The notes beneath the pieces were generated by a model. The model worked only from the letters and a program-made list of their open reading frames with translations. It was not told where the DNA came from and searched no databases. A stretch of 61,188 nt of DNA, from positions 1-61,188 of the forward strand of contig CALWVN010000010.1 of assembly GCA_944384995.1 (NCBI GenBank). The letters run 5' to 3'. The position numbers were made by a program, and so were the translations under genes. Positions within the stretch are counted from its first letter, which is position 1. The number at the start of each line of letters is the position of its first letter. Below are positions 1-61,188 of this stretch, piece by piece. Origin of the DNA: an uncultured Clostridia bacterium. GTDB taxonomy: Bacteria; Bacillota; Clostridia; Oscillospirales; Acutalibacteraceae.

Positions 1-90
1 TTCGGAGAACGTTGTATGATTCCCGCTTCGCACTTGCGCGCTCGCGGAAATAATATAATAGGATTTCTAAAAAGTTCGGTTGCTTTTCGA

Positions 91-119
91 TTGACGAGGT
101 GTCGTATACATTATATAAT
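91..119 (+). promoter_or_regulatory. Sigma-A promoter of the 12-gene glycan operon
   Basis: The -35 box TTGACG (91-96) and a perfect -10 box TATAAT (114-119) are separated by exactly 17 bases, about 50 bases before the first gene of the operon. A GAGG ribosome site at 157-160 sits seven bases before the ATG at 168. No operator for a local regulator is obvious, and no regulator gene for this operon lies in the window. Confidence 0.75.
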
Positions 120-167
120 CAAGCTGTACAAAAAGTCAAATTTCTTTATGCAAATTGAGGCGTTTTT

Positions 168-3100
168 ATGCAAATGAGCTTCGGAAAAGCGCGTGTTTGG
201 GAAGAAACGGTCACGATCCCCACCTATGGTGTCGGCGCGCCGAACAAAAACCCGATGTTCTTGGAAAAGCGGGTGTATCAGGGCAGCTCGGGGCGGGTGT
301 ACCCGCACCCCGTGACGGATAAGATCTTCGACGAGAAGGCGGACAGGGTATACCGCGCGCTCTTTCTGGAAAATGATTTCATCCGCGTCATGCTCCTGCC
401 CGAAATCGGCGGCAGGATCCAGCGTGCATACGACAAAGTCGGCGGGCAGGATTTTGTATATTATAACCATGTAATCAAGCCCGCACTTGTGGGGCTCGCG
501 GGGCCGTGGATCTCGGGCGGCATCGAATTCAACTGGCCGCAGCACCACAGACCCAGCACCTTTGACCCGGTGGATTATACATATTTCGAAAATGCGGACG
601 GCTCGGCGACAGCGGTCATGGGCGAGATTGAGACCATGTTCCGCACAAAGGGTACGGTGCGCTTTACGCTGTACCCCGACCGCGCGTATATCGAAATTGC
701 CGCGCAGCTTTACAACCGCACGCCCCTGCCGCAGACCTTTTTGTGGTGGGCGAACCCGGCTGTTGCCGTCAACGATAATACGCGCACGATCTTCCCGCCC
801 GATGTGACCGCCGTGATGGATCACGGCAAGCGTGCCGTGTCCACCTTCCCCATCGCCACGGGGACGTACTATAAGGTAGACTATTCCGCGGGTGTGGACA
901 TTTCCCGCTATAAGAACCTGCCGGTCCCCACCTCCTATATGGCGGCAAAGTCCGATTACGACTTTGTCGGCGGCTACGACGACGGCACGAACGAGGGGGT
1001 TCTGCACGTTGCCGACCACCACGTTGCACCCGGCAAAAAGCAGTGGATGTGGGGCTGCGGCGATTTCGGCAAGGCATGGGACCGCAACCTGACCGATTCG
1101 GACGGCCCGTATGTGGAGCTGATGACCGGCTGCTTTACCGACAACCAGCCCGATTTTTCGTGGCTTATGCCGCAGGAGGAAAAGCGCTTTACGCAGTATT
1201 TCATGCCGTACCGCGTCATCGGCACGGTACACAACGCGACCAAGGATCTGGCGATGAATTTCGAGGATGGCGCGGTGCATCTGTATGCTTCCGGCGATCT
1301 CGGAGCGCTTACCGTGACGGCGCTCGCGGGCGACGCGGAAGTGCTGCGCGAGACCTGCACGCTGCTGCCGACCGAAAGCGCGGCATTCCCCGTGGAAAAT
1401 GCCGAAGCGGTGACGGAAGTCCGCATCCTGCGCGGTGAGCGCGTCTACCTTTCTTACGAAATCAACGGCAAAAAGCAGCCCGTACCCGAAGCGGCGGTCG
1501 CCGCGCCCGCGCCGAAGGACTGCGCGACCACGGAGGACCTGTATTTATACGGCCTGCATGTCGAGCAGTACCGCCATGCCACACGCAGCCCGGAGGATTA
1601 CTATTTAGAGGGTCTGCGGCGCGACAGCACGGACATCCGCCTGAACAACGCCTACGGCAGGCTTCTGCTCATGCGCGGGCAGTTCCGGGAAAGTGAAGCG
1701 TATTTCCGCGCCGCTGTCAACAAGGCGACGCGTTCCAATCCGAACCCGTACGACAGCGAGCCGTACTACAATTTAGGGCTGGCGCTTTTGTATCAGGGGC
1801 GTCTTTCGGAAAGCTACGACGCGCTGTATAAATCCGTGTGGAGCGATGCCTGCAAGGAAGCGGCGTTTTATCATATGGCGTGCATCTGCGCGCGCTGGGG
1901 CGATACGGAAAAGGCGCTCGAACATCTGGAGGCCTCGCTCGACAAAAACCGCCGCAACACGCTTTCCCGCAATTTGAAGGCACTTCTGCTGCAAAGCGCG
2001 GGCAGGTCGGACGAGGCGCGCGCCCTTGCCGCCGAGACCGTGCAAATCAACCCGCTGGACTTTTTAAGCCGCCGCGTTTTGGGCGAAGCGCCTGCCATGC
2101 GCACCGACACGTGCATCGAGGTCGCGCTGGAATACGCGGCAGGCGGCTTCTATGCAGATGCCGCCGCAGTGCTTTGCGAGGATCAAAGCGGGCACCCGAT
2201 GGTGCAGTACCATTTGGCGCGCATCTACGGCGCTTTGGGACAGGCCGAAAAACAAAAACGAGCGCTTTTGGCGGCACAAAATGCGGACAGCTATCTTTGC
2301 TTCCCGCACAGAACAGAGGATATGCTCGCGCTCGAAGCGGCGCGTACGCAAAATCCCACGGACGGCATGGCGGCATATTACCTCGGCTGCCTTTACTACG
2401 ACAAAAAACGGTATGACGAGGCGATCCGGGCATGGCAGACCTGCACGCAGTTGTGCCCCGATTTTCCCACCGCATACCGCAATCTGGCGCTTGCCTACTA
2501 CAACAAGCGCGCCGACGCGCCTGCCGCCCGTACGGCGCTGGAAAAGGCGTTTGCGCTTGACAAAAGCGACGCGCGCGTGCTGTTTGAGCTCGACTGCCTG
2601 TATCAAAAAATCGGGGAGATCCCGCAAGCGCGGCTGCAGTTTTTGGAACAGCACCTGCCGCTTGTGCAGGAACGCGACGACCTGTATACGGCGTATATCA
2701 CGCTGCTCAACCAAACCGGCAGATGCGACGATGCGCTCGAGTGCCTGCTGACCCATCGTTTCCACCCGTGGGAGGGCGGCGAGGGCAAGGCGCCCGCGCA
2801 GTATGTCGCAGCCCTTTGCCGCAAGGCGGCCAAAAGACTTGAAGCAGGCGACGCGAAAGCGGCGATCGAATGTTTAGATAACACCTTTACCTATCCCGAA
2901 AACTTAGGCGAAGGGAAGCTCTACGGCGCGCAGGAGAACCTGCAAAACTATCTGTTGGGCGAGGCATACCGCCTGCTCGGGGAGAAAGCAAAAGCCGAGA
3001 GCTATTATAAAAAGGCGTCGGCAGGCTTGAGCGTCCCGCAAAGCGCCGTGTACTACAACGACCAGCCGCCCGAAAGCATTTTCTGCCAGGGGCTCGCGCT

Positions 3101-3410
3101 GCGGCAGCTCGGGGAAGAGGAACAGGCGTGCGCGCGCTTTAGAAGCCTTGCGGATTTCGCCGACGCACACGAGCACGACGAGGTGCAGATCGACTATTTC
3201 GCCGTGTCCCTGCCCGATTTTCTGGTCTTTGACGCGGACTTGCATTTGCAGAACCGTGTGCACTGCCTGTTTATGCGCGGGCTCGGGCAGCTCGGGCTTG
3301 GGGAACGCGAAAACGCGATTCTGAGCTTTTCGGCGGCGCGTGCGCTTGACAACAGCCACGCGGGGCTGACGCTGTATACCGACCTGTTCGCAAAGGGGGA
3401 TTTTGTATGA
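168..3410 (+). CDS. DUF5107 domain protein with C-terminal TPR repeats (long form)
   Basis: A 1080-residue protein. Residues ~30-340 form a DUF5107 domain, a family with a galactose-mutarotase-like fold; the hallmark block GPWISGGIEFNWPQ is near residue 110. From about residue 480 to the end are many helical TPR-like repeats (e.g. EAYFRAAVNKA, YYNLGLALLYQGR). There is no signal peptide, so it should be cytoplasmic. DUF5107 proteins occur widely in carbohydrate-use loci but their activity is not established; sugar or oligosaccharide binding, or an unrecognised hydrolase, are both possible. It is the first gene of the operon and overlaps the GH2 gene by four bases (ATGA). A second, shorter DUF5107-TPR protein is encoded at 13606. 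The start at 168 is supported by the GAGG upstream; an ATG two codons on is an alternative. Confidence 0.85.
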   Translation: MQMSFGKARVWEETVTIPTYGVGAPNKNPMFLEKRVYQGSSGRVYPHPVTDKIFDEKADRVYRALFLENDFIRVMLLPEIGGRIQRAYDKVGGQDFVYYNHVIKPALVGLAGPWISGGIEFNWPQHHRPSTFDPVDYTYFENADGSATAVMGEIETMFRTKGTVRFTLYPDRAYIEIAAQLYNRTPLPQTFLWWANPAVAVNDNTRTIFPPDVTAVMDHGKRAVSTFPIATGTYYKVDYSAGVDISRYKNLPVPTSYMAAKSDYDFVGGYDDGTNEGVLHVADHHVAPGKKQWMWGCGDFGKAWDRNLTDSDGPYVELMTGCFTDNQPDFSWLMPQEEKRFTQYFMPYRVIGTVHNATKDLAMNFEDGAVHLYASGDLGALTVTALAGDAEVLRETCTLLPTESAAFPVENAEAVTEVRILRGERVYLSYEINGKKQPVPEAAVAAPAPKDCATTEDLYLYGLHVEQYRHATRSPEDYYLEGLRRDSTDIRLNNAYGRLLLMRGQFRESEAYFRAAVNKATRSNPNPYDSEPYYNLGLALLYQGRLSESYDALYKSVWSDACKEAAFYHMACICARWGDTEKALEHLEASLDKNRRNTLSRNLKALLLQSAGRSDEARALAAETVQINPLDFLSRRVLGEAPAMRTDTCIEVALEYAAGGFYADAAAVLCEDQSGHPMVQYHLARIYGALGQAEKQKRALLAAQNADSYLCFPHRTEDMLALEAARTQNPTDGMAAYYLGCLYYDKKRYDEAIRAWQTCTQLCPDFPTAYRNLALAYYNKRADAPAARTALEKAFALDKSDARVLFELDCLYQKIGEIPQARLQFLEQHLPLVQERDDLYTAYITLLNQTGRCDDALECLLTHRFHPWEGGEGKAPAQYVAALCRKAAKRLEAGDAKAAIECLDNTFTYPENLGEGKLYGAQENLQNYLLGEAYRLLGEKAKAESYYKKASAGLSVPQSAVYYNDQPPESIFCQGLALRQLGEEEQACARFRSLADFADAHEHDEVQIDYFAVSLPDFLVFDADLHLQNRVHCLFMRGLGQLGLGERENAILSFSAARALDNSHAGLTLYTDLFAKGDFV

Positions 3411-5044
3411 TCCGCAAAACAAAGCTGACCGACTTCCGATTCTGCACGCAGGATGCGCCAAAGCCGCGCGCCGTCACCGTGCCGCACACCTGGAATGTGG
3501 ACGACGGCTTGGAGGAATATGTTGGTTCGGCGCGGTACAGCGCGGAAATTGATGTGCCGTCGCCCGCATGGAAAACCGTTTTGCGTTTTCAGGCGGTGTA
3601 CCACACCTGCACGGTGTTCCTAAACGGGCAAAAGGCGGGCGAGCACCGCGGCAGCGGCTATACGCCGTTTTTGATCGATGTAACGCCGTTTGTGCAAACG
3701 GGGCGAAATCACTTGGAAGTGCTTTGCGAAAACACCTATACCGCGCAGTCCCTCCCGCACAAAAAGGATTTTGACTGGGCGTGCGACGGTGGCATTCTGC
3801 GCCCCGTGGAATGGATGGAATACGACGAAAACTGCGCGCGAAGCTGCCGCATCACCGGCGCGGTAACGGAATTTTTGCAAGACGGCCGCTGCCGTGCGGA
3901 GGTGTCCTGCGACATCCGGCTGTGGGAAAACGAGCCGAAGCCGTACCGGTTGCAGGTCACGGATGCTTTGGGCGAGACGGTACATACACAAGAGGGGACG
4001 CTTGACGAAAACAAGCTTCGCTTTTCCCTTGAAAATGCCGCGCTGTGGTCGCCCGAGCATCCGGCGCTTTACACCCTGCGGCTGTTCTTGGGGAACGAGG
4101 AACAAAGCTATCGATTCTGCCTGCGCAAGATCGAGACGCGCGGCGACAAAATTTATTTAAACGGCCGTCCGCTCAAACTCATCGGCGTGGAATGGATGCC
4201 CGGCAGCAACCCGAAATACGGCATGGCGGAACCGGAAAGCGAGCAGGAAAAGTTCCTTTCGATGCTCAAAGACTTAAACTGCAATTTCACGCGTTTTCAC
4301 TGGCAGCAATCGGATTTCACCCTCGACTGGTGCGACGAACACGGTATCCTTGTGCAGGAGGAGATCCCTTATTGGGGTTCCCCAAAGGCGGCGGGGGAGG
4401 CGCAAACCGAGATCGCGAAGCGGCAGGCGGACGATATGCTCGAATTCCATTACAACCACCCCTCGATCGTCTGCTGGGGCGTGGGCAACGAGCTCGGCGG
4501 GCACAAAAAGGCGACCATCGCCTATGTCCGTGAAATGTATCGCTATTTTAAGGCGGGCGACCCCATGCGGCTGGTCAATTACGTGTCCAATACCATGGCG
4601 CATCCGCGCATGCTGTTTTCCGGCGAGGTCGATGCAGACGCAACGGCAAGCGGCGACATCTGCATGTGGAACGAATACTTAGGCACTTGGATGCCCTCGA
4701 AAAACTATGAACGGGATATGCGCCGCGCCCTGTCGCGCGCCGAGGGCAAGCCGCTGGTCATTACCGAATTCGGGCTGTGCGAGCCTGCGCATAAAGGCGG
4801 GGACCCGCGCCGCATCGAGATATACAAGGAAAAGACCGCGCTGTATGAAAAGCTCGATTTCGCAGGCTGGGTGTATTTCTGCCTCAACGACTACCGCACG
4901 CACATCGGCGAAAGCGGCAGCGGGAAACACAAACAGCGCATCCACGGTTCGGTGGATTTAGAGGGCGTCAAAAAGCCCTCGTATGACTTTGTCAAGGCAC
5001 ATAACGCGTATTGGCAGACAAAGCAAAAGGAGGAAGAGGCATGA
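3407..5044 (+). CDS. Glycoside hydrolase family 2 (beta-galactosidase/glucuronidase type), cytoplasmic
   Basis: A 545-residue GH2 enzyme with the usual order: N-terminal jelly-roll sugar-binding domain (to ~170), immunoglobulin-like domain (~170-245) and TIM barrel (~250-545). The acid/base glutamate is E362 in GVGNELGG and the nucleophile is E454 in VITEFGL. At 545 residues it is short for the family and ends with the barrel, lacking the extra C-terminal domains of LacZ-type enzymes. It has no signal peptide. GH2 enzymes release beta-linked galactose, glucuronic acid or mannose with retention; the exact sugar cannot be read from sequence. GGGGGA precedes the start, which overlaps the previous stop; its own stop overlaps the next start in the same way, so translation is probably coupled. 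Confidence 0.88.
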   Translation: MIRKTKLTDFRFCTQDAPKPRAVTVPHTWNVDDGLEEYVGSARYSAEIDVPSPAWKTVLRFQAVYHTCTVFLNGQKAGEHRGSGYTPFLIDVTPFVQTGRNHLEVLCENTYTAQSLPHKKDFDWACDGGILRPVEWMEYDENCARSCRITGAVTEFLQDGRCRAEVSCDIRLWENEPKPYRLQVTDALGETVHTQEGTLDENKLRFSLENAALWSPEHPALYTLRLFLGNEEQSYRFCLRKIETRGDKIYLNGRPLKLIGVEWMPGSNPKYGMAEPESEQEKFLSMLKDLNCNFTRFHWQQSDFTLDWCDEHGILVQEEIPYWGSPKAAGEAQTEIAKRQADDMLEFHYNHPSIVCWGVGNELGGHKKATIAYVREMYRYFKAGDPMRLVNYVSNTMAHPRMLFSGEVDADATASGDICMWNEYLGTWMPSKNYERDMRRALSRAEGKPLVITEFGLCEPAHKGGDPRRIEIYKEKTALYEKLDFAGWVYFCLNDYRTHIGESGSGKHKQRIHGSVDLEGVKKPSYDFVKAHNAYWQTKQKEEEA

Positions 5045-6096
5045 AACGGTTCTTTCGGAAAAAATGGGTGAAGGTCGTCTTAAGTCTCGTGCTGGTATTC
5101 TTTACGATCGTTGCCGTGTGCAACGCCGTATTTGCCTCTGTGGCGCTGCAAGAGCAAAAGGGCGTCGCTGTTTGCGACGACTGGTCGCCGGAGGATACCT
5201 ATACCGCCGATTACGCGCAGAGCATCGACGCGGGCGACGGCGAATTCAAAATTTTGTGCATCACGGATGTGCACATCCGCAACCACGGCACGTTTGCGGC
5301 GTGGCTCGGCATCAACTTTATTTTAGACGGTATGAGCCGCCCGCAGTTAAAGGGCTTGATTGAGGAAGTGCAGCCCGATCTGATCGTCGTGGGCGGCGAT
5401 ACGGTGCTGACGGCGTGGAACGACATCTGTACGCAGCAGTTTGCCGATTTTATGGACGGCTTCGGCATCCCCTGGGCGCCGATCTTCGGCAACCACGACT
5501 ACGAGGGCAGGGCGGATAAGGCGAAACTCGCCGAGATCTACGAGGCGGCGGAGTATTGCCTTTTTAAAAGCGGCCCGGCGGGCATGAACGGCATGGGCAA
5601 CTACATTGTCAACATCACACGCGGCGGCACGCCCGTTTACTCTCTGTTCCTGTTTGACGACGGGCAGTACCGTATCACGGACGGCGAGATCACCGCCGGC
5701 GGTATCGGAGAAAACCAGATCGCGTGGTACGAATGGGCGGTGCGCGGCATCGCGGAAACGGCGGGTGCTACGGTGCCCAATATGGCGTTTATGCACGTGC
5801 CTGTCCCCGAATATGCAACGATTGAAAGCGGCTTTGCCATGGGCGACCGCCGCGAGGGCACGTCCACGGCCGTGGTCAACGACGGCTTTTTCGATTCGTT
5901 TAAAGCGAACGGCGGCACGCACATGTTCGCCGGCCACGACCACAACAACAACTTTATCACCGAGCATGAGGGCGTCACGCTCGGCTACATGACGAAGAGC
6001 TCTTATAACTGCTATTTCGATTTTGACGCGCTCGGCGGCACGGTACTCACAATTGATGCGGAAAACAATGTGACAACAGAGATCGTACCCTTCTAA
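5041..6096 (+). CDS. Membrane-anchored metallophosphoesterase (first of two in the operon)
   Basis: A calcineurin-like phosphoesterase of 351 residues. A basic start (MKRFFRKKWVK) followed by one hydrophobic stretch (~12-33) forms a signal anchor, so the catalytic domain should face outwards. All metal-binding blocks are present: DVHIRNH (DxH), GGDTV (GD), GNHDYEG (GNHD), a single histidine in MHVPVPEY and GHDHNNN (GHxH). The family includes purple acid phosphatase/Dcr2-like enzymes acting on phosphomonoesters or diesters. I chose the ATG at 5041 because AAAGGAGGAAG lies directly upstream; an in-frame TTG at 5011 is inside the GH2 gene. Placement inside a glycosidase operon suggests a phosphorylated glycan or released phosphosugar as substrate, but that is inference. 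A paralogue is encoded at 17755. Confidence 0.85.
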   Translation: MKRFFRKKWVKVVLSLVLVFFTIVAVCNAVFASVALQEQKGVAVCDDWSPEDTYTADYAQSIDAGDGEFKILCITDVHIRNHGTFAAWLGINFILDGMSRPQLKGLIEEVQPDLIVVGGDTVLTAWNDICTQQFADFMDGFGIPWAPIFGNHDYEGRADKAKLAEIYEAAEYCLFKSGPAGMNGMGNYIVNITRGGTPVYSLFLFDDGQYRITDGEITAGGIGENQIAWYEWAVRGIAETAGATVPNMAFMHVPVPEYATIESGFAMGDRREGTSTAVVNDGFFDSFKANGGTHMFAGHDHNNNFITEHEGVTLGYMTKSSYNCYFDFDALGGTVLTIDAENNVTTEIVPF

Positions 6097-6124
6097 AGAA
6101 ACCTATACGGAAAGAAGTTTTGCT

Positions 6125-7330
6125 TTGAAAACATTCGGAACCTATTTTCAAAACAGTGCGGAACACCCGCTTTGCTACGGCGAGGTGGAGCTCATCAACC
6201 CGCCGCGCCGCCGCAGGCGCGGCGAGCCGGAAAAGATCGGTGTGGAAGCGTACCCCGTATTCTGCGGGTTCTGCGGCACAGACATGGAGCTGTACCGCAT
6301 GGGAAAAGCCTGCGCGCTCGACGCAAAATTCCCCGCAGGGCAGAAAAGGCTCGTCAACGGGCACGAGGGCGTGGTGTGGGTACCGTCGGAAAACCGTTTC
6401 GCGATCGTGCTTATCCGCGGCGGCGACAGCTTCGACCCCACGCGCTTTACCGAGGACGAAACTTATTTTGAATACGGCTGCGACGGTGCGGACGGTATTT
6501 TCTGTGACAGGGGGTATTTTAACCCCGATATGCTGCTGCACCTGCCCGCGCAATACGAGGGGATCCAAAAGCTGCCTTTATCGCTCGCGAAGCGGTTGGT
6601 GTTTTCCGACCCATACGCCTGCGCGGTGTTTCAGCACGAGCGCATGTGCGACATCGGCGAAGCCCAGCTGTTCCGCGTGGAGATGGCAAAACGCGGCTGT
6701 TCGGAACAAGAAGCGCGTGCTGCCGCCAAAGAAGCAACGTTTTGCCGCACGGTGATCTTCGGACTCGGCACGACGGGGCTGTTCATCGGCGACCAGATCC
6801 GCCGCAACCACCCGGAAGCGCAAATCCTGTTCGTCGCGCGCAGCGCCGTCGAGAGCGCAAAAGCGCGGTTCGCAACGCAAGAGCTCGGCGCGGATTACCT
6901 TTCGACGGAAGGACTTTCACAAACGCAGACCGCCGCCGCGATCACGGAGCGCTTGGGCGGCAGGGCGACGGTGTTCGTGGGCACCTCCGGGAATGAAACA
7001 GAGCACCGTATCGCGTTCGAGCACGGTGTTTTGGGCTGCAACGGCATTTACAACAGCTTCTCTCTGGGGCCGAAGATTACTTTTGACACCATGCCGTTCG
7101 GCTTCCAGAACCATGTGATCCTCGCGTCCATCAATTTTACGCAGAAGCACATGGAACAAGCGATCGAAATCCTGTGCGGCAGCCGATTTGACACTCTTGT
7201 ACAGCTTTTGGACAAGGCGGAATTCATTGCCGACCCCGCAAAAGCCTATGAAACGAAAATCTACTGCAAGGGCGCGCCGCTGAAAACAGCGGTCGTCTGG
7301 AACGAACAATACTTGGAGATGAACCGATAA
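6125..7330 (+). CDS. Zinc-dependent MDR dehydrogenase, glucose-dehydrogenase-like (candidate L-galactose 1-dehydrogenase)
   Basis: A 401-residue medium-chain dehydrogenase. The catalytic zinc region is visible as CGFCGTD and NGHEGVV; the nucleotide-binding turn is FGLGTTGLFIG near residue 220. The long insert between the catalytic ligands and the Rossmann fold, and the absence of the four-cysteine structural zinc lobe of the next gene, make it resemble archaeal-type glucose dehydrogenases that oxidise an aldose at C1 to a lactone. Start codon is TTG, with GGAAAG about ten bases upstream. It is followed after one base by a second MDR gene. In the proposed pathway it would convert L-galactose (or L-fucose) to the lactone hydrolysed by the product of the gene at 11048; substrate is inferred from context only. 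Confidence 0.75.
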   Translation: MKTFGTYFQNSAEHPLCYGEVELINPPRRRRRGEPEKIGVEAYPVFCGFCGTDMELYRMGKACALDAKFPAGQKRLVNGHEGVVWVPSENRFAIVLIRGGDSFDPTRFTEDETYFEYGCDGADGIFCDRGYFNPDMLLHLPAQYEGIQKLPLSLAKRLVFSDPYACAVFQHERMCDIGEAQLFRVEMAKRGCSEQEARAAAKEATFCRTVIFGLGTTGLFIGDQIRRNHPEAQILFVARSAVESAKARFATQELGADYLSTEGLSQTQTAAAITERLGGRATVFVGTSGNETEHRIAFEHGVLGCNGIYNSFSLGPKITFDTMPFGFQNHVILASINFTQKHMEQAIEILCGSRFDTLVQLLDKAEFIADPAKAYETKIYCKGAPLKTAVVWNEQYLEMNR

Positions 7331-7331
7331 T

Positions 7332-8360
7332 ATGCAAGCTATTGAGATCACAAAACCCGGCGAGATCCGTCTGGTCTCCCGCGAAAAGCCGGCCCCAAAG
7401 GCGGGCGAGGCGCTGTTGAAGGTGCTGTACTGCGGTATCTGCGGCGCGGATGTCGCCTCCTACACGGGCAACCAGCCATTCACGACCTATCCGCGCACGC
7501 CCGGCCACGAATTCAGTGCGCAGATCGTGGAGATCGGTGAAAATGACAGGGGGCTTCGCGTCGGCGACGTGGTCACCGCCAACCCGTATTTCAACTGCGG
7601 GCACTGCTATGCGTGCGCGCGCGGCATTGTGAACGCCTGCGTGGACAACCAAACCATGGGCGTCCAGCGCGACGGCGCGTTTCAGGAATATATCACCATG
7701 CCCGTCGAGCGCATCATCCCGGGGCGCGGTCTTTCGCCGAAGGCACTTGCGCTGATCGAACCGTTTTCCATCAGCTGCCACGCGCTTTCGCGTGCAGCAG
7801 TCCGCGAAGGCGACCGCGTGCTGATCATGGGCGCAGGCCCCATCGGGCTGTTCGCGCTGCTGCGGGCAAAATCGCTCGGCGCGCGCGTTGCCGTGGCGGA
7901 TCTGCTCGAAAGCCGCCTGGCACTTGCCGAAAGCTACGGCGCGGACTGTGTGGTCCCGGTCAAAACTGCCGATCTGCACGAGAAAAGCCTTGCATTTACC
8001 GAGGGCAACGGATACGATGTGTGCGTCGAAGCGTGCGGCGCGCCCGAGACCTTCCTTTCCTGCATCAATGAAGCGGCGCACGGGGCGAACATTATTTTGA
8101 TCGGCAACGGCAAGCGCGAGACGACCTTCGTGCACTCCGTTCTGCTGAAAAAAGAACTGAATGTATTCGGCAGCCGCAACGCGCTTACCGCAGATTTTGA
8201 GACCCTGATCGATCTGGTCGCCTCGGGCGGGGCGGACGTGTTGAAAATGGTCAGCGCCGTTTACGAAAAAGAGAATGCGGCAGCGGCGTTCGAGGCGCTT
8301 ACACACAACGACGGTTCGCTTGCCAAGGTGCTGCTGCGCTTTGCGGATGCGGAGGCATAA
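7332..8360 (+). CDS. Zinc-dependent MDR dehydrogenase, L-galactonate/threonine dehydrogenase-like
   Basis: A 342-residue classical MDR protein. Catalytic zinc ligands are in CGICGAD and PGHEFS; the structural zinc lobe is NCGHCYACARGIVNAC with four cysteines; the Rossmann turn is GAGPIGLFALLRAKSLG. This layout matches the sorbitol/threonine dehydrogenase group that includes E. coli LgoD, which oxidises L-galactonate at C5 to D-tagaturonate. The next gene is tagaturonate reductase, making that reaction a good fit. It starts two bases after the preceding stop and is followed one base after its own stop by uxaB, so co-translation is likely. Other polyol or sugar-acid substrates cannot be excluded from sequence alone. 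Confidence 0.8.
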   Translation: MQAIEITKPGEIRLVSREKPAPKAGEALLKVLYCGICGADVASYTGNQPFTTYPRTPGHEFSAQIVEIGENDRGLRVGDVVTANPYFNCGHCYACARGIVNACVDNQTMGVQRDGAFQEYITMPVERIIPGRGLSPKALALIEPFSISCHALSRAAVREGDRVLIMGAGPIGLFALLRAKSLGARVAVADLLESRLALAESYGADCVVPVKTADLHEKSLAFTEGNGYDVCVEACGAPETFLSCINEAAHGANIILIGNGKRETTFVHSVLLKKELNVFGSRNALTADFETLIDLVASGGADVLKMVSAVYEKENAAAAFEALTHNDGSLAKVLLRFADAEA

Positions 8361-8361
8361 T

Positions 8362-9687
8362 ATGAAAGAAACCATTATCCAATTCGGCGAGGGGAATTTT
8401 CTGCGCGGCTTTGTGGATCTGTTCATCCATAAGCTGAACGAGCAGGGGCTGTATGACGGCAAGGTCGTGGTGGTGCAGCCCATTAAAACCGGGCTTTGCG
8501 ACGTACTGAATGAACAAAACGGCGTATATAACCTGTATCTGCGCGGACTTCAAAACGGCGAAGCGGTGTGCGAGCACACGCGCGTCACCTCGATTTCCCG
8601 CGCCGTAAACCCGTATGCGGACTTTGAGGGCTTTTTGGCGCTTGCAAAAAATCCCGATTTCCGCTTTGTCATTTCCAACACCACCGAGGCGGGCATTGCC
8701 TTTGACCCGTCGTGTGCGTTATCCGATACTCCCGCGAGTTCATTCCCGGGCAAGCTCACGCAGCTTTTGTATGCGCGCTTTCAGGCGGGGCTGCCGGGCT
8801 TTGTGATGCTCGCGTGCGAGCTGATCGACGATAACGGTAAGGAATTGCAATCCTGCGTGCTGCGGTACGCGCAGCAGTGGAAGCTCGGTGAAGCGTTTTA
8901 CGAATGGGTTATTCGCGAGAACAACTTTTGCAGCACGCTCGTGGACCGCATCGTGACGGGCTACCCGAAAGCGGAAGCGGCTGCACTTTGCAAAGAACTC
9001 GGATGGGAGGACCGCCTTTTGGACACGGCGGAGCCCTACCATCTGTGGGTCATTGAGGGCGACTGTGAATCGGAGCTGCCTTTGCGGCGAGCGGGCGTCA
9101 ACGTGGTTTGGACAAACGACGTAAGCCCCTATAAAAAGCGCAAGGTGCGCGTGCTCAACGGCGCGCATACCGCAATGGTGTTCCCCGCGCTTTTGTGCGG
9201 GCTTAAGACCGTGGGCGAAGCACTCCGGGATGAACAGGTCAGCGCATTTTTAAATGAAGCCCTGTTTTCTTACATCTTACCCGCGCTCGGCGACACCGAG
9301 GACAACCGCGCGTTTGCGCATGATGTGCTGGAACGCTTTCGCAACCCGTATATTCAGCATCAGCTGCGTTCCATCGCGCTCAATTCCGTCAGCAAATTTT
9401 CGGTGCGCGTGCTGCCGACGATGCTCGACTGCCGCGAAAAGGACGGCGCATTCCCGCGCCCGCTTATATTGTCCCTTGCCGCGCTGTTATATTTTTACAA
9501 AACCGATGCGCCGCAGGACGATGCGGCGGCGATCACCTGCATCAAAGAGCGGACGCTGCCCGAGATCCTCGGGGATACCGCGCTTTGGGGGACAGACTTG
9601 ATCGAGCTTGCTCCTGAAGTCTCAAAAGGCATGGAGATCATCGAAAAACAGGGAATGCGTGAGGCGATCACATGGGCTTTGTCGTAA
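8362..9687 (+). CDS. uxaB: Tagaturonate reductase (mannitol dehydrogenase family)
   Basis: A 441-residue polyol/mannonate dehydrogenase family protein that starts IIQFGEGNFLRGFVD, the N-terminal nucleotide-binding signature of UxaB. The family active-site block KVRVLNGAHTAM (Lys, Asn, His) lies near residue 260. UxaB reduces D-tagaturonate to D-altronate with NADH (EC 1.1.1.58). I place the start at ATG 8362, one base after the previous stop, rather than the longer in-frame reading from 8275 that runs inside the MDR gene. It overlaps the altronate dehydratase gene by 16 bases, which itself is strong evidence that both act in sequence. Uronate isomerase (uxaC) is not nearby, so tagaturonate probably comes from L-galactonate rather than from galacturonate. 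Confidence 0.9.
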   Translation: MKETIIQFGEGNFLRGFVDLFIHKLNEQGLYDGKVVVVQPIKTGLCDVLNEQNGVYNLYLRGLQNGEAVCEHTRVTSISRAVNPYADFEGFLALAKNPDFRFVISNTTEAGIAFDPSCALSDTPASSFPGKLTQLLYARFQAGLPGFVMLACELIDDNGKELQSCVLRYAQQWKLGEAFYEWVIRENNFCSTLVDRIVTGYPKAEAAALCKELGWEDRLLDTAEPYHLWVIEGDCESELPLRRAGVNVVWTNDVSPYKKRKVRVLNGAHTAMVFPALLCGLKTVGEALRDEQVSAFLNEALFSYILPALGDTEDNRAFAHDVLERFRNPYIQHQLRSIALNSVSKFSVRVLPTMLDCREKDGAFPRPLILSLAALLYFYKTDAPQDDAAAITCIKERTLPEILGDTALWGTDLIELAPEVSKGMEIIEKQGMREAITWALS

Positions 9688-11051
9688 TCCACCCTGCCGA
9701 CAATGTGCAGGTTTCTTTGGAAAACGGGCATAAATACGCGCGGCGTGCAATCGGGGCGGGCGAAGCGGTCATCAAATACGGCTTTCCCATAGGCGTGGCG
9801 ACGCAGGACATTGCGGCGGGCGCGCATGTGCACAGCCACAACCTGAAAACCGCACTCGGCGGCGTGCGGGAATACACCTATGCGCCGAAATCCTGCGCGC
9901 TCCCAGCCGTACCGCCTGAGGAGATCTCCGCTTATGAGCGTCCGAACGGCGAGATCGGTATCCGCAACGATATTTGGATCGTCAACACCGTTGGCTGTGT
10001 CAACAAGACCGCGCAGGCGATCGCGGAAAAAACAGGCGCGTTCTGTTTTCCGCATCCATACGGGTGCAGCCAGCTTGGCGGCGATCTTCTGCGCACGCAG
10101 CAGATCCTTTGCGGGCTCATCCGCCACCCCAATGCGGGCGGCGTGCTGGTGCTGGGGCTTGGGTGTGAGAACAACAACATCGGCGAGCTTCAAAAGGTGC
10201 TGGGCGATTACGACCGCGCCCGCGTCCGCTTTTTGAATGTGCAGGACTGCGGCGACGAGATCGGGGAGAGCGTGCGGCTGGTTTGTGATCTGCAAAGCCG
10301 AGCCGCCAAAGACCGCCGTGTGCGCGTACCCGTCTCCCGCTTGAAGATCGGCTTGAAATGCGGGGGCAGCGACGGGCTTTCGGGCTTGACCGCGAACCCC
10401 ACGGTCGGCCGCGTCTGCGACCGCCTTTGCGCCATGGGCGGCACGGCGGTGCTCACCGAGGTGCCGGAGATGTTCGGCGCAGAGCAGCTTTTGATGAACC
10501 GCTGCCAAAGCGCCGAGGTGTTCGAACAGACCGTGCGGCTCATCAACCGCCAAAAGGCGCTTTTCCTCGCGCACGGGGAAAAGGTGAGCGAAAACCCGTC
10601 GCCGGGGAACAAGGCGGGCGGCATCACGACGCTCGAAGAAAAATCCCTCGGCTGCGTACAAAAGGGCGGCACGTCGCCCGTCACGGCAGTGCTTGAGATC
10701 GGCGATACGGCGACCGCAGCGGGGCTTAACTTGCTGGAGGGCCCCGGAAACGACATGGTTGCGGTCACAAATCTCACGGCGGCGGGCTGCCATATGATTT
10801 TGTTTACAACGGGACGCGGTACGCCGCTGGGCGCGCCCGTGCCGACTATAAAAATCGCTACGAACGCAGCGTTGGCACAGCAAAAGCCGCATTGGGTGGA
10901 TTTTGACGCGCAGCCTGCGCTGACGGACGCGGACGGCACGGCGGACGCGCTTTTCTCCCTGGTGTTGGAAACGGCGAACGGCGCGAAGACCAAATCGGAG
11001 CAGAACGGCTTTCGGGAAATTGCCATTATGAAAGACGGGGTGACCTTATGA
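9672..11051 (+). CDS. uxaA: Altronate dehydratase (SAF domain fused to dehydratase)
   Basis: A 459-residue UxaA-type dehydratase. Residues 1-75 are a SAF domain; the catalytic part begins at the conserved YERPNGEIGIRN stretch (~85-97) and ends with TGRGTPLG-PVPTIKIATN, both typical of altronate/galactarate dehydratases. It removes water from D-altronate to give 2-keto-3-deoxy-D-gluconate (EC 4.2.1.7), needing Fe2+ or Mn2+. The length and order (SAF at the N terminus, fused) are normal for the family. It overlaps uxaB upstream and the amidohydrolase downstream (ATGA at 11048-11051). KDG kinase and KDPG aldolase, needed next, are not in this window and must be encoded elsewhere. Confidence 0.92.
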   Translation: MGFVVIHPADNVQVSLENGHKYARRAIGAGEAVIKYGFPIGVATQDIAAGAHVHSHNLKTALGGVREYTYAPKSCALPAVPPEEISAYERPNGEIGIRNDIWIVNTVGCVNKTAQAIAEKTGAFCFPHPYGCSQLGGDLLRTQQILCGLIRHPNAGGVLVLGLGCENNNIGELQKVLGDYDRARVRFLNVQDCGDEIGESVRLVCDLQSRAAKDRRVRVPVSRLKIGLKCGGSDGLSGLTANPTVGRVCDRLCAMGGTAVLTEVPEMFGAEQLLMNRCQSAEVFEQTVRLINRQKALFLAHGEKVSENPSPGNKAGGITTLEEKSLGCVQKGGTSPVTAVLEIGDTATAAGLNLLEGPGNDMVAVTNLTAAGCHMILFTTGRGTPLGAPVPTIKIATNAALAQQKPHWVDFDAQPALTDADGTADALFSLVLETANGAKTKSEQNGFREIAIMKDGVTL

Positions 11052-11923
11052 CGGTGGTGGATGCGCACGCGCATTTATGGGAACGGCAAAACGGGCGCGT
11101 GGACGGCAGACCCGTTAAGCCTTTAGAAAACGGCAAAAGTGATTTCGGTGGGGAAACCCGGCAGATGATGCCGCCCTACATGACCGACGGCGCAAACACC
11201 GCAGAGCGCCTGATTGCGAACATGGATTACGCCCGCGTTTCAGCGGCGGTCATCACGCAGGAGGAGATCGACGGCAACCAGGACGATTACCTGCTGTGTG
11301 CAAAGCAAAAGTACCCCGATCGGCTGAAGATTTGCAGCCTGTATGAGGAGGGCAAGCCCTTCCGGCTCGAGGGCTTTGACGGTGTAAAATTATGTGCCGG
11401 CAGGCTGAAAACACAGGATCTCACAAAGCATGCCGCCGTGTTTGAAGCGGCGCAAGCGGCGGGGAAGTTTATTTCCATCGACCTTGCCGACGGCGACCGC
11501 CAAACGGGCGCGCTCAAAGAGCTCGCCGCGCAGTACCCGATGCTGCGCATTGCCGTCGGGCATTTCGGCATGGTCACACGCGACGGCTGGCACGAGCAGA
11601 TCAAGCTTGCGCGGCATCGGAATATTTACATCGAAAGCGGCGGCATCACCTGGCTTTTCAACCGTGAGTTTTACCCTTACCCGTCGGCGGTGCGCGCCGT
11701 TCGCGAAGCGGCAGAGCTTTGCGGCATGGAAAAGCTGATGTGGGGCAGCGACTATCCGCGCACCATGGTGGAGATCACCTATAAAATGAGCTATGATTTC
11801 ATTCTGAAATCCGATGCGCTGACCGACGAAGAAAAAGCGCGGTTCCTTTATCAAAACGCGCAGGTATTTTACGGATTCGAATCGCTCACACCTTGCCCGA
11901 ATATCCCGAATATGCTCGACTGA
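11048..11923 (+). CDS. Amidohydrolase-2 family sugar lactonase (COG3618 type)
   Basis: A 291-residue TIM-barrel amidohydrolase. Metal and catalytic positions are visible: HAHLW at residues 6-10, VGHFGM in the middle, and WGSDYPRTM with the catalytic aspartate near residue 237. The COG3618 group contains lactonases for L-fucono-, L-rhamnono- and L-galactono-lactones. Placed between altronate dehydratase and glycosidases, it is the natural enzyme to open the lactone made by the glucose-dehydrogenase-like MDR protein. It begins inside the uxaA stop (ATGA) with GGGGTGA as ribosome site. A decarboxylase-like member of the same superfamily is the main alternative, less likely given context. Confidence 0.82.
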   Translation: MTVVDAHAHLWERQNGRVDGRPVKPLENGKSDFGGETRQMMPPYMTDGANTAERLIANMDYARVSAAVITQEEIDGNQDDYLLCAKQKYPDRLKICSLYEEGKPFRLEGFDGVKLCAGRLKTQDLTKHAAVFEAAQAAGKFISIDLADGDRQTGALKELAAQYPMLRIAVGHFGMVTRDGWHEQIKLARHRNIYIESGGITWLFNREFYPYPSAVRAVREAAELCGMEKLMWGSDYPRTMVEITYKMSYDFILKSDALTDEEKARFLYQNAQVFYGFESLTPCPNIPNMLD

Positions 11924-11936
11924 CGGAGGAAACGAT

Positions 11937-13571
11937 ATGCAGGAGATCAAAGCAGCCGATTTCGGCGTTCTGCCGGGAAAAGATGTAACGCGCGAGGTCT
12001 CTGCCCTTTGCGCAGCACTTACCGATATCCCCGGGGAGAAAACCGTCCGCTTTGCAGCGGGAACATACCATTTGCGCAGTGACCTTTGCGAAACGCACAG
12101 GCTTGTCATCACCAATACCGTCGGCGATAAGGAGTTTTCACCTGATGAAACGCCGCATGAAAACGCCGTGCCGTTTTATCTGGAAAACATTGAAGACCTG
12201 ACGTTGGACTTCGGCTCGGCGGTATTTGTTATTGATGGCAAGGTAACGAATTTTGCCGCTGTCGGCTGTCGCAATTTGACGGTAAAAAATCTGGAGATCC
12301 GCCACAGCCGGCCCGACATGCACGAGCTTCGCGTGACGCGCGTCACGCCGATCTCCGTGGATTTTGAAGCCGACCGCGACACCGACCTGTATTTCAAGGG
12401 CGACACGCCGTATTTTCGCGGGCGCGATTACGACTACCCCGTCGCCAGAAATGCGGCGACGGCTTTCTGGATCGGGCGCATCCGCGCACGCACACCCGAC
12501 CGCCTTGCGCGTGTGCAGCATCCGCTGTGTGCCGCCGTTCGCACCAAAAGGCTCGGCGAACGGCGCTTCCGTGCATATTTCCCGAATACGTGGCGGTTTA
12601 AAAAGGGCGATCTGTATTATATCTTCGATGTGCGCCGCCAATTCGCGGGGATCTTCCTCGACCGCTGTGCAAACGTGCGGCTTGAAAACATCAAGCAGCG
12701 GTTCAATTATTCGCTGGCGCTCGTTGCGCAGGATTGCGAGAACATAGAAGCCGACCGTCTGGAATTCGCGCCTGAGGCGACGGATGCGCGCCGCATGGCG
12801 TCGGTTGCGGACTTTATCCAAATTTGCATGTGCCGCGGCGATGTGTGTATCACGAACAGTCTGTTTGACGGCGCGGGCGACGACTGCTTGAACGTCCACG
12901 GCATCCACTTTGCCGTGACCGAAAAGCAAGGCGACCGGCTTAAGGTGCGCTTTATGCACCCGCAGACGCACGGCTTTCTGCCGCTGCGTGCGGGGGATAC
13001 AATTGCGTTCATATCCCCGAAGACCCTGCTCGAATCGGGACGCACGCAGATCAAGTCCGCGCGGCTTTTGAACGAATACGAGATCGAACTGACCGTTTCG
13101 GACGCGGCGGGGGTCGAGGTCGGCTGTGTGATCGAAGATGTGGATGCCTGTCCGAATGTGGTCTTTGCGAACAATACACTCAACCGCATCATCACCCGCG
13201 GGCTGCTTTTGACCACGCGCGGGAAAGTGCTTGTGGAAAACAATCGGTTTGTGAGCACCACCATGAGTGGAATTCTGCTTTCGGATGACGCGAAAAGCTG
13301 GTATGAAAGCGGCATGTGCTGCGACGTGACCGTACGCGGCAACACCTTTGCCTATTGCGGGCAGACGCCTGTGCGCATCCTGCCCGAAAACGCAGAGCAT
13401 GCGGACGCGGTGCACCGGCACATCCATATTTTATATAATCGGTTTGAATGGTATCGGGGCTTTTGCATCACGGCAAAGTCTACGGATGATCTGCGCGTGA
13501 TCGGCAACCGCTTTGTCAAAGGCAAACCGCTGAAAACCGTCCGATGCACCCATGTGCGCTTGGAAGACTGA
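11937..13571 (+). CDS. Right-handed beta-helix glycosidase, GH110-like (alpha-1,3-galactosidase)
   Basis: A 544-residue parallel beta-helix protein. The N terminus has the FGVLPGKDVT turn common to pectinase-fold enzymes, then repeated strand pattern (NLTVKNLEIR, NVRLENIKQRF, NRFVSTTMSGILLS). The central block DGAGDDCLNVHG, with adjacent aspartates D315 and D316, matches the acidic active-site loop of GH110 alpha-1,3-galactosidases, inverting enzymes that remove terminal alpha-galactose as in blood-group B structures. It lacks a signal peptide, unlike many GH110 proteins of Bacteroides, so it probably acts on imported oligosaccharides. GGAGG precedes the start by seven bases. The specific linkage or sugar (galactose versus L-galactose-like) is not provable here. 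Confidence 0.78.
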   Translation: MQEIKAADFGVLPGKDVTREVSALCAALTDIPGEKTVRFAAGTYHLRSDLCETHRLVITNTVGDKEFSPDETPHENAVPFYLENIEDLTLDFGSAVFVIDGKVTNFAAVGCRNLTVKNLEIRHSRPDMHELRVTRVTPISVDFEADRDTDLYFKGDTPYFRGRDYDYPVARNAATAFWIGRIRARTPDRLARVQHPLCAAVRTKRLGERRFRAYFPNTWRFKKGDLYYIFDVRRQFAGIFLDRCANVRLENIKQRFNYSLALVAQDCENIEADRLEFAPEATDARRMASVADFIQICMCRGDVCITNSLFDGAGDDCLNVHGIHFAVTEKQGDRLKVRFMHPQTHGFLPLRAGDTIAFISPKTLLESGRTQIKSARLLNEYEIELTVSDAAGVEVGCVIEDVDACPNVVFANNTLNRIITRGLLLTTRGKVLVENNRFVSTTMSGILLSDDAKSWYESGMCCDVTVRGNTFAYCGQTPVRILPENAEHADAVHRHIHILYNRFEWYRGFCITAKSTDDLRVIGNRFVKGKPLKTVRCTHVRLED

Positions 13572-13605
13572 CTGTTTATCTTCCCTGTTGTAAAGGAGAG
13601 TTCCT

Positions 13606-15525
13606 ATGCCGAGATTGGAAACGAAACGCTACCGCTGCAGTGCCTTTGGGCGTCCCTGCGACTTCCCCGCGCTTTCGGCGGAAAGGCAGCCGCACCGCTT
13701 GAAATCGACCATTGCGGATTACGAGGGGCTGTTCATCGACTACGGGTACCGGGAGACCTCGTACCCGTATACCCAGCAAAACGACTATACCGAAGAAGCG
13801 GAACGCGACGTACCCGTTGCCGTGCTGGAAAACGAGCATCTTTACGCGGAATTCCTGCCGACGCTCGGCGGCAGGCTTTGGCGGCTGTTTGACAAAAAAC
13901 GGCAAAAAGATGTGCTGTATACCAACGATGTCATCCGCTTTCGGAACCTGAGCGTGCGCAACGCGTGGTTTTCGGGCGGGGTGGAATGGAACTGCGGCGT
14001 CATCGGGCACAGTCCGTTCACCTGCTCACAGATGTACTGCGCCGCCGTCACGGGCAAAAACGGCGAGGATGTTTTGCGCTTTTACGAGTTTGAACGTGTG
14101 CGCGGCATCTATTATCAGATGGATTTTTGGCTGGAAGAAGACCGCCTTATGGTGGCTGTGCGCATCGAAAATCCAAACGAGCAGGTCGTGCCGATGTATT
14201 GGTGGTCGAATATGGCGACGCCCGAATACAAAGGCGGGCGGGTCGCCGTGCCCGCTGCGAGCGCTTACAACAATTCCGACGGCATGGGCATTAAAAAATC
14301 CGCGATCCCCTATGACGGCGGCAGGGATGTTTCCTATCCCGAAAACATCCCCGATACGATCGATTACTTTTATGACATCGCCCCGCAAAGCGACAAATTT
14401 ATTGTGAATGCGGACGCACAGGGGCTTGGGCTTTTGCAGTTTTCCTCGAATCATCTCAAGGGCAGAAAGCTCTTTTCCTGGGGGCACCGCAAGGGCTCGC
14501 ACCATTGGCAGCGGATGCTGACAGACGGTGCGGGCGATTATGTGGAAATTCAGTCGGGACTCGGCAAGACGCAGTATGAATGCCTGCCCATGCCGCCGAA
14601 AACCACATGGGCGTTTCTGGAGTGCTATACACTTAGCAATCTCGGTGCGGCGGCGATGCGGGACAATTACGATGCGCTTGTGGCGGCGGCAGAAAAACAG
14701 GTGCGGTCACTCGGCGGCTCGGCTGGGATGGACAGCCGCCTGCCGGACGTCCTGCGGGACATCAGCCTGCAAACGGGGGAATTGCTGCTTGCGGGCAGCG
14801 GCTGGGGCGCGCTCGAACAGCAGCTCGGCGGGAAAGCCCCCGCGCATTTGGAGTTCTGCACGGACGATGACATGACCCCGTGGATGGAGCTGCTTTCCAA
14901 AAAGCCTTTGTCCGCGCCGCTGTCCTTTGCTTACGGCGCGCGGCAGGAGGCGTTGCTTTTAGAAAACGCCGATCTTTGCGAATGGAGCGTGCCGTATCAG
15001 CTCGGGCTTTTGTGCTATGACCGCCGCGAATTTGAAAAAGCGAAGGATTGGTGCGAAAAGAGCCTGCTGCTCGACAGCAACCCGAAAAACCTGCATCTGT
15101 ATGCGTTTGTTCTGTATCAACTCAGGGATGCACGGTTCGCCTATTTTGTGCGCAAAGCCCTGCTGCAAAATCCGAACGACTACGGGCTTTGCGAAAGCTT
15201 GTTTTCCCTCCTGCTGCGCGCCGAAGATTATGCGTCGCTGATCGAAAGCTTTCCGAAGCTTTCCGAAGCCTTACAGAAAAATGCGCGCCTTTGCATGTAT
15301 CTGGCGGTCGCTTATCTTGGCGCGGGCGACGCCCGGCGCGCCGAAGAAATTTTGCTTTCCGACGGCGGCTTGCAGCTTCGGGATTACCGTGAGGGTGACC
15401 GTATGCTGGATACGCTTTATCGCGGCATCCGCAAAGCGCTGTACCGCGAGACGGACGCGCAGATCGCCGTGCCCGAGCAGTTTGATTTTATCGTAGCGGA
15501 TTTCGGAGGAGAAAAGGATGGATAA
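13606..15525 (+). CDS. DUF5107 domain protein with short C-terminal TPR region
   Basis: A 639-residue relative of the first gene of the operon. DUF5107 covers ~60-360, with the hallmark NAWFSGGVEWNCG near residue 125 in place of the ISGGIEFNWPQ of the longer paralogue. The C-terminal ~200 residues carry a few TPR-like repeats (LLCYDRREFEKAKDWCEKSL). No signal peptide. AAAGGAG precedes the ATG. Its 3' end overlaps the GH95 gene by eight bases. Two DUF5107-TPR proteins in one operon suggests each pairs with a different glycosidase or linkage; function remains unknown. Confidence 0.82.
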   Translation: MPRLETKRYRCSAFGRPCDFPALSAERQPHRLKSTIADYEGLFIDYGYRETSYPYTQQNDYTEEAERDVPVAVLENEHLYAEFLPTLGGRLWRLFDKKRQKDVLYTNDVIRFRNLSVRNAWFSGGVEWNCGVIGHSPFTCSQMYCAAVTGKNGEDVLRFYEFERVRGIYYQMDFWLEEDRLMVAVRIENPNEQVVPMYWWSNMATPEYKGGRVAVPAASAYNNSDGMGIKKSAIPYDGGRDVSYPENIPDTIDYFYDIAPQSDKFIVNADAQGLGLLQFSSNHLKGRKLFSWGHRKGSHHWQRMLTDGAGDYVEIQSGLGKTQYECLPMPPKTTWAFLECYTLSNLGAAAMRDNYDALVAAAEKQVRSLGGSAGMDSRLPDVLRDISLQTGELLLAGSGWGALEQQLGGKAPAHLEFCTDDDMTPWMELLSKKPLSAPLSFAYGARQEALLLENADLCEWSVPYQLGLLCYDRREFEKAKDWCEKSLLLDSNPKNLHLYAFVLYQLRDARFAYFVRKALLQNPNDYGLCESLFSLLLRAEDYASLIESFPKLSEALQKNARLCMYLAVAYLGAGDARRAEEILLSDGGLQLRDYREGDRMLDTLYRGIRKALYRETDAQIAVPEQFDFIVADFGGEKDG

Positions 15526-17755
15526 GCTTTGGTACACGACCCCTGCCAAACGCTGGCGTGAGGCGCTGCCTTTGGGCAACGGCTTTATGGGGGTGATGGT
15601 CTTCGGCGGCAAGCGGACGGAGAAGCTCTGTTTTAACGACGGTACGCTTTGGTCGGGCTATCCGAAGGATTACAACAGCGAAAAAAGCGCAAAAGCGCTC
15701 GGGCGGGTGCGCGAGCTGATCTTCCAAGGCAAAAACAGCGAAGCCGACGCGCTCTGCGAAACGGAGATGTGCGGGAATTACAGCGAGGCGTTCATGCCGC
15801 TGGGGAATGTGTATCTGCGGCTGCACGGGGTGTCGGCGCGCGGCTACAGGCGGGAATTGTCGCTCGCAAAAGGCCTTTGCACGGTGCAGACCGCAGGCCT
15901 ATGCCGTGAGACGTTTTGCTCGAATCCCGACCGTGTCGCCGTGTACCGCATTACCGCCGACAAGCCGTTTTCTCTGACCGTAACGGCGGACAGCAAGCTG
16001 CACTTCTCGTGCAGCAGTGAAGAAAACGCGCTGGTGCTCACAGGCAGCGCGCCCGACTACGCCGCGCCGAATTACCTGCGCACAAAGCCCCATCCGATCC
16101 GATACGACGAAAACAAGGGCATGGCGTTCTGTCTGCGCACCGAGGTCGAGACGGACGGACATGTCGTAGGCGGGTGCGGGAAATTAAAGGTGCGCGGCGC
16201 AAAAACAGTGACGCTTTTCTTCGCGACGGCGACAGGTTTCTTGGGCTTCGACAAAATGCCCGACACCTCCCGCGTAAACGCCGCCGCTGCGTGCAAGGCG
16301 CATCTTCGGAGCATACAGCACGACTATACAGCGCTTTATGCGCGCCACACGGCGGATTTCGGCGCGCTGTATAACCGTGCGCGGGTCTCCCTTGGCGCTG
16401 AAAGCGAGCTTCCGACCGATAAACTGCTGAAAGCCGTTCAAAAAAACACGGATGCGCGCACCTTTGCCGCGCTTTGCGAGCTGTTCTATAATTTCGGCAA
16501 GTACATGATCGTCAGCGGTTCGCGCAAGGGCGGGCAGGCGCTGAATTTACAGGGGATTTGGAATGAATCGGTGCGCCCGCCGTGGAGCAGCAACTACACG
16601 GTCAACATCAACACGCAGATGAATTATTGGGGCGCGTCGCGCGCGGGACTTTGCGAATGTGTGGAGCCGCTTTTGCAGCTCGTATATGAAACGGTGCAGA
16701 ACGGCAAAAAAACCGCGCAGGTCAACTATGGCTGCCGCGGCTTTGCGTGCAACCACAATGTAGACCTGTGGCGCAAAACGCCGCCCGTGCAGCGTGATCC
16801 GAGCTATATGTTCGCACCGCTCTGCGGCGTGTGGCTTGCAAACGAAGTATATGCGCACTACCGCAACGGCGCTTTGCAGGATGAAACCGACAAGGTCAAA
16901 ACCATCACGGCCTCGGCGGCGCAGTTTGCAGCGGACTTTCTCGTTTTGCATGACGGCTGTTATGTGACCTGCCCGTCGTCCTCGCCCGAAAACACGTTCC
17001 GAAAGAACGGTGCGCGCTGCCGGCTCGATTACGCTTCGGCATTCGACATGGGGCTTGTGCGCCAGAGCTTTCAAAACTACCGTGAGCTTTTCGCGGGCGA
17101 GGATACGGAACTTTTACGCGAGATTATGGAAAAAGAGCCGAAGCTGTATCCGTTCCGTGCGGGGAAAAACGGCATTTGCGAATGGCACACGGAGTATGAA
17201 ACGCCCGAGCCCGGACATCGGCATTTTTCGCCGCTGTATGCGTTTTATCCCGGCAACAGCATCGGCTATGATGCAGATCCCGAACAGCGCGGCTGGGTCG
17301 AACAGCTGTTCCGGCACCGGCTTGCCCATTCCGGGCAGCACATCGGCTGGTCGGCGGCGTGGGCGATCTGTCTTTCCGGCAGGCTGCGCGACGGCAAAAC
17401 CGCGCAAAAGGTCATTTGCGATCTGCTTTGCCATGCGGTATTCCGCAATCTGTTTTGTGTGCATCCGCCGTTTTTGTTCCAGATTGACGGCAATCTCGGC
17501 TTTGTGGCGGGCATACACGAGCTGCTTTTGCAGGAGGAGGCGGGTGTGCTGACGCTTCTCCCCGCGCTGCCCGAAAGCTTTGCTGCAAGCGGGCAGGTGA
17601 CGAACCTTTTGGGGTGCGGCGCGAAGCTCAGCTTTTCCTGGCGCGACGGCAAGGTAACGGCGGTGTCCGGTGACCGGCCCGTTACGGTTTTACGCCGCAA
17701 TCTGGCGCAGAACGTAAAAATCGGTGAAAATGTGGTCGTAAAGGAGATTTCATAA
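15518..17755 (+). CDS. Glycoside hydrolase family 95 (alpha-L-fucosidase / alpha-L-galactosidase)
   Basis: A 745-residue cytoplasmic GH95 enzyme. The start WYTTPAKRWREALPLGNG is the typical N-terminal block. Family motifs follow in order: NINTQMNYWGAS (substrate-binding asparagines), HNVDLW, GICEWHTEYE with the general acid E555, HRHFSPLYAFYPG, and FQIDGNLGFVAGIHELLL with D657. GH95 inverts alpha-1,2-linked L-fucose and in several members L-galactose, which differs only at C6. Because the same operon has a full L-galactonate-to-KDG route and no fucose isomerase, kinase or aldolase, alpha-L-galactosidase activity is the better prediction. NYWGAS differs from the more usual NYWPAE. It has GGAGG before the start and shares one base with the next ATG. 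Confidence 0.9.
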   Translation: MDKLWYTTPAKRWREALPLGNGFMGVMVFGGKRTEKLCFNDGTLWSGYPKDYNSEKSAKALGRVRELIFQGKNSEADALCETEMCGNYSEAFMPLGNVYLRLHGVSARGYRRELSLAKGLCTVQTAGLCRETFCSNPDRVAVYRITADKPFSLTVTADSKLHFSCSSEENALVLTGSAPDYAAPNYLRTKPHPIRYDENKGMAFCLRTEVETDGHVVGGCGKLKVRGAKTVTLFFATATGFLGFDKMPDTSRVNAAAACKAHLRSIQHDYTALYARHTADFGALYNRARVSLGAESELPTDKLLKAVQKNTDARTFAALCELFYNFGKYMIVSGSRKGGQALNLQGIWNESVRPPWSSNYTVNINTQMNYWGASRAGLCECVEPLLQLVYETVQNGKKTAQVNYGCRGFACNHNVDLWRKTPPVQRDPSYMFAPLCGVWLANEVYAHYRNGALQDETDKVKTITASAAQFAADFLVLHDGCYVTCPSSSPENTFRKNGARCRLDYASAFDMGLVRQSFQNYRELFAGEDTELLREIMEKEPKLYPFRAGKNGICEWHTEYETPEPGHRHFSPLYAFYPGNSIGYDADPEQRGWVEQLFRHRLAHSGQHIGWSAAWAICLSGRLRDGKTAQKVICDLLCHAVFRNLFCVHPPFLFQIDGNLGFVAGIHELLLQEEAGVLTLLPALPESFAASGQVTNLLGCGAKLSFSWRDGKVTAVSGDRPVTVLRRNLAQNVKIGENVVVKEIS

Positions 17756-18807
17756 TGAAAAAGGGATGGAAAGTGTTTTTAAGCATTTTGTTGGTTTGTG
17801 CGCTGCTCGGCGGCATTGCGGCGTCCGTTGTGACCTTTTACGGCAAAACCTATGTGCGTGCGGCAGATACGGCGTTTACGGTTTTACAGATCACGGACGT
17901 ACACATCCTTAATAATGAGAAAAAAGACGCCAAGGCGTTCAAGACCATCACCGCCATGGTCGAGGCGACTGCGCCCGACATGATCGTCGTCACGGGCGAT
18001 ATCACCAGCGAAAAAGAGAATTTCACGGCGTTCAAGACGTTCGGCAGCTTTATGGAATCCCTGCAAATTCCGTGGGCGTTCGTCTACGGCAACCACGAGG
18101 GGCTGGATATCCAATATGAACCCGGTGAGGTGCTCGACCCTGAAAAGATCGCCGACAAGCAGACGCTCAACGATTATCTGAGCTCTTTGGAATACTGCAT
18201 TTATGAACGCGGCGATGAAAATGTAGACGGCATGGGCAACTATTATTACAACGCTACCGACGAAAACGGCAAGGTGCTTATGTCGCTCATTATGATGGAC
18301 AGCAATTCGTATTATCCGGACGAATCCGTGGGCGGCTATGACTGCTTCCACGAAAATCAGATCACATGGTATGAAAACACCGTGAAATCCATTGCGCGCG
18401 AGGTCAACGGCGACGAAACGAAGGTCGTGCCGTCGCTTGCGTTCTTCCATATCCCGATGCGGGAATTCGTCACCGCCTATGACGAAGCAAAGGGCACGGA
18501 CAAACTGCTTGCGGGCAGACGCTTTGAGGGTTCGGGCTGTTCAAATGTGGATGACGAAATGTTCGAGACCATGGTGGAGCTCGGCAGTACCAAGGGCGTG
18601 TTCGTCGGGCACGACCACATGAACAACTATTCTGTGGAATACCAAGGCATCCGCCTTTCTTACGGACTTTCGTGCGACCACAACATCTATGTGGTGCCGT
18701 TCCGCGGCGGGAACCTCATCAACATCAAAGAAGACGGTACCTTCACCCAGCAGCGGCTGATCCGCCACCGTGGGCAGAGCACCGTCACGATCGGCAAGGA
18801 ATTCTAA
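17755..18807 (+). CDS. Membrane-anchored metallophosphoesterase (second in the operon)
   Basis: A 350-residue paralogue of the phosphoesterase at 5041. An N-terminal anchor (MKKGWK then a hydrophobic stretch to ~24) is followed by the catalytic domain with DVHILNN, TGDITSE, GNHEGLD, FFHIPMREF and GHDHMNN. The only deviation from its paralogue is GNHE for GNHD, common in this subfamily. Start codon overlaps the GH95 stop by one base and has AAAGGAG upstream. It is the last gene of the operon and is followed eight bases later by a strong terminator. With its paralogue it is one of only two products of the operon predicted to lie outside the cytoplasm. Confidence 0.85.
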   Translation: MKKGWKVFLSILLVCALLGGIAASVVTFYGKTYVRAADTAFTVLQITDVHILNNEKKDAKAFKTITAMVEATAPDMIVVTGDITSEKENFTAFKTFGSFMESLQIPWAFVYGNHEGLDIQYEPGEVLDPEKIADKQTLNDYLSSLEYCIYERGDENVDGMGNYYYNATDENGKVLMSLIMMDSNSYYPDESVGGYDCFHENQITWYENTVKSIAREVNGDETKVVPSLAFFHIPMREFVTAYDEAKGTDKLLAGRRFEGSGCSNVDDEMFETMVELGSTKGVFVGHDHMNNYSVEYQGIRLSYGLSCDHNIYVVPFRGGNLINIKEDGTFTQQRLIRHRGQSTVTIGKEF

Positions 18808-18814
18808 GAAAAAA

Positions 18815-18841
18815 GATCCCCCTGCACGCAGCAGGGGGATC
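18815..18841. terminator. Bidirectional intrinsic terminator
   Basis: Perfect 11-bp stem (18815-18825 with 18831-18841, GATCCCCCTGC) and a 5-base loop. It is flanked by A-rich sequence on the left and T-rich on the right, so it can end both the glycan operon and the convergent metal-binding gene. Confidence 0.85.
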
Positions 18842-18844
18842 GCT

Positions 18845-19099
18845 TTATTTGTGCAACAGCGAAAAGCCTTTCTTTTCATAGGGTTCGGATTGGATGTGCG
18901 TCACACGGTAGCCCGTCGATTCGATGACAGCGCGCAATTTTTCTGTATCCGGCGCGCTTTCCGCGAGGATCTCCGTCTTGCCGGTTTTGTGCGATGAGGT
19001 GACCTTTTTGACTGCAAATTGCTGCCGTACCGCGTCATTGATGTGCGCTTCGCACATCCCGCACGCCATACCGTCTATATCCAATGTGATCTTGACCAT
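18845..19099 (-). CDS. Heavy-metal-associated (HMA) domain protein, CopZ-like
   Basis: An 84-residue single HMA domain. The metal site is GMACGMCEAHI (CxxC) near residues 11-19, matching copper chaperones. It keeps the beta-alpha-beta-beta-alpha-beta pattern and adds ~12 residues at the C terminus. It would carry Cu(I), possibly to the P1B ATPase at 24115, which lacks its own HMA domain. GGAGG precedes the start. It stands alone between a convergent operon and a divergent EFR1 gene. The C-terminal tail resembles that of small cation-transport accessory proteins, so other metals are possible. Confidence 0.82.
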   Translation of the reverse strand: MVKITLDIDGMACGMCEAHINDAVRQQFAVKKVTSSHKTGKTEILAESAPDTEKLRAVIESTGYRVTHIQSEPYEKKGFSLLHK

Positions 19100-19140
19100 A
19101 GCGACCTCCTGATTTGTAGAGAAGTGTTTTGTCTGCGTTA

Positions 19141-19192
19141 GTTAGCAACAGCTAACCATCACTACGGTAACACGCTTTCCCGCGTTTGTCAA
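19141..19192 (-). promoter_or_regulatory. Promoter region and palindrome upstream of the HMA gene
   Basis: Reading leftwards, a perfect -35 TTGACA (19187-19192) is followed 17 bases on by a weak -10 (TACCGT). Just downstream is a perfect inverted repeat GTTAGC-AACA-GCTAAC (19141-19156), resembling half-sites of DtxR-family metal regulators. The binding protein is unknown. Confidence 0.45.
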
Positions 19193-19228
19193 GTGTGATG
19201 CGCGAATTTTACCGGATTTTTATGCGGA

Positions 19229-19257
19229 TTGACTTCATGCCGTCTGCGGGGTACAAT
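19229..19257 (+). promoter_or_regulatory. Promoter of the EFR1 gene
   Basis: TTGACT (19229-19234) and TACAAT (19252-19257) are spaced by 17 bases, about 50 bases before the ATG; AAGGAG precedes the start. Confidence 0.65.
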
Positions 19258-19307
19258 AGTCTTGAAAAAGTCGGGTTTCAGCACGACACGCGCAAGGAGA
19301 ACACAAT

Positions 19308-20060
19308 ATGATTTTATATTTTTCGGGTACGGGCAACAGCCGCTTTGTCGCCGAACGGATCGCTGCTGTAACGGGCGATCCGGTGGGATCGCTCAACGAG
19401 CGTATTCGCTGCCATAACGAGACGGCGATCGAAAACGAAACGCGCTTGATTTTTGTCACGCCGACCTATGCGTGGCGGCTGCCGCGCGTGGTGGAGGCAT
19501 GGATCGAAAAAACGGCGCTGCCGCACTCTGCGGAGGCTTACTTTATATTGACCTGCGGCGACAGCGCGGGCGATGCCTCCAAGTATGCGAAAAAGCTCTG
19601 TGCGCGCAAGGGGCTGCGGTTTATGGGGCTTCGGTGCGTGGTAATGCCCGAAAATTACATCGCCATGTTCGACGTGCCCGAAGCACAGCAGGCGAAAGCC
19701 ATTGTCAAAAAGGCCGTGCCCAAAATCGACGAGCTCGGCCGGCAGATCGCCGCAGGCGAGCCGCTTCCGCCGCAAAAAATCGGACTTATGGATCGGTTAT
19801 ACAGCACGGTCGTCAATCCCGTGTTCTATAAATTCGTGGTCAGCGCCAAGGCGTTTCGCGTAAACGAAGCGTGCGTCGGCTGCGGGAATTGTGCAAACGT
19901 GTGCCCGCTTGGGAACATCACGCTTCAAAACGGAAAACCTGTGTGGGGCAAGGCCTGCACGCACTGCATGGCGTGCATCTGCCTGTGCCCGAAGAGCGCG
20001 ATCGAATACGGCACAAAAAGCGTTGGCAAACCGCGCTACCGCTGCCCCGAAACGGACTAA
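19308..20060 (+). CDS. EFR1-type flavodoxin-ferredoxin fusion protein
   Basis: A 250-residue protein with an N-terminal flavodoxin-like domain (MILYFSGTGNSRFVAE is the FMN phosphate-binding loop) and, from ~185, two 4Fe-4S clusters: CVGCGNCANVCP and CTHCMACICLCP. The family (EFR1) is common in anaerobic Firmicutes and is thought to move electrons, but the partner is not known. The gene has its own promoter and terminator and is not in an operon with its neighbours. Confidence 0.88.
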   Translation: MILYFSGTGNSRFVAERIAAVTGDPVGSLNERIRCHNETAIENETRLIFVTPTYAWRLPRVVEAWIEKTALPHSAEAYFILTCGDSAGDASKYAKKLCARKGLRFMGLRCVVMPENYIAMFDVPEAQQAKAIVKKAVPKIDELGRQIAAGEPLPPQKIGLMDRLYSTVVNPVFYKFVVSAKAFRVNEACVGCGNCANVCPLGNITLQNGKPVWGKACTHCMACICLCPKSAIEYGTKSVGKPRYRCPETD

Positions 20061-20081
20061 ACCCCGAGGCAATACGAAATA

Positions 20082-20113
20082 AACGAGGACGTACAACGGC
20101 GTATGTCCTCGTT
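20082..20113. terminator. Bidirectional terminator between EFR1 and a convergent membrane-protein gene
   Basis: Stem of AACGAGGAC (20082-20090) with GTCCTCGTT (20105-20113), extended by partial GTAC/GTAT pairing, and followed by a T-rich run TTTTCTTT. Confidence 0.75.
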
Positions 20114-20117
20114 TTCT

Positions 20118-20495
20118 TTATCGCAGCAGCTCATCTGTCAGCTGTAGGATCTCTTGCGTAAGCCGCGCCCGCTCTTTTCGGACGAGGTGTTTATACAGCG
20201 GGTAAGCGCTTACTATCCCTGCGATCCCGACCACGCCGATCACAATGCCGGGGATAAACCATTTGCCCGTCCAAACTAAGGTGCAGGACATGCCAAGCCC
20301 CAGCAGCAGTGCGGAAAGGATGCCGAGCGTGAGCGCGGTGATCGTGCCTTTGCGGGTGGCGCTTGCATCCAGCCGGCGCAGGCGCTCCAGCTTGTTTTCT
20401 TCTTTCGGAATGTATTTTGCACGGATCGCTTTGATCTCCTCCTGTTCCTTAGCGGAATAGGAATACGAAAAGCTGTTGTTTTCGGATCGTGTCAT
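20118..20495 (-). CDS. Small two-TM membrane protein of unknown function
   Basis: A 125-residue protein. Residues 1-50 are polar and charged, then two membrane segments (about 52-72 and 80-98), then a basic/helical tail. The segment ILSALLLGLGM...PGIVIGVVGI closely matches the second half of the protein encoded at 23575, so these are paralogues. It lies downstream of the two-component genes and may be in the same transcription unit. I do not recognise a function. AAGGAAG precedes the start. Confidence 0.65.
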   Translation of the reverse strand: MTRSENNSFSYSYSAKEQEEIKAIRAKYIPKEENKLERLRRLDASATRKGTITALTLGILSALLLGLGMSCTLVWTGKWFIPGIVIGVVGIAGIVSAYPLYKHLVRKERARLTQEILQLTDELLR

Positions 20496-20552
20496 GGTTT
20501 TGTCTTCCTTTTTAATTTTTGAAATACGGAAAAGGCGGGGGATCCCCGCTGA

Positions 20553-21413
20553 TTACGAAGGTCTTGTGCCCGACGGCGGCACGGATTTGCCAAGCGCATT
20601 CAGGCGCTTTTGCGCGCGCAAGAGCATTGCTGCAGCGGTGGCGATGCTCAAAAGCGAAACGGCAATGCCAAGGATGATGTCCATGGCATAGACGAACATG
20701 CCGTCGTCGGCGCCGCCGAATTGTGCGAACATGGTGATCTGCAGGGAAAACAGCGACATCAGCGCCCGCACAAAGCAGATGTTTTTGGATGCCGAAAGGA
20801 TGGGGCTAACCTGTTTGCGGAACTTGACAACATTCACGATCGCCAAAATCACACAGTAAAAGGTATAAGCCGCGATCGAAATGGTCAAAATCTCACCGCC
20901 CGCGTTCGTGCCGTCCGAAATAAGCAGGTCGATCATGCAGATGACCGCGACGCTCATCACAAACATCAAAGCGCCGCAGCGCCGGTACGCCTTCCATTCC
21001 GCGCGCTGCCGATCGGTCTTGTCCGCCTGCTTTTTCGCACGGCTGAAATTTCGGATCAGCATAAAGCGCATACCTGAAAGGATCAGGTTGTATACCGCCA
21101 GCGCGCCCTGCCAATAAGACTGCCGCACAAACGCCATGACGAAATAAAAAACGGAATACAGCGTATTAAAGATAAGCCCGATGCAAACGGAGACCTGCGC
21201 GCGGAACAAAGGATCGTTGAAATACCGGTCCACGAGCGGGATTTTGGAAAACGGCTTTTTTATGAGGGCGACCGCACGCGGGATCAGATACACCAGCAGC
21301 ACGCACAGCGCATAGGCGGAAAACGGATAGGCGGCGTAAACGACGGGGGAATCCGTATGCGCGCCGCCGCCGCGAAGATGCCGCACAGCAGAACACAGAA
21401 CAGCGGCGGACAA
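20553..21413 (-). CDS. Polytopic membrane protein, probably frameshifted near its N terminus
   Basis: The open frame gives about 286 residues with some six to eight hydrophobic segments and no recognised domain. As read it must start at a TTG (21413) giving an unlikely N terminus. In another frame a GTG at 21448, with GGGGAG eight bases upstream and overlapping the kinase stop, gives VQRFKKLLKTIFCPPLFCV, a good membrane-protein start that resembles the FCPPL start of similar clostridial proteins. That frame meets the main one if two bases (one GC) are removed from the GC-repeat at about 21359-21371. So the gene is either a recent pseudogene or carries a sequencing error. It follows the histidine kinase gene directly and may be under its control. 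Confidence 0.6.
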   Translation of the reverse strand: MSAAVLCSAVRHLRGGGAHTDSPVVYAAYPFSAYALCVLLVYLIPRAVALIKKPFSKIPLVDRYFNDPLFRAQVSVCIGLIFNTLYSVFYFVMAFVRQSYWQGALAVYNLILSGMRFMLIRNFSRAKKQADKTDRQRAEWKAYRRCGALMFVMSVAVICMIDLLISDGTNAGGEILTISIAAYTFYCVILAIVNVVKFRKQVSPILSASKNICFVRALMSLFSLQITMFAQFGGADDGMFVYAMDIILGIAVSLLSIATAAAMLLRAQKRLNALGKSVPPSGTRPS

Positions 21414-21434
21414 AATATGGTTTTCAACAGTTTT

Positions 21435-22493
21435 TTAAATCTCTGCACGGCGCTTACTCCCCAGCTTTACGGTGAAAGCGGTGCCTTTGTCCACTTCGCT
21501 TTCGACCGTGATCTCCCCGCCGACGATCTCTACGACCCGTTTGACGAGCGCAAGCCCCAAGCCGTTGCCCTGCTCCGCGTGCGACTTGTCCCCCTGGTAG
21601 AATTTTTCAAAGATATGTGCGCCGACCTCACGGCTGATACCGCAGCCCGTATCTGCGACCGTAACGGCGCAGATCCCGCCCTTTTCATGCAAACGTACCG
21701 TGATCTTGCCGCCCGGCGGCGTGAATTTTACCGCGTTGGAAAACAAATTGTTCCACACAAGCGACAAAAGCTCGGCATCTGCCGTGATGAAAACGCCGTC
21801 CGCAATGTCGTTTTCCACTTCCAGCGCCTTTTCCTCCAAGATCGGTTCAAATTGCAGCAAACATTCGCAAAGCTGTTCGCTCAGATCGTAGGTTTCGGCG
21901 TTGGGATAGATCTGCTGGTTTTCCAATTTATTTAAGCGAAGGATGTTGGTGATCAGGTCTGAAAGCCGCTTTGCCGCACCGTTGATTGCCTCGGCGTATT
22001 GCAGGCGGTCTTCCTCGGAAAGCGTAGGGGATTTCAGTATTCGGGCGTAGTTCTGCATGACCGCAAGCGGGGTTTTCAGCTCATGTGAAACGTTCGCAAT
22101 GAAGTCCGCGCGCAGCGTCTCCACGCCCGCGAGTTCTTCGGTCATCCGGTTGATGCCCGCGATAATCAAATTGAAGCGGTTGTCAAAGGGAACGCTGAGT
22201 GGCTCGATCTTTTCGCTGAAATCGCCTGCGGTGATCTTTTGCAAAGAGGTCTCAATGCGGTCGACGGCGCGCGCGTCGGTCAGGTAGATGCGAACCTCGT
22301 TGATGATGCAGAAGAGCAGAGATAAAAAGACAACGTTGATAAAGGTCGCCGTCGCATTCTGCCGAAGCAGCTCGACCTCAATATCGACCGACCGCAGAAA
22401 AAGCAGCATGCTGCAAGTGACGATGAACGCCGTAAGCAGGAAAAAAAGCAAAAAGCGGTAAACGTGCCGCGCAATGTATTTTACGAATTTCAT
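21435..22493 (-). CDS. Two-component sensor histidine kinase
   Basis: A 352-residue membrane kinase: two TM segments (~13-33 and ~52-72) with a short outside loop, a HAMP-like linker, the dimerisation H-box NVSHELKTPLAV, and ATP-binding boxes NNLFSNAVKF (N), DTGCGIS (G1) and GNGLGLALVK (G2). The short sensing loop (about 20 residues) suggests intramembrane sensing. The start ATG at 22493 overlaps the regulator stop (ATGA); a longer in-frame reading to 22628 runs inside the regulator gene and is rejected. Confidence 0.9.
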   Translation of the reverse strand: MKFVKYIARHVYRFLLFFLLTAFIVTCSMLLFLRSVDIEVELLRQNATATFINVVFLSLLFCIINEVRIYLTDARAVDRIETSLQKITAGDFSEKIEPLSVPFDNRFNLIIAGINRMTEELAGVETLRADFIANVSHELKTPLAVMQNYARILKSPTLSEEDRLQYAEAINGAAKRLSDLITNILRLNKLENQQIYPNAETYDLSEQLCECLLQFEPILEEKALEVENDIADGVFITADAELLSLVWNNLFSNAVKFTPPGGKITVRLHEKGGICAVTVADTGCGISREVGAHIFEKFYQGDKSHAEQGNGLGLALVKRVVEIVGGEITVESEVDKGTAFTVKLGSKRRAEI

Positions 22494-23167
22494 TCGTGCA
22501 GCACCGCCTTGTAGCCGAGCCCGTGCACCGTCACGATCTCGAAGTCCTTGCAATCGGCGAATTTTTCCCGCAGCTTGGTCATATACACGTCCACCGTCCG
22601 CGGGCCGGACATGGAGTCCGCGTCCCAAAACTCGTCCATGAGCTGTGAACGGGTAAAGGCCTTTTTTGGGTAGGAAAGCAGCTTGTAAAGCAGATTGAAC
22701 TCGCGCACGGTCAGCGGGATCTCCCTGCCGTCGAGCACGGCGGAGCGTTCCTGTGCGTCAAGCGTGAGCTTGCCGACGGTCAGGTGCTTTTCGGCGGCGA
22801 TCTTCGCGCGCCGCAAAAGCGCCCCGATGCGCAGCAGCAGCTCGTCGAGGTCGATGGGCTTGACCATGTAATCGTCGATCCCTGCGCGGTATCCGCGCAG
22901 CTTTGCGGCGAAATCATCTCGCGCCGTCACAAACAGAAGCGGGATGTCGGTGTTCAACTCGCGCACGGTACGGGCAAATTCAAAACCGTCGATACCCGGC
23001 ATCATAATGTCGGAGATAATGAGGTCAAACACCGTGCCGCCGTACATCTCGTCATAGGCGGCGTTCACGTCCAAACAGCCGACCGCTTCAAAGCCGTTCC
23101 GATTTAAATAGGCGCAGACCGTGCGGTTCAGTTCCCGGTCATCCTCGACCACCAAAATTTTGAACAT
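22490..23167 (-). CDS. OmpR-family response regulator
   Basis: A 225-residue regulator: receiver domain (VVEDDREL acidic pocket, phospho-acceptor Asp in IISDIMMPG, and a Lys in MVKPID) and a C-terminal winged helix (~130-225). It is the partner of the kinase it overlaps. AAGGAG precedes the start and an extended -10 promoter lies at about 23210. Confidence 0.92.
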   Translation of the reverse strand: MFKILVVEDDRELNRTVCAYLNRNGFEAVGCLDVNAAYDEMYGGTVFDLIISDIMMPGIDGFEFARTVRELNTDIPLLFVTARDDFAAKLRGYRAGIDDYMVKPIDLDELLLRIGALLRRAKIAAEKHLTVGKLTLDAQERSAVLDGREIPLTVREFNLLYKLLSYPKKAFTRSQLMDEFWDADSMSGPRTVDVYMTKLREKFADCKDFEIVTVHGLGYKAVLHE

Positions 23168-23209
23168 GTCCTTCCCACTCCTTGCTTTTTTCTTATTCTA
23201 ACGCAAAAG

Positions 23210-23218
23210 ATTATAGCA
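23210..23218 (-). promoter_or_regulatory. Extended -10 promoter of the two-component operon
   Basis: Reading leftwards, TGCTATAAT (23218-23210) is an extended -10 box about 45 bases before the response regulator start. No good -35 box is seen, in keeping with the extended type. Confidence 0.5.
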
Positions 23219-23295
23219 TGGAAATGTTAAAGTTTTGTTTGCAAATGCGCTCTTTAGCAAATTAAGCGGCAGGAGAGATGCCCCCGCCGCCTGGT

Positions 23296-23556
23296 TTATC
23301 GGTTGTCACCGTCCGCCGCCTGTATGCGGGCCTCGGCAGCCTTGATCCGTTCTTCGGCTTCCGTGAGCTGTGCAGCGCGTTCCGCTTCTCTTTGCGCCTT
23401 GTGCGCCTTTATGCTGCCTGCCGCTTTCGCTTCCTGAAAATTGGCTTTCGCTTCTGCTTTGGCGGCGGCGAAATTCGCTTTGTCCACCGCATGCTGTGCT
23501 TTCGTGTCTTCTTTCATCTCCTGAAACGCTTTTTTCAAAAATTCTGACATTTTCAT
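23296..23556 (-). CDS. Small Ala/Lys/Glu-rich coiled-coil protein
   Basis: An 86-residue protein almost entirely predicted as charged helix (AAAKAEAKANFQEAKAAG). It has no membrane segment. Similar short proteins are common in Oscillospiraceae but have no assigned role. It shares an intergenic region of 18 bases with the membrane protein gene at 23575, same strand, so the two are probably co-transcribed. Confidence 0.6.
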   Translation of the reverse strand: MKMSEFLKKAFQEMKEDTKAQHAVDKANFAAAKAEAKANFQEAKAAGSIKAHKAQREAERAAQLTEAEERIKAAEARIQAADGDNR

Positions 23557-23574
23557 CTGCCTCCTATGTAGTTG

Positions 23575-23943
23575 TTATTTCAAACCCTTGCACATGGGGA
23601 TCAGGCACAGCAGCAGCAAAATGCCGATCACGCCGACCACGATCCCGGGGAGCATCATGCTCCAGACCATCGCCATGCACATGCCGACTCCAAGAATGAG
23701 CGCGGAGAGGATGCCGAAGATGAGGATGCCAACCGAGCGCGCGTTGATCTTGATCGCGGGCTTGCCGCTTGCCTTGCGCAGCAGGACGAGCATGATGATG
23801 AGGATCACCGCACCGATGACTGCCACCACGACACCGGGCGTAAAGGCGTTCCATGCCGGCAGCAGGCACATGCACAGCCCCAAGGCAAACAGCAGGCCGC
23901 CGAGCGTACCTAAGATGAGCGCGATAAAGTTCTTCTTTTTCAT
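23575..23943 (-). CDS. Four-TM membrane protein made of two similar halves
   Basis: A 122-residue protein. The two halves align with each other: ILGTLGGLLFALGLCMC then TPGVVVAVIGAVI, and IFGILSALILGVGMCMA then LPGIVVGVIGILL. Each half is two membrane helices with a GxxxxxLG...PGxVxxVIG pattern, so an internal duplication is likely. The product of the gene at 20118 carries one copy of the same unit. I chose the ATG at 23943 because GGGAGG lies nine bases before it; the longer frame to 24048 has no ribosome site. Function unknown; perhaps a cell-envelope partner of the nearby two-component system. Confidence 0.65.
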   Translation of the reverse strand: MKKKNFIALILGTLGGLLFALGLCMCLLPAWNAFTPGVVVAVIGAVILIIMLVLLRKASGKPAIKINARSVGILIFGILSALILGVGMCMAMVWSMMLPGIVVGVIGILLLLCLIPMCKGLK

Positions 23944-24055
23944 TTTGGTTGCCTCCCAGCAAAATTTGTTTTGTACAGCGCTTTCTCGCATCTGTTGTCT
24001 GTATTCTATCGCCGCTTTGTTTGGGTTTTGCTTGCGAAATGTTTGCAAAATATTA

Positions 24056-24090
24056 AAAAGGCATGGTTTCGTGCAAAACCCTGCCTTTTT
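24056..24090 (-). terminator. Intrinsic terminator after the P-type ATPase gene
   Basis: AAAAAGGCA (24056-24064) pairs with TGCCTTTTT (24082-24090), with inner GGTTT/AAACC pairing. Reading leftwards the stem ends in TTTTTAA. Confidence 0.7.
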
Positions 24091-24114
24091 GATTGCATAT
24101 ATACCTTTGAGACC

Positions 24115-26010
24115 TCAGGAGGAGGCGCCGCTGCGCTTTCTCCATCGCAGCAGCAGCGCAGAATGGACGATCACCAGCACGCTGCCCGCGTTGTGCACCA
24201 GCGCCCCGACCACAGGACCCAGCATGCCCGTGATCGCAAGCACGATGGCAATGAAATTGAGCGCCATGGAAAAGGTCAGATTGATTTTAATGGTCGTTAT
24301 CATGCGTTTGGACAGCGCGAACAGATGCGGCAGCTCTTTTACTTCGTCATCGACCAGCGCAATGTCGGCGGCGTCTACGGCAATGTCGCTGCCGACCCCG
24401 CCCATGGCGATGCCGACGTCCGCTTTTTTGAGCGCGGGTGCGTCGTTGATGCCGTCGCCGACCATGCAGACTTGTTTGCCGTCCGCCTGATAGACGCCGA
24501 TCTGCGTGAGCTTATCCTCGGGCAGACAGTTCGCGCGGACATTTTCGATTTGCAGGGCAGACGAAATGGCACGCGCCGCGTTTCCGTTGTCTCCTGTGAG
24601 CAGAACGGGTGTAATACCCAGCCGCGTAAGCGCGCGGATCATCTGTGCGCTCTCCGCCCGTATGGTGTCGGCAAGCACGAGACAGCCGAGTGCTTCGCCG
24701 TCTGCGGCAACATAGATGACCGTGCTGCCCGCGTTATGCGCCTGTGCTGCGATTTCATTTTTCGGCAGGGAAACGTCGTGCTCCGTGAGCAGCTTTTCGT
24801 TGCCTGCCAACACCGTTTTGCCGTCTGCCGCTGCCGAAACACCTTTGCCGGGGCGCATATGAAAATCCGCAGCGGGCGGCAGATCGCCGTCTGTTTCCTG
24901 CCTAAAGCAGCGGACGATCGCCTTGCCGAGTGGGTGCTCGGAGTACTGCTCTGCGGCGGCTGCGAGCCGGTACAGTGTATCGCGCGGACAGTCGGAAAAG
25001 GGGACGACCGCTGTGACCTGCGGTGTGCCGTGCGTGAGCGTGCCCGTTTTGTCAAAGGTGATGACCGAAACGCCCGAAAGCCGTTCGAGCGCGTCGCCCT
25101 CCCGCACCAAAAAGCCGTGCTTGGTTGCGTTGCCGATGGCAGCCATAATGGCGGTGGGTGTGGCAAGCACCAGCGAACAGGGACAGAACACGACCAAAAT
25201 CGTCACCGCGCGGATGAGCTCGCCCGAGATCGCCCAGGTCAGCGCTGCCGCAGACAGTGCGATGATGACGATCCACGTCGCCCAGCGGTCGGCGATGCCG
25301 ACGATCTTCGCCTTGCCTGCGTCGGCGGACTGCACAAGGCGAATCATGCGCTGGATGGAGCTGTCCGCACCGACCTTGGTCGCGCGCATGGTGAATGCGC
25401 CGAATTGGTTGACCGTGCCGCTGGAGACTTCATCGCCCGTGCTTTTGTCCACAGGCAGGGATTCACCGGTCATGACCGCCTGGTTGATGGACGTCTGTCC
25501 CTCGGTGATCACGCCGTCCACGGGTACGGTCTCGCCGGGCAGCACGCGCAGCAGATCACCGACCCGGACTTCCTCGGCGGGTACGATGCGCTCCTTCCCG
25601 TTTGTGCAGACCCGCGCGGTCTGCGGCGTCAGGTGCACGAGCTTTTCAATGCCCGCGCGCGCCCGCGCCACGGTCAGATCCTCCAAAAGCGCGCCGAGCT
25701 GCATGATAAAGGCGACCTCGCCCGCCGCGAAATCCTCGCCGATGCAGACCGACGCGATCAGCGCCATGGAAACAAGAACGTCGGCCTTGATGTCGAACGC
25801 CGTCACAAGCCCGATGAGCGCTTCGAGCACGATGGGGACGCCGCAAAGCAGAATGGCGACCCACGCCGCGTCGAACGGCAGCGCGAGCAGATCAAACAGA
25901 CTAACGATCAGCGCCGCGCCCGAAAGCACGAGCAGCAGGATGTCCTTGCGAATGCCGCCGAGCGCCAAAAACGCCTCCAGCTTTTCGGTACATGCTTTTA
26001 TGTAGCGCAT
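24115..26010 (-). CDS. P1B-type heavy-metal ATPase without N-terminal metal-binding domain (copper-type)
   Basis: A 631-residue metal pump. Key motifs: TGES (actuator), FCPCSLVLATPTA with the CPC membrane metal site, DKTGTLTHG (phosphorylated Asp), SEHPLG (HP motif) and GDGINDAPAL. The sequence after CPC (LATPTAI) is closer to copper than to zinc/cadmium pumps. It has no N-terminal HMA domain; the separate HMA protein at 18845 could replace it. It has a near-perfect promoter overlapped by a CsoR-like box, and csoR is the next gene upstream, so it is likely induced by Cu(I). Zinc or cadmium export remains possible. GAGG precedes the start by six bases. Confidence 0.88.
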   Translation of the reverse strand: MRYIKACTEKLEAFLALGGIRKDILLLVLSGAALIVSLFDLLALPFDAAWVAILLCGVPIVLEALIGLVTAFDIKADVLVSMALIASVCIGEDFAAGEVAFIMQLGALLEDLTVARARAGIEKLVHLTPQTARVCTNGKERIVPAEEVRVGDLLRVLPGETVPVDGVITEGQTSINQAVMTGESLPVDKSTGDEVSSGTVNQFGAFTMRATKVGADSSIQRMIRLVQSADAGKAKIVGIADRWATWIVIIALSAAALTWAISGELIRAVTILVVFCPCSLVLATPTAIMAAIGNATKHGFLVREGDALERLSGVSVITFDKTGTLTHGTPQVTAVVPFSDCPRDTLYRLAAAAEQYSEHPLGKAIVRCFRQETDGDLPPAADFHMRPGKGVSAAADGKTVLAGNEKLLTEHDVSLPKNEIAAQAHNAGSTVIYVAADGEALGCLVLADTIRAESAQMIRALTRLGITPVLLTGDNGNAARAISSALQIENVRANCLPEDKLTQIGVYQADGKQVCMVGDGINDAPALKKADVGIAMGGVGSDIAVDAADIALVDDEVKELPHLFALSKRMITTIKINLTFSMALNFIAIVLAITGMLGPVVGALVHNAGSVLVIVHSALLLRWRKRSGASS

Positions 26011-26034
26011 AAGAAGCCTCTTTTCTGCAACAAT

Positions 26035-26086
26035 TATACCTATAGGGGTATATGTATATTATACAGATGCATATGGCCGCTGTCAA
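26035..26086 (-). promoter_or_regulatory. Promoter of the metal ATPase with a CsoR-like operator
   Basis: Reading leftwards: perfect TTGACA (26086-26081), 17-base spacer, perfect TATAAT (26063-26058). The palindromic box TATACC-TATA-GGGGTATA (26035-26052) covers the expected start site. The form (T/A-rich arms, C/G tract) is that of CsoR operators. This explains a promoter with consensus boxes being kept off until metal is present. Confidence 0.78.
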
Positions 26087-26202
26087 GAGGAGATAGATAT
26101 TTCTGCGCCGGGTTCAAAGCAAGACGTCATTAACTCTGCGGGATAGGCGCATGCAGCGTTCGCAAAACAGAATGACCTGCATTCGAAATCTGCAATATAA
26201 AA

Positions 26203-26229
26203 GCGGCTTCCCCGCAAAGGGAAAGCCGC
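26203..26229 (-). terminator. Terminator of csoR
   Basis: GCGGCTT-CCCC (26204 on) pairs with GGGAAAGCCGC up to 26229 with a small loop; reading leftwards it is followed by TTTTATATT. Confidence 0.65.
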
Positions 26230-26243
26230 CCGAAAACCGTTTG

Positions 26244-26519
26244 TTACTGCATATTGGCAAACCGCTCCACAGCCTTGGTGAAGTTTTCAATGGTTTTATC
26301 GGCGTCGCCGTGCTCGATCCCGTCGCGCACGCAGTGCTTGATGTGCCCCTCCAAAACGACCTGCCCGACCTTGTTCAGGGCGGATTTTGCCGCATTGATC
26401 TGTGAGAGCACATCCTCGCAGGGCACGTCCTCATCCACCATGCGGTCGATCGCCTGCACCTGCCCGATGATTTTTTTCAGCCTGCGGTGCAGGTTGTCCG
26501 CGTCCATGCATTGCCGCAT
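26244..26519 (-). CDS. csoR: CsoR-type copper-sensing repressor (DUF156 family)
   Basis: A 91-residue all-helical repressor. The Cu(I) ligands of CsoR are at the right spacing: C34, then H59 and C63 (HIKHC), i.e. 25 and 4 residues apart. FrmR and RcnR members have a different set. It should bind the box at 26035-26052 without copper and release it when Cu(I) is bound. I prefer the ATG at 26519 because GGAGG is eight bases upstream; the ATG at 26525 would be only two bases from it. Confidence 0.9.
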   Translation of the reverse strand: MRQCMDADNLHRRLKKIIGQVQAIDRMVDEDVPCEDVLSQINAAKSALNKVGQVVLEGHIKHCVRDGIEHGDADKTIENFTKAVERFANMQ

Positions 26520-26704
26520 CGCCATCGCCTCCGTTCGCGAGAATCAAATCTATCTTTTATTATATCGGATTGTGCCGCCCTGTCAAGCGCGGCGCAGGGA
26601 AACGGTCGGTTCAAAATGCATCCGTTTTGCCGACGCGGCCTCCAAAACAGACGGTTCCCAAAACCGCGCATTTGTGCTACAATCAAACAAAAAGGGGGAA
26701 CGCC

Positions 26705-27679
26705 ATGTTGGAAGTCGTGTTCAGCGAAAGTGCCGCGGGTGCGCTCTCATTCGCCATGCTCGGCGGAGGGTCTTCCGGCGGCGCGGCAAGCGTGATCCTG
26801 TCCCGCCGTGACGGCCGAAAACCAACCAAAGCGGAACTTCGCGAAGCGCAAAAAGAGAGCGAAGAACGCGATCGCCGTGCTTGGGCGCAGGCTGTACCGC
26901 TTGGCGGCAGGCGCGAGGATATCCTGACTTTCCCGCTTTTCTTAAGCGTGGGTGAGATCGACGAAGCGGGCATCGGCGCAAAGCGCGAAGCCGCACTTTC
27001 CCGCCTGATGGGCATTTTTCCGCACATACAAGCGGAAACGACACAGGCGATGCTCAACTCCGCGCGCAAAAGCCTTTCGGCTTTTTTCGAACGTATAAAA
27101 GGCGGCGAACGCGTGCGCGTTTGGACGAGCGACAACCCCGACGACGCCTGCGGGCTTTGCTGGCTTATGGAGCAGATGCGGCTTTTTTCGCTTGCGGAGG
27201 CGGACATAACGCTGGTGCGGCTGCCGCGTTTTTCGGAAGATGAGAATGGGAAGGTGGTTCCCTGTCGCGGCTGGGGCGAGGTCGAGCCGCACAGATGGGG
27301 CGGACTTGCCGCCGCGCACAGCGAACCTTTATCGCCCGGTATGGCGCGCACCATGGCGGGACATTGGCGGGAACTGCAAAAAGAAAACGCACCGCTGCGC
27401 GCGGTGCTTGGCGGCGTGTTGGCAAGCGTTCCCGAAACGCTGTACGACACCTGTATTTTGCAGGAGATCGAAAAAGCGGAAACAGAGTTTCCCCAGGCGC
27501 AGGTCATCGGGTCGGTGATCTTGAACTATCCGTTCGGTCTCAGCGACACATGGATCGCGCTTCGCATGGAACAGTTCATAAAGGAAGGCTTGCTTGAACC
27601 CGTCACCGCCCCGAAACGAGATGACCCGATGTACCACCGCATTTTGCGCAAGTGCAAAGTTGAAAAGGCAAAGCTATAA
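26705..27679 (+). CDS. DUF1835/DUF3658 domain protein
   Basis: A 324-residue protein. The N terminus (MLEVVFSESAAGALSFA) corresponds to the HSD-like start of DUF1835; residues ~80-200 hold the rest of it (VWTSDNPDDACGLCWLMEQM), and the C-terminal ~90 residues have the DUF3658 winged-helix look. Activity is unknown in the family. I chose ATG 26705 (AAAGGGGG upstream) instead of the in-frame extension from 26570. It is followed after 35 bases by ogt on the same strand, so the two may be co-transcribed. Confidence 0.8.
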   Translation: MLEVVFSESAAGALSFAMLGGGSSGGAASVILSRRDGRKPTKAELREAQKESEERDRRAWAQAVPLGGRREDILTFPLFLSVGEIDEAGIGAKREAALSRLMGIFPHIQAETTQAMLNSARKSLSAFFERIKGGERVRVWTSDNPDDACGLCWLMEQMRLFSLAEADITLVRLPRFSEDENGKVVPCRGWGEVEPHRWGGLAAAHSEPLSPGMARTMAGHWRELQKENAPLRAVLGGVLASVPETLYDTCILQEIEKAETEFPQAQVIGSVILNYPFGLSDTWIALRMEQFIKEGLLEPVTAPKRDDPMYHRILRKCKVEKAKL

Positions 27680-27714
27680 AGATACGCAAAGCAGATTTTA
27701 CACGGAGGTATGCC

Positions 27715-28248
27715 ATGCAGTATATCAGCCGTTATGCGTCCCCTTTGGGCAGCGCCCTTTTGGCGGCGGATGATATCGGCCTCGTCGGGCTGTGGTTCGA
27801 GGGGCAGAAATATTTTGCACACGGACTTGCCAAAACGCACGAAGAAAAAGAGATCCCGCTGTTTGCAACCGCGAAACGCTGGCTCGATATTTATTTTTCG
27901 GGGCAGAAGCCGCAGTTTACCGTGCCGCTGCATTTCATCGGGAGCGCCTTTCAGAAAGAGGTGTGGGCGCTGCTTTGCACGATCCCCTACGGGCAGACGA
28001 CAACATACGGCGCGCTCGCAAAGCGGCTTGCCGAGCAAAAAGGCCTGCCGCACATGTCCGCACAGGCGGTCGGCGGCGCGGTCGGACACAACGAGATCTC
28101 TGTGATCGTCCCCTGCCACCGGGTCGTCGGCGCAAACGGCAGCTTGACCGGCTATGCGGGCGGGATCGATAAAAAAGCGGAGCTGCTGCGTTTGGAAAAG
28201 ACGGATATGCGTAAGTTCTTTATACCGAAAAAGGGCAGCGCGCTGTGA
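27715..28248 (+). CDS. ogt: Methylated-DNA--protein-cysteine methyltransferase
   Basis: A 177-residue O6-alkylguanine repair protein. The suicide cysteine is in VPCHRVVG; the DNA-binding helix region is FQKEVWALLCTIPYG-TTTYG. It removes alkyl groups from O6-guanine by moving them to itself (EC 2.1.1.63). The N-terminal part is the short ribonuclease-like domain of Ogt, without the Ada AraC domain. GGAGG precedes the start. Confidence 0.93.
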   Translation: MQYISRYASPLGSALLAADDIGLVGLWFEGQKYFAHGLAKTHEEKEIPLFATAKRWLDIYFSGQKPQFTVPLHFIGSAFQKEVWALLCTIPYGQTTTYGALAKRLAEQKGLPHMSAQAVGGAVGHNEISVIVPCHRVVGANGSLTGYAGGIDKKAELLRLEKTDMRKFFIPKKGSAL

Positions 28249-28330
28249 GATCGGTAAGCGGAGAAAATCTCTTCTGTTTCCTTATGCAGACTGTGCAAAA
28301 CAGTATGGTTGAATACGGTAAAGTAAAGCG

Positions 28331-28355
28331 CGGGAAAGCCGTTTCGGCTTTCCCG
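28331..28355 (+). terminator. Terminator after ogt
   Basis: CGGGAAAGCCG (28331-28341) and CGGCTTTCCCG (28345-28355), perfect, followed by CCCTTTTG. Confidence 0.75.
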
Positions 28356-28378
28356 CCCTTTTGCGCGCACACGGCGCG

Positions 28379-28407
28379 TTGACGGGGGAGAAACGTCGTG
28401 ATACAAT
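28379..28407 (+). promoter_or_regulatory. Promoter of the iron-sulfur flavoprotein gene
   Basis: TTGACG (28379-28384), 17-base spacer, TACAAT (28402-28407). Confidence 0.65.
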
Positions 28408-28484
28408 AGAATATATCCGCCGCTCATGCGCGATGCAGAAAACGTACGGGCGGCGTAACCGGAACTTGGAAAGGAAGCATCGAT

Positions 28485-29102
28485 ATGAAGGTTTTGATGA
28501 TCAACGGCAGTCCGCGTGCTAAGGGTAACACGGCGATCGCACTTGCGGAAATGGAAAAAATCTTTGTTTCCGAGGGCGTCGAGGTCGAGACGGTGCGCGT
28601 CGGCAGCTTGGATGTGCGCGGCTGCATCGCCTGCGGTACCTGCGCAAAACGCGGCAAATGTGTGTTTGACGACGTTGTCAATGAACTTGCGCCGAAGTTT
28701 GAGGCATGCGACGGGCTGGTGATCGCCTCGCCCGTGTATTATGCCTCCGCGAATGCGACGCTTATCGCGGTTTTGGACCGCCTGTTTTACAGCACCCCGT
28801 TCGACAAGTCCATGAAGGTGGGCGCAAGCGTCGTGGCGGCGCGCCGCGGCGGGCTTTCGGCGACGTTTGACGAGCTGAACAAGTATTTCACCATAAGCGG
28901 CATGCCCGTCGCGTCCGGGCAGTATTGGAACAGCGTCCACGGCAGAGAGGCAGGCGAAGCCGCCGAGGACGCGGAGGGCTTGCAGGGTATGCGCACGCTC
29001 GCGCGCAACATGACGTTTTTGATGAAAAGCATCGCGCTCGGCAAGGAAAAGTACGGTATGCCCGAAAAGGAACCGTTCATCCGCACAAATTTCATTCGCT
29101 GA
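28485..29102 (+). CDS. Flavodoxin-like NAD(P)H reductase / iron-sulfur flavoprotein
   Basis: A 205-residue flavoprotein. MKVLMINGSPRAKGNT is the FMN-binding loop of the NADPH-dependent FMN reductase family. CIACGTCAKRGKCVFDD (residues ~46-62) is the compact cysteine cluster of iron-sulfur flavoproteins. It would act in electron transfer or in quinone or nitro reduction. It is monocistronic, with its own promoter and terminator (29121-29141). Confidence 0.85.
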   Translation: MKVLMINGSPRAKGNTAIALAEMEKIFVSEGVEVETVRVGSLDVRGCIACGTCAKRGKCVFDDVVNELAPKFEACDGLVIASPVYYASANATLIAVLDRLFYSTPFDKSMKVGASVVAARRGGLSATFDELNKYFTISGMPVASGQYWNSVHGREAGEAAEDAEGLQGMRTLARNMTFLMKSIALGKEKYGMPEKEPFIRTNFIR

Positions 29103-29120
29103 AGGGCATAACTGAAACGA

Positions 29121-29141
29121 CCTCGGGCAATTTGCCCGAGG
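29121..29141. terminator. Bidirectional terminator between the flavoprotein and the sirtuin gene
   Basis: CCTCGGGCAA and TTGCCCGAGG with a one-base centre (four bases effective loop), followed by TTGCTTTTT. Confidence 0.7.
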
Positions 29142-29160
29142 CCGTTGCTTTTTACGGCGT

Positions 29161-30027
29161 TCACAGCTTGCGCAAAACTTCCGCAATGTCCGCGTCGATG
29201 CAGATCGCCTGTCTTTCAATATCCCTCGGGCAGGCCGCATTTCCCGCATTGATACAGGCGTACACTGCCCTAGGATTTTGCTTTGTCATCTGCCAAAAGG
29301 GAAATTTGATGATGACCGGGGTGTTGTAGCCCACACCGAGTTCTAAAAACAGGATATACTGCCCGCCGCGCGTGCGCAGAAAATCGGCGTAGCGTTCCGA
29401 AGCCTGATGCCAGCCCTCGTCTTCCACGAATTTTTCGTCGGCGCGCAGGTTCATCGTCAGCGGTCTGCCGCAGTGCGGGCAGACGGGGAGCAGGTCGGCG
29501 GGCACACGCATATTGCTTTCACTTTCCCGCATTGCCCGCACGACCGCCTCGTTGTCATACGTCTCGCTGCGGCACGGCCCGCTGCACTGCCAAAGCCCAT
29601 AATCACCCTGCGTGTAAAACAGACGCTTTTTATCAAAGCCCGCTTTCTGAAAGCAGTGGTCCACGTTTGTCGTCAGCACGAAATAGTCCTTGTCCTGCAA
29701 GAGCCGCAAAAGATCGCTGTATACAGGCTTCGGCGCGTCTTGGTAGCGGTTGATCATAATGAACCGGCTCCAATACGCCCAATATTCCTCGCGCGTGGGG
29801 AAGGGGTAGAACCCGCCCGAATACATGTCGTGAAAGCCGTATTTTGCCTCAAAATCGGAAAAATATCGCTTGAAGCGTTCGCCGCCGTAGGTAAACCCCG
29901 CCGCGGACGAAAGTCCTGCCCCCGCGCCGACAATCACGACGTCCGCCTGCGCAAGCACTGCTTGCAGCTTCTCAATCTGCGCCGAGTAATCCTTTGTAGA
30001 GGCTTTGATCGGATTCTTGGAATACAT
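29161..30027 (-). CDS. SirTM-type sirtuin (probable protein ADP-ribosyltransferase)
   Basis: A 288-residue Sir2-fold protein. NAD-binding GAGAGLSSAAGFTYGG (~37-52), TTNVDHCF, and two zinc pairs (CSGPC and CPHC) are clear. The catalytic HG of classical deacetylases is replaced by QGDYG (TQGDYGLW). This Gln change, together with linkage to a macrodomain, is the mark of the M-class sirtuins (SirTM) that ADP-ribosylate a lipoyl-carrier protein in staphylococci and streptococci. Its start (GGAGG upstream) lies 56 bases inside the macrodomain gene, so the two are translationally coupled. The carrier (GcvH-L) and lipoate ligase genes of the known operons are not in this window. Confidence 0.85.
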   Translation of the reverse strand: MYSKNPIKASTKDYSAQIEKLQAVLAQADVVIVGAGAGLSSAAGFTYGGERFKRYFSDFEAKYGFHDMYSGGFYPFPTREEYWAYWSRFIMINRYQDAPKPVYSDLLRLLQDKDYFVLTTNVDHCFQKAGFDKKRLFYTQGDYGLWQCSGPCRSETYDNEAVVRAMRESESNMRVPADLLPVCPHCGRPLTMNLRADEKFVEDEGWHQASERYADFLRTRGGQYILFLELGVGYNTPVIIKFPFWQMTKQNPRAVYACINAGNAACPRDIERQAICIDADIAEVLRKL

Positions 30028-30751
30028 TGAAGATCACCTCCGTTTGGGTCTTCGTCTGTGCGCGGTATTCCCGCACCGTTTGCACGGCGATCTGCGCCGC
30101 CCGAGCGGGTGGGAAGCCGAATTCGCCCGTGGAAATACAGCAGAACGCGATGCTTTCTACATGGTTCTTTTCCGCTAAGTGGAGACAGGAACGGTAGCAG
30201 TCGGCGAGCTGTGTGCATTCGCGCGCGGTCAGTTTACCGCGCACAATGGGTCCGACGGTGTGTAGAATATACCGGCTCGGCAGGTTGAACGCCGGCGTGA
30301 TTTTGGCGTTACTGATTTCCTCCTCGTGCCCCTGTTGCCGCATAAGTTTGGCGCACGCCAGCCGCAGCTGTACGCCCGAAAAGGTATGGATGGCGTTGTC
30401 GATGCACCCATGACCGGGAACGAAGCACCCGAGCATGCGGCTGTTTGCCGCGTTGACGATCGCGTCGCAGCGCAGCGTCGTAATATCGCCGCGCCAAAGA
30501 TAGATGCCGTCCTCCACGGGAGTCAGGTCGCGAAGATCTGTAATACCCTTTTGTCGGATCTCTGCTTGCAGATACGCATCCTGTACGTCTAAAAAATCTT
30601 TGCCGACCGGCTTCGGTATACGGATATTGAAAAGCGCGCGCAAAAGCTGCTTTTGGCTCTTTTCGTCGGTCGGGATGTCCGCGTCCGCATATTGCGGTCG
30701 CTCTTTCAGCAGTTCCTGTATTAAGAAAATGCGTCTTTGTGCTTGTGTCAT
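29972..30751 (-). CDS. Zinc-containing macrodomain ADP-ribosyl hydrolase
   Basis: A 259-residue macrodomain protein. An N-terminal helical part (1-75) precedes the macrodomain (~80-259). AIVNAANSRML is the ADP-ribose pocket; GCFVPGHGCIDN has the Cys-His-Cys zinc site of the Zn-macro subfamily; STGEFGFPPARAA is the second binding loop. The family removes ADP-ribose from proteins modified by SirTM. I prefer ATG 30751 (GGGGGA upstream); 30766 has no ribosome site. The downstream sirtuin gene overlaps its 3' end. Confidence 0.87.
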   Translation of the reverse strand: MTQAQRRIFLIQELLKERPQYADADIPTDEKSQKQLLRALFNIRIPKPVGKDFLDVQDAYLQAEIRQKGITDLRDLTPVEDGIYLWRGDITTLRCDAIVNAANSRMLGCFVPGHGCIDNAIHTFSGVQLRLACAKLMRQQGHEEEISNAKITPAFNLPSRYILHTVGPIVRGKLTARECTQLADCYRSCLHLAEKNHVESIAFCCISTGEFGFPPARAAQIAVQTVREYRAQTKTQTEVIFNVFQESDQSLYKGLLGAD

Positions 30752-30841
30752 TCTGCTTTCCCCCATAGGGCTGGGCTGTGTGTATCGCCGCTGTAATATT
30801 TTTCGTGTATTGCCGAACGCACATCTTTTACACCGAGCAAA

Positions 30842-30870
30842 ACCGGAGCTGCCCCTTTGACAGCCCCGGT
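30842..30870 (-). terminator. Terminator between the MBL-like gene and the macrodomain gene
   Basis: ACCGG-a-GCTG (30842 on) pairs with CAGC-c-CCGGT to 30870; reading leftwards TTTTG follows. Confidence 0.55.
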
Positions 30871-30878
30871 ACGTATCT

Positions 30879-31670
30879 TTAAGCGAAGAAGAAGCCTGCC
30901 GTCATATCCAGATAATTCCGGCCGCTGTACTGCGGATACTGCCTGCCGACCTCGGCTTTAAAAGCGTCGGCGTCTTGGCATGTCGCCGCAATGCGCTTCA
31001 GATTTTCAAGATATGCGATCTTGGTTTCGGCGTCTTTTAAATCCTCGGGCGTGTAGTGGGAGGTCAGGATCAGATCATAGCCTTTTTCGATATAGCTTTT
31101 CAACTCTGTGATCATCGCGTCGGCGTGCCCGGTGCCCGCTACGATGGAGTGGCAGTCATGCCCGAGCATATGGGTGTAAACGGCGTTGATCTCGGGGATC
31201 TCGATGTCAAAGGCCTCGGCGGTCTGCTTGATGATAAAGTCGATGCCGCCGATGGTCACCTTGCCCTCGCCGATCACATGCGTAATCTTGTGCACAGAGC
31301 TGTCGAAGATCTCGCCGAACGCACCGGTGAACTGATCGATCAGCGCCTTGCCGCCGCCGTTTTCGGAATACGCCGCGGCGTTCTGCGTGGCATACTTCGG
31401 TACATCGGGCAGGAAGGTAGCCCCCGCACCGTGATACGCGATGAGCATGCCCGCGACCTCGACATCCTTCAGATATTCGGTAAGCTCTTGGTTGTTATCG
31501 AAGAAGCAGGGCGACTCGATGATGACCGCTTTGCCGTCCTTTTCCACGATGAATACCTCGTCGTCGATAAAATCATTGGTCTTGTAAGCGTGCAGACGAA
31601 CGGTGCCGAAATCGTAAATGTGCATTTCGCCTTTTGCAAGCTTGACTGCCTTATACGTGTTTTTATTCAT
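30879..31670 (-). CDS. MBL-fold-like protein lacking the canonical metal-binding motif
   Basis: A 263-residue protein. The start HIYDFGTVRLHAYKTNDFIDDEVFIVEKDGKAVIIE and the order of strands recall the metallo-beta-lactamase fold. The place of the HxHxDH motif reads AYHGAGATFL, so the usual two-metal site is missing; HMLGHDCHS and TSHYTPED keep other histidines. It may bind a different cofactor or be non-catalytic. AGGAGG precedes the start. It is divergent from an HxlR regulator, which often controls its neighbour, with possible sites between. Confidence 0.62.
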   Translation of the reverse strand: MNKNTYKAVKLAKGEMHIYDFGTVRLHAYKTNDFIDDEVFIVEKDGKAVIIESPCFFDNNQELTEYLKDVEVAGMLIAYHGAGATFLPDVPKYATQNAAAYSENGGGKALIDQFTGAFGEIFDSSVHKITHVIGEGKVTIGGIDFIIKQTAEAFDIEIPEINAVYTHMLGHDCHSIVAGTGHADAMITELKSYIEKGYDLILTSHYTPEDLKDAETKIAYLENLKRIAATCQDADAFKAEVGRQYPQYSGRNYLDMTAGFFFA

Positions 31671-31750
31671 GGTGAATTCCTCCTGAAAATTTCATGCGTC
31701 TGTGGTGGCTTTTCGACTGCGGAGCGGCCGTCTCCGCAGCTCTTGTCTTG

Positions 31751-31779
31751 ATTATATGCAGACCGGTTTTCAATGTAAA
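31751..31779 (-). promoter_or_regulatory. Promoter of the MBL-like gene
   Basis: Reading leftwards, TTTACA (31779-31774), 17-base spacer, TATAAT (31756-31751). Direct repeats GTAAGCAC (31780-31787) and GTAGGCAC (31799-31806) lie directly upstream of the -35 box, 19 bases apart. Confidence 0.65.
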
Positions 31780-31806
31780 GTAAGCACTTTTTTGTTGTGT
31801 AGGCAC
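31780..31806. promoter_or_regulatory. Candidate HxlR operator (two direct half-sites)
   Basis: GTAAGCAC and GTAGGCAC, in the same direction, start 19 bases apart between the two divergent promoters. HxlR regulators bind as dimers near such promoters; the assignment here is inferred. The rest of the 327-base gap (31671-31997) is A/T-rich; an imperfect repeat GAAAC(T/G)ATTG occurs near 31812 and 31842. Confidence 0.35.
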
Positions 31807-31921
31807 CAAAAAGAAACTATTGGGCGGTTACCAAGAGGAAACGATTGCGAAAAATCGGGGGAAATCCGGCTTTTTGCGCTGAAAAAATTTTTATAAAATT
31901 TTTTTGTTTCTTCTTGAAATC

Positions 31922-31950
31922 TTGACGATAAATCGACCGTATGGTAAAAT
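31922..31950 (+). promoter_or_regulatory. Promoter of the HxlR gene
   Basis: TTGACG (31922-31927), 17-base spacer, TAAAAT (31945-31950). Confidence 0.6.
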
Positions 31951-31997
31951 CAGCGTGCTAGTTACAATAAGAAACAATCAGATGGAAGGCGTAAAAC

Positions 31998-32327
31998 ATG
32001 CAAGAAGCAAAGAAAGAACTGCCCGCCTGCCCGGTGGAGACGACGCTGACACTTATCGGCGACAAGTGGAAGGTGCTGATCCTGCGGGATCTTTTGCCGG
32101 GAACCAAGCGTTTTGGAGAACTGAAAAAGTCGATCGGCAGCGTAAGCCAAAAGGTGCTGACCGCACAGCTTCGGGATATGGAGGCGAACGGGCTTGTGCA
32201 CCGCGAGGTTTTCGCGGAGGTGCCGCCGCGCGTGGAATACTCCTTAACCGATCTCGGCAAAAGCCTGAAACCCATTCTGGACGCGATGAAGGACTGGGGA
32301 GAAGAGTACAAGGCTTCGCAAAACTGA
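31998..32327 (+). CDS. HxlR-family transcriptional regulator
   Basis: A 109-residue winged-helix regulator. The opening CPVETTLTLIGDKWKVLILRDLL is the HxlR signature with the conserved Cys near residue 11 that can sense thiol or electrophile stress in some members. The recognition helix region is VSQKVLTAQLRDME. It is divergent from the MBL-like gene, its most likely target. GGAAGG precedes the start. Confidence 0.92.
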   Translation: MQEAKKELPACPVETTLTLIGDKWKVLILRDLLPGTKRFGELKKSIGSVSQKVLTAQLRDMEANGLVHREVFAEVPPRVEYSLTDLGKSLKPILDAMKDWGEEYKASQN

Positions 32328-32328
32328 A

Positions 32329-32363
32329 AACAGCGGGTATCCGTTTTTCGGATACCCGCTGTT
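32329..32363. terminator. Bidirectional terminator
   Basis: Perfect 15-bp stem AACAGCGGGTATCCG (32329-32343) with 32349-32363 and a T5 loop, serving hxlR and the convergent GH2 gene. Confidence 0.8.
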
Positions 32364-32376
32364 CCTTTGCAAGCCG

Positions 32377-34662
32377 TTAATTTGCTTTCGGCTTTTTGAT
32401 TTTATTTAAGGACTTATTCAGATCCAAAATCTGCTCTTTCGTGAATTTGCCGCCGAGCATCGCGAACACGCGCTTTACGGTAAAGCCCTTTGCCATGTCG
32501 AACATCGTGCGGTTGAGCGTAAAGCCCGAAACGGAACGGACTTTGGAATTTACGCCTTTTTTCTTTTCTTTGGGCTTTTGCTCAGAATCACCTTTCAGCC
32601 CGGACAGCAGCACCTTTGCAAATTTCAGCATAAACAGCTTGCCGCGGGCGGTAGAAAGGATGCTCCCGATGGTGTCGTTGACGGAAAAATACCCCTCCGG
32701 CGTTGTGATCTCAAACCAGTTGATGACCCCGCCTGCTTCTTTCATGCGGTAGCTTTCGTCGAACTGCTCGACCTTTTGAAGCTTTGCTTCATCCGTGCTT
32801 TCGCCCGCCTTTGCGACGAGCACCGTTTCACCTTCGTTTTGCACATTGAAATAGAAGAACGGGTATTTGCCCTTTTGCTGTACGCCGACGCTCTTGCCGT
32901 TGGCAAACAGCTCTACTTCGTCGCGGTTGGAATACACCGTGACCTTGGCCACATCTTCCGCGCGCCGCACATACCGCTTGCCGCAGATGTGCACGAACGG
33001 TTCGTTGGAGAGCCATGCCTTGTAGGCGTAAAAGCTGTCTTTTTTGTATTTGCGGTCAAAGGTCACAAGCCCCTTGTGGTTCATGCCGTTTTCACCGCCT
33101 TCGGCTCTGGCATCGGCGGCAAAGTCAAACATATTCCAAACATGCGTTGCCCAAAGGTAGGGGCGGTCTATGATCTGCTTGATGAGTTCTTCGTGGTAAT
33201 ACGCCTGATACTCCTCGGTATAATCCCCCTGCACGGGCTCTGAGGTATGCCAGTCGAGCGCCTCGCAGCCGTATTCGCTGATGCCGATGGCGCGGTTCGG
33301 GTATTTTTTGTGGAAGCGGTCGAACCACGGTCCGTACATATCGACCGTCCCGCCGTACCAGCCGAAGTAGTGGTTGTAGGAGACGATATCCGTCATGTGC
33401 ACATACGCTTCGTCCATGCCGCACATCGTCAGCACCGCGAGCGTGGTGGGGCGGGTTTTATCTAAGCTGTGCGCCAAGTCGTTGAGCATTTTGTGATTGT
33501 CTAAAAGCCCTTTATCCGCCGCGCCGTGCATTGTGATCTCGTTGGAAAGGCCCCATGTCACGATGCAGGGATGGTTGTAGTTCTGGCAGATGAGCTCCGT
33601 TAGCTGCGTTTTGGTGTTTTCCACGCCGTTCGGCAGGTGCTGCGAGATATACGGGATCTCTGCCCAAACGACCAGCCCGCGTTCGTCGCACAGGTCATAA
33701 AACGCCTGCGCGTGCTGGTAGTGGGCAAGCCGAATCGTGTTCGCGCCCATTTCGCAGATGAGGTCTATATCCTCTTTATGATGTTCCGACTTCAGCGCAT
33801 TGCCGATGCCGGGCCGGTCCTGATGGCGCGAAACGCCGCGAAGGGGATAGGGCTTGCCGTTTAAGAAAAAGCCCTCCTGTGCATCCATGCGGAAGCTACG
33901 GCAGCCGAAACGCGCGGAGACCTCGTCCTGTGCCTCCCCGCCGAGCAAAAGCGTTGCGCGCAGGGTATAGAGATAGGGGTCGCGCATGCCGTCCCACAGG
34001 TGCGCGTTTGTAAGGCGCATCGTTGTTTCCGTGTTGTCCGACGGCACCTCCGCCGTCAGCACGGTTTCGCCGTCTGCGAGGATCTCATAGCGAATGCCGC
34101 ACGGCGTTTTGCACTGCACAAACGTCTTGACCGTAACGGCGCAGTCCTTCTCCTCCATAACGGGGGTGACCATCAGGCCCGGCGCACCGTTCCACAGCAG
34201 GTCAAAATGGTTTTCAGGCACGCCGATGAGCGTTACGTCGCGGTAAATGCCGCCGTAAAACGTGAAGTCCGCCATTTGCGGATATACGTGGTCGTTCGGC
34301 GCGTTGTCCGCGACCACTGCCAGCAGATTTTCTTCGAGCACTTCGGGCAGGCGCGCACGAAAAGTCGAATATCCGCCGTCGTGCGCCGCGATCTTTTCGC
34401 CGTTCCAATAGATCTCGGCGGACGAGTTCACGCCGTCAAATTGAATATAGCGCTCTGCACCTTCGGGCAAGTCCGAAGCGGCAAGGGACTTGACAAAACA
34501 GCCCTTCCCGCGGAAATAGTCGTTGCCGCCGTCCTGCCCGTCAGAACCGTTCCAGGTGTACGGCAGGTCGAGTGCCTCGAAGTCCGTAAGCATCATGTCG
34601 GGCGAGTAATCCGCATCCTTTTTGAACAGCCAGCCCTGATCGATAAGCTTTGTATTGCGCAT
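32377..34662 (-). CDS. Glycoside hydrolase family 2 (beta-galactosidase type) with C-terminal extension
   Basis: A 761-residue GH2 enzyme: jelly-roll domain to ~170, Ig-like to ~275, TIM barrel to ~560 and a further Ig-like domain (VTVYSNRDEVELFANGKSVG) to ~640. Acid/base E375 is in LSNEITMHG and the nucleophile E463 in GISEYGCEA. RGVSRHQDRPG is typical of beta-galactosidases. The last ~100 residues are Lys-rich (KPKEKKKGV, LNKIKKPKAN), not part of known GH2 domains. No signal peptide. It follows a GPH transporter gene by three bases, so imported oligosaccharide is cut inside the cell. Confidence 0.9.
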   Translation of the reverse strand: MRNTKLIDQGWLFKKDADYSPDMMLTDFEALDLPYTWNGSDGQDGGNDYFRGKGCFVKSLAASDLPEGAERYIQFDGVNSSAEIYWNGEKIAAHDGGYSTFRARLPEVLEENLLAVVADNAPNDHVYPQMADFTFYGGIYRDVTLIGVPENHFDLLWNGAPGLMVTPVMEEKDCAVTVKTFVQCKTPCGIRYEILADGETVLTAEVPSDNTETTMRLTNAHLWDGMRDPYLYTLRATLLLGGEAQDEVSARFGCRSFRMDAQEGFFLNGKPYPLRGVSRHQDRPGIGNALKSEHHKEDIDLICEMGANTIRLAHYQHAQAFYDLCDERGLVVWAEIPYISQHLPNGVENTKTQLTELICQNYNHPCIVTWGLSNEITMHGAADKGLLDNHKMLNDLAHSLDKTRPTTLAVLTMCGMDEAYVHMTDIVSYNHYFGWYGGTVDMYGPWFDRFHKKYPNRAIGISEYGCEALDWHTSEPVQGDYTEEYQAYYHEELIKQIIDRPYLWATHVWNMFDFAADARAEGGENGMNHKGLVTFDRKYKKDSFYAYKAWLSNEPFVHICGKRYVRRAEDVAKVTVYSNRDEVELFANGKSVGVQQKGKYPFFYFNVQNEGETVLVAKAGESTDEAKLQKVEQFDESYRMKEAGGVINWFEITTPEGYFSVNDTIGSILSTARGKLFMLKFAKVLLSGLKGDSEQKPKEKKKGVNSKVRSVSGFTLNRTMFDMAKGFTVKRVFAMLGGKFTKEQILDLNKSLNKIKKPKAN

Positions 34663-34665
34663 AAG

Positions 34666-36054
34666 TCATTCTCCTTGCATGGTTTCCGCAGCGTCTCCGT
34701 TTGCCGGGGCAAACGCCTGCTCCTGCTTGAGGTCGATGTTATAGATGAATTTCATAGAGACCGTCATGACCGCAAGCCCTGCGACGAGCAGCAGGATGTA
34801 CAATGTCTTGAACCCTGCGGAGGCTTCGTCGGTCTGCACGGGGGCGGATTCCACATAGCCGACCGCGCTCAAAGACAGCGCCACAACGGCGGAGCCGACG
34901 CCCTGCGCGAGATTGCGGAAGAAGGAATAGATCGCGTAAAGCGACCCTTCCTCGCGCACGCCCTTTTTGCGGTAGCTCATTTCAATGCAGTCGGCAACGA
35001 TCGCCCACACGATGATCTGGAACACGCAGCCGCCGATATTGACAAGCATCAGCCCGGCGATATACAGCACCATGCCTTTTGTGTCGGGCGTGATGGGCAG
35101 GAACAGCATCAGAATACCCGCAAGCATACTGCCTAAGCCCCCGAGGACGATGAACCGCTTTTTGCCGACCTTGCCGACGATCGTAGAGGCGAACGGCATG
35201 AGCGCCAGCAGCGGCACATAGGAGGCGATCATGGCAAAGGACGCCTTTTCCGCATCATGGAAATAAAATTGGAATACCAGGTTGTTGACCGAAGCGGAGG
35301 AATTGTGAAACGCCACGACGGCGAAGGTCGCGATAGTGATGGCGAGCAGCGCGCGGTTCGTGAAAAAGGACTTGATCGTGGAAAGGTAGCTGACCTTTTC
35401 TACGCGTTCCTCGCGCACAACGCGCTCCGTCACCATTTTGCGAAGCAGGATAAACACAAAAAAGGCTACCACGGAAAATACGACAGCCACGAGGAACATC
35501 CGGCTTTCCGAAAGCACATTGTTCACATACACGACCTGCGGAAGCAGCATGACAAGAACAGCTGCAATACCCGCACCGATGCTGCGGAAAGTGGAAAGCG
35601 AGGTGCGCTGCTTCGGGTCTTCGGTGATGACGGAGTGCAGCGAGCCGTACGGCACATTGACCATGGTGTAAGCGGTCGTGTATAAGCCATAGATCAAAAG
35701 GCACCAGATCGCCTTGCCGACCTGCGAGAGCTGCTGTACGGGTAAAAACAAAAGGATCGAAAAAGCCAGAAGCCCCACCGAGCCGATGGCGATCCACGGC
35801 ATGAACTTGCTTTTTTTACTGAGCCTGTGCCGATCTACCATGCCGCCGATGATAATATCGTTGACTGCATCCCAGATTTTCGATACCACAATGATCCATG
35901 CCCAATTCTTGGTCGTCAGCCCGATGCACTGTGTGTAAAACAGGAACATATACGACGAAATCAGCTGGAACGAAAGGTTGCAGCCGAGATCCCCCATGGC
36001 ATACCCGATCTTGTCGCGCGCGCCGAACGGGCGCAGCTTCTCTGCCGTTTGCAT
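34666..36054 (-). CDS. GPH-family sugar:cation symporter (MFS_2)
   Basis: A 462-residue transporter with about 12 membrane segments. The start DKIGYAMGDLGCNLSFQ and the loop WDAVNDIIIGGMVDRH are signatures of the glycoside-pentoside-hexuronide family. It brings in small glycosides with Na+ or H+. I chose ATG 36054 (AAAGGAG upstream); the longer frame to 36156 runs into the promoter region. It heads a two-gene operon with GH2. Confidence 0.9.
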   Translation of the reverse strand: MQTAEKLRPFGARDKIGYAMGDLGCNLSFQLISSYMFLFYTQCIGLTTKNWAWIIVVSKIWDAVNDIIIGGMVDRHRLSKKSKFMPWIAIGSVGLLAFSILLFLPVQQLSQVGKAIWCLLIYGLYTTAYTMVNVPYGSLHSVITEDPKQRTSLSTFRSIGAGIAAVLVMLLPQVVYVNNVLSESRMFLVAVVFSVVAFFVFILLRKMVTERVVREERVEKVSYLSTIKSFFTNRALLAITIATFAVVAFHNSSASVNNLVFQFYFHDAEKASFAMIASYVPLLALMPFASTIVGKVGKKRFIVLGGLGSMLAGILMLFLPITPDTKGMVLYIAGLMLVNIGGCVFQIIVWAIVADCIEMSYRKKGVREEGSLYAIYSFFRNLAQGVGSAVVALSLSAVGYVESAPVQTDEASAGFKTLYILLLVAGLAVMTVSMKFIYNIDLKQEQAFAPANGDAAETMQGE

Positions 36055-36207
36055 AGACAAAGCTCCTTTCCAAGCGATTTTGCAGATGTGCATATAATAG
36101 GAGTTTTCCCAAAAGATACACGTTCCGGCGTGCAGTGCGCAGAAAAATCTTCCCAATCTGCAAAATCAGCGGCGAATCTGAATGTCTTGTACAGAATATA
36201 TAATTTT

Positions 36208-36236
36208 ATATTACAAGAAGCGGGAAATAATGTCAA
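36208..36236 (-). promoter_or_regulatory. Promoter of the GPH-GH2 operon
   Basis: Reading leftwards, perfect TTGACA (36236-36231), 17-base spacer, TAATAT (36213-36208). About 150 bases of leader follow before the ATG. Confidence 0.6.
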
Positions 36237-36272
36237 GTATAACGTTTGCATAGATGACAAAAGTGCGAAAAA

Positions 36273-36290
36273 GCCGCCCGAAAGGGCGGC
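36273..36290 (-). terminator. Terminator downstream of the UvrA2-like gene
   Basis: GCCGCCC-gaaa-GGGCGGC; reading leftwards TTTTTCGC follows. A second, 10-bp perfect hairpin (36348-36376, GCGCGTCTGT arms) sits just after the gene and has no T run. With the promoter at 36208 these account for the gap 36055-36381. Confidence 0.7.
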
Positions 36291-36381
36291 ATAGAGAACG
36301 AACGGATTTTTATTGTAAAAGAGTCGGTAATATGCGAAAAGTCGTCAGCGCGTCTGTCTGCAACGTACAGACGCGCGTGTT

Positions 36382-38859
36382 TTACAGAAACCGCCCCGTC
36401 ACGCTTTCCGGCGTGCGGCGGATCTCTTCGGGCGTGCCGGCGGCAACAATGCGCCCGCCTGCCTCGCCGCCGCCCGGCCCCATGTCGATCAGGTAGTCCG
36501 CGCTGCGGATCACGTCGAGGTCATGCTCGATCACCACCACGGTGGCGCCGTGCTCGATCAAGGTTTGGAAGACCCCGAGCAGCGTCCGCACATCCAGCGG
36601 GTGGAGGCCGATGGTGGGCTCGTCAAACACAAACAGGGTATCCGACTGCCCCTTGCCCATCTCGCTGGCGAGCTTTAACCGCTGGGCTTCGCCGCCGGAA
36701 AGGCTCGGCGTCTCTTCCCCCAAGGTCAGATAACCAAGCCCCAGGTCCGCAAGCACCTGTAAGCGCTCTCGGACTAAGCGCATATCTTGGACCGCGTCAA
36801 GCGCCGTGTGTACGTCCATCGCCATGAGCTCGGGGAGCGTATACCGCTTGCCTGCCTTGCTTACCCAATGGATCTTCCCGGCGCCTGTGCCATAGCGCGT
36901 CCCGTGGCAGGACGGGCAGGGGATGTCCACATCCGGCAGGAATTGGACGTCCAGGCTGATCTCCCCGGTCCCGTCGCAGACCGGGCAGCGCAGACGGCCG
37001 GTGTTGTAGGAAAAATCCCCGGCCTTGTAACCAAGGGCTTTTGCCTCCGGCGTGCGCGCAAAGATCTTGCGCAGCTCGTCGTGGACATTGGCATAGGTCG
37101 CGACGGTAGAGCGCACGTTGATGCCGATCGGCGTCGCATCAATGAGCTTGACTTGGGCAATGCCTTCTGCGTCTACGGCGCGGACGTGCGCGGGCCGGGG
37201 AGTGCCGTTGATGCTTGCCTGTAGCCCCGGGATCAGGCTCTCTAAGATCAAGGTGGTCTTGCCGGAGCCGGATACGCCCGTCACGACGGTCAGCCGCCCT
37301 TTGGGGATGTCGACTTCCAGAGGCTTGACCGTATGGATGGCGTCGGTAGAAAGGTGCAGCCGTCCAAGCTCGAACAGCGTGTCCTTCGGGACGGTCGGGC
37401 GCAGACTTTCGCTTGGTTCCCCGGTCAGGAACGGACCGATCTTAGAAGCCGGATTTTGTATCAGCTGTTCGACCGTTCCCTCGGCGACCACGTTCCCGCC
37501 GCTTGCACCCGCGCCGGGTCCCATTTCCAAGATCCAATCGGCTTTCGAAAGGATTTGGGCGTCGTGGTCCACAAGGATCACCGAGTTGCCGTCCGCGACC
37601 AAGTCCTGCATAACGCCCGTAAGTCCCACGATGTTGGACGGATGCAGCCCGATGGAGGGCTCGTCGAGCACATATAAAACGCCGGTCGTGCGGTTGCGCA
37701 CTGCCCTTGCCAGCTGCATGCGCTGGCGTTCGCCGGTGGAAAGGGTGGAGGCGGCGCGGTCAAGCGCCAGATAGCCGAGCCCCAGATCCATCAGCCGCTT
37801 TGCCATGCCCTGAAATGCGTCGCAAATGCTCTGCGCCATCGGGACCATCTCCTGCGGGAGCGTTCCCGGTACGCCGGCGACCCAGTCCACAAGCGCTTCC
37901 AGCGTCATTTGGCAGGCGGCGTCCAGCGAGATCCCCCGCAGCAGCGGCGCGCGCGCCGCGTCACAAAGTCGTGAACCGCCGCAGTCCGGGCAGGTGTCCT
38001 GCTTCAAAAATCTTTCTACCCGTTTCATGCCTTTTTCGTCCTTGACCTTGGCAAGCGCGTTTTCCACGGTGTGCACGGCGGAAAAATAGGTGAAATCCAA
38101 TTCCGCCGCATCGTTGGAGCCTTTTGGATGGTAGAAAATATGTTTCTTTACCGCCGGCCCGTCGTAGACAATATGCTTTTCCTCTTCCGTAAGCTCCCGA
38201 AAGGGTACGTCGGTGCGCACGCCCATGGCGCGGCAGACGTCGGTCATCAGTGACCACATCAGCGTTTTCCACGGCATAACGGCGCCCTGATCGATGGTCA
38301 GGGAATCGTCCGGGACCAGCGTGGCGCGATCTACCGTACGCACGATCCCGGTCCCACCGCAGGTGCGGCAGGCACCCTGGCTGTTAAAGGCGAGCTCCTC
38401 CGCCGACGGGGGATAAAAGGTCGCCCCGCAGTCCGGGCAGGTCAGCGTCTGCCCGGCGGCGACGGCAAGCGTCGGGGGCAGGTAATGCCCGTTGGGGCAG
38501 CGGTGGCTTGCTAAGCGGGAATACATCAGCCGGAGGCTGTTGAGCAGTTCCGTGCCTGTGCCGAAGGTGCTGCGGATCCCCGGTACGCCCGGCCGCTGGT
38601 GCAGTGCAAGGGCTGCCGGCACATACAGCACCTCGTCCACCTGCGCCTTGGCGGCCTGTGTCATGCGGCGGCGCGTGTAGGTGGACAGTGCCTCCAGATA
38701 CCGGCGCGAGCCCTCGGCATACAAAACGCCCAAAGCCAGTGAGGATTTCCCGGAGCCGGATACCCCCGCAATGCCGACGATCTTTTGCAGCGGCACATCT
38801 ACATCAATGTTTTTTAAGTTATGGACCCGAGCGCCGCGGATCCCTATATGGTCGATCAT
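36382..38859 (-). CDS. UvrA-like ABC ATPase (UvrA2 type)
   Basis: An 825-residue double ABC ATPase. Walker A sites [11 protein letters not shown] (N-terminal) and [11 protein letters not shown] (middle), two signature motifs [13 protein letters not shown] and [13 protein letters not shown], Walker [11 protein letters not shown] and [10 protein letters not shown], and two zinc pairs (CPDC...CRTCGG and CPVC...CPSCHG). It is about 110 residues shorter than UvrA of the repair complex, as in UvrA2 proteins that lack the UvrB-binding domain and are linked to drug or DNA-intercalator tolerance. I chose ATG 38859 with AAAGGG upstream. It stands alone. Codon use seems more GC-biased than neighbours. 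Confidence 0.85.
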
Positions 38860-39018
38860 TTTTGTGTCCCTTTCGTTTTTGCACTTGGGGTTATTCGCTT
38901 TCGCTTTTCCCATTTGCCGAAAGCGCAGAACCCGCGCGCCGTGCTTATGCAGCCATTATAATCTTTCCGACCGCATTTTGCAAATTTATGAACCGGAAAG
39001 ACGCTCTTGCATAAAAAC

Positions 39019-39054
39019 AGCTTAGATCCCGAAGCGAACTTCGGGATCTAAGCT
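39019..39054. terminator. Terminator of the GH3-SGNH operon
   Basis: Perfect 16-bp stem (39019-39034 with 39039-39054) with a CGAA loop; reading leftwards GTTTTTATG follows. The strongest hairpin in the window. Confidence 0.85.
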
Positions 39055-39079
39055 GATAACGCCTTTTCTTAACAGACAA

Positions 39080-39820
39080 TCAAACCAGTTCGGCAATGAT
39101 CGCGTCGCGAACCGCGAGGTAGCCCGACACATTGGGATGCAGACCGTCATACGTATAGTCGTTTCTGAGATTTCCGTTTTCATCGGCAAGGAGAGCCGTT
39201 ACATCCAGAAAGCGGACGTTTTCCTCCGCTGCCACTGCGGCCAGTTTTTCGTTAAGGGCTTTAACGGTTGCGCTGTCGCGCCCGTTAAGTTGATAGTTCT
39301 CATACAGCGATTCGCGCTCGCCGCTTGTCGGATAGACTGCTTGAAGCACAATGTTGGTTCCCGGAGATTTCTCTTGAATCAGCTGTATCATCGCGCGAAT
39401 ATTATCGGCAATCTGTTCCTGCGGAACACCTACGCTCAGGTCGTTGACCCCCATAAGCATAACGACATTGCGCGGCTTCAGAGCAATAACGCTGTCCTCG
39501 ACGCGCTCCAGCATATGATCGGTCGTTTCCGCGCTGATTCCGCGGTTGATGACGGGAGAACCGGAGCTTTTGCTGTATTCGGCATAAATATCCTCAACAC
39601 TGCACAGCTCCGTTATGGAATCGCCGAAGAACACCGTTGCATTCTCAGGCGCATATTCGGCGAGCTGCGCATAGTGCGCTGCCTTGCGGGAGATATCGTT
39701 CGGCCCCATTTCCGAAACGAAACGGAGGACAACAGCGGCGACGATCACCAAAAGGATAACGATAACCGTCGGCAGCGCCGCGCCGATCAGCCCGTATTTC
39801 CATTTTTGACCTTTTGTCAT
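39080..39820 (-). CDS. Membrane-anchored SGNH/GDSL hydrolase
   Basis: A 246-residue protein. A TM anchor (residues ~10-33) precedes an SGNH domain with FFGDSITE (catalytic Ser), GVNDLS (Asn block) and DGLHPN (Asp-His). Such enzymes remove acetyl or other acyl groups from carbohydrates. The position at the end of a glycosidase operon fits deacylation of glycans at the cell surface. ATG 39820 is chosen over TTG 39847, which lacks a ribosome site. A gap of 140 bases separates it from the MBL gene, so it may also be transcribed alone. Confidence 0.85.
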   Translation of the reverse strand: MTKGQKWKYGLIGAALPTVIVILLVIVAAVVLRFVSEMGPNDISRKAAHYAQLAEYAPENATVFFGDSITELCSVEDIYAEYSKSSGSPVINRGISAETTDHMLERVEDSVIALKPRNVVMLMGVNDLSVGVPQEQIADNIRAMIQLIQEKSPGTNIVLQAVYPTSGERESLYENYQLNGRDSATVKALNEKLAAVAAEENVRFLDVTALLADENGNLRNDYTYDGLHPNVSGYLAVRDAIIAELV

Positions 39821-39960
39821 ATTGTCACATATCCTTTCCGACTGCAAATTATTTTACATGTTTTTTCTGCCCGACCGTGCAGGGCAGAATATAAATTCGG
39901 CCGTTTGCAAGTATGCTTCCGAAATTTTAAGATGAATAAGGTGAGACAGAACGAGCTTTA

Positions 39961-40746
39961 TTATTTGATTTTCCCTTTCCTGACCACCATCCCTGCCGAT
40001 GCATTTTTCGTATAGAAAAGAGGCAGCCATCTGAACCGGTCGATTCGTTTGATGTCTGCCGTGCCGGCAAGCAGTTTTTCGCAGAGCATACGCATATCCG
40101 TAAAGGTCTGTATGCTCAGCGGTTCGGGCGGCATTCCCTCAGGTTCGCTGTGCCCTCGGTAAAAAGAATAGCTTTTGTACGGCGAAAGCGCTTGTTCCGC
40201 GTTTTCAAGATTTTGTTTATACGTGCTCACATCCGTACAATACGGCAGAAAAAGCCACATCGAAAGTCCCGCCGCATCTCCGCACAAAACGGCTCGATGG
40301 CGGCTGTCAATAAATAGAACCGACCCGCGTGTATGGCCTGAAACGCGCAGACATTTGACGGCAAATCCGCCCAAATCGATTTCGGAATCGTCATAAAGCG
40401 GCACAAATTTATCTGCATGAAATCTTTTGGGTTTTACTTTAAAAAGAGGAAAGGAAAGCTGCATAATCTTACCGAGTCCATTTTTCCAATCCGCGATATC
40501 CATTTCATGCACATGCACCTTGTCAAACTCGTCGCAGCGGTACATATGATCCAAATGCATATGCGTCAGAGCCAAAATAACAGGCTTATCGGTAAGCGTC
40601 CGGATGATCGGCACAATAGGCTCGTCGTCCATGGCGGTATCCACGAGCAGCGTTTTTCTTTCTCCTTGAATTAGATAGGCCGTGTTCCCTCTGTGATCCA
40701 TGATCTTCCAAAACCCGTCGGACAGTTCCTTGATACGATAACCCAT
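39961..40746 (-). CDS. MBL-fold metallo-hydrolase
   Basis: A 261-residue metallo-beta-lactamase-fold hydrolase with the full motif THMHLDHMYRCD, VSGHTRGSVLFID and a later Asp (CGDAAGL) and His (YRGHSEPEG). It binds two metal ions. The substrate is not recognisable; MBL proteins in sugar loci may be lactonases or phosphodiesterases. It starts nine bases after the esterase gene. Confidence 0.85.
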   Translation of the reverse strand: MGYRIKELSDGFWKIMDHRGNTAYLIQGERKTLLVDTAMDDEPIVPIIRTLTDKPVILALTHMHLDHMYRCDEFDKVHVHEMDIADWKNGLGKIMQLSFPLFKVKPKRFHADKFVPLYDDSEIDLGGFAVKCLRVSGHTRGSVLFIDSRHRAVLCGDAAGLSMWLFLPYCTDVSTYKQNLENAEQALSPYKSYSFYRGHSEPEGMPPEPLSIQTFTDMRMLCEKLLAGTADIKRIDRFRWLPLFYTKNASAGMVVRKGKIK

Positions 40747-40755
40747 TTCAACCTC

Positions 40756-41751
40756 TCACATAGTATCGGACAGAAATTTGAGCGTGTCTTCCAAACAGTC
40801 CAGCGCGTTTTTCTGCGTCAGATCCATTTGATATTCGTGATGGACATCGCCGTATTTTTCTTTGTCGAAATACCGTTCCGAAACAGGTACGCCGAGCGCG
40901 CGCAGCTTTTTACCGAGCTCAATGCCGTGCGATTCAAAAGAAAAAGTGTTTCCGTCGGTTATGTAGGAGGAAACGTAATCTTTTGTCACGAAATCCGAGA
41001 TCGTAAGCGTATCAACCAAATCAGATTTTCGCCAATTTTTCTGCCCGAGATAGCTCCAGCCGATCCTGCCGATGATCAGTTTCAGCGCCTTATTCTCGAT
41101 GGAGAACATTTTCTGAAGATTATACGGTCCGCAATAAAGCAGAGCGCATTTGAGAGCGCCTTTTTCAAGCGGCGAGCCGGTGCCGAGCCTTTTTGAGAAA
41201 TCGGGGTTCGTGTGAAGCAGAGCAAACTGCGCCGCCATATGTGCACCTGCAGAATCTCCGGCTATCGCAACGCGGGACATATCGATCTTTCCGGTTGTCT
41301 GCGCGATCTTTCCGACTTCGCGCAGTGCTTCGACGATCTGTATCAGCTGTGCCGGATATGCCGCCTCCGGCGCCCATTCGTAATTCATGACGGCCACGGC
41401 ATAGCCCTTTTCGGCGAGTGTTACGCCCCAGCTTTCTATTCCGCTTTTATCACCTGCGACAAAAGCGCCGCCGTGGACCCAAAGAATAAGCGGAAAACGG
41501 CCGTTTCTTTTAGGAAGATATAGATCAAACCGGTTCTTTCCGTGAGCCGACGGATAAACCAAGTCCTTTTTGATGTCTAATTCCTCTTTTAGGCGTTCGC
41601 CGCCTACGGGATATTTGATCGGCCCGTCCATGCCCTTGCGAAGACGTTTGACCACAGGCATGGGCGAAGATACAAAATAAATCATAAACGCCGCAGCGAA
41701 CAGAACGATAACGAGCAAAATCAGCAGAAGTATGATCCAAATTGTCGGCAT
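40756..41751 (-). CDS. Membrane-anchored alpha/beta hydrolase (esterase, BD-FAE/HSL-like)
   Basis: A 331-residue protein. The N terminus (MPTIWIILLLILLVIVLFAAAFM) is a TM anchor. The catalytic domain shows the oxyanion block HGGAFVAGD and the nucleophile GDSAGAHMA (Ser). The acid and histidine are expected in the C-terminal third (DGNTFSFESHG; DVHHEYQMD). It could remove acyl or feruloyl groups from polysaccharides. The start at 41751 is preferred over a TTG at 41781; evidence is moderate. Confidence 0.85.
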   Translation of the reverse strand: MPTIWIILLLILLVIVLFAAAFMIYFVSSPMPVVKRLRKGMDGPIKYPVGGERLKEELDIKKDLVYPSAHGKNRFDLYLPKRNGRFPLILWVHGGAFVAGDKSGIESWGVTLAEKGYAVAVMNYEWAPEAAYPAQLIQIVEALREVGKIAQTTGKIDMSRVAIAGDSAGAHMAAQFALLHTNPDFSKRLGTGSPLEKGALKCALLYCGPYNLQKMFSIENKALKLIIGRIGWSYLGQKNWRKSDLVDTLTISDFVTKDYVSSYITDGNTFSFESHGIELGKKLRALGVPVSERYFDKEKYGDVHHEYQMDLTQKNALDCLEDTLKFLSDTM

Positions 41752-41810
41752 GTTAGCATCCGTCCTCACAAAAATTTTCAAACGAAAAGGAAAAGGTATA
41801 GCACATAGGG

Positions 41811-43202
41811 CTACGAATATCTGCCGTTGAAGATCTTTTCAGCCTCTTCACGGGACATCTTGCCCTCGTTCACATCCGCCATGATCTGTACATCCTTGTC
41901 GCGCAGCTTATACTTGAACAGGAAGGGAAGCCCCAAAAGCTGCCCGACAACCGGGAACCAGCACATGCCCGCGAAAAGCCCGGACTGCTGCGCGGTATTC
42001 ATCATCGCGCCCGATTCGCTGTCGTATCCGATGAGGATAAGCAGCAGCCCCGCCATAGCCGTAGCAACAGAACCGCAGAATTTGTTTGTAAATGTCTGCA
42101 TGGCGAAGGTGATGCCCTCTTTGCGTATACCCGTTTTATAGCAGCCGTATTCAACGCAGTCGGCGGGGATCGCGCTCATCAATATGCTCGGGATGATCGC
42201 CGCATCAAGCGCGCAGACGAGAAGCGCTACCATGAGCCATTTGTTTGCATACCCGACGAAATACAGTGTGACATAGGAAACGATAACAAGGATCATACAC
42301 GTTCTGTAAATGCTGATTTTGTTAAAACGCTTCATAAGAACAGGCGCCATCAAATACAGCACGGCGGAAAACGGGATGGCGACAAGCATGATCGTAGCTT
42401 CAAACTCGATATCGTTGAGGCAATGCTTTGTGAAATATGTAAGCACGGAGATAAACATGCTGCCCGAGATCAGGCGATAGATAATAAAATAACGCAGGTA
42501 CTTATTGCCTTTCAAATATGTCCACATATCCTTAAGAGAGGAATGTTCTTCCTCGGTAACAGACGGCTTGTGGCGTTCCTTAGCAAGATGGACAATCGGT
42601 CTCATAAAGAGCAGGGCGGCAACACTGATGGAAATCGCCGTATAAAGAAAGCCGAAACGATTGAATATCTTGACGAGGAACAGCGAGGTCAGCGCCGTGG
42701 CGAGCGCCCCGCCGATGCCTGCGATCGTATAAATGTTTCCGCGCTCACGGATATTGTTCGTCATCGTCGTAACGATGGAAAAGATCGGGACATCGCACAT
42801 CGTATACAAAAGATCCCAGATCAGGTATGCCGCGACAGCCCATGTCGCCTTTAAAGCCTGCGGTGCGCTTCCGGGAATGGAGAAGAGCAGAATCGTTCCG
42901 ACGGGCAAAATGAGAGTTGTGATATTAAGCCACGGCTTGAACCGGTTTCCGCTTTTGAACCGCGCCTTGTCCACGATAACGCCGAACAGGGTGTCGTTGA
43001 CAGCGTCCCAAACCTTGCTTGCGGTAAGAAGCACCGTTACGATTACGGTCGAAATATGGACATAGTCGGTCAGATAAATCATCAGATAGCGCGAGATCAT
43101 GCTGTAAATAAAGCCCTGCCCAAGGAAAAATATCCCGTAAGCTATACGCTCGCTGCGCTTTGTCTGATTCGGCTGTTTTAAAATTTTGTCTTTCATTTTC
43201 AT
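41811..43202 (-). CDS. GPH-family sugar:cation symporter
   Basis: A 463-residue transporter with ~12 membrane segments. RIAYGIFFLGQGFIYSMIS and SKVWDAVNDTLFGVIVDK are the GPH signatures. It is the only transporter of the GH3-GH39-GH20 operon and presumably imports their substrate. GGAAAGG precedes three closely spaced ATG codons (43208, 43202 and 43196); 43202 has the best spacing. Confidence 0.88.
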   Translation of the reverse strand: MKMKDKILKQPNQTKRSERIAYGIFFLGQGFIYSMISRYLMIYLTDYVHISTVIVTVLLTASKVWDAVNDTLFGVIVDKARFKSGNRFKPWLNITTLILPVGTILLFSIPGSAPQALKATWAVAAYLIWDLLYTMCDVPIFSIVTTMTNNIRERGNIYTIAGIGGALATALTSLFLVKIFNRFGFLYTAISISVAALLFMRPIVHLAKERHKPSVTEEEHSSLKDMWTYLKGNKYLRYFIIYRLISGSMFISVLTYFTKHCLNDIEFEATIMLVAIPFSAVLYLMAPVLMKRFNKISIYRTCMILVIVSYVTLYFVGYANKWLMVALLVCALDAAIIPSILMSAIPADCVEYGCYKTGIRKEGITFAMQTFTNKFCGSVATAMAGLLLILIGYDSESGAMMNTAQQSGLFAGMCWFPVVGQLLGLPFLFKYKLRDKDVQIMADVNEGKMSREEAEKIFNGRYS

Positions 43203-43308
43203 GCACATAGCCTTTCCGGCTGCTGATCATGATGCATTGCGCGTCCCGCCGCAGCCGTGCGGACGCAGCATGGTGGATGTCAGACGACGTAAAGAAATGC
43301 AAAGCCTG

Positions 43309-45162
43309 TCACGGCAGCTTTTCTCGGATCTTAATAAGCGGCTTGAGCCCCTGCTCGCAGCCGAATTCCTTGTTTCTTAAATTCCAAAGCCTTCGGTGCT
43401 GTGAAATGCATATGCCGAGCCTTTCCGAAAGCGCAGGGAAAGTTTCCCCGGTCAGCATCAAAAGGCGAATTTCGGTCAGGACAGATGCCATAAGAAGCCC
43501 GTTCTGGTATTCTTCGAGCGCCATGGCAGCGTCTTTGCTGCCCGGCTTGGCCGACGTCAGGCGGTCGGAAACCTCGCTGAGCGCATGAAGTATTGCCGCA
43601 CCGTTCGGCGCTCTTCGGTTCTCGTAGCTTTCCAGATAATACCGGGCGAAATCCTCCCGGGTAAAGAAGGTAATGCTTTTTGCGGCAAAGGCAAGCGATC
43701 TTTCGTATTCCCCGCGCGTTACCAAGCCGCTGTCCAAAACCGTCGATGCAAGCGTGCGGCAGGGCAGCAGGAATTCCTCAAGCTTATAATAATTTCCTGC
43801 GTCAAGCGCCGCAGTTCCCATAACACCGGCTTCATCCTTAAAGACGAACATGTCGAGCGCGCGGGCAAGCGCATTTTTGTCCGTTCCTTTGCTGTTCCAT
43901 GCATATGCCGCCGCAGTCAGAACGCCCGGCCAAGATACGGGCAGATACTGCAAATGCCCTTTGTCGCCCCAATCGGTTACGATGATCCCAAGCGCCGAAT
44001 ATTGATATGCCGCGTCTGCCGACGAACGTATGCAGGACAGCATATTGTCCGTCATGCCGGTGAACGACAGCCAGCTGTTCGTGCCGGGGCAAAGGCAGAA
44101 ATCGTGTGCGGAATCGGCTATGCGCCGAGCGCGCTTGTCATAAGGATGCTCTTTTTCATATCCCCAGTCAAGAAGAACGATGTCCCCGTCGAGCCTGTCC
44201 AAAGTGCCGTCTTGCTTTGCTGTGACGTCGCCCCACATCATCATTCTTTTGCCGCGGCTTTTGAGATAATCCTTCATGCGGTTGGCATAATCGGTATAAA
44301 ACCGGTATTTGTCCGCGCCCTTGTTTTTGCCAATGCACAATTCGAACGGTTCGTCAAGGCAGGCGTTCGCAAACGAGCTGTCAAAGCAGGGCAGGAGCTC
44401 TTCCCACAACCCTTTCACGAACTCGAAGCCGCGCGCGTCGACCGTGTCAAGCGTCGTCGGCGGGAACGTTAGCCCTGCAATACCGAAACCGTCCGGGCAC
44501 TCGGCAAAATCTTTGAATTGCTTGAAAGAAAGCCACCGTCCCATGTGCCCGAGCCCGTTCTGGCAGGGAACAAGATCGATGAAGCGTTCTTCACAGTATG
44601 CGTTCAGTTCACGGAATTCTTCAGGCGTTAAAGGGGTTTCGTTTTGCCAAAGCTCGCGGTAAGACGGATATGCGAAAGAAAGTCCCTCAATATACAATTC
44701 AAAATGATTCATTTTGAACATGGCTAATCTGTCGGCGATGCACTTAAGCGTCTTGAGCTTCGGCACTTTGCCCCGGCTTATATCCATCATGACGCCGCGG
44801 ATCTTCAGCCCCGGCGAATCCGCAATACGGCAGCATCGAATCGGTGAGTCTCGGCTCAAAAGCTGGCAGAGCGTGATAACGGCATAGAACGCTCCGGTCT
44901 TATCGCCGTATTCCGCTTCGATACCGCCTGAACGAACCGCGATGCGATAGCCTGCCGTGGGGAGTCCGTCGGCTTTTTTCATCATGATATCCCCGTCGCT
45001 TGCGCAGACGAAATCCAGCTCGGGGAAGAGAGAAACAGCGGTGCCGAACACATTTTTGATTTCATCCGGAATGTTGACGGCAAGGCGCCCGCAAAAGGAA
45101 TATTCGCCGTTTAACAGCTCCGTTTTTTCAGGCGCCGGAAAAACAAAAGGTTCGTTCACCAT
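43309..45162 (-). CDS. GH20-like beta-N-acetylhexosaminidase
   Basis: A 617-residue protein: an N-terminal GH20b-type domain (to ~115, ending YGDKTGAFYAVITLCQLL), then a TIM barrel starting RGVMMDISRGKVPK. The catalytic pair is D-E in ANACLDEPFEL near residue 267. The C-terminal ~200 residues are helical. It lacks a signal peptide. GH20 enzymes release GlcNAc or GalNAc by substrate-assisted catalysis. The gap of 9 bases to the GH39 gene shows co-transcription. Some distant GH20 relatives act on other N-acetyl sugars, so the exact target is open. Confidence 0.82.
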   Translation of the reverse strand: MVNEPFVFPAPEKTELLNGEYSFCGRLAVNIPDEIKNVFGTAVSLFPELDFVCASDGDIMMKKADGLPTAGYRIAVRSGGIEAEYGDKTGAFYAVITLCQLLSRDSPIRCCRIADSPGLKIRGVMMDISRGKVPKLKTLKCIADRLAMFKMNHFELYIEGLSFAYPSYRELWQNETPLTPEEFRELNAYCEERFIDLVPCQNGLGHMGRWLSFKQFKDFAECPDGFGIAGLTFPPTTLDTVDARGFEFVKGLWEELLPCFDSSFANACLDEPFELCIGKNKGADKYRFYTDYANRMKDYLKSRGKRMMMWGDVTAKQDGTLDRLDGDIVLLDWGYEKEHPYDKRARRIADSAHDFCLCPGTNSWLSFTGMTDNMLSCIRSSADAAYQYSALGIIVTDWGDKGHLQYLPVSWPGVLTAAAYAWNSKGTDKNALARALDMFVFKDEAGVMGTAALDAGNYYKLEEFLLPCRTLASTVLDSGLVTRGEYERSLAFAAKSITFFTREDFARYYLESYENRRAPNGAAILHALSEVSDRLTSAKPGSKDAAMALEEYQNGLLMASVLTEIRLLMLTGETFPALSERLGICISQHRRLWNLRNKEFGCEQGLKPLIKIREKLP

Positions 45163-45171
45163 ACTTCCCCC

Positions 45172-46746
45172 TTATGCAAAATAAACGGTTATGAGCGCAA
45201 GCCCCATGGGTGGTAGCTCGACCTCGAGCACAATGCCGTTGTCGTTTGAAAAACGCAGTTTCTCTCTTTTCAGCTCGGACTCCCCTTTAAGGATCTCTGT
45301 TTCGCCCTTGCTCAGATATTTTTTTGCGCCGTTCGCCTGCCATTTTTCAAAAGCGTTGGCGTGCGTTTCATCGACACGGAGGATGTCCGCCGACACACAG
45401 GTTTTGTCCGTCAAAAGCCGGATACGGACCGTCTGTTCGCTTATCTCGTGCAGCAAAGAATTATGATTGACCGCCATGAGCTGAAGCGCGTTTATCCCGG
45501 CGTTATCGACCGCGTAAACATCGACGGTTTTCTCTCTGCATACGGTTTCATACAGCTCGCCGTCCATTTTGTGCAAAAGCTCGAACGCTCTGTAAGGCGC
45601 TTTCGGGATCCCGTGCTGCGTCATAAGTCCGAAGCCGCCGTGGAACTCATCGCTGTCCTGACCGCTTTCTTCAACTATATCACAAAATGTCCAAAACGAA
45701 TATCCCTTGACCAAGTCGACCCCGTCCAGGATCGTTTTTACTATAAACGAAGCGCCGAAGGCACTGTCGGATTTGAGCCCCGCAAGGCTGCCCCATTCGG
45801 TATAGTAAAGCGGCAGACCACGCGATTCCGAACGCGCTCTTTTCGTCATCTCCGTCAAAACACCACGGTCGACATGCTCCCAAATATGCGACCGAAAAAC
45901 AGAATATTGCTTTTTGAATTCCTCAAATTCTTCTCCGCCCTCTTTTGCCATGCGCATAACATTCCGAACCTGCTCCATATCGCCGGTATTGAGCGGATTG
46001 ACGAAATTCGCACTGTCCTCAACGCCGTAGCCTAACACGACATCGGTCGGGTAATGGTGGGTCGAAACAAAATCAACGGGCGCGCCGCTCGACGCGCAGA
46101 AATCGAGAAAATCGGGTATCCACGCATTGTTTGAGGTTGCAGGACCTCCGACGCGAAGCGATTTATCGCAGGCTTTTACAGCCTGTGCGGTCACCTTATA
46201 GAGCTTGAAGTATTCTTCCTTGTCTGCCGCCCAGAAACCGTACGGCGAGCCGGGACCGCCGAGATTCGGCTCGTTCCAGACCTCAAAAAACCACTGCCTG
46301 ATCTCAGAAAGGCCGTAACGCTCGATCAAATGCTCGATAAATTTCTTTATGAAAGCGCTCCATTTTTCATAATCCTTAGGCGGCGTCGTGTTGCCTTTAT
46401 AATGAAAAATCGTGCTGTCGCCGCTTGCCAGAGCCTCGGGCATGAAGCTGAGCTCAACGAACGGCTTCATGCCGATCGAAAGCAGGAAGTCATAAATATT
46501 GTCAATGTTAGAAAACGAATATACCAATTTGTCCGAAAACATCGGTTTTTTGACAACACTCATGTCGTCGTCAAAAAGGCCGTGAAAGCGCAGATATTTG
46601 AATCCGAGCTCCCGGTGGCACTGCGTGAGCATCTGCCTGTAATCCTCGCGCAGGGCGGTTGCGGCGTGGCAGCTTCCGATGCACATTTCCCAATATCTGT
46701 CGAGCGGCTTTTTTGCCGAGTTTAAATCCAATTTGTATGTTATCAT
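45172..46746 (-). CDS. Glycoside hydrolase family 39 (beta-xylosidase type)
   Basis: A 524-residue GH39 enzyme. The barrel begins ELGFKYLRFHGLFDDDMSV; acid/base Glu is in FEVWNEPNLGG (~residue 163) and the nucleophile Glu in LYYTEWGS (~residue 320). A beta-sandwich domain follows. GH39 includes beta-xylosidases, alpha-L-iduronidases and others acting with retention. No signal peptide. GGAG precedes the start, nine bases after the lipoprotein gene. Confidence 0.9.
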   Translation of the reverse strand: MITYKLDLNSAKKPLDRYWEMCIGSCHAATALREDYRQMLTQCHRELGFKYLRFHGLFDDDMSVVKKPMFSDKLVYSFSNIDNIYDFLLSIGMKPFVELSFMPEALASGDSTIFHYKGNTTPPKDYEKWSAFIKKFIEHLIERYGLSEIRQWFFEVWNEPNLGGPGSPYGFWAADKEEYFKLYKVTAQAVKACDKSLRVGGPATSNNAWIPDFLDFCASSGAPVDFVSTHHYPTDVVLGYGVEDSANFVNPLNTGDMEQVRNVMRMAKEGGEEFEEFKKQYSVFRSHIWEHVDRGVLTEMTKRARSESRGLPLYYTEWGSLAGLKSDSAFGASFIVKTILDGVDLVKGYSFWTFCDIVEESGQDSDEFHGGFGLMTQHGIPKAPYRAFELLHKMDGELYETVCREKTVDVYAVDNAGINALQLMAVNHNSLLHEISEQTVRIRLLTDKTCVSADILRVDETHANAFEKWQANGAKKYLSKGETEILKGESELKREKLRFSNDNGIVLEVELPPMGLALITVYFA

Positions 46747-46755
46747 AGTTCTCCT

Positions 46756-47562
46756 TTATTTGTATTCGGCGGTAATGCTATAGTTCAGATCTGCGATGAT
46801 ACGGATGCCCAAATATTTAAATTCCGCGTCGATATTCTCGCTGTAGGATATTTTAACGGTAACGAGCTGTGTAAAATCCTCGTTGAACTGAGCGACGAGT
46901 TTGCCGCCTTTCAAGTTCAAGACCGAGCTGTTCAGCTTTACGCTGCCCGGAAGAGCCGGAAGGATATTTTTAACCTTTGTCCCGAGCTCCTGTGCTCTTG
47001 CCGCATCGACGATATTGATATAGCCGTTGACACTGCTGCCTGTAAAATCCGAAACACTGCGGTCTTTGAGCGTGACGGTGAGCGTCGTACCGCTCAACTG
47101 CGTGCCGGCAACATCGGATGACGATATGGCCGAAAGCGCCGCGCCGTTTTGATCACTTCTCTCAAAGCCTTGTCTGAATTCTATCTCGCTTTCGACCTGC
47201 TGGTATTTCGGGTCTGAAAAATCAATATATACGGTATCCTGTGTTCCTATCGTGCCGTTTGCGAGCTTTTGCTCGATCAAAGCACAGTTTAACCTTTGTG
47301 TGCCGATGATGCTGTTGAAAACCTCGAGCGCCGCTTGACCGGTTGCCGGCTTTTGATCTTGTGCCGACACGGACAGGTTTTCGCCGCCGTTTGAAACGTC
47401 TTCCCCGTTGGCGGCGGTCTGTCCGTTGACAGGCGCTGCGGTAGTCTGCGCAGTGATGGCTGCTGTCGTATCCTCTCCGTTCCCCTTGCCGCAGGCCGCA
47501 AAAGCCGTGACCATAAGCGTTAAAGCCAAAATAAGCGACATGGTTTTTGTTGTTTTCCGCAT
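46756..47562 (-). CDS. Lipoprotein of unknown function
   Basis: A 268-residue predicted lipoprotein: signal peptide with lipobox FAAC (cleavage before Cys 24), a Thr/Ala/Asn-rich linker (~25-75), then a mostly beta domain (to 268) with DTVYIDFSDPKY, TLTVTLKDRSVSDFTGSSVNGYINIVDAARAQELG. I recognise no domain. It is placed between GH3 and GH39 genes in the operon and is the only lipidated product here, so it may bind the glycan at the surface. Confidence 0.75.
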   Translation of the reverse strand: MRKTTKTMSLILALTLMVTAFAACGKGNGEDTTAAITAQTTAAPVNGQTAANGEDVSNGGENLSVSAQDQKPATGQAALEVFNSIIGTQRLNCALIEQKLANGTIGTQDTVYIDFSDPKYQQVESEIEFRQGFERSDQNGAALSAISSSDVAGTQLSGTTLTVTLKDRSVSDFTGSSVNGYINIVDAARAQELGTKVKNILPALPGSVKLNSSVLNLKGGKLVAQFNEDFTQLVTVKISYSENIDAEFKYLGIRIIADLNYSITAEYK

Positions 47563-47565
47563 TTT

Positions 47566-49821
47566 TCATTCTCCTTTTTTGTTATGTGCATCCAGCAGCG
47601 CGTTCATCTGCCCGATGAGCGTATGCACCTGCTGCATAGTGACCAGCTTGAATGTCGGAAGGGCACGAAGCGGAGCGTTAAGCGCCATCTCCCGCAGCAT
47701 GACTGCTTCCTGCTCGCTGCGCCGTTCTGCCTTGCCTTGGTGTATTGCCGCGCGGAACCCTGCAAGCATTTTTTCAACTGCGGGTCGCGTGGCCGGATGC
47801 TCGAACAGTGCGGCTATCGTCGTGTTTTGATCGACCGTAAGCGGTATGACCCCCGTTGCTTCAAGAACGATTTTTTTATTCAGGCAGATGTCGCGCGACG
47901 AACGGCCGGCATAGACCGTGAATTCTCCGCCGCGGCAATACCAACGGCCGAGTTTTTCGCTGAACTGATCAAAAGCACGGTCGTCAAGATCGATTCGGAC
48001 GGTTTTGCTCTCGCCTGCGTTCAGATATATCTTTTTAAATCCCGCGAGCCTTTTGCATTTCTCATCGGAAGCGGAAACGTACATCTGCACCGTTTCCGTG
48101 CCCGCGCGTGCACCGACGTTTGTGACAGTTACCGTGACGCAAAACGGGTCGGAGCTTGAAATATGCATGTCCGACAGCTCAAATTCCGTATAAGAAAGAC
48201 CGTGGCCGAACGGGAACAGCACGTTCATGTTCTTCGCGTCATAATATCGATACCCGACATAGGTTCCCTCACTGTAAACGACCTTTTCTCCGTCGCCCGG
48301 GAAATCGAGATAGCACGGCGTATCCTCGAGCCTTTCGGGAAAGCTCTCGGGCAGCCTGCCGACAGGCTCTGCGTCGCCGTAAAGCAGCGCGTCTGCCGCT
48401 TCGCCTACGCCCTCGCCGCCGAGATACATATTCAGTATCGCCGCAACGTCATCCGCCCACGGCATCTCGACCGGGCTTCCGATATGGAGCACCACGACCG
48501 TATTCGGCTGAACAGCAGCAATCTTTTCGATCAGCTCGTTTTGAGAGCTCGGCAGCTTCATATGCCGCCTGTCATATCCCTCGCTTTCATAAGAATCGGG
48601 CAGACCCGCGAAAATGACGGCCGTTTGCGCATTTTTCGCCGCCTGCACGGCTTCCTCGATCTTACTTTCGGAAAGCGCTTCGCCGCCCGTCCCGAATCCG
48701 TCCGCATATACGATGTTGCTGTGCTGCGCCGCATCAAGTGCACCCTTGACCCGGTATGCGTTTATGTGCGACGAGCCGCCGCCCTGATACCGCGGCGCTT
48801 TGGCGAATGGACCAATATATGCAGTCTTCTTGCCTCGCTCAAGCGGGAGAACGCCGTTGTTTTTCATGAGCACGGCGCACTGCTTTGCAGCCTGAACTGC
48901 GGCTGCATGGTGCTTTTCGCGGTCGAATTCTTCTTTTTCACAAACGGAGTCACAATACCGAAAGATGATTTTGAGGATCCTTTCGACCACTTCATCCAGG
49001 ATCTTTTCGTCGAGCCGCCCCGAACGGACTGCATCGACGAGCGCTTTGTCGCCGCTTCCGTCATAATACGGCATCTCCAGATCGAGCCCCGCTTCTGCGG
49101 CGAGGACACGATCGTTGACCGCGCCCCAGTCCGAAACGACAAAGCCGTCAAAGCCCCATTCCCCGCGAAGCGTTTTCGTGAGCAGCTCACGGCTTTCGCC
49201 GACGTATGTTCCGTTGATTTTGTTATAGGAGCTCATGACGCTCCACGGCGCAGCCTCTTTGACCGCGATCTCGAATGCGCGCAGATAAATCTCACGCAAG
49301 GTTTTTTCATCGAGCTGTGACGAGCAGGTCATTCTTCGGAATTCCTGATTGTTGGCGGCAAAATGCTTCGCACACGCGCCCACGTCATGCTTCTGAATGC
49401 CTCTGATCTGCGCCGCGGCGAGCTTTCCCGTCAGAAACGGATCTTCCGAGAAATATTCAAAATTCCTGCCGCACAGCGGACTGCGCTTGATATTCATCGC
49501 AGGCCCTAAAAGCACCGCCACATCCTCTGCCCGGCATTCCTGCCCCAGCATATCGCCCAGCTTTTCCAAAAGCGCCTCGTCAAAGGAAGCCGCTGCAGCG
49601 CAAGCCGCAGGGAAGCATATTGCTTGGATAGAATCGTTGAGTCCCAAATGGTCTGTCGCGCCGCCCTGCTTGCGCAGCCCGTGCGGGCCGTCGGACACCA
49701 TTACCGACGGGATGCCCAATCGCTCAACGCTCTTGAGCCGCCATGTGTCTTTCCCCGAGCAAAGCCCTGCTTTTTCTTCAAGCGTCATTTCGCTTATCAA
49801 AGCTTTTAGATCTCTTTTCAC
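47566..49821 (-). CDS. Glycoside hydrolase family 3 (beta-glucosidase/xylosidase type)
   Basis: A 751-residue GH3 enzyme. Opening MTLEEKAGLCSGKDTW, MVSDGPHGLRKQ and nucleophile Asp in VVSDWGAVND (~229) belong to the (alpha/beta)8 domain; the second domain has GPFAKAPRYQGGGSS; an FnIII-like domain follows (VTVTNVGARAGTETVQMYV). About 90 further helical residues at the C terminus are seen in some clostridial GH3 proteins. Start codon is GTG with AAAGGA nine bases upstream. First gene of the operon, divergent from an AraC regulator. Confidence 0.9.
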   Translation of the reverse strand: MKRDLKALISEMTLEEKAGLCSGKDTWRLKSVERLGIPSVMVSDGPHGLRKQGGATDHLGLNDSIQAICFPAACAAAASFDEALLEKLGDMLGQECRAEDVAVLLGPAMNIKRSPLCGRNFEYFSEDPFLTGKLAAAQIRGIQKHDVGACAKHFAANNQEFRRMTCSSQLDEKTLREIYLRAFEIAVKEAAPWSVMSSYNKINGTYVGESRELLTKTLRGEWGFDGFVVSDWGAVNDRVLAAEAGLDLEMPYYDGSGDKALVDAVRSGRLDEKILDEVVERILKIIFRYCDSVCEKEEFDREKHHAAAVQAAKQCAVLMKNNGVLPLERGKKTAYIGPFAKAPRYQGGGSSHINAYRVKGALDAAQHSNIVYADGFGTGGEALSESKIEEAVQAAKNAQTAVIFAGLPDSYESEGYDRRHMKLPSSQNELIEKIAAVQPNTVVVLHIGSPVEMPWADDVAAILNMYLGGEGVGEAADALLYGDAEPVGRLPESFPERLEDTPCYLDFPGDGEKVVYSEGTYVGYRYYDAKNMNVLFPFGHGLSYTEFELSDMHISSSDPFCVTVTVTNVGARAGTETVQMYVSASDEKCKRLAGFKKIYLNAGESKTVRIDLDDRAFDQFSEKLGRWYCRGGEFTVYAGRSSRDICLNKKIVLEATGVIPLTVDQNTTIAALFEHPATRPAVEKMLAGFRAAIHQGKAERRSEQEAVMLREMALNAPLRALPTFKLVTMQQVHTLIGQMNALLDAHNKKGE

Positions 49822-49933
49822 GCCCGCTTTTCCTTTCTGCCAAAAATTTTGTCGTTCGATTTAACTATTTGTATCATATCACGACAGCAAAGAAAAATAA
49901 ATCACATATTTTAAGGAGTTTTATAGGTATTTC

Positions 49934-49962
49934 TTTTCATTTTATAAAAAACGTGTTAAAAT
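49934..49962 (+). promoter_or_regulatory. Probable promoter of the AraC-type regulator
   Basis: TTTTCA (49934-49939), 17-base spacer, TAAAAT (49957-49962). The 190-base divergent region with the GH3 gene is A/T-rich; reading leftwards TATGAT near 49877 is a possible -10 for GH3. Confidence 0.45.
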
Positions 49963-50014
49963 AAACGCAGAAATCCAATCTGTAACGAAAATGGATGAAC
50001 GACGGGGTGAACCT

Positions 50015-51094
50015 ATGCAGATCGAAAAGATTTATGACAGCGTGATCCATTTGGATGAAGAGGAGCAGATAGGGTATGCATATTATCAGGAAACCGGAGA
50101 ATACCTTGACTACCCGCTTCTTTTATATTTAAAAAAGCAGCTCGATCCATATGATTTTTCGCAGTTGGATACGCAAGCCGCCTCTGAGCACAAAAAGAAT
50201 CTGATCCTGCGCTTTAACGCGAGCCTGTCCGGCGTTCTCAATGAACAGCTCTTCATCGAAGAGGGCTCGAATGCGGAGATCCAGCACCTGCCGCGCTATA
50301 TCGATATTTTCGCGCACCGGCATGATTTTTTTGAGATCGTTTGCACAACAAAGGGACAATGTCAGCACAAAGTTGAGGGGATGGAAAACTATATGAAGCA
50401 GGGGGATATAACGATTATTCCGCCGAACGTTCTGCACTATCTGCGGGGCGAGCCCGACTGCATAACGCTGACCATAAAAATCCGAAAAAGCACCTTTGAC
50501 CGCGTTTTTTCTGTGCTCATGCGCAGCGGCACGACGCTCTCGGCATATTTCGCGAAAACGCTTTATTCGCAGCATTATCGCAACTCGCTGACCTTCCACT
50601 GCGGACAGGACGCATTTTTGCCGGAGCTTCTTTTGTATATGCTCGCACAGCAGTCTGAAAAAAAGCTGCATTATAATCATGTGCTTGAGGGGCTTCTCGC
50701 AACCTTCTTCTCCTATCTTGTTCAAAATTATGAGGACACGATCGAATTTTCCAGCGGCGACAATGCGCTCAACGAGCGCATGATCGAAATAGAAAGCTAT
50801 ATCCGCCAAAATTTCAGAACCGCCACGCTCAAATCGGTTGCGGAAAAATTTTATCTCAGCCCGGCGTATCTCAGCACAACTATAAAAAATCAGACCGGCT
50901 TTACTTTCTCTTCCATCCTGCGCAGGCTCAAGATGGAAAGCGCCGCCGACCTCCTGACGACTACGGACATGAAGGTCAAGCAGATCTGCGACAGCGTCGG
51001 CTATTCCGATACAACGCAGTTTATAAAAACCTTCAAGGCCTATTACGGAACGACCCCGCTGAAACACCGCCAAACATATCAGCAACACGAATAG
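50015..51094 (+). CDS. AraC-family transcriptional regulator
   Basis: A 359-residue regulator. A cupin-like sensor domain (HRHDFFEIVCTTKGQCQH, GDITIIPPNVLHYL) covers ~90-190; the C-terminal ~100 residues form two helix-turn-helix units (TLKSVAEKFYLSPAYLSTTIKNQ, VKQICDSVGYSDTTQFIKTFK). It is divergent from the GH3 operon, which it most likely activates in response to a sugar. ATG 50015 is preceded by GGGGTGA; an in-frame ATG at 49991 is possible. It is the last gene before the AT-rich accessory region. Confidence 0.9.
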   Translation: MQIEKIYDSVIHLDEEEQIGYAYYQETGEYLDYPLLLYLKKQLDPYDFSQLDTQAASEHKKNLILRFNASLSGVLNEQLFIEEGSNAEIQHLPRYIDIFAHRHDFFEIVCTTKGQCQHKVEGMENYMKQGDITIIPPNVLHYLRGEPDCITLTIKIRKSTFDRVFSVLMRSGTTLSAYFAKTLYSQHYRNSLTFHCGQDAFLPELLLYMLAQQSEKKLHYNHVLEGLLATFFSYLVQNYEDTIEFSSGDNALNERMIEIESYIRQNFRTATLKSVAEKFYLSPAYLSTTIKNQTGFTFSSILRRLKMESAADLLTTTDMKVKQICDSVGYSDTTQFIKTFKAYYGTTPLKHRQTYQQHE

Positions 51095-51169
51095 GTTTAT
51101 TTGTTCGTGGTTATAAGCAAATCGCAAAGCGTGGCTTGTCGCCCTTGAAAGGGGGTCTGTATCCTCTGA

Positions 51170-51415
51170 AACTTAGAGGTTTGTCTGAAAGTCAGCAAAG
51201 ACAGGGGTAAAGCGGCTTACGAGCTGCTGCAAATGCTCTATGCTTGGAAAGAGCAGGCGGACAAGCGCTCTGCCAGTGAAATCAGCAAGGACGATTATGA
51301 TCACTGGCGTTACTGCGATCCGAAATACGATGCCCCATAGCTCTGGGCGAAAGTCCCTTGGCAGGAATTAAGCGACGCATTAGCCGGAGCATTCAAAGAC
51401 AAATTAAAAGACTAA
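51170..51415 (+). pseudogene. 3' remnant of a mobile-element gene, with an in-frame stop
   Basis: The frame 51170-51415 reads KAAYELLQMLYAWKEQADK...DDYDHWRYCDPKYDAP, then TAG (51338), then LWAKVPWQELSDALAGAFK and a final TAA. Reading through the TAG gives one continuous protein tail typical in style of element-encoded proteins. A TGA closes the frame upstream at 51167. So this is the tail end of a decayed gene. I cannot name the family with confidence. It accounts for most of the gap 51095-51432. Confidence 0.55.
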
Positions 51416-51432
51416 TCGAAAGGAACATCTAT

Positions 51433-51795
51433 ATGAATTTAAGCAGAATTAAAAATAAAGGCACTCTTTGTGCGTTAGTAAATTGCGAAAATACAGTTAT
51501 TACGGACACCCAATCAGCACTTGATTTGCTAATGAGTGCAAAGTACGATATCGGAACGAAAAATATCGTAATTTCCAAGCAGCTTATTACAGAGGATTTC
51601 TTTGCCCTCAGTACGGGACTGGCTGGAGAGATATTACAAAAGTTTATCAATTACGGTGGTCGTATTGCTATTTACGGTGACTATTCACACTACACAAGCA
51701 AACCATTAAGAGACTTCATCTATGAGAGCAATAATGGTAAGGATGTATTTTTTGTATCATCTTTGGAGGAAGCAGTTGAAAAACTCACCAAATGA
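51433..51795 (+). CDS. DUF4180 domain protein
   Basis: A 120-residue protein of the DUF4180 family (ITDTQSALDLLMSAKYDIGTKNIVISKQLITEDFFALSTGLAGEILQKF shows the conserved core, in parts). No function is established. GAAAGGA precedes the ATG. Low GC compared with the genes to the left, so probably arrived with the accessory region. A good terminator follows. Confidence 0.8.
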   Translation: MNLSRIKNKGTLCALVNCENTVITDTQSALDLLMSAKYDIGTKNIVISKQLITEDFFALSTGLAGEILQKFINYGGRIAIYGDYSHYTSKPLRDFIYESNNGKDVFFVSSLEEAVEKLTK

Positions 51796-51817
51796 TTACA
51801 AATTAAAATGACGACAA

Positions 51818-51859
51818 AAAGCCCTTAGCTATGAGTGATTACCCACAGCTAAGGGCTTT
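51818..51859. terminator. Bidirectional terminator
   Basis: AAAGCCCTTAGCT (51818-51830) with AGCTAAGGGCTTT (51847-51859), 13-bp perfect stem with a 16-base loop, between DUF4180 and the convergent ATPase gene. Confidence 0.75.
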
Positions 51860-52169
51860 GTAATATGGATTTCTTCCGCCATGCAAGCCGCCTTTTATCA
51901 TTCCGTAACCCGTAAACCACCGGGCTACAAGAATAATGGCTCTTGCAGTCTTTATCAAATTGTTATCAAAAGACTTCTGTAAGCGCCGCAAACCCGCATA
52001 AATACTGGGTTTTTACGGTGCTTCGTTTTATTCCCACTCGCTCCTGAAAACCGCCACTTAAACAATTTTGTATTGGTGATTTAGCACGAGTTATTTTAGT
52101 TATCTGAAATATCCATAAAATATGGACTCTCCAAATTCCTGTTGTCATTTTGTTGTCACGTAGACTGTT
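51860..52169. other. Non-coding gap at the left of the restriction cassette
   Basis: No credible gene. A weak hairpin AAACCC...GGGTTT lies at 51990-52012. Short repeated TGTTGTCA-like words (near 52139 and 52150) recall the 3' ends of integrase-type elements, but I see no clear attachment site. Confidence 0.4.
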
Positions 52170-53699
52170 TTATGGCTGTGCCCCGATGAACAAACGCATA
52201 GCTTCTATAGATTCTTTCAAGTCAGTTTCATTGAATCGAACATTGTAAGTATTTTCGGGATGATGAATTTGATGGCGTATATATTCTGTCATTGTAATTT
52301 GATCGTTACGTGTAGCTCCATCACGAAGAACTCTAACATATTGTACGAGAGTTTTTCCGAGTTTGTAAGATTCGAGTAGCCCCTGTTCTTCTATATATCC
52401 GTATAGTTCATTGTGGTATTCTTCCGAAATCTCTGAAAATGCCAAGTAGTTAACTTCATTTAACGATGGATATGGTAATTGATTGGGTAAAGTATTCTCA
52501 ATAACTTTACGTGCCTCATCCATTCGTATGATACGGATATTTTCAAATTGTAACGCTTTAACAATAGTTGGGCTATGAGTAGTAATAATCACTTGGGTAT
52601 TTGTTGCTGTAGAAAGTGCTTCTAATGCTTTTATCAATTTCTTTTGATTCTCAGAATGCTGTGATGTCTCAGGTTCTTCTATCGCATATATAACGCTGGT
52701 AGCGTTTTGTTCACTTTGGCGGCGTTCAACTTCTGCACGAAAGAAGTTTAGAAGAATCAATCGTTTTGAGCCACTTCCTCGCTTATTAATAGGGATGTTT
52801 TCGTCACTTGTAATTGATACATTTTTGAAAACATCAGCCCATTTTAACCCGGACGCTGAAGGTATAACAGGATTAAGTGTGTTAGCTATATCCGGGCTCA
52901 TTTCACGCAATTTTTCTAATGTGCGAGTTGATACTTCTCTTAATTTTGCTTCTACAGTTGATGCTACTTCAAAGAGAGTTCGTTGCAGTTCTTCATCACG
53001 AAGTATTTCCTTTACCGCTTCTTTAAGAGGGTCTTGCACCTCACTATCGCCATCGCTATTTTTTCTGTCCGATTGAAAAAGTGAGTACAACGGCAAATAA
53101 CGCTGTAGTTTCTCCCAAATGGATTTTGTATCACCTTTAGTTACATCAATGTCGGTAATATTAAGTTGTAAATCTTCGTTATAATGCTGCCATATTGATG
53201 CACGCATTATGGCATTTCGTGTTCGATCACCACAAGCTATTTGCTTTGATTCAATTATCCTTCTAAGTTCACTATCCTTCTTCAAAAGTAAATCTGAACA
53301 ATTAGGATTTGTGGGATGATATGCCCTTATGAAAACCTTAGCATTTCCCCCATTTGGGTACTTCTTAATAACTTCTAGTAATCCTTCTGAATTCAATAAA
53401 TATTCGTTTGACAAGGTAGTTTCATTTGTGGAATCAATAATCACTCTGTCTGGAAGGTCAGAAAAGCAAACCGAGATACAGATATCATTATCTTCATTAG
53501 CACGTGCAGAAACATTGACGTCATTTTTATCAAGTTTAATAATACCTTTACTATCATTGAAAAATATATCTAACGCTTCCAAAATGCTAGATTTTCCCAT
53601 ATCGTTTTTTCCGACAAAAGCAGTTAAATCATCAAAATTAACGGTTGTTTCGCCACTATATCCTCTGAAATTTTTAATCTTTAATTTTTTGATATTCAT
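52170..53699 (-). CDS. OLD-like AAA ATPase linked to the restriction system
   Basis: A 509-residue SMC/OLD-type ATPase. FRGYSGETTVNFDDLTAFVGKNDMGKSSILEAL holds the Walker A (GKNDMGKSS, in shortened view); a signature region RGSGSKRLILLNFF and the Walker B YAIEEPETSQHSEN with a D-loop and the switch histidine in ITTHSP follow. After the ATPase the C-terminal ~110 residues do not show a TOPRIM nuclease motif that I can see, unlike classic OLD proteins; they are rich in helices and His (IRHQIHHPENTYN). Downstream of the Eco47II endonuclease by 33 bases, same strand, so it is part of the cassette. A role in phage defence is likely by analogy. Confidence 0.8.
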   Translation of the reverse strand: MNIKKLKIKNFRGYSGETTVNFDDLTAFVGKNDMGKSSILEALDIFFNDSKGIIKLDKNDVNVSARANEDNDICISVCFSDLPDRVIIDSTNETTLSNEYLLNSEGLLEVIKKYPNGGNAKVFIRAYHPTNPNCSDLLLKKDSELRRIIESKQIACGDRTRNAIMRASIWQHYNEDLQLNITDIDVTKGDTKSIWEKLQRYLPLYSLFQSDRKNSDGDSEVQDPLKEAVKEILRDEELQRTLFEVASTVEAKLREVSTRTLEKLREMSPDIANTLNPVIPSASGLKWADVFKNVSITSDENIPINKRGSGSKRLILLNFFRAEVERRQSEQNATSVIYAIEEPETSQHSENQKKLIKALEALSTATNTQVIITTHSPTIVKALQFENIRIIRMDEARKVIENTLPNQLPYPSLNEVNYLAFSEISEEYHNELYGYIEEQGLLESYKLGKTLVQYVRVLRDGATRNDQITMTEYIRHQIHHPENTYNVRFNETDLKESIEAMRLFIGAQP

Positions 53700-53732
53700 A
53701 AATAGCTCCTGATTTACAATTTTCTGATAGAA

Positions 53733-54542
53733 TTAGTGAAATCCTTTATAACTCCCAAATCCAAGCATATACGCAGCCATCGCAATTGCCAAATCTTCCG
53801 ATTCAACATTCTGTTCGCTTGCCAAAGCTCTCAGCTCATCAATAACAGTATCGTGTGGCACAATCGTACCTTCCAACGCTTTAACCGCCTTTTCAATAAC
53901 GGACGGCAATACCATACACATCTGATAAAAAGCGTCTTCCTGTCCTGTTACCAAAGCATAGAATTGATCAAGACTTACTCTGCGGATAAGTTTATGACCA
54001 ACCTTTTTCTTATCGACTGTTGTTTCCCATTTGATATTTTGAGACCGTTGTGCAATAGCTTCAACTAAAAAACAAGCACAGTCATCGTCATTTAGCAACT
54101 GATTCTGCATTTTGATAAAGGTTTTACCCGCCGAAGCAGAATTCATTGTATTATGTTTGTTTTTCATTTCAACATAAATGGTATGTACATTCCCTGCGTC
54201 AGGAATAGGAATACCGTCAGCGTTCTCATAAATTACATCCCAACCGCCTTCTTCGCCGTTTGGCGGAACGTGACAATTTTTTATGTATTGGAAAATACGC
54301 TGGTGAAAATATCCAATATCGTTGTTATTAGACTTGTCCCTTTGACGAAAAATTTCGTTACTTACAATTTCTTCCCAAGAAGATTGATATACTGTCTTGT
54401 CAAAAATCAACTTAATCGGATCAATGATATTTTTATTGAAACGCTTTAAATCAAATGATTCAAGTTTCTCTCCGTATTTTTCAATCGTTGCTTTGACGTG
54501 ATTTGAAAAATCTTCTTCACTTATAAAAGTTAAATTCCACAT
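53733..54542 (-). CDS. Eco47II-family type II restriction endonuclease (GGNCC)
   Basis: A 269-residue enzyme. The catalytic PD-(D/E)XK core is seen as GGWDVIYE followed by IYVEMKNKHNTMNS, the family hallmark. Members cut GGNCC (Sau96I/Eco47II specificity). It shares one base with the methyltransferase stop (TAATG), ensuring that the methylase is made first. AT-rich. Specificity is inferred from family. Confidence 0.88.
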   Translation of the reverse strand: MWNLTFISEEDFSNHVKATIEKYGEKLESFDLKRFNKNIIDPIKLIFDKTVYQSSWEEIVSNEIFRQRDKSNNNDIGYFHQRIFQYIKNCHVPPNGEEGGWDVIYENADGIPIPDAGNVHTIYVEMKNKHNTMNSASAGKTFIKMQNQLLNDDDCACFLVEAIAQRSQNIKWETTVDKKKVGHKLIRRVSLDQFYALVTGQEDAFYQMCMVLPSVIEKAVKALEGTIVPHDTVIDELRALASEQNVESEDLAIAMAAYMLGFGSYKGFH

Positions 54543-55768
54543 TATAAACTCTCCAATGCTTCTCTTATTTTTACTGCTATTTCATACGCTAAATTAACCG
54601 GTACGGCGTTTCCCACCTGTTTGTATTGCTGTCCTACACTTCCACAGAATTGCCAATCATCAGGAAAACTCTGACATCTTGCGTTTTCTCGGATTGTAAA
54701 TGGACGAGGCTCCAATGGGTGACAGCGATCAGTCTGCTTTTGACTTGGAGAAGTTAGAACAGTAAGTGAAGGTTCATCTAAACTCAATCTTCTTAAAATA
54801 CCTGTTCTGCCGCCTTCCATATACCAACAGCTTTTCATATATTCTTTCGCAATATCCTCGGGAATATCTCTCCAATAACCACCCGGGGGAACAAGCTCAA
54901 ATATTTTGCGTTTATGATCGGAATATTGTGAGCCTTCACTTTGCGGACAATCTAAAAGAATATCTCTCAGTACTGGTTTATACTTATGAGGAGCAGGGAA
55001 ATCAAACTTAATTTTTGAAACTAAATCATTTCTAATTCCAATTGTAATTAAGCGTTCTCTTTTTTGAGCAACTCCGTAATCCCAAGCATTTAAGACTTGT
55101 TTTTGTATGGTATAGCCTTCGCTCTCAAAAATATCTGTGATTGTTTTGTATGTGCGCCCTTTATCGTGTGTCAACAAACCTCGCACATTTTCGAACAAAA
55201 ACATTTTTGGCTGGAGCTGTTCCAAAAATTTTGCGTAATGATAAAACAATGTACCTCGTGCATCTTCCAAGCCTAATCTTTTTCCAGCATAGGAAAATGC
55301 TTGACAAGGCGCACCACCTGATAATAAATCAAGCTCTCCTTTTTTTATGTTAAAATACTCCTCCAAATCTAAACAAGAAATATTGGCAATATCATCGTTG
55401 ATAACTCGCCAATTCGGACGATTGCATTTTAATGTATCTGACGCAGCTTTATCGAATTCTATTAAGCCGATTGTATCAAATCCAGCTTCTTCAATTCCTA
55501 AAGCAAGTCCACCAGCACCTGCAAATAATTCAATAGTCATTGGCTTTTTCTCAACAACCTCTGTCGGCTCTTGAACAAATTCTACTACATCACCAATATT
55601 ACAATTTAAAACTGCACAGATTTTCTCTATACTTTCAAATGACACTGTTTCATTTTTGCCCATTCGAGCCATCACATTAAAGCTAATACCGGCAGCTTCT
55701 TTCAATTCAGTACGATTCATATTTTTGTCTATCAGTAGCTTCCAAAGATTATTATAACAAACAGCCAC
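54542..55768 (-). CDS. DNA cytosine-5 methyltransferase with N-terminal HTH domain
   Basis: A 408-residue protein. Residues 1-70 are a Cro/C1-type helix-turn-helix (LWKLLIDKNMNRTELKEAAG); the methyltransferase has motif I FAGAGGLALG, IV GGAPCQAFS (catalytic Cys), VI FENVRG, VIII QKRERL and X VGNAVPVNLA. It protects GGNCC sites from the linked endonuclease. The HTH fusion suggests it also represses its own promoter, as in other auto-regulating C5 methylases. GTG start with GGAGG eight bases upstream. Confidence 0.93.
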   Translation of the reverse strand: MAVCYNNLWKLLIDKNMNRTELKEAAGISFNVMARMGKNETVSFESIEKICAVLNCNIGDVVEFVQEPTEVVEKKPMTIELFAGAGGLALGIEEAGFDTIGLIEFDKAASDTLKCNRPNWRVINDDIANISCLDLEEYFNIKKGELDLLSGGAPCQAFSYAGKRLGLEDARGTLFYHYAKFLEQLQPKMFLFENVRGLLTHDKGRTYKTITDIFESEGYTIQKQVLNAWDYGVAQKRERLITIGIRNDLVSKIKFDFPAPHKYKPVLRDILLDCPQSEGSQYSDHKRKIFELVPPGGYWRDIPEDIAKEYMKSCWYMEGGRTGILRRLSLDEPSLTVLTSPSQKQTDRCHPLEPRPFTIRENARCQSFPDDWQFCGSVGQQYKQVGNAVPVNLAYEIAVKIREALESL

Positions 55769-55801
55769 CGTTAATACCTCCGCTATAAATATGGTCTAAA
55801 A

Positions 55802-55849
55802 TACAATAATGGTTTGTTATATTATAGCTTATTTTATTGTAAAAATCAA
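55802..55849 (-). promoter_or_regulatory. Promoter of the R-M cassette with an inverted repeat around the -10 box
   Basis: Reading leftwards, TTGATT (55849-55844), 17-base spacer, TATAAT (55826-55821). An exact 8-bp inverted repeat TACAATAA (55802-55809) / TTATTGTA (55834-55841) embraces the -10 box and is a good candidate for the methylase HTH operator. Confidence 0.65.
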
Positions 55850-55932
55850 GTTATCTCACGATTTCGTTAGAAATTCTTTTTCACTAACACGAACTGTAAT
55901 TTGCTCGATTGTTAACACTAATCATAAAAAAA

Positions 55933-55960
55933 TCGGGTGCAGCCATTTAGCTACACCCGA
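55933..55960 (-). terminator. Terminator after the truncated tnpV
   Basis: TCGGGTG (55933-55939) with CACCCGA (55954-55960), one mismatch that becomes G-U in the minus-strand RNA, then AG/CT; reading leftwards a T7 run follows. Confidence 0.7.
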
Positions 55961-55965
55961 AACTT

Positions 55966-56091
55966 TTATGCATAAATTACTTCTGTATTCACAATCTCCG
56001 TTGCACGATTTCGGATATTGTTCATCTTCTGAACCCACAGCATTTGGTTTTCAGCCTTGAGCTTTTCGGTCACGCCTTTCTTCTCAGTAAG
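55966..56091 (-). pseudogene. Truncated tnpV (3' end only)
   Basis: Reads LTEKKGVTEKLKAENQMLWV then QKMNNIRNRATEIVNTEVIYA and stop, about 41 codons. It matches the last third of the intact tnpV at 58341 (WVQRMNNIRNRATEIVNAEM), with many silent changes, so it is an old or separately acquired copy, not a recent duplication. No start is left. Followed by a terminator of the same build as that of the intact gene. Confidence 0.85.
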
Positions 56092-56238
56092 TTATCTTAC
56101 CAACTGAAAAAGTGTGTTAGTACAACAAAAGTGCGACCTATTCACTTGCTAAAATTATTAGGTGGCAAATTAATTACAAAGCAAAAATTCATCACTTTTC
56201 TTCATATTGTTAGTTGAGTTTGGCTCGAATTATAGAAG

Positions 56239-56991
56239 TTATATGAGTAAATCGGAAGAATAATCATTAAGCAATGCAACAGGGGAACCGAACAAACAAC
56301 CTTCTTTCTGACCATTCAATATAAATATAGCTTCAAAGGTTGCATCAACAGTTCCGCTAAAGAAAAAATGGTTTCCAGAGTGGGGGTGGATTACATAAAA
56401 ATCTTCATTCAAACCGTTTGACTCCTTCGTTCTTCGTTCCCAACCCATATCGCTAAAATATTTAGTGGAACAAGCTAAATAAAGTTTTTGTTCACCTATA
56501 TCAGTTTTTAATACAACAATCCTACCTATCGTTTTTAAAGACTGGTCGTTCTGTTTAAAATTATCGGCCTCAACTTTTTCGGCATTTAAAAAAGCCTCAT
56601 CACAATAATGAAAGCTATCACAAGTAAATTTTCCGGTAATTGTATACAAAACAGGAGTGGTGTTGTTTACACGCCTATTCAATTGACTTATATCTTGAAT
56701 CAACCTGTTTTTTTGACAAAAAGATATGACTTTTCTAAATTTTTGAATATAATTTAGCTGACCTTCTTCGCTAAAAAACGATCTTCTTCGCGCACCAAAT
56801 GACAATCCAGATTTAATTATCTGCATTATGGTTGGTGTTTCTATTTGTGCTTGTCCATCTAATTCTATTTCTTTTTGAGTCTGAATTTTGCTCACATCTA
56901 TAGTGGATATTTGTGAGTATAGATTCTCAACTTTTGAATTAGAAAGATAACATATGTATTTAGGAAAGTCATGTGTCTTATTATTCGCCAT
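56239..56991 (-). CDS. Unknown protein encoded downstream of a kinase (possible DUF7019-like)
   Basis: A 250-residue AT-rich gene product. The N terminus YICYLSNSKVENLYSQIS recalls the DUF7019 pattern (Y-YLS-SKV--L), but the assignment is tentative. The middle has FSEEGQLNYIQKFRKVISFC and VLYTITGKFTCDSF; the end has FYVIHPHSGNHFFFSGTVDATFEAIFILNG. No membrane segment. ATG 56991 is chosen (AAAGGAG nine bases upstream); TTG at 57000 is the alternative. It starts 27 bases after the kinase gene and both are surely co-transcribed. Confidence 0.6.
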   Translation of the reverse strand: MANNKTHDFPKYICYLSNSKVENLYSQISTIDVSKIQTQKEIELDGQAQIETPTIMQIIKSGLSFGARRRSFFSEEGQLNYIQKFRKVISFCQKNRLIQDISQLNRRVNNTTPVLYTITGKFTCDSFHYCDEAFLNAEKVEADNFKQNDQSLKTIGRIVVLKTDIGEQKLYLACSTKYFSDMGWERRTKESNGLNEDFYVIHPHSGNHFFFSGTVDATFEAIFILNGQKEGCLFGSPVALLNDYSSDLLI

Positions 56992-57018
56992 ATATTTCAA
57001 CTCCTTTTGTAAATTATT

Positions 57019-58098
57019 TTAATCTCCTCGTATTGCTGTTCTGCCATCAAATGTGTCCCAGTCCTCCGATACTCCAATAAACTGCTTAGACAATTCTATT
57101 CTACCATCTTGTATATGTTTATTAATCATATCTTTGACATGTTTTGTTTCAATATCATAACCTTTTCTAGTTATTTCATATGTTCCAAAAGCCCTATACA
57201 ATGGCCAACCAACATATTCCTGTCCTAATTCGAAAAAAGCTGCTCTAAGTGCATACAACTGTCGCTGAAGCCACAAAGTCATATTATCAACATTATTTCT
57301 GTCCGTTGGCTCTTTGCAAGCTTTTATTTCTTCTAATTTAAATGGATATATACAATGGTTAATAGTTTTTAGTAGAGTGGCAAAAGATCTTTCCACGCTT
57401 ACCTCTTTACCAGAAAAATAAGAAGTTCCAAAATCTATAATTTTTAAATCGTAACTATGATGAAAATCTAAACTTGCATAGGGACGTTGACGAAGAAATT
57501 TAGTTATCATAATGTTCCTCCAATGCAAATCTCCATGAACTATATTGTTTTTCATAAAAATCTCATTGTATTGGATAAGTTTCGATGCAATATTAACTTT
57601 AACACCGAGTGGAATTATTCTTCGATCGTCACCTATTTTCATTTTGTCATCAGAAACATATCCCAATGAATCAAAGCTTTCTGTAAGAAAAGCCTCTAAT
57701 GTTACACCATCAATAAATTCCATTACTGTATAAAAATAGTCTTTATGATAGCCCGCATAGTAGATTTGTCCAACTATCTGTTCTGAGACACTTAATATAT
57801 CGCTTTCATCTGAAATGAAATATGGGTTGTCAAGTTTCTCGTCGTGCCATCCTGAGATAATATCTTTTGCAGAGCATAGCTTTTTTGCTTCATATAATCC
57901 TTGTGTTTTCTTATTTCTAATATCTTTAGTCCTTAATTTTAACCATATTTTAAAAGCAACTTTTCTGTCCAAAACAATATCATTCGCTAAAAATACAATA
58001 CCATTAGCTCCTCTAGATATTTCTTTTAAAAAACATAAATAATTAATTTTTACTATTTCATTATCAATTATTAGATCCCCATCTTTAATATAAATCAT
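57019..58098 (-). CDS. Eukaryotic-like serine/threonine protein kinase
   Basis: A 359-residue kinase. Gly-rich loop ISRGANGIVFLAND, VAIK lysine in VAFKIW, catalytic loop VHGDLHWRNIM (HGDLxxxN, as in atypical kinases) and DFG in KIIDFGTSYFSG are all in place; the enzyme should be active. It has no membrane segment, PASTA or other sensor domain, unlike the housekeeping PrkC type. C-terminal ~110 residues after the kinase are helical and unrecognised. AAGGGG precedes the start. It heads a two-gene unit between two tnpV copies; a defence or toxin-like role is inference. Confidence 0.85.
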   Translation of the reverse strand: MIYIKDGDLIIDNEIVKINYLCFLKEISRGANGIVFLANDIVLDRKVAFKIWLKLRTKDIRNKKTQGLYEAKKLCSAKDIISGWHDEKLDNPYFISDESDILSVSEQIVGQIYYAGYHKDYFYTVMEFIDGVTLEAFLTESFDSLGYVSDDKMKIGDDRRIIPLGVKVNIASKLIQYNEIFMKNNIVHGDLHWRNIMITKFLRQRPYASLDFHHSYDLKIIDFGTSYFSGKEVSVERSFATLLKTINHCIYPFKLEEIKACKEPTDRNNVDNMTLWLQRQLYALRAAFFELGQEYVGWPLYRAFGTYEITRKGYDIETKHVKDMINKHIQDGRIELSKQFIGVSEDWDTFDGRTAIRGD

Positions 58099-58142
58099 TT
58101 GGCATCCCCTTCAATTTTCTAGCAATTTTAATTGTATAAATA

Positions 58143-58151
58143 ATTATACCA
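58143..58151 (-). promoter_or_regulatory. Extended -10 promoter of the kinase module
   Basis: Reading leftwards, TGGTATAAT (58151-58143), 45 bases before the kinase ATG, with no clear -35 box. Confidence 0.5.
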
Positions 58152-58300
58152 TGAATTTTCGTTTTTTCTACACTTTTTACAATAAACCGAAACTGTTGCC
58201 GCAACATTACGATCGTTTTCAATTAACTATTTTTATATTTAGGTTTTGTTGAAGGTTATAACACATAAATATGTTATTTTTAAACATCAACTTAGAAAAG

Positions 58301-58334
58301 CGGCGACAGAGAGAACTTAATCTCCCTGCCGCCG
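58301..58334 (-). terminator. Terminator of the tnpV-mob operon
   Basis: A 14-bp stem (58301-58314 with 58321-58334) whose two A-C mismatches become G-U pairs in the minus-strand RNA; CTTTT follows on that strand. Confidence 0.7.
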
Positions 58335-58340
58335 TTGCAA

Positions 58341-58724
58341 TTATACTGTGCATATCATTTCTGCATTTACAATTTCTGTTGCACGATTACGGATATTGTT
58401 CATCCTTTGCACCCACGCCATTTGGTCAGTTGCTTTCAAGTTTTCCGTAACATTTTCTTTTTCGGCAAGTTCTTTTACTAACCGAAGGAACAAGGATGTC
58501 GCTTGTCGTTCAACCTCATCTAGATAAGCGGTGAGTTTTCCCGAAGTCATTAAATTGGTGTATAAAACACGGTGATTTTCTTTCAAAAATCGTTTGTGCC
58601 GCATACCCCACACACCGATATTAGCGTATTCTTCTTCGGTTGGTAATACAAGGTCGGGTAAGTAATAATCTCCCTGCAAGGTGTAGCTGATGCCCGTCTT
58701 TTCGTCTGTGAAATGCTTTTTCAT
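58341..58724 (-). CDS. tnpV: TnpV-family transposon protein
   Basis: A 127-residue protein of the TnpV family of clostridial mobilisable transposons (Tn4451 type). KTGISYTLQGDYYLPDLVLP at the start and MNNIRNRATEIVNAEMI at the end are conserved. The role is not known; it is not needed for transposase chemistry in the known elements. It is nine bases downstream of the relaxase gene. A truncated relative is present at 55966. Confidence 0.88.
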   Translation of the reverse strand: MKKHFTDEKTGISYTLQGDYYLPDLVLPTEEEYANIGVWGMRHKRFLKENHRVLYTNLMTSGKLTAYLDEVERQATSLFLRLVKELAEKENVTENLKATDQMAWVQRMNNIRNRATEIVNAEMICTV

Positions 58725-58733
58725 TTTGTTTTC

Positions 58734-59987
58734 CTACCTTTCATAATCTTTTTTTCTAAAGCGTTTTTCACGCTCTTGTGACTGTATTTTTGGTGCAGGA
58801 ATTGGCTCATAATAAATGCTCTTTTCCTGCTTTTTAAACCTTTCAAGGATACCGTCTATAAATTCTTTGACCGCTTTGGGCGCTGCCTTTAAGGCTTCAA
58901 GATACGGTCTGCACTTTTCCGTCAGCTCAGATAAGGTAGTTTTAAGCCGTGAAACTTCCGACTGTAATGACCATATCTGTCTCGTGAGATACCGATTTTC
59001 TTCCTGCAATTTCTTTGCTTCAGACACTGCTGAGTAGCTTTGTTTTGCAAGGGTTGTTAGCTTCTCGTAGTCATCAGCTGACACGGTATATTTGCCCGTA
59101 AACGACTTTTTGCCTGAATTGTCAATCTCATTAAAGGTCATAAAGGCATTGTGATTTTCTTCGTACCGTACCTGTTCTCCAGCGATTTTTTCTTGAAGAT
59201 TTGATAGTTTCTCTTTGTCTTTCTTGATTTTAAATTCAAGTGAAGCTAAGTTTTCAGCGGTACTCCCACGCTCTCCACGGCTGAATCCGTTAAAGCCTGC
59301 TTCCTGCATATGCTCATAAAACTTGTCCTGCAATATGCTGTAGGAAGCGTGATAGACCTGTTTTCCCTTGCTGTTGAGAATCGGATTTCCGTTTTCATCA
59401 AGAGCCTTTTCGGACTTCCATTTCTTTGAATGGCTCACTTGATGAATGACCTCTTTCACCTTTCCAACCAGTTCAGGATCTTTACAGCGCTTCGTCCAGC
59501 GCACCTCTTTGTCCACCACCGGCAGCGCCATAATATGCAGATGATAGTGATAAATCGGTCTGCCATACTTCTCAGTCATTGCTGTATTTAACTCATCAGC
59601 GTGCATTACAGCAGATACAATATTGTCTTTACCGTAGAGCTTTTCTGCAAAATGGAAAGCTTCTTCATAGAATCGACAGGCATATTCATAGCCGCCGTTC
59701 TGCTCGAAATAGTCGGTATTTACATCCATAATCATCTCGTCAAAGACTGTCGCATCGGGTTTTAAACCTTTCAAAGATACCATTCCTGCGCCAATCATTT
59801 TGTCAAGATGTTCGTTATAAGTCAGCTCTCCGCAGCTCTTAAAACTCACATTCATAGGCGTGCGTGAGAGGTCAACATTCATATTTTCATAGCTGTCATT
59901 TTTACGCTCAATGTGTCGTTCAAACTTGCCAACCGTCGCTCTTGTACGGGTTTCGATACGGGCGACACTGAAGTTTTGTTTCGCCAT
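58734..59987 (-). CDS. MobV/Pre-family relaxase (TnpZ-like)
   Basis: A 417-residue plasmid recombination/mobilisation protein. The N-terminal relaxase part includes MHADELNTA and the metal-binding triad HYHLHI (HxHxH at ~147-151, in IYHYHLHIMALPV). C-terminal ~170 residues are a long coiled coil (KIKKDKEKLSNLQEKIAGE; LQEENRYLTRQIWSLQSEV). It nicks at oriT and leads transfer with help from a conjugative element. AAAGGAG precedes the start. An oriT-like hairpin lies 42-69 bases upstream. Confidence 0.9.
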   Translation of the reverse strand: MAKQNFSVARIETRTRATVGKFERHIERKNDSYENMNVDLSRTPMNVSFKSCGELTYNEHLDKMIGAGMVSLKGLKPDATVFDEMIMDVNTDYFEQNGGYEYACRFYEEAFHFAEKLYGKDNIVSAVMHADELNTAMTEKYGRPIYHYHLHIMALPVVDKEVRWTKRCKDPELVGKVKEVIHQVSHSKKWKSEKALDENGNPILNSKGKQVYHASYSILQDKFYEHMQEAGFNGFSRGERGSTAENLASLEFKIKKDKEKLSNLQEKIAGEQVRYEENHNAFMTFNEIDNSGKKSFTGKYTVSADDYEKLTTLAKQSYSAVSEAKKLQEENRYLTRQIWSLQSEVSRLKTTLSELTEKCRPYLEALKAAPKAVKEFIDGILERFKKQEKSIYYEPIPAPKIQSQEREKRFRKKDYER

Positions 59988-60028
59988 TTTCTCACTCCTT
60001 TCCGCAGGTGAATTTTCGGGAAGCCTCA

Positions 60029-60056
60029 GTTACACAACTTTTTCAAAGTGTGTAAC
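60029..60056 (-). other. Candidate oriT / relaxase recognition hairpin
   Basis: GTTACACAACTTT pairs with AAAGTGTGTAAC around a TTC loop (one bulged A). It contains AGTGTGTAAC, similar to the GTGTGTTA core nicked by MobV relaxases of the pMV158 group. It lies just upstream of the mob gene, the usual place for oriT. Confidence 0.5.
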
Positions 60057-60227
60057 CCACTATGACACTTTCAGCACTTCGGCTGCAAAGATGTCGTGGG
60101 CTCTCCGAGGGGGTTATGGGGCGTTGCCCCGTTGTCTGCGGACAACTCCCCAGCAAGGGCTGTCCTTTGAAAAGGACACCCTGCACCCCGTCTAAACTTT
60201 ATGCTGTTACTTCCCGAAAAAGGAACA

Positions 60228-60272
60228 TTGCAAGGTTGCAGGTGTGCCAGCTTTTGCAATGTTGCAACCTTG
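60228..60272. repeat. Direct and inverted repeat pair upstream of mob
   Basis: The words TTGCAAGGTTGCA and TTGCAATGTTGCA are direct repeats with one change; CAAGGTTGCA (60231-60240) and TGCAACCTTG (60263-60272) form an exact 10-bp inverted repeat. It could be a terminator or a binding site for an element protein. The rest of 59988-60279 has no gene that I trust. Confidence 0.5.
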
Positions 60273-60279
60273 AAAAACC

Positions 60280-61188
60280 TCACTCCGTTTTTTCGGAAAG
60301 CTCCCAGTACCACTGACTACCCTCTTTGAGAGATCGGACATTCAGCGCCTTCTTCGCCTCGTCCAGCACACGCTTGGAGATACCAATCGTCTGTGCTTTC
60401 TTTACCAGCTCTTTCTGCGGATATTTGCCCTTTGAAAGATATTCAAGGATAAGATTTTCCGCCTGCTCGGATTTCTTTTCTTTTGGAATACCGCTTAATA
60501 GATCGTCCACCGATATATCATAATGACCGAGCCATCGAAATCCGTTCTCCTTGCCCAGCGCAAAAGCAATCGGCTCGCCTTCTGGAGCAAGGGAGGACTT
60601 GTCCTGCACCATCACTCTGACCCGTGGTTTGTCTTTGATTCTCCCGACAATCAGGACGCTTCTTGCCGAAGCCTGAAAGTCAATGGAGCCAAGCCCACGG
60701 TAAGACGACTTGTTCCCACTGCCCTTATTCATATGACCGACAAGCAAAACCGCACAGTCATATTTTTCTGCGATTCGTCCGAGCTGTGCCATCACATTGC
60801 GAACTTCATTAGCGTTGTTCATATTGATATTTGCCCCCACATACGCCTGAATCGGATCAAGGATTATCACCCTTGCGCCGACCTCTATGATTGCTTTTTC
60901 AATGCGATCATCCAGCATACTGAGTGCAGCTTCCGATTCGTCTATGACTTTAATTTGTGTACAGTCTGCTTCAGCTGCTTCTAATCTCGGCTTGATGGTA
61001 TCTTCCAGTCCGTCCTCGGCAGTTTGATAGATGATCTTTACAGGCTCACGCTCGGTATTGTCATAGGGCAGTGCTTCTCCCTTTGAGAGAAGCGCCACCA
61101 GCCTTAACGCCAAAGTTGTTTTGCCCTCGCCGGGATCGCCCTGAATGATTGTGATTTTTCCGTATGGGATATATGGATACCAAAGCCA
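60280..61188 (-). CDS. RepA-like AAA ATPase/helicase, partial at the right edge
   Basis: At least 302 residues, cut by the end of the window. The visible start YIPYGKITIIQGDPGEGKTTLAL holds the Walker A (GDPGEGKTT) of the RecA/RepA-like AAA_25 family; Walker B is VIILDPIQAYVG, followed by VLLVGHMNKGSG and SSYRGLGSIDFQASARSVL. The C-terminal ~80 residues are a winged-helix (YPQKELVKKAQTIGISKRVL). Proteins of this kind act in replication of mobile elements. The true start is beyond base 61188. Confidence 0.87.
   Translation of the reverse strand, partial: WLWYPYIPYGKITIIQGDPGEGKTTLALRLVALLSKGEALPYDNTEREPVKIIYQTAEDGLEDTIKPRLEAAEADCTQIKVIDESEAALSMLDDRIEKAIIEVGARVIILDPIQAYVGANINMNNANEVRNVMAQLGRIAEKYDCAVLLVGHMNKGSGNKSSYRGLGSIDFQASARSVLIVGRIKDKPRVRVMVQDKSSLAPEGEPIAFALGKENGFRWLGHYDISVDDLLSGIPKEKKSEQAENLILEYLSKGKYPQKELVKKAQTIGISKRVLDEAKKALNVRSLKEGSQWYWELSEKTE

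Follow-up and report, generated by a model that had tools for sequence, protein, structure and literature searches.

A candidate oxidative L-galactose cluster with its own glycosidases and an MDR-type first enzyme in an uncultured Clostridia bacterium

Among the closest described systems is lguABCDE of Luteolibacter LG18, a dual L-glucose/L-galactose pathway of the same chemistry as that proposed here, established with enzymes and gene disruptions and comprising an aldose dehydrogenase, the L-galactonate dehydrogenase LguD, the tagaturonate reductase LguC, the altronate dehydratase LguB and the KDPG aldolase LguE (PMC12632266, in the part available). The paper nowhere uses the word lactonase, whereas our cluster has a proposed one, and it places the aldolase inside the cluster with no glycosidase among the named genes, whereas here the aldolase lies elsewhere and glycosidases are joined to the locus; LguA, moreover, belongs to another L-galactose dehydrogenase group, unlike the first enzyme of our cluster (MDR1). 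An L-galactose pathway of Bacteroides (Phocaeicola) vulgatus (BVU_0219/BVU_0222) is cited in the same accessible text, which places BVU_0219 in one group with LguA and the L-galactose dehydrogenase of plants (PMC12632266). The L-galactonate pathway of Escherichia coli (LgoD, UxaB, UxaA) is chemically identical from L-galactonate on, but in K-12 the 20 kb around lgoT-lgoR-lgoD carry no annotated uxa gene, aldose dehydrogenase or lactonase. The B. vulgatus pathway, reportedly described by Hobbs in 2014, is said to include a COG3618 lactonase; it differs from our cluster in belonging to another phylum and in that glycosidases are joined here. We take BVU_0219, the plant enzyme and LguA to be aldo-keto reductases, as are, to our knowledge, all L-galactose dehydrogenases known so far, whereas the first step here would fall to an MDR enzyme.

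The window, by which we mean the whole 61,188-nucleotide stretch analysed, contains a plus-strand run of twelve genes (168-18807) that overlap or almost touch, with junctions ranging from a 16-base overlap to a 34-base gap (Table 1). Every gene that the first-pass annotation had placed in one plus-strand operon at 6125-17755 is present there, overlapping or nearly abutting its neighbours, but the cluster is longer than had been described, with further genes before (168-6096), inside (13606-15525) and after (17755-18807) the named set; MDR1, the LgoD-like MDR, UxaB, UxaA and the amidohydrolase account for 6125-11923. Pfam/NCBIfam profiles gave no match to a transporter family among all twelve genes, and a search on DUF5107 returned nothing useful. 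The two phosphoesterases group in one sequence cluster, and by eye the first has a hydrophobic N-terminus; in 12 of 80 relatives MDR1 is preceded, at a distance of no more than 400 bases, by a phosphoesterase homologue.

Table 1. Genes of the plus-strand cluster, with proposed functions where given.
Feature	Position	Strand	Basis
DUF5107-TPR protein	168..3410	+	PF17128; in same gene run; function unknown
GH2 glycosidase	3407..5044	+	PF02836, PF02837, PF00703
Calcineurin-like phosphoesterase	5041..6096	+	PF00149
MDR1, proposed L-galactose 1-dehydrogenase (zinc MDR)	6125..7330	+	TTG start; Glu_dehyd_C below cut-off; fold
LgoD-like zinc MDR, proposed L-galactonate 5-dehydrogenase giving D-tagaturonate	7332..8360	+	LgoD identity; NF007489 below cut-off
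UxaB, D-tagaturonate reductase	8356..9687	+	NF002969
UxaA, D-altronate dehydratase	9672..11051	+	SAF + GD_AH_second + GD_AH_C
Amidohydrolase, proposed L-galactono-lactonase	11048..11923	+	PF04909; COG3618-like fold
GH110-type alpha-1,3-galactosidase	11937..13571	+	PF23764; PDB 8yk3
Second DUF5107-TPR protein, inside cluster	13606..15525	+	PF17128; function unknown
GH95, proposed alpha-L-galactosidase	15518..17755	+	PF22124; PDB matches
Second calcineurin-like phosphoesterase, last gene	17755..18807	+	NCBIfam phosphoesterase matches below cut-off

We read the cluster, with a probability of roughly 0.78, as a route from L-galactose through its lactone, L-galactonate, D-tagaturonate and D-altronate to KDG, and the gene content fits each step. 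The computation establishes the genes and their order, the families to which UxaB, UxaA, GH95 and GH110 belong, the fold class of MDR1 and of the lactonase, and the conserved linkage; substrates and reaction directions, which we infer, would be as follows. GH95 would release terminal alpha-L-galactose from a glycan fragment taken up by the cell, and GH110 and GH2 would remove neighbouring D-sugars; MDR1 would convert L-galactose into the lactone by oxidation at C1, ring opening by the amidohydrolase would give L-galactonate, and the LgoD-like MDR would oxidise C5 to give D-tagaturonate, which UxaB would reduce to D-altronate and UxaA in turn dehydrate to KDG. A search for kdgK and kdgA elsewhere in the genome, as the first-pass annotation had suggested, did find a PfkB kinase, predicted to be a KDG kinase, and a PF01081 (KDPG) aldolase on contig C6; from KDG these two together may yield pyruvate and glyceraldehyde 3-phosphate.

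UxaB falls clearly with the tagaturonate reductases and not with the fructuronate type (543.5 bits on NF002969, cut-off 359, versus 91 bits), and UxaA has the SAF, GD_AH_second and GD_AH_C domain set of D-altronate dehydratase, scoring 214.7 bits on the galactarate dehydratase model (cut-off 730.85). Both the LgoD-like MDR and the amidohydrolase fall under NCBIfam equivalog cut-offs: the former, 36.5% identical to E. coli LgoD (337 aa) and 34.2% to E. coli RspB (345 columns), reaches 207.9 bits on its best model, NF007489 (cut-off 376), and the latter 17.4 bits on the L-fucono-1,5-lactonase model NF052480 (cut-off 400). With the AF2 model of the amidohydrolase (pLDDT 86.1), Foldseek ranked 4i6k first, 4dlf second and 4do7 fifth, and since the last two are titled COG3618 its fold is close to that group. 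Judged by eye from the residues past the second beta strand, the LgoD-like enzyme would use NAD and MDR1 probably NADP.

MDR1 is an MDR by fold and not of the aldo-keto reductase type, a family to which no operon gene has a Pfam/NCBIfam match. Its sole Pfam match is Glu_dehyd_C, at 22 bits (under the cut-off of 34.9), and in a profile search at 1e-5 it had no match to the zinc glucose dehydrogenases. The nearest folds are nonetheless of that kind (PDB 3wid, 2b5w, 2cdb; identity 15-18%, TM about 0.6, sequence-search E 0.042 or worse): with the AF2 model (pLDDT 87.6), glucose dehydrogenases made up the top 8 of the 50 Foldseek matches listed, at TM 0.59-0.65 by query length, and MDR1 resembles the archaeal enzymes of this kind. 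Residues C50, H80 and E81 are invariant in all 44 aligned sequences. Because the L-galactose dehydrogenases that we know of are aldo-keto reductases, MDR1 would be a non-homologous replacement. In our best reading, then, the first enzyme and the lineage are new, while the pathway and the order of its chemical steps are already known from other bacteria; titles and abstract openings of the openly licensed literature yielded neither an MDR L-galactose dehydrogenase nor such a route in Clostridia.

MDR1 could instead act on another aldose (L-glucose, L-gulose or D-galactose), with D-tagaturonate or D-fructuronate reached by other stereochemistry; its fold neighbours are glucose dehydrogenases, the LgoD-like protein is almost as near RspB as LgoD, GH110 would release D-galactose, and LguA and LguD of Luteolibacter also take L-glucose and L-gluconate (PMC12632266, accessible part). 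We think this very unlikely, given the tagaturonate type of UxaB, the absence of a Pfam/NCBIfam match to any D-galactonate dehydratase family in the operon, and the L-galactosidase-like character of the GH29 enzymes adjoining MDR1 in the two relatives searched (see below).

Conservation was assessed by tblastn in 80 related loci and by gene counts in 39 genomes of the genus, the triad being MDR1, the LgoD-like MDR and the lactonase. MDR1 and the lactonase occur in an identical set of 17 of the 39 genomes. The order MDR1-LgoD-(UxaB-UxaA)-lactonase is kept in 66 of the 80 relatives, with contig ends cutting 8 others; as the full five-gene core is in order in 37 loci and MDR1-LgoD-lactonase without it in 29 more, the arrangement is not due to chance. 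UxaA is found in 13/17 triad genomes versus 3/22 others (Fisher p=0.00018) and UxaB in 14/17 versus 3/22 (p=0.00002), and fucI in 13/17 versus 14/22 (p=0.49), the genomes in each comparison not being independent. The shared distribution of MDR1 and the lactonase and the association of UxaA and UxaB with them, together with the upstream GH29 genes and the separate location of fucI described below, support the earlier proposal that the operon frees L-galactose and carries it to KDG with an MDR enzyme first.

The whole genome gave a single match for UxaA and a single one for UxaB, so these two could also serve D-galacturonate. That they do so, with a remote uxaC and with the MDR genes as unrelated passengers, is a reading that we regard as highly improbable: a uxaC does exist, on contig C2, with the other galacturonate-route genes not beside it, and a UxaB homologue adjoins UxaC in two genomes (G026 and G033), but a UxaC query matched none of the 80 loci, the core order with MDR1, LgoD and the lactonase is retained as stated above, and UxaA is associated with the triad. 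We also considered, and rejected, a galacturonate operon truncated at base 1. In the two closest relatives, L022 (whose MDR1 is about 95% identical to that of the window) and L023, what lies upstream is not uxaC but a divergently oriented regulator gene of the AraC type, so that the uxaC and galacturonate transporter named at the outset as evidence to the contrary are not seen there, as far as the DNA is visible. The statement that uronate isomerase and the classical fucose genes are missing holds for the window but not for the genome, which has, besides uxaC, a fucose group on contig C4 (fucI, then an FGGY kinase and a class II aldolase).

The L-galactose route does not account for every genome carrying the triad. 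Four of the 17 (G022, G023, G026 and G029) gave no match to UxaA, UxuA or the PF01081 (KdgA) aldolase. The search thus revealed no KDG end of the route in these four, where the product must have some other fate. The tagaturonate epimerase UxaE was discarded as a rescue, being present in one of 39 genomes, G029, where it explains little because UxuA and KdgA are also without match. In the 28 triad loci lacking UxaA or UxaB, no neighbour family (ORFs of at least 120 aa) recurred in more than 3 loci. Also counting against the reading are the three of 22 genomes lacking MDR1 that carry both UxaA and UxaB, the equivalog scores of the LgoD-like enzyme and the lactonase, the absence of a Pfam/NCBIfam transporter match in the operon, and the 56 of 80 loci with neither GH95 nor GH29 in the DNA examined. 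We incline to the view that MDR1 represents a new, non-homologous L-galactose 1-dehydrogenase family restricted to one small gut Clostridia lineage, that MDR1, the lactonase and the LgoD-like enzyme form a free-standing cassette, and that its product D-tagaturonate passes onward by an unrecognised route in genomes without UxaA, UxuA and KdgA.

Of the glycosidases named in the first-pass annotation, GH95 alone could free L-galactose, whereas GH110 would be expected to release D-galactose. GH110 is a member of its family by sequence (PF23764, 52.5 bits, cut-off 28) and resembles PDB 8yk3 (E=3.5e-58), 8pvs, 9i4f and 7jw4. GH95 has the catalytic domain (PF22124, 392.7 bits), and its PDB matches are, in order, 2rdy, 8zbv, 7kmq and 4ufc, so that the scores on 8zbv, named an alpha-L-fucosidase, and on 7kmq, presumably the Xanthomonas fucosidase, exceed that on the L-galactosidase 4ufc. 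In the alignment with 7kmq, its TVNIN is opposite TININ, which we take to be T395, N397 and N399 of XacAfc95. We dropped this Thr as a decisive mark of L-galactose specificity, since XacAfc95 is a fucosidase and carries it too, and since the Thr is shown there not to settle specificity (PMC8245568, in the part available). We propose GH95 as an alpha-L-galactosidase, an alpha-L-fucosidase also being possible. By eye, neither GH95 nor GH110 has a signal peptide, which would make both cytoplasmic.

L-fucose is 6-deoxy-L-galactose, and it could follow a parallel course through L-fuconolactone, L-fuconate, 5-keto-L-fuconate, 6-deoxy-D-altronate and a 2-keto-3,6-dideoxy acid to an aldolase split. 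Families GH95 and GH29 consist mostly of fucosidases, the loci of some relatives have GH110, GH35 and GH101-like genes nearby that recall blood-group or mucin glycans, and the unmatched KDG enzymes in four triad genomes would suit such a course. KDG kinase, however, requires the 6-OH that fucose lacks, and fucI lies on another contig in 13 of the 17 triad genomes, including that of the window with its accompanying kinase and aldolase. In four of the 80 loci, a GH29 gene directly adjoins MDR1 within 400 bases upstream (56 have neither GH95 nor GH29 in the DNA examined around each); two of the four, in L147 and L144, were searched, and these score 459.7 and 263.1 bits on the exo-alpha-L-galactosidase 7ljj, about twice the best other GH29 (216.1 and 143.0 bits). 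Their closest solved relative is thus BpGH29, the porphyran-locus exo-alpha-L-galactosidase (PDB 7ljj, 7snk; PMC12316285, in the part available), although GH29 stands beside MDR1 only in relatives and the window carries GH95 instead. The Luteolibacter enzyme LguA, which belongs to a different family and acts on L-galactose, is inactive on L-fucose (PMC12632266, accessible part). On this balance we consider L-fucose an unlikely substrate.

Besides corn xylan and porphyran, other plant wall polymers contain the rare mirror-image sugar L-galactose. Its presence has been reported in corn xylan (PMC4491172) and in porphyran (PMC12316285, accessible part). If the L-galactose reading is true, it would supply a named, testable set of enzymes for the use of this sugar by gut Clostridia, and the first oxidation would have a second evolutionary origin. 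The MDR1-LgoD-lactonase cassette would also flag genomes in which the genes searched for do not explain the fate of D-tagaturonate, and would serve as a marker predicting which uncultured species are able to use L-galactose.

The 12 consecutive + strand genes at 168-18807, which overlap by up to 16 bases or are separated by up to 34, enclose a five-gene metabolic core that would take L-galactose through its lactone to L-galactonate, D-tagaturonate, D-altronate and KDG; it is flanked by glycosidases of families GH2, GH110 and GH95, together with a pair each of DUF5107-TPR proteins and calcineurin-like phosphoesterases, and no transporter family was matched among the operon genes.

Metabolic core of the cluster in the window
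Gene	Position	Strand	Part
MDR1	6125-7330	+	metabolic core
LgoD-like MDR	7332-8360	+	metabolic core
UxaB	8356-9687	+	metabolic core
UxaA	9672-11051	+	metabolic core
amidohydrolase	11048-11923	+	metabolic core

By eye, the phosphoesterases (5041-6096 and 17755-18807) have hydrophobic N-termini, and homologues >45% identical were found at 16 of the 27 related loci that have GH95, GH29 or GH110, versus 1 of the 53 that do not. Outside the operon, a GH2 glycosidase adjoins an MFS_2 sugar transporter (32377-36156, - strand). Bases 1-58 recur as four copies, spaced by 95-97 bases, between an AraC-type gene and the operon in related locus L022 (3757-4101), and the contig break at the window start was probably caused by a tandem repeat.

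MDR1, the proposed L-galactose 1-dehydrogenase, matched no protein family above cut-off and no PDB profile at 1e-5. The first eight structural matches of its predicted model (pLDDT 87.6) are glucose dehydrogenases (TM 0.59-0.65, 15-18% identity), one with gluconolactone bound, and C50, H80 and E81, which from the known features of this family and a weak alignment we take to be the catalytic zinc ligands, are invariant in 44/44 aligned sequences. Elsewhere L-galactose is oxidised by aldo-keto reductases, namely BVU_0219, LguA and the L-galactose dehydrogenase of plants; step 1 here would instead fall to MDR1, which is of a different superfamily, and the first enzyme of the pathway is probably non-homologous to the known ones.

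Among the other core proteins, UxaB scored 543.5 bits on the tagaturonate reductase model (cut-off 359) and just 91 on that for fructuronate reductase, and UxaA has SAF, second and C-terminal altronate/galactarate dehydratase domains. The top NCBIfam model of the LgoD-like protein, NF007489, scored under cut-off, and the protein shares 36.5% identity with LgoD of E. coli and 34.2% with RspB, so that L-galactonate would be its favoured substrate. The amidohydrolase, the proposed L-galactono-lactonase, is nearest in its model (pLDDT 86.1) to 4i6k and the COG3618 amidohydrolases 4dlf and 4do7, and did not reach the fuconolactonase equivalog model.

The source genome (1.89 Mb, 86% complete), in which the window makes up the initial 61188 bases of contig C10, has one match apiece for UxaA and UxaB. 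The first-pass annotation had proposed seeking kdgK/kdgA elsewhere in it, and a PfkB kinase and KDPG aldolase were indeed found on contig C6, grouped with UxuA and an SDR; uxaC lies on C2 next to cohesin and dockerin proteins. Because C4 carries fucI, then an FGGY kinase and a class II aldolase, a separate L-fucose route probably exists in this genome.

MDR1 was found in 17 of 98 genomes (its own counted), all within the window's genus (39 genomes), and of these 39 the lactonase is present in those 17 and no others; in a class-wide sample of 391 genomes drawn evenly, only MDR1's own genome matched. A contig scan gave 307 relatives, of which we analysed the best 80 loci (67-95% identical; labelled Clostridia or similar, many as gut samples), a set that overlaps the 17 genomes. 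The order MDR1-LgoD-UxaB-UxaA-lactonase was seen in 37 of these best 80 and MDR1-LgoD-lactonase in 29; MDR1-LgoD-UxaB-lactonase and MDR1-LgoD-lactonase-UxaB-UxaA occurred once each, eight loci were interrupted by a contig end, and four (L071, L073, L077 and L124) were arranged otherwise. LgoD was matched in 77 of the 80 and the lactonase in 69; with enough DNA present, L071 and L077 have neither near MDR1 and L124 has no lactonase. A GH39-like gene lies immediately 3' of MDR1 in L071 (11190-12512) and L073 (6314-7648). In 28 loci the triad of MDR1, LgoD-like MDR and lactonase stands without a UxaA or UxaB match within the locus, and no neighbour family was seen in more than three of them.

In four triad genomes, G022, G023, G026 and G029 (95%, 88%, 90% and 98% complete; loci L032, L031, L034 and L036), UxaA, UxuA and the PF01081 aldolase all went unmatched; G026 has UxaB adjoining UxaC, and G029 is the one genome of the 39 that has UxaE. 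Each of another two triad genomes was short of one match, UxuA in G034 and PF01081 in G036 (68% complete). The KDG end of the route is therefore not universal among triad genomes, and where it is missing the genes searched for do not account for what becomes of the triad product. In L031 (10819-11817) and L032 (13361-14317) a Gfo/Idh/MocA oxidoreductase lies directly 3' of the lactonase, with a homologue on the opposite strand in L121, and a sulfatase lies close to the G029 triad on the opposite strand (L036 15744-17075). In some relatives, homologues of the nickel pincer cofactor genes larB, larC and larE, by Pfam matches to AIRC, Ni_insertion and QueC, occur near the triad in variable orientation (L024 12632-15294, L029 14531-17184, L034 3858-6557, L121, L142). 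UxaA of G006 (L028 7659-9016) is in two overlapping, frameshift-like match pieces.

As to the sugar, UxaA was present in 13 of 17 triad genomes versus 3 of the 22 others in the genus, UxaB in 14 of 17 versus 3 of 22, and fucI in 13 of 17 versus 14 of 22, associations for which the Fisher tests take no account of genome kinship. The glycosidases provide L-galactosidase evidence (GH29, GH95) that is independent of the pathway argument. GH95 or GH29 was matched in 24 of the best 80 loci, within the locus DNA examined, and four of the 80 carry a GH29 upstream of MDR1 at a distance within 400 bases. When two of these GH29 proteins, those of L147 and L144, were compared with the PDB, they scored 459.7 and 263.1 bits on the exo-alpha-L-galactosidase 7ljj, versus 216.1 and 143.0 on the top-scoring GH29 other than that enzyme. 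The structure 7snk, an alpha-L-fucosidase by its PDB label, shows the enzyme of 7ljj again, given in PMC12316285 as BpGH29, exo-alpha-L-galactosidase of a porphyran locus, and PMC4491172 describes release of L-galactose from corn xylan by the GH95 BACOVA_03438. The sequence of the window's GH95 does not discriminate between L-galactose and L-fucose, and the window's GH110 would release D-galactose rather than L-galactose.

The reaction order proposed here is the same as in B. vulgatus, from which it was already known as cited in PMC12632266, and in Luteolibacter LG18, where that paper describes its demonstration by enzymes and gene disruptions; the paper also places BVU_0219, LguA and the plant enzyme in one cluster of L-galactose dehydrogenases. 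The pathway itself is known, and what would be new here is a probable non-homologous first enzyme, a new lineage and the linkage to glycosidases.
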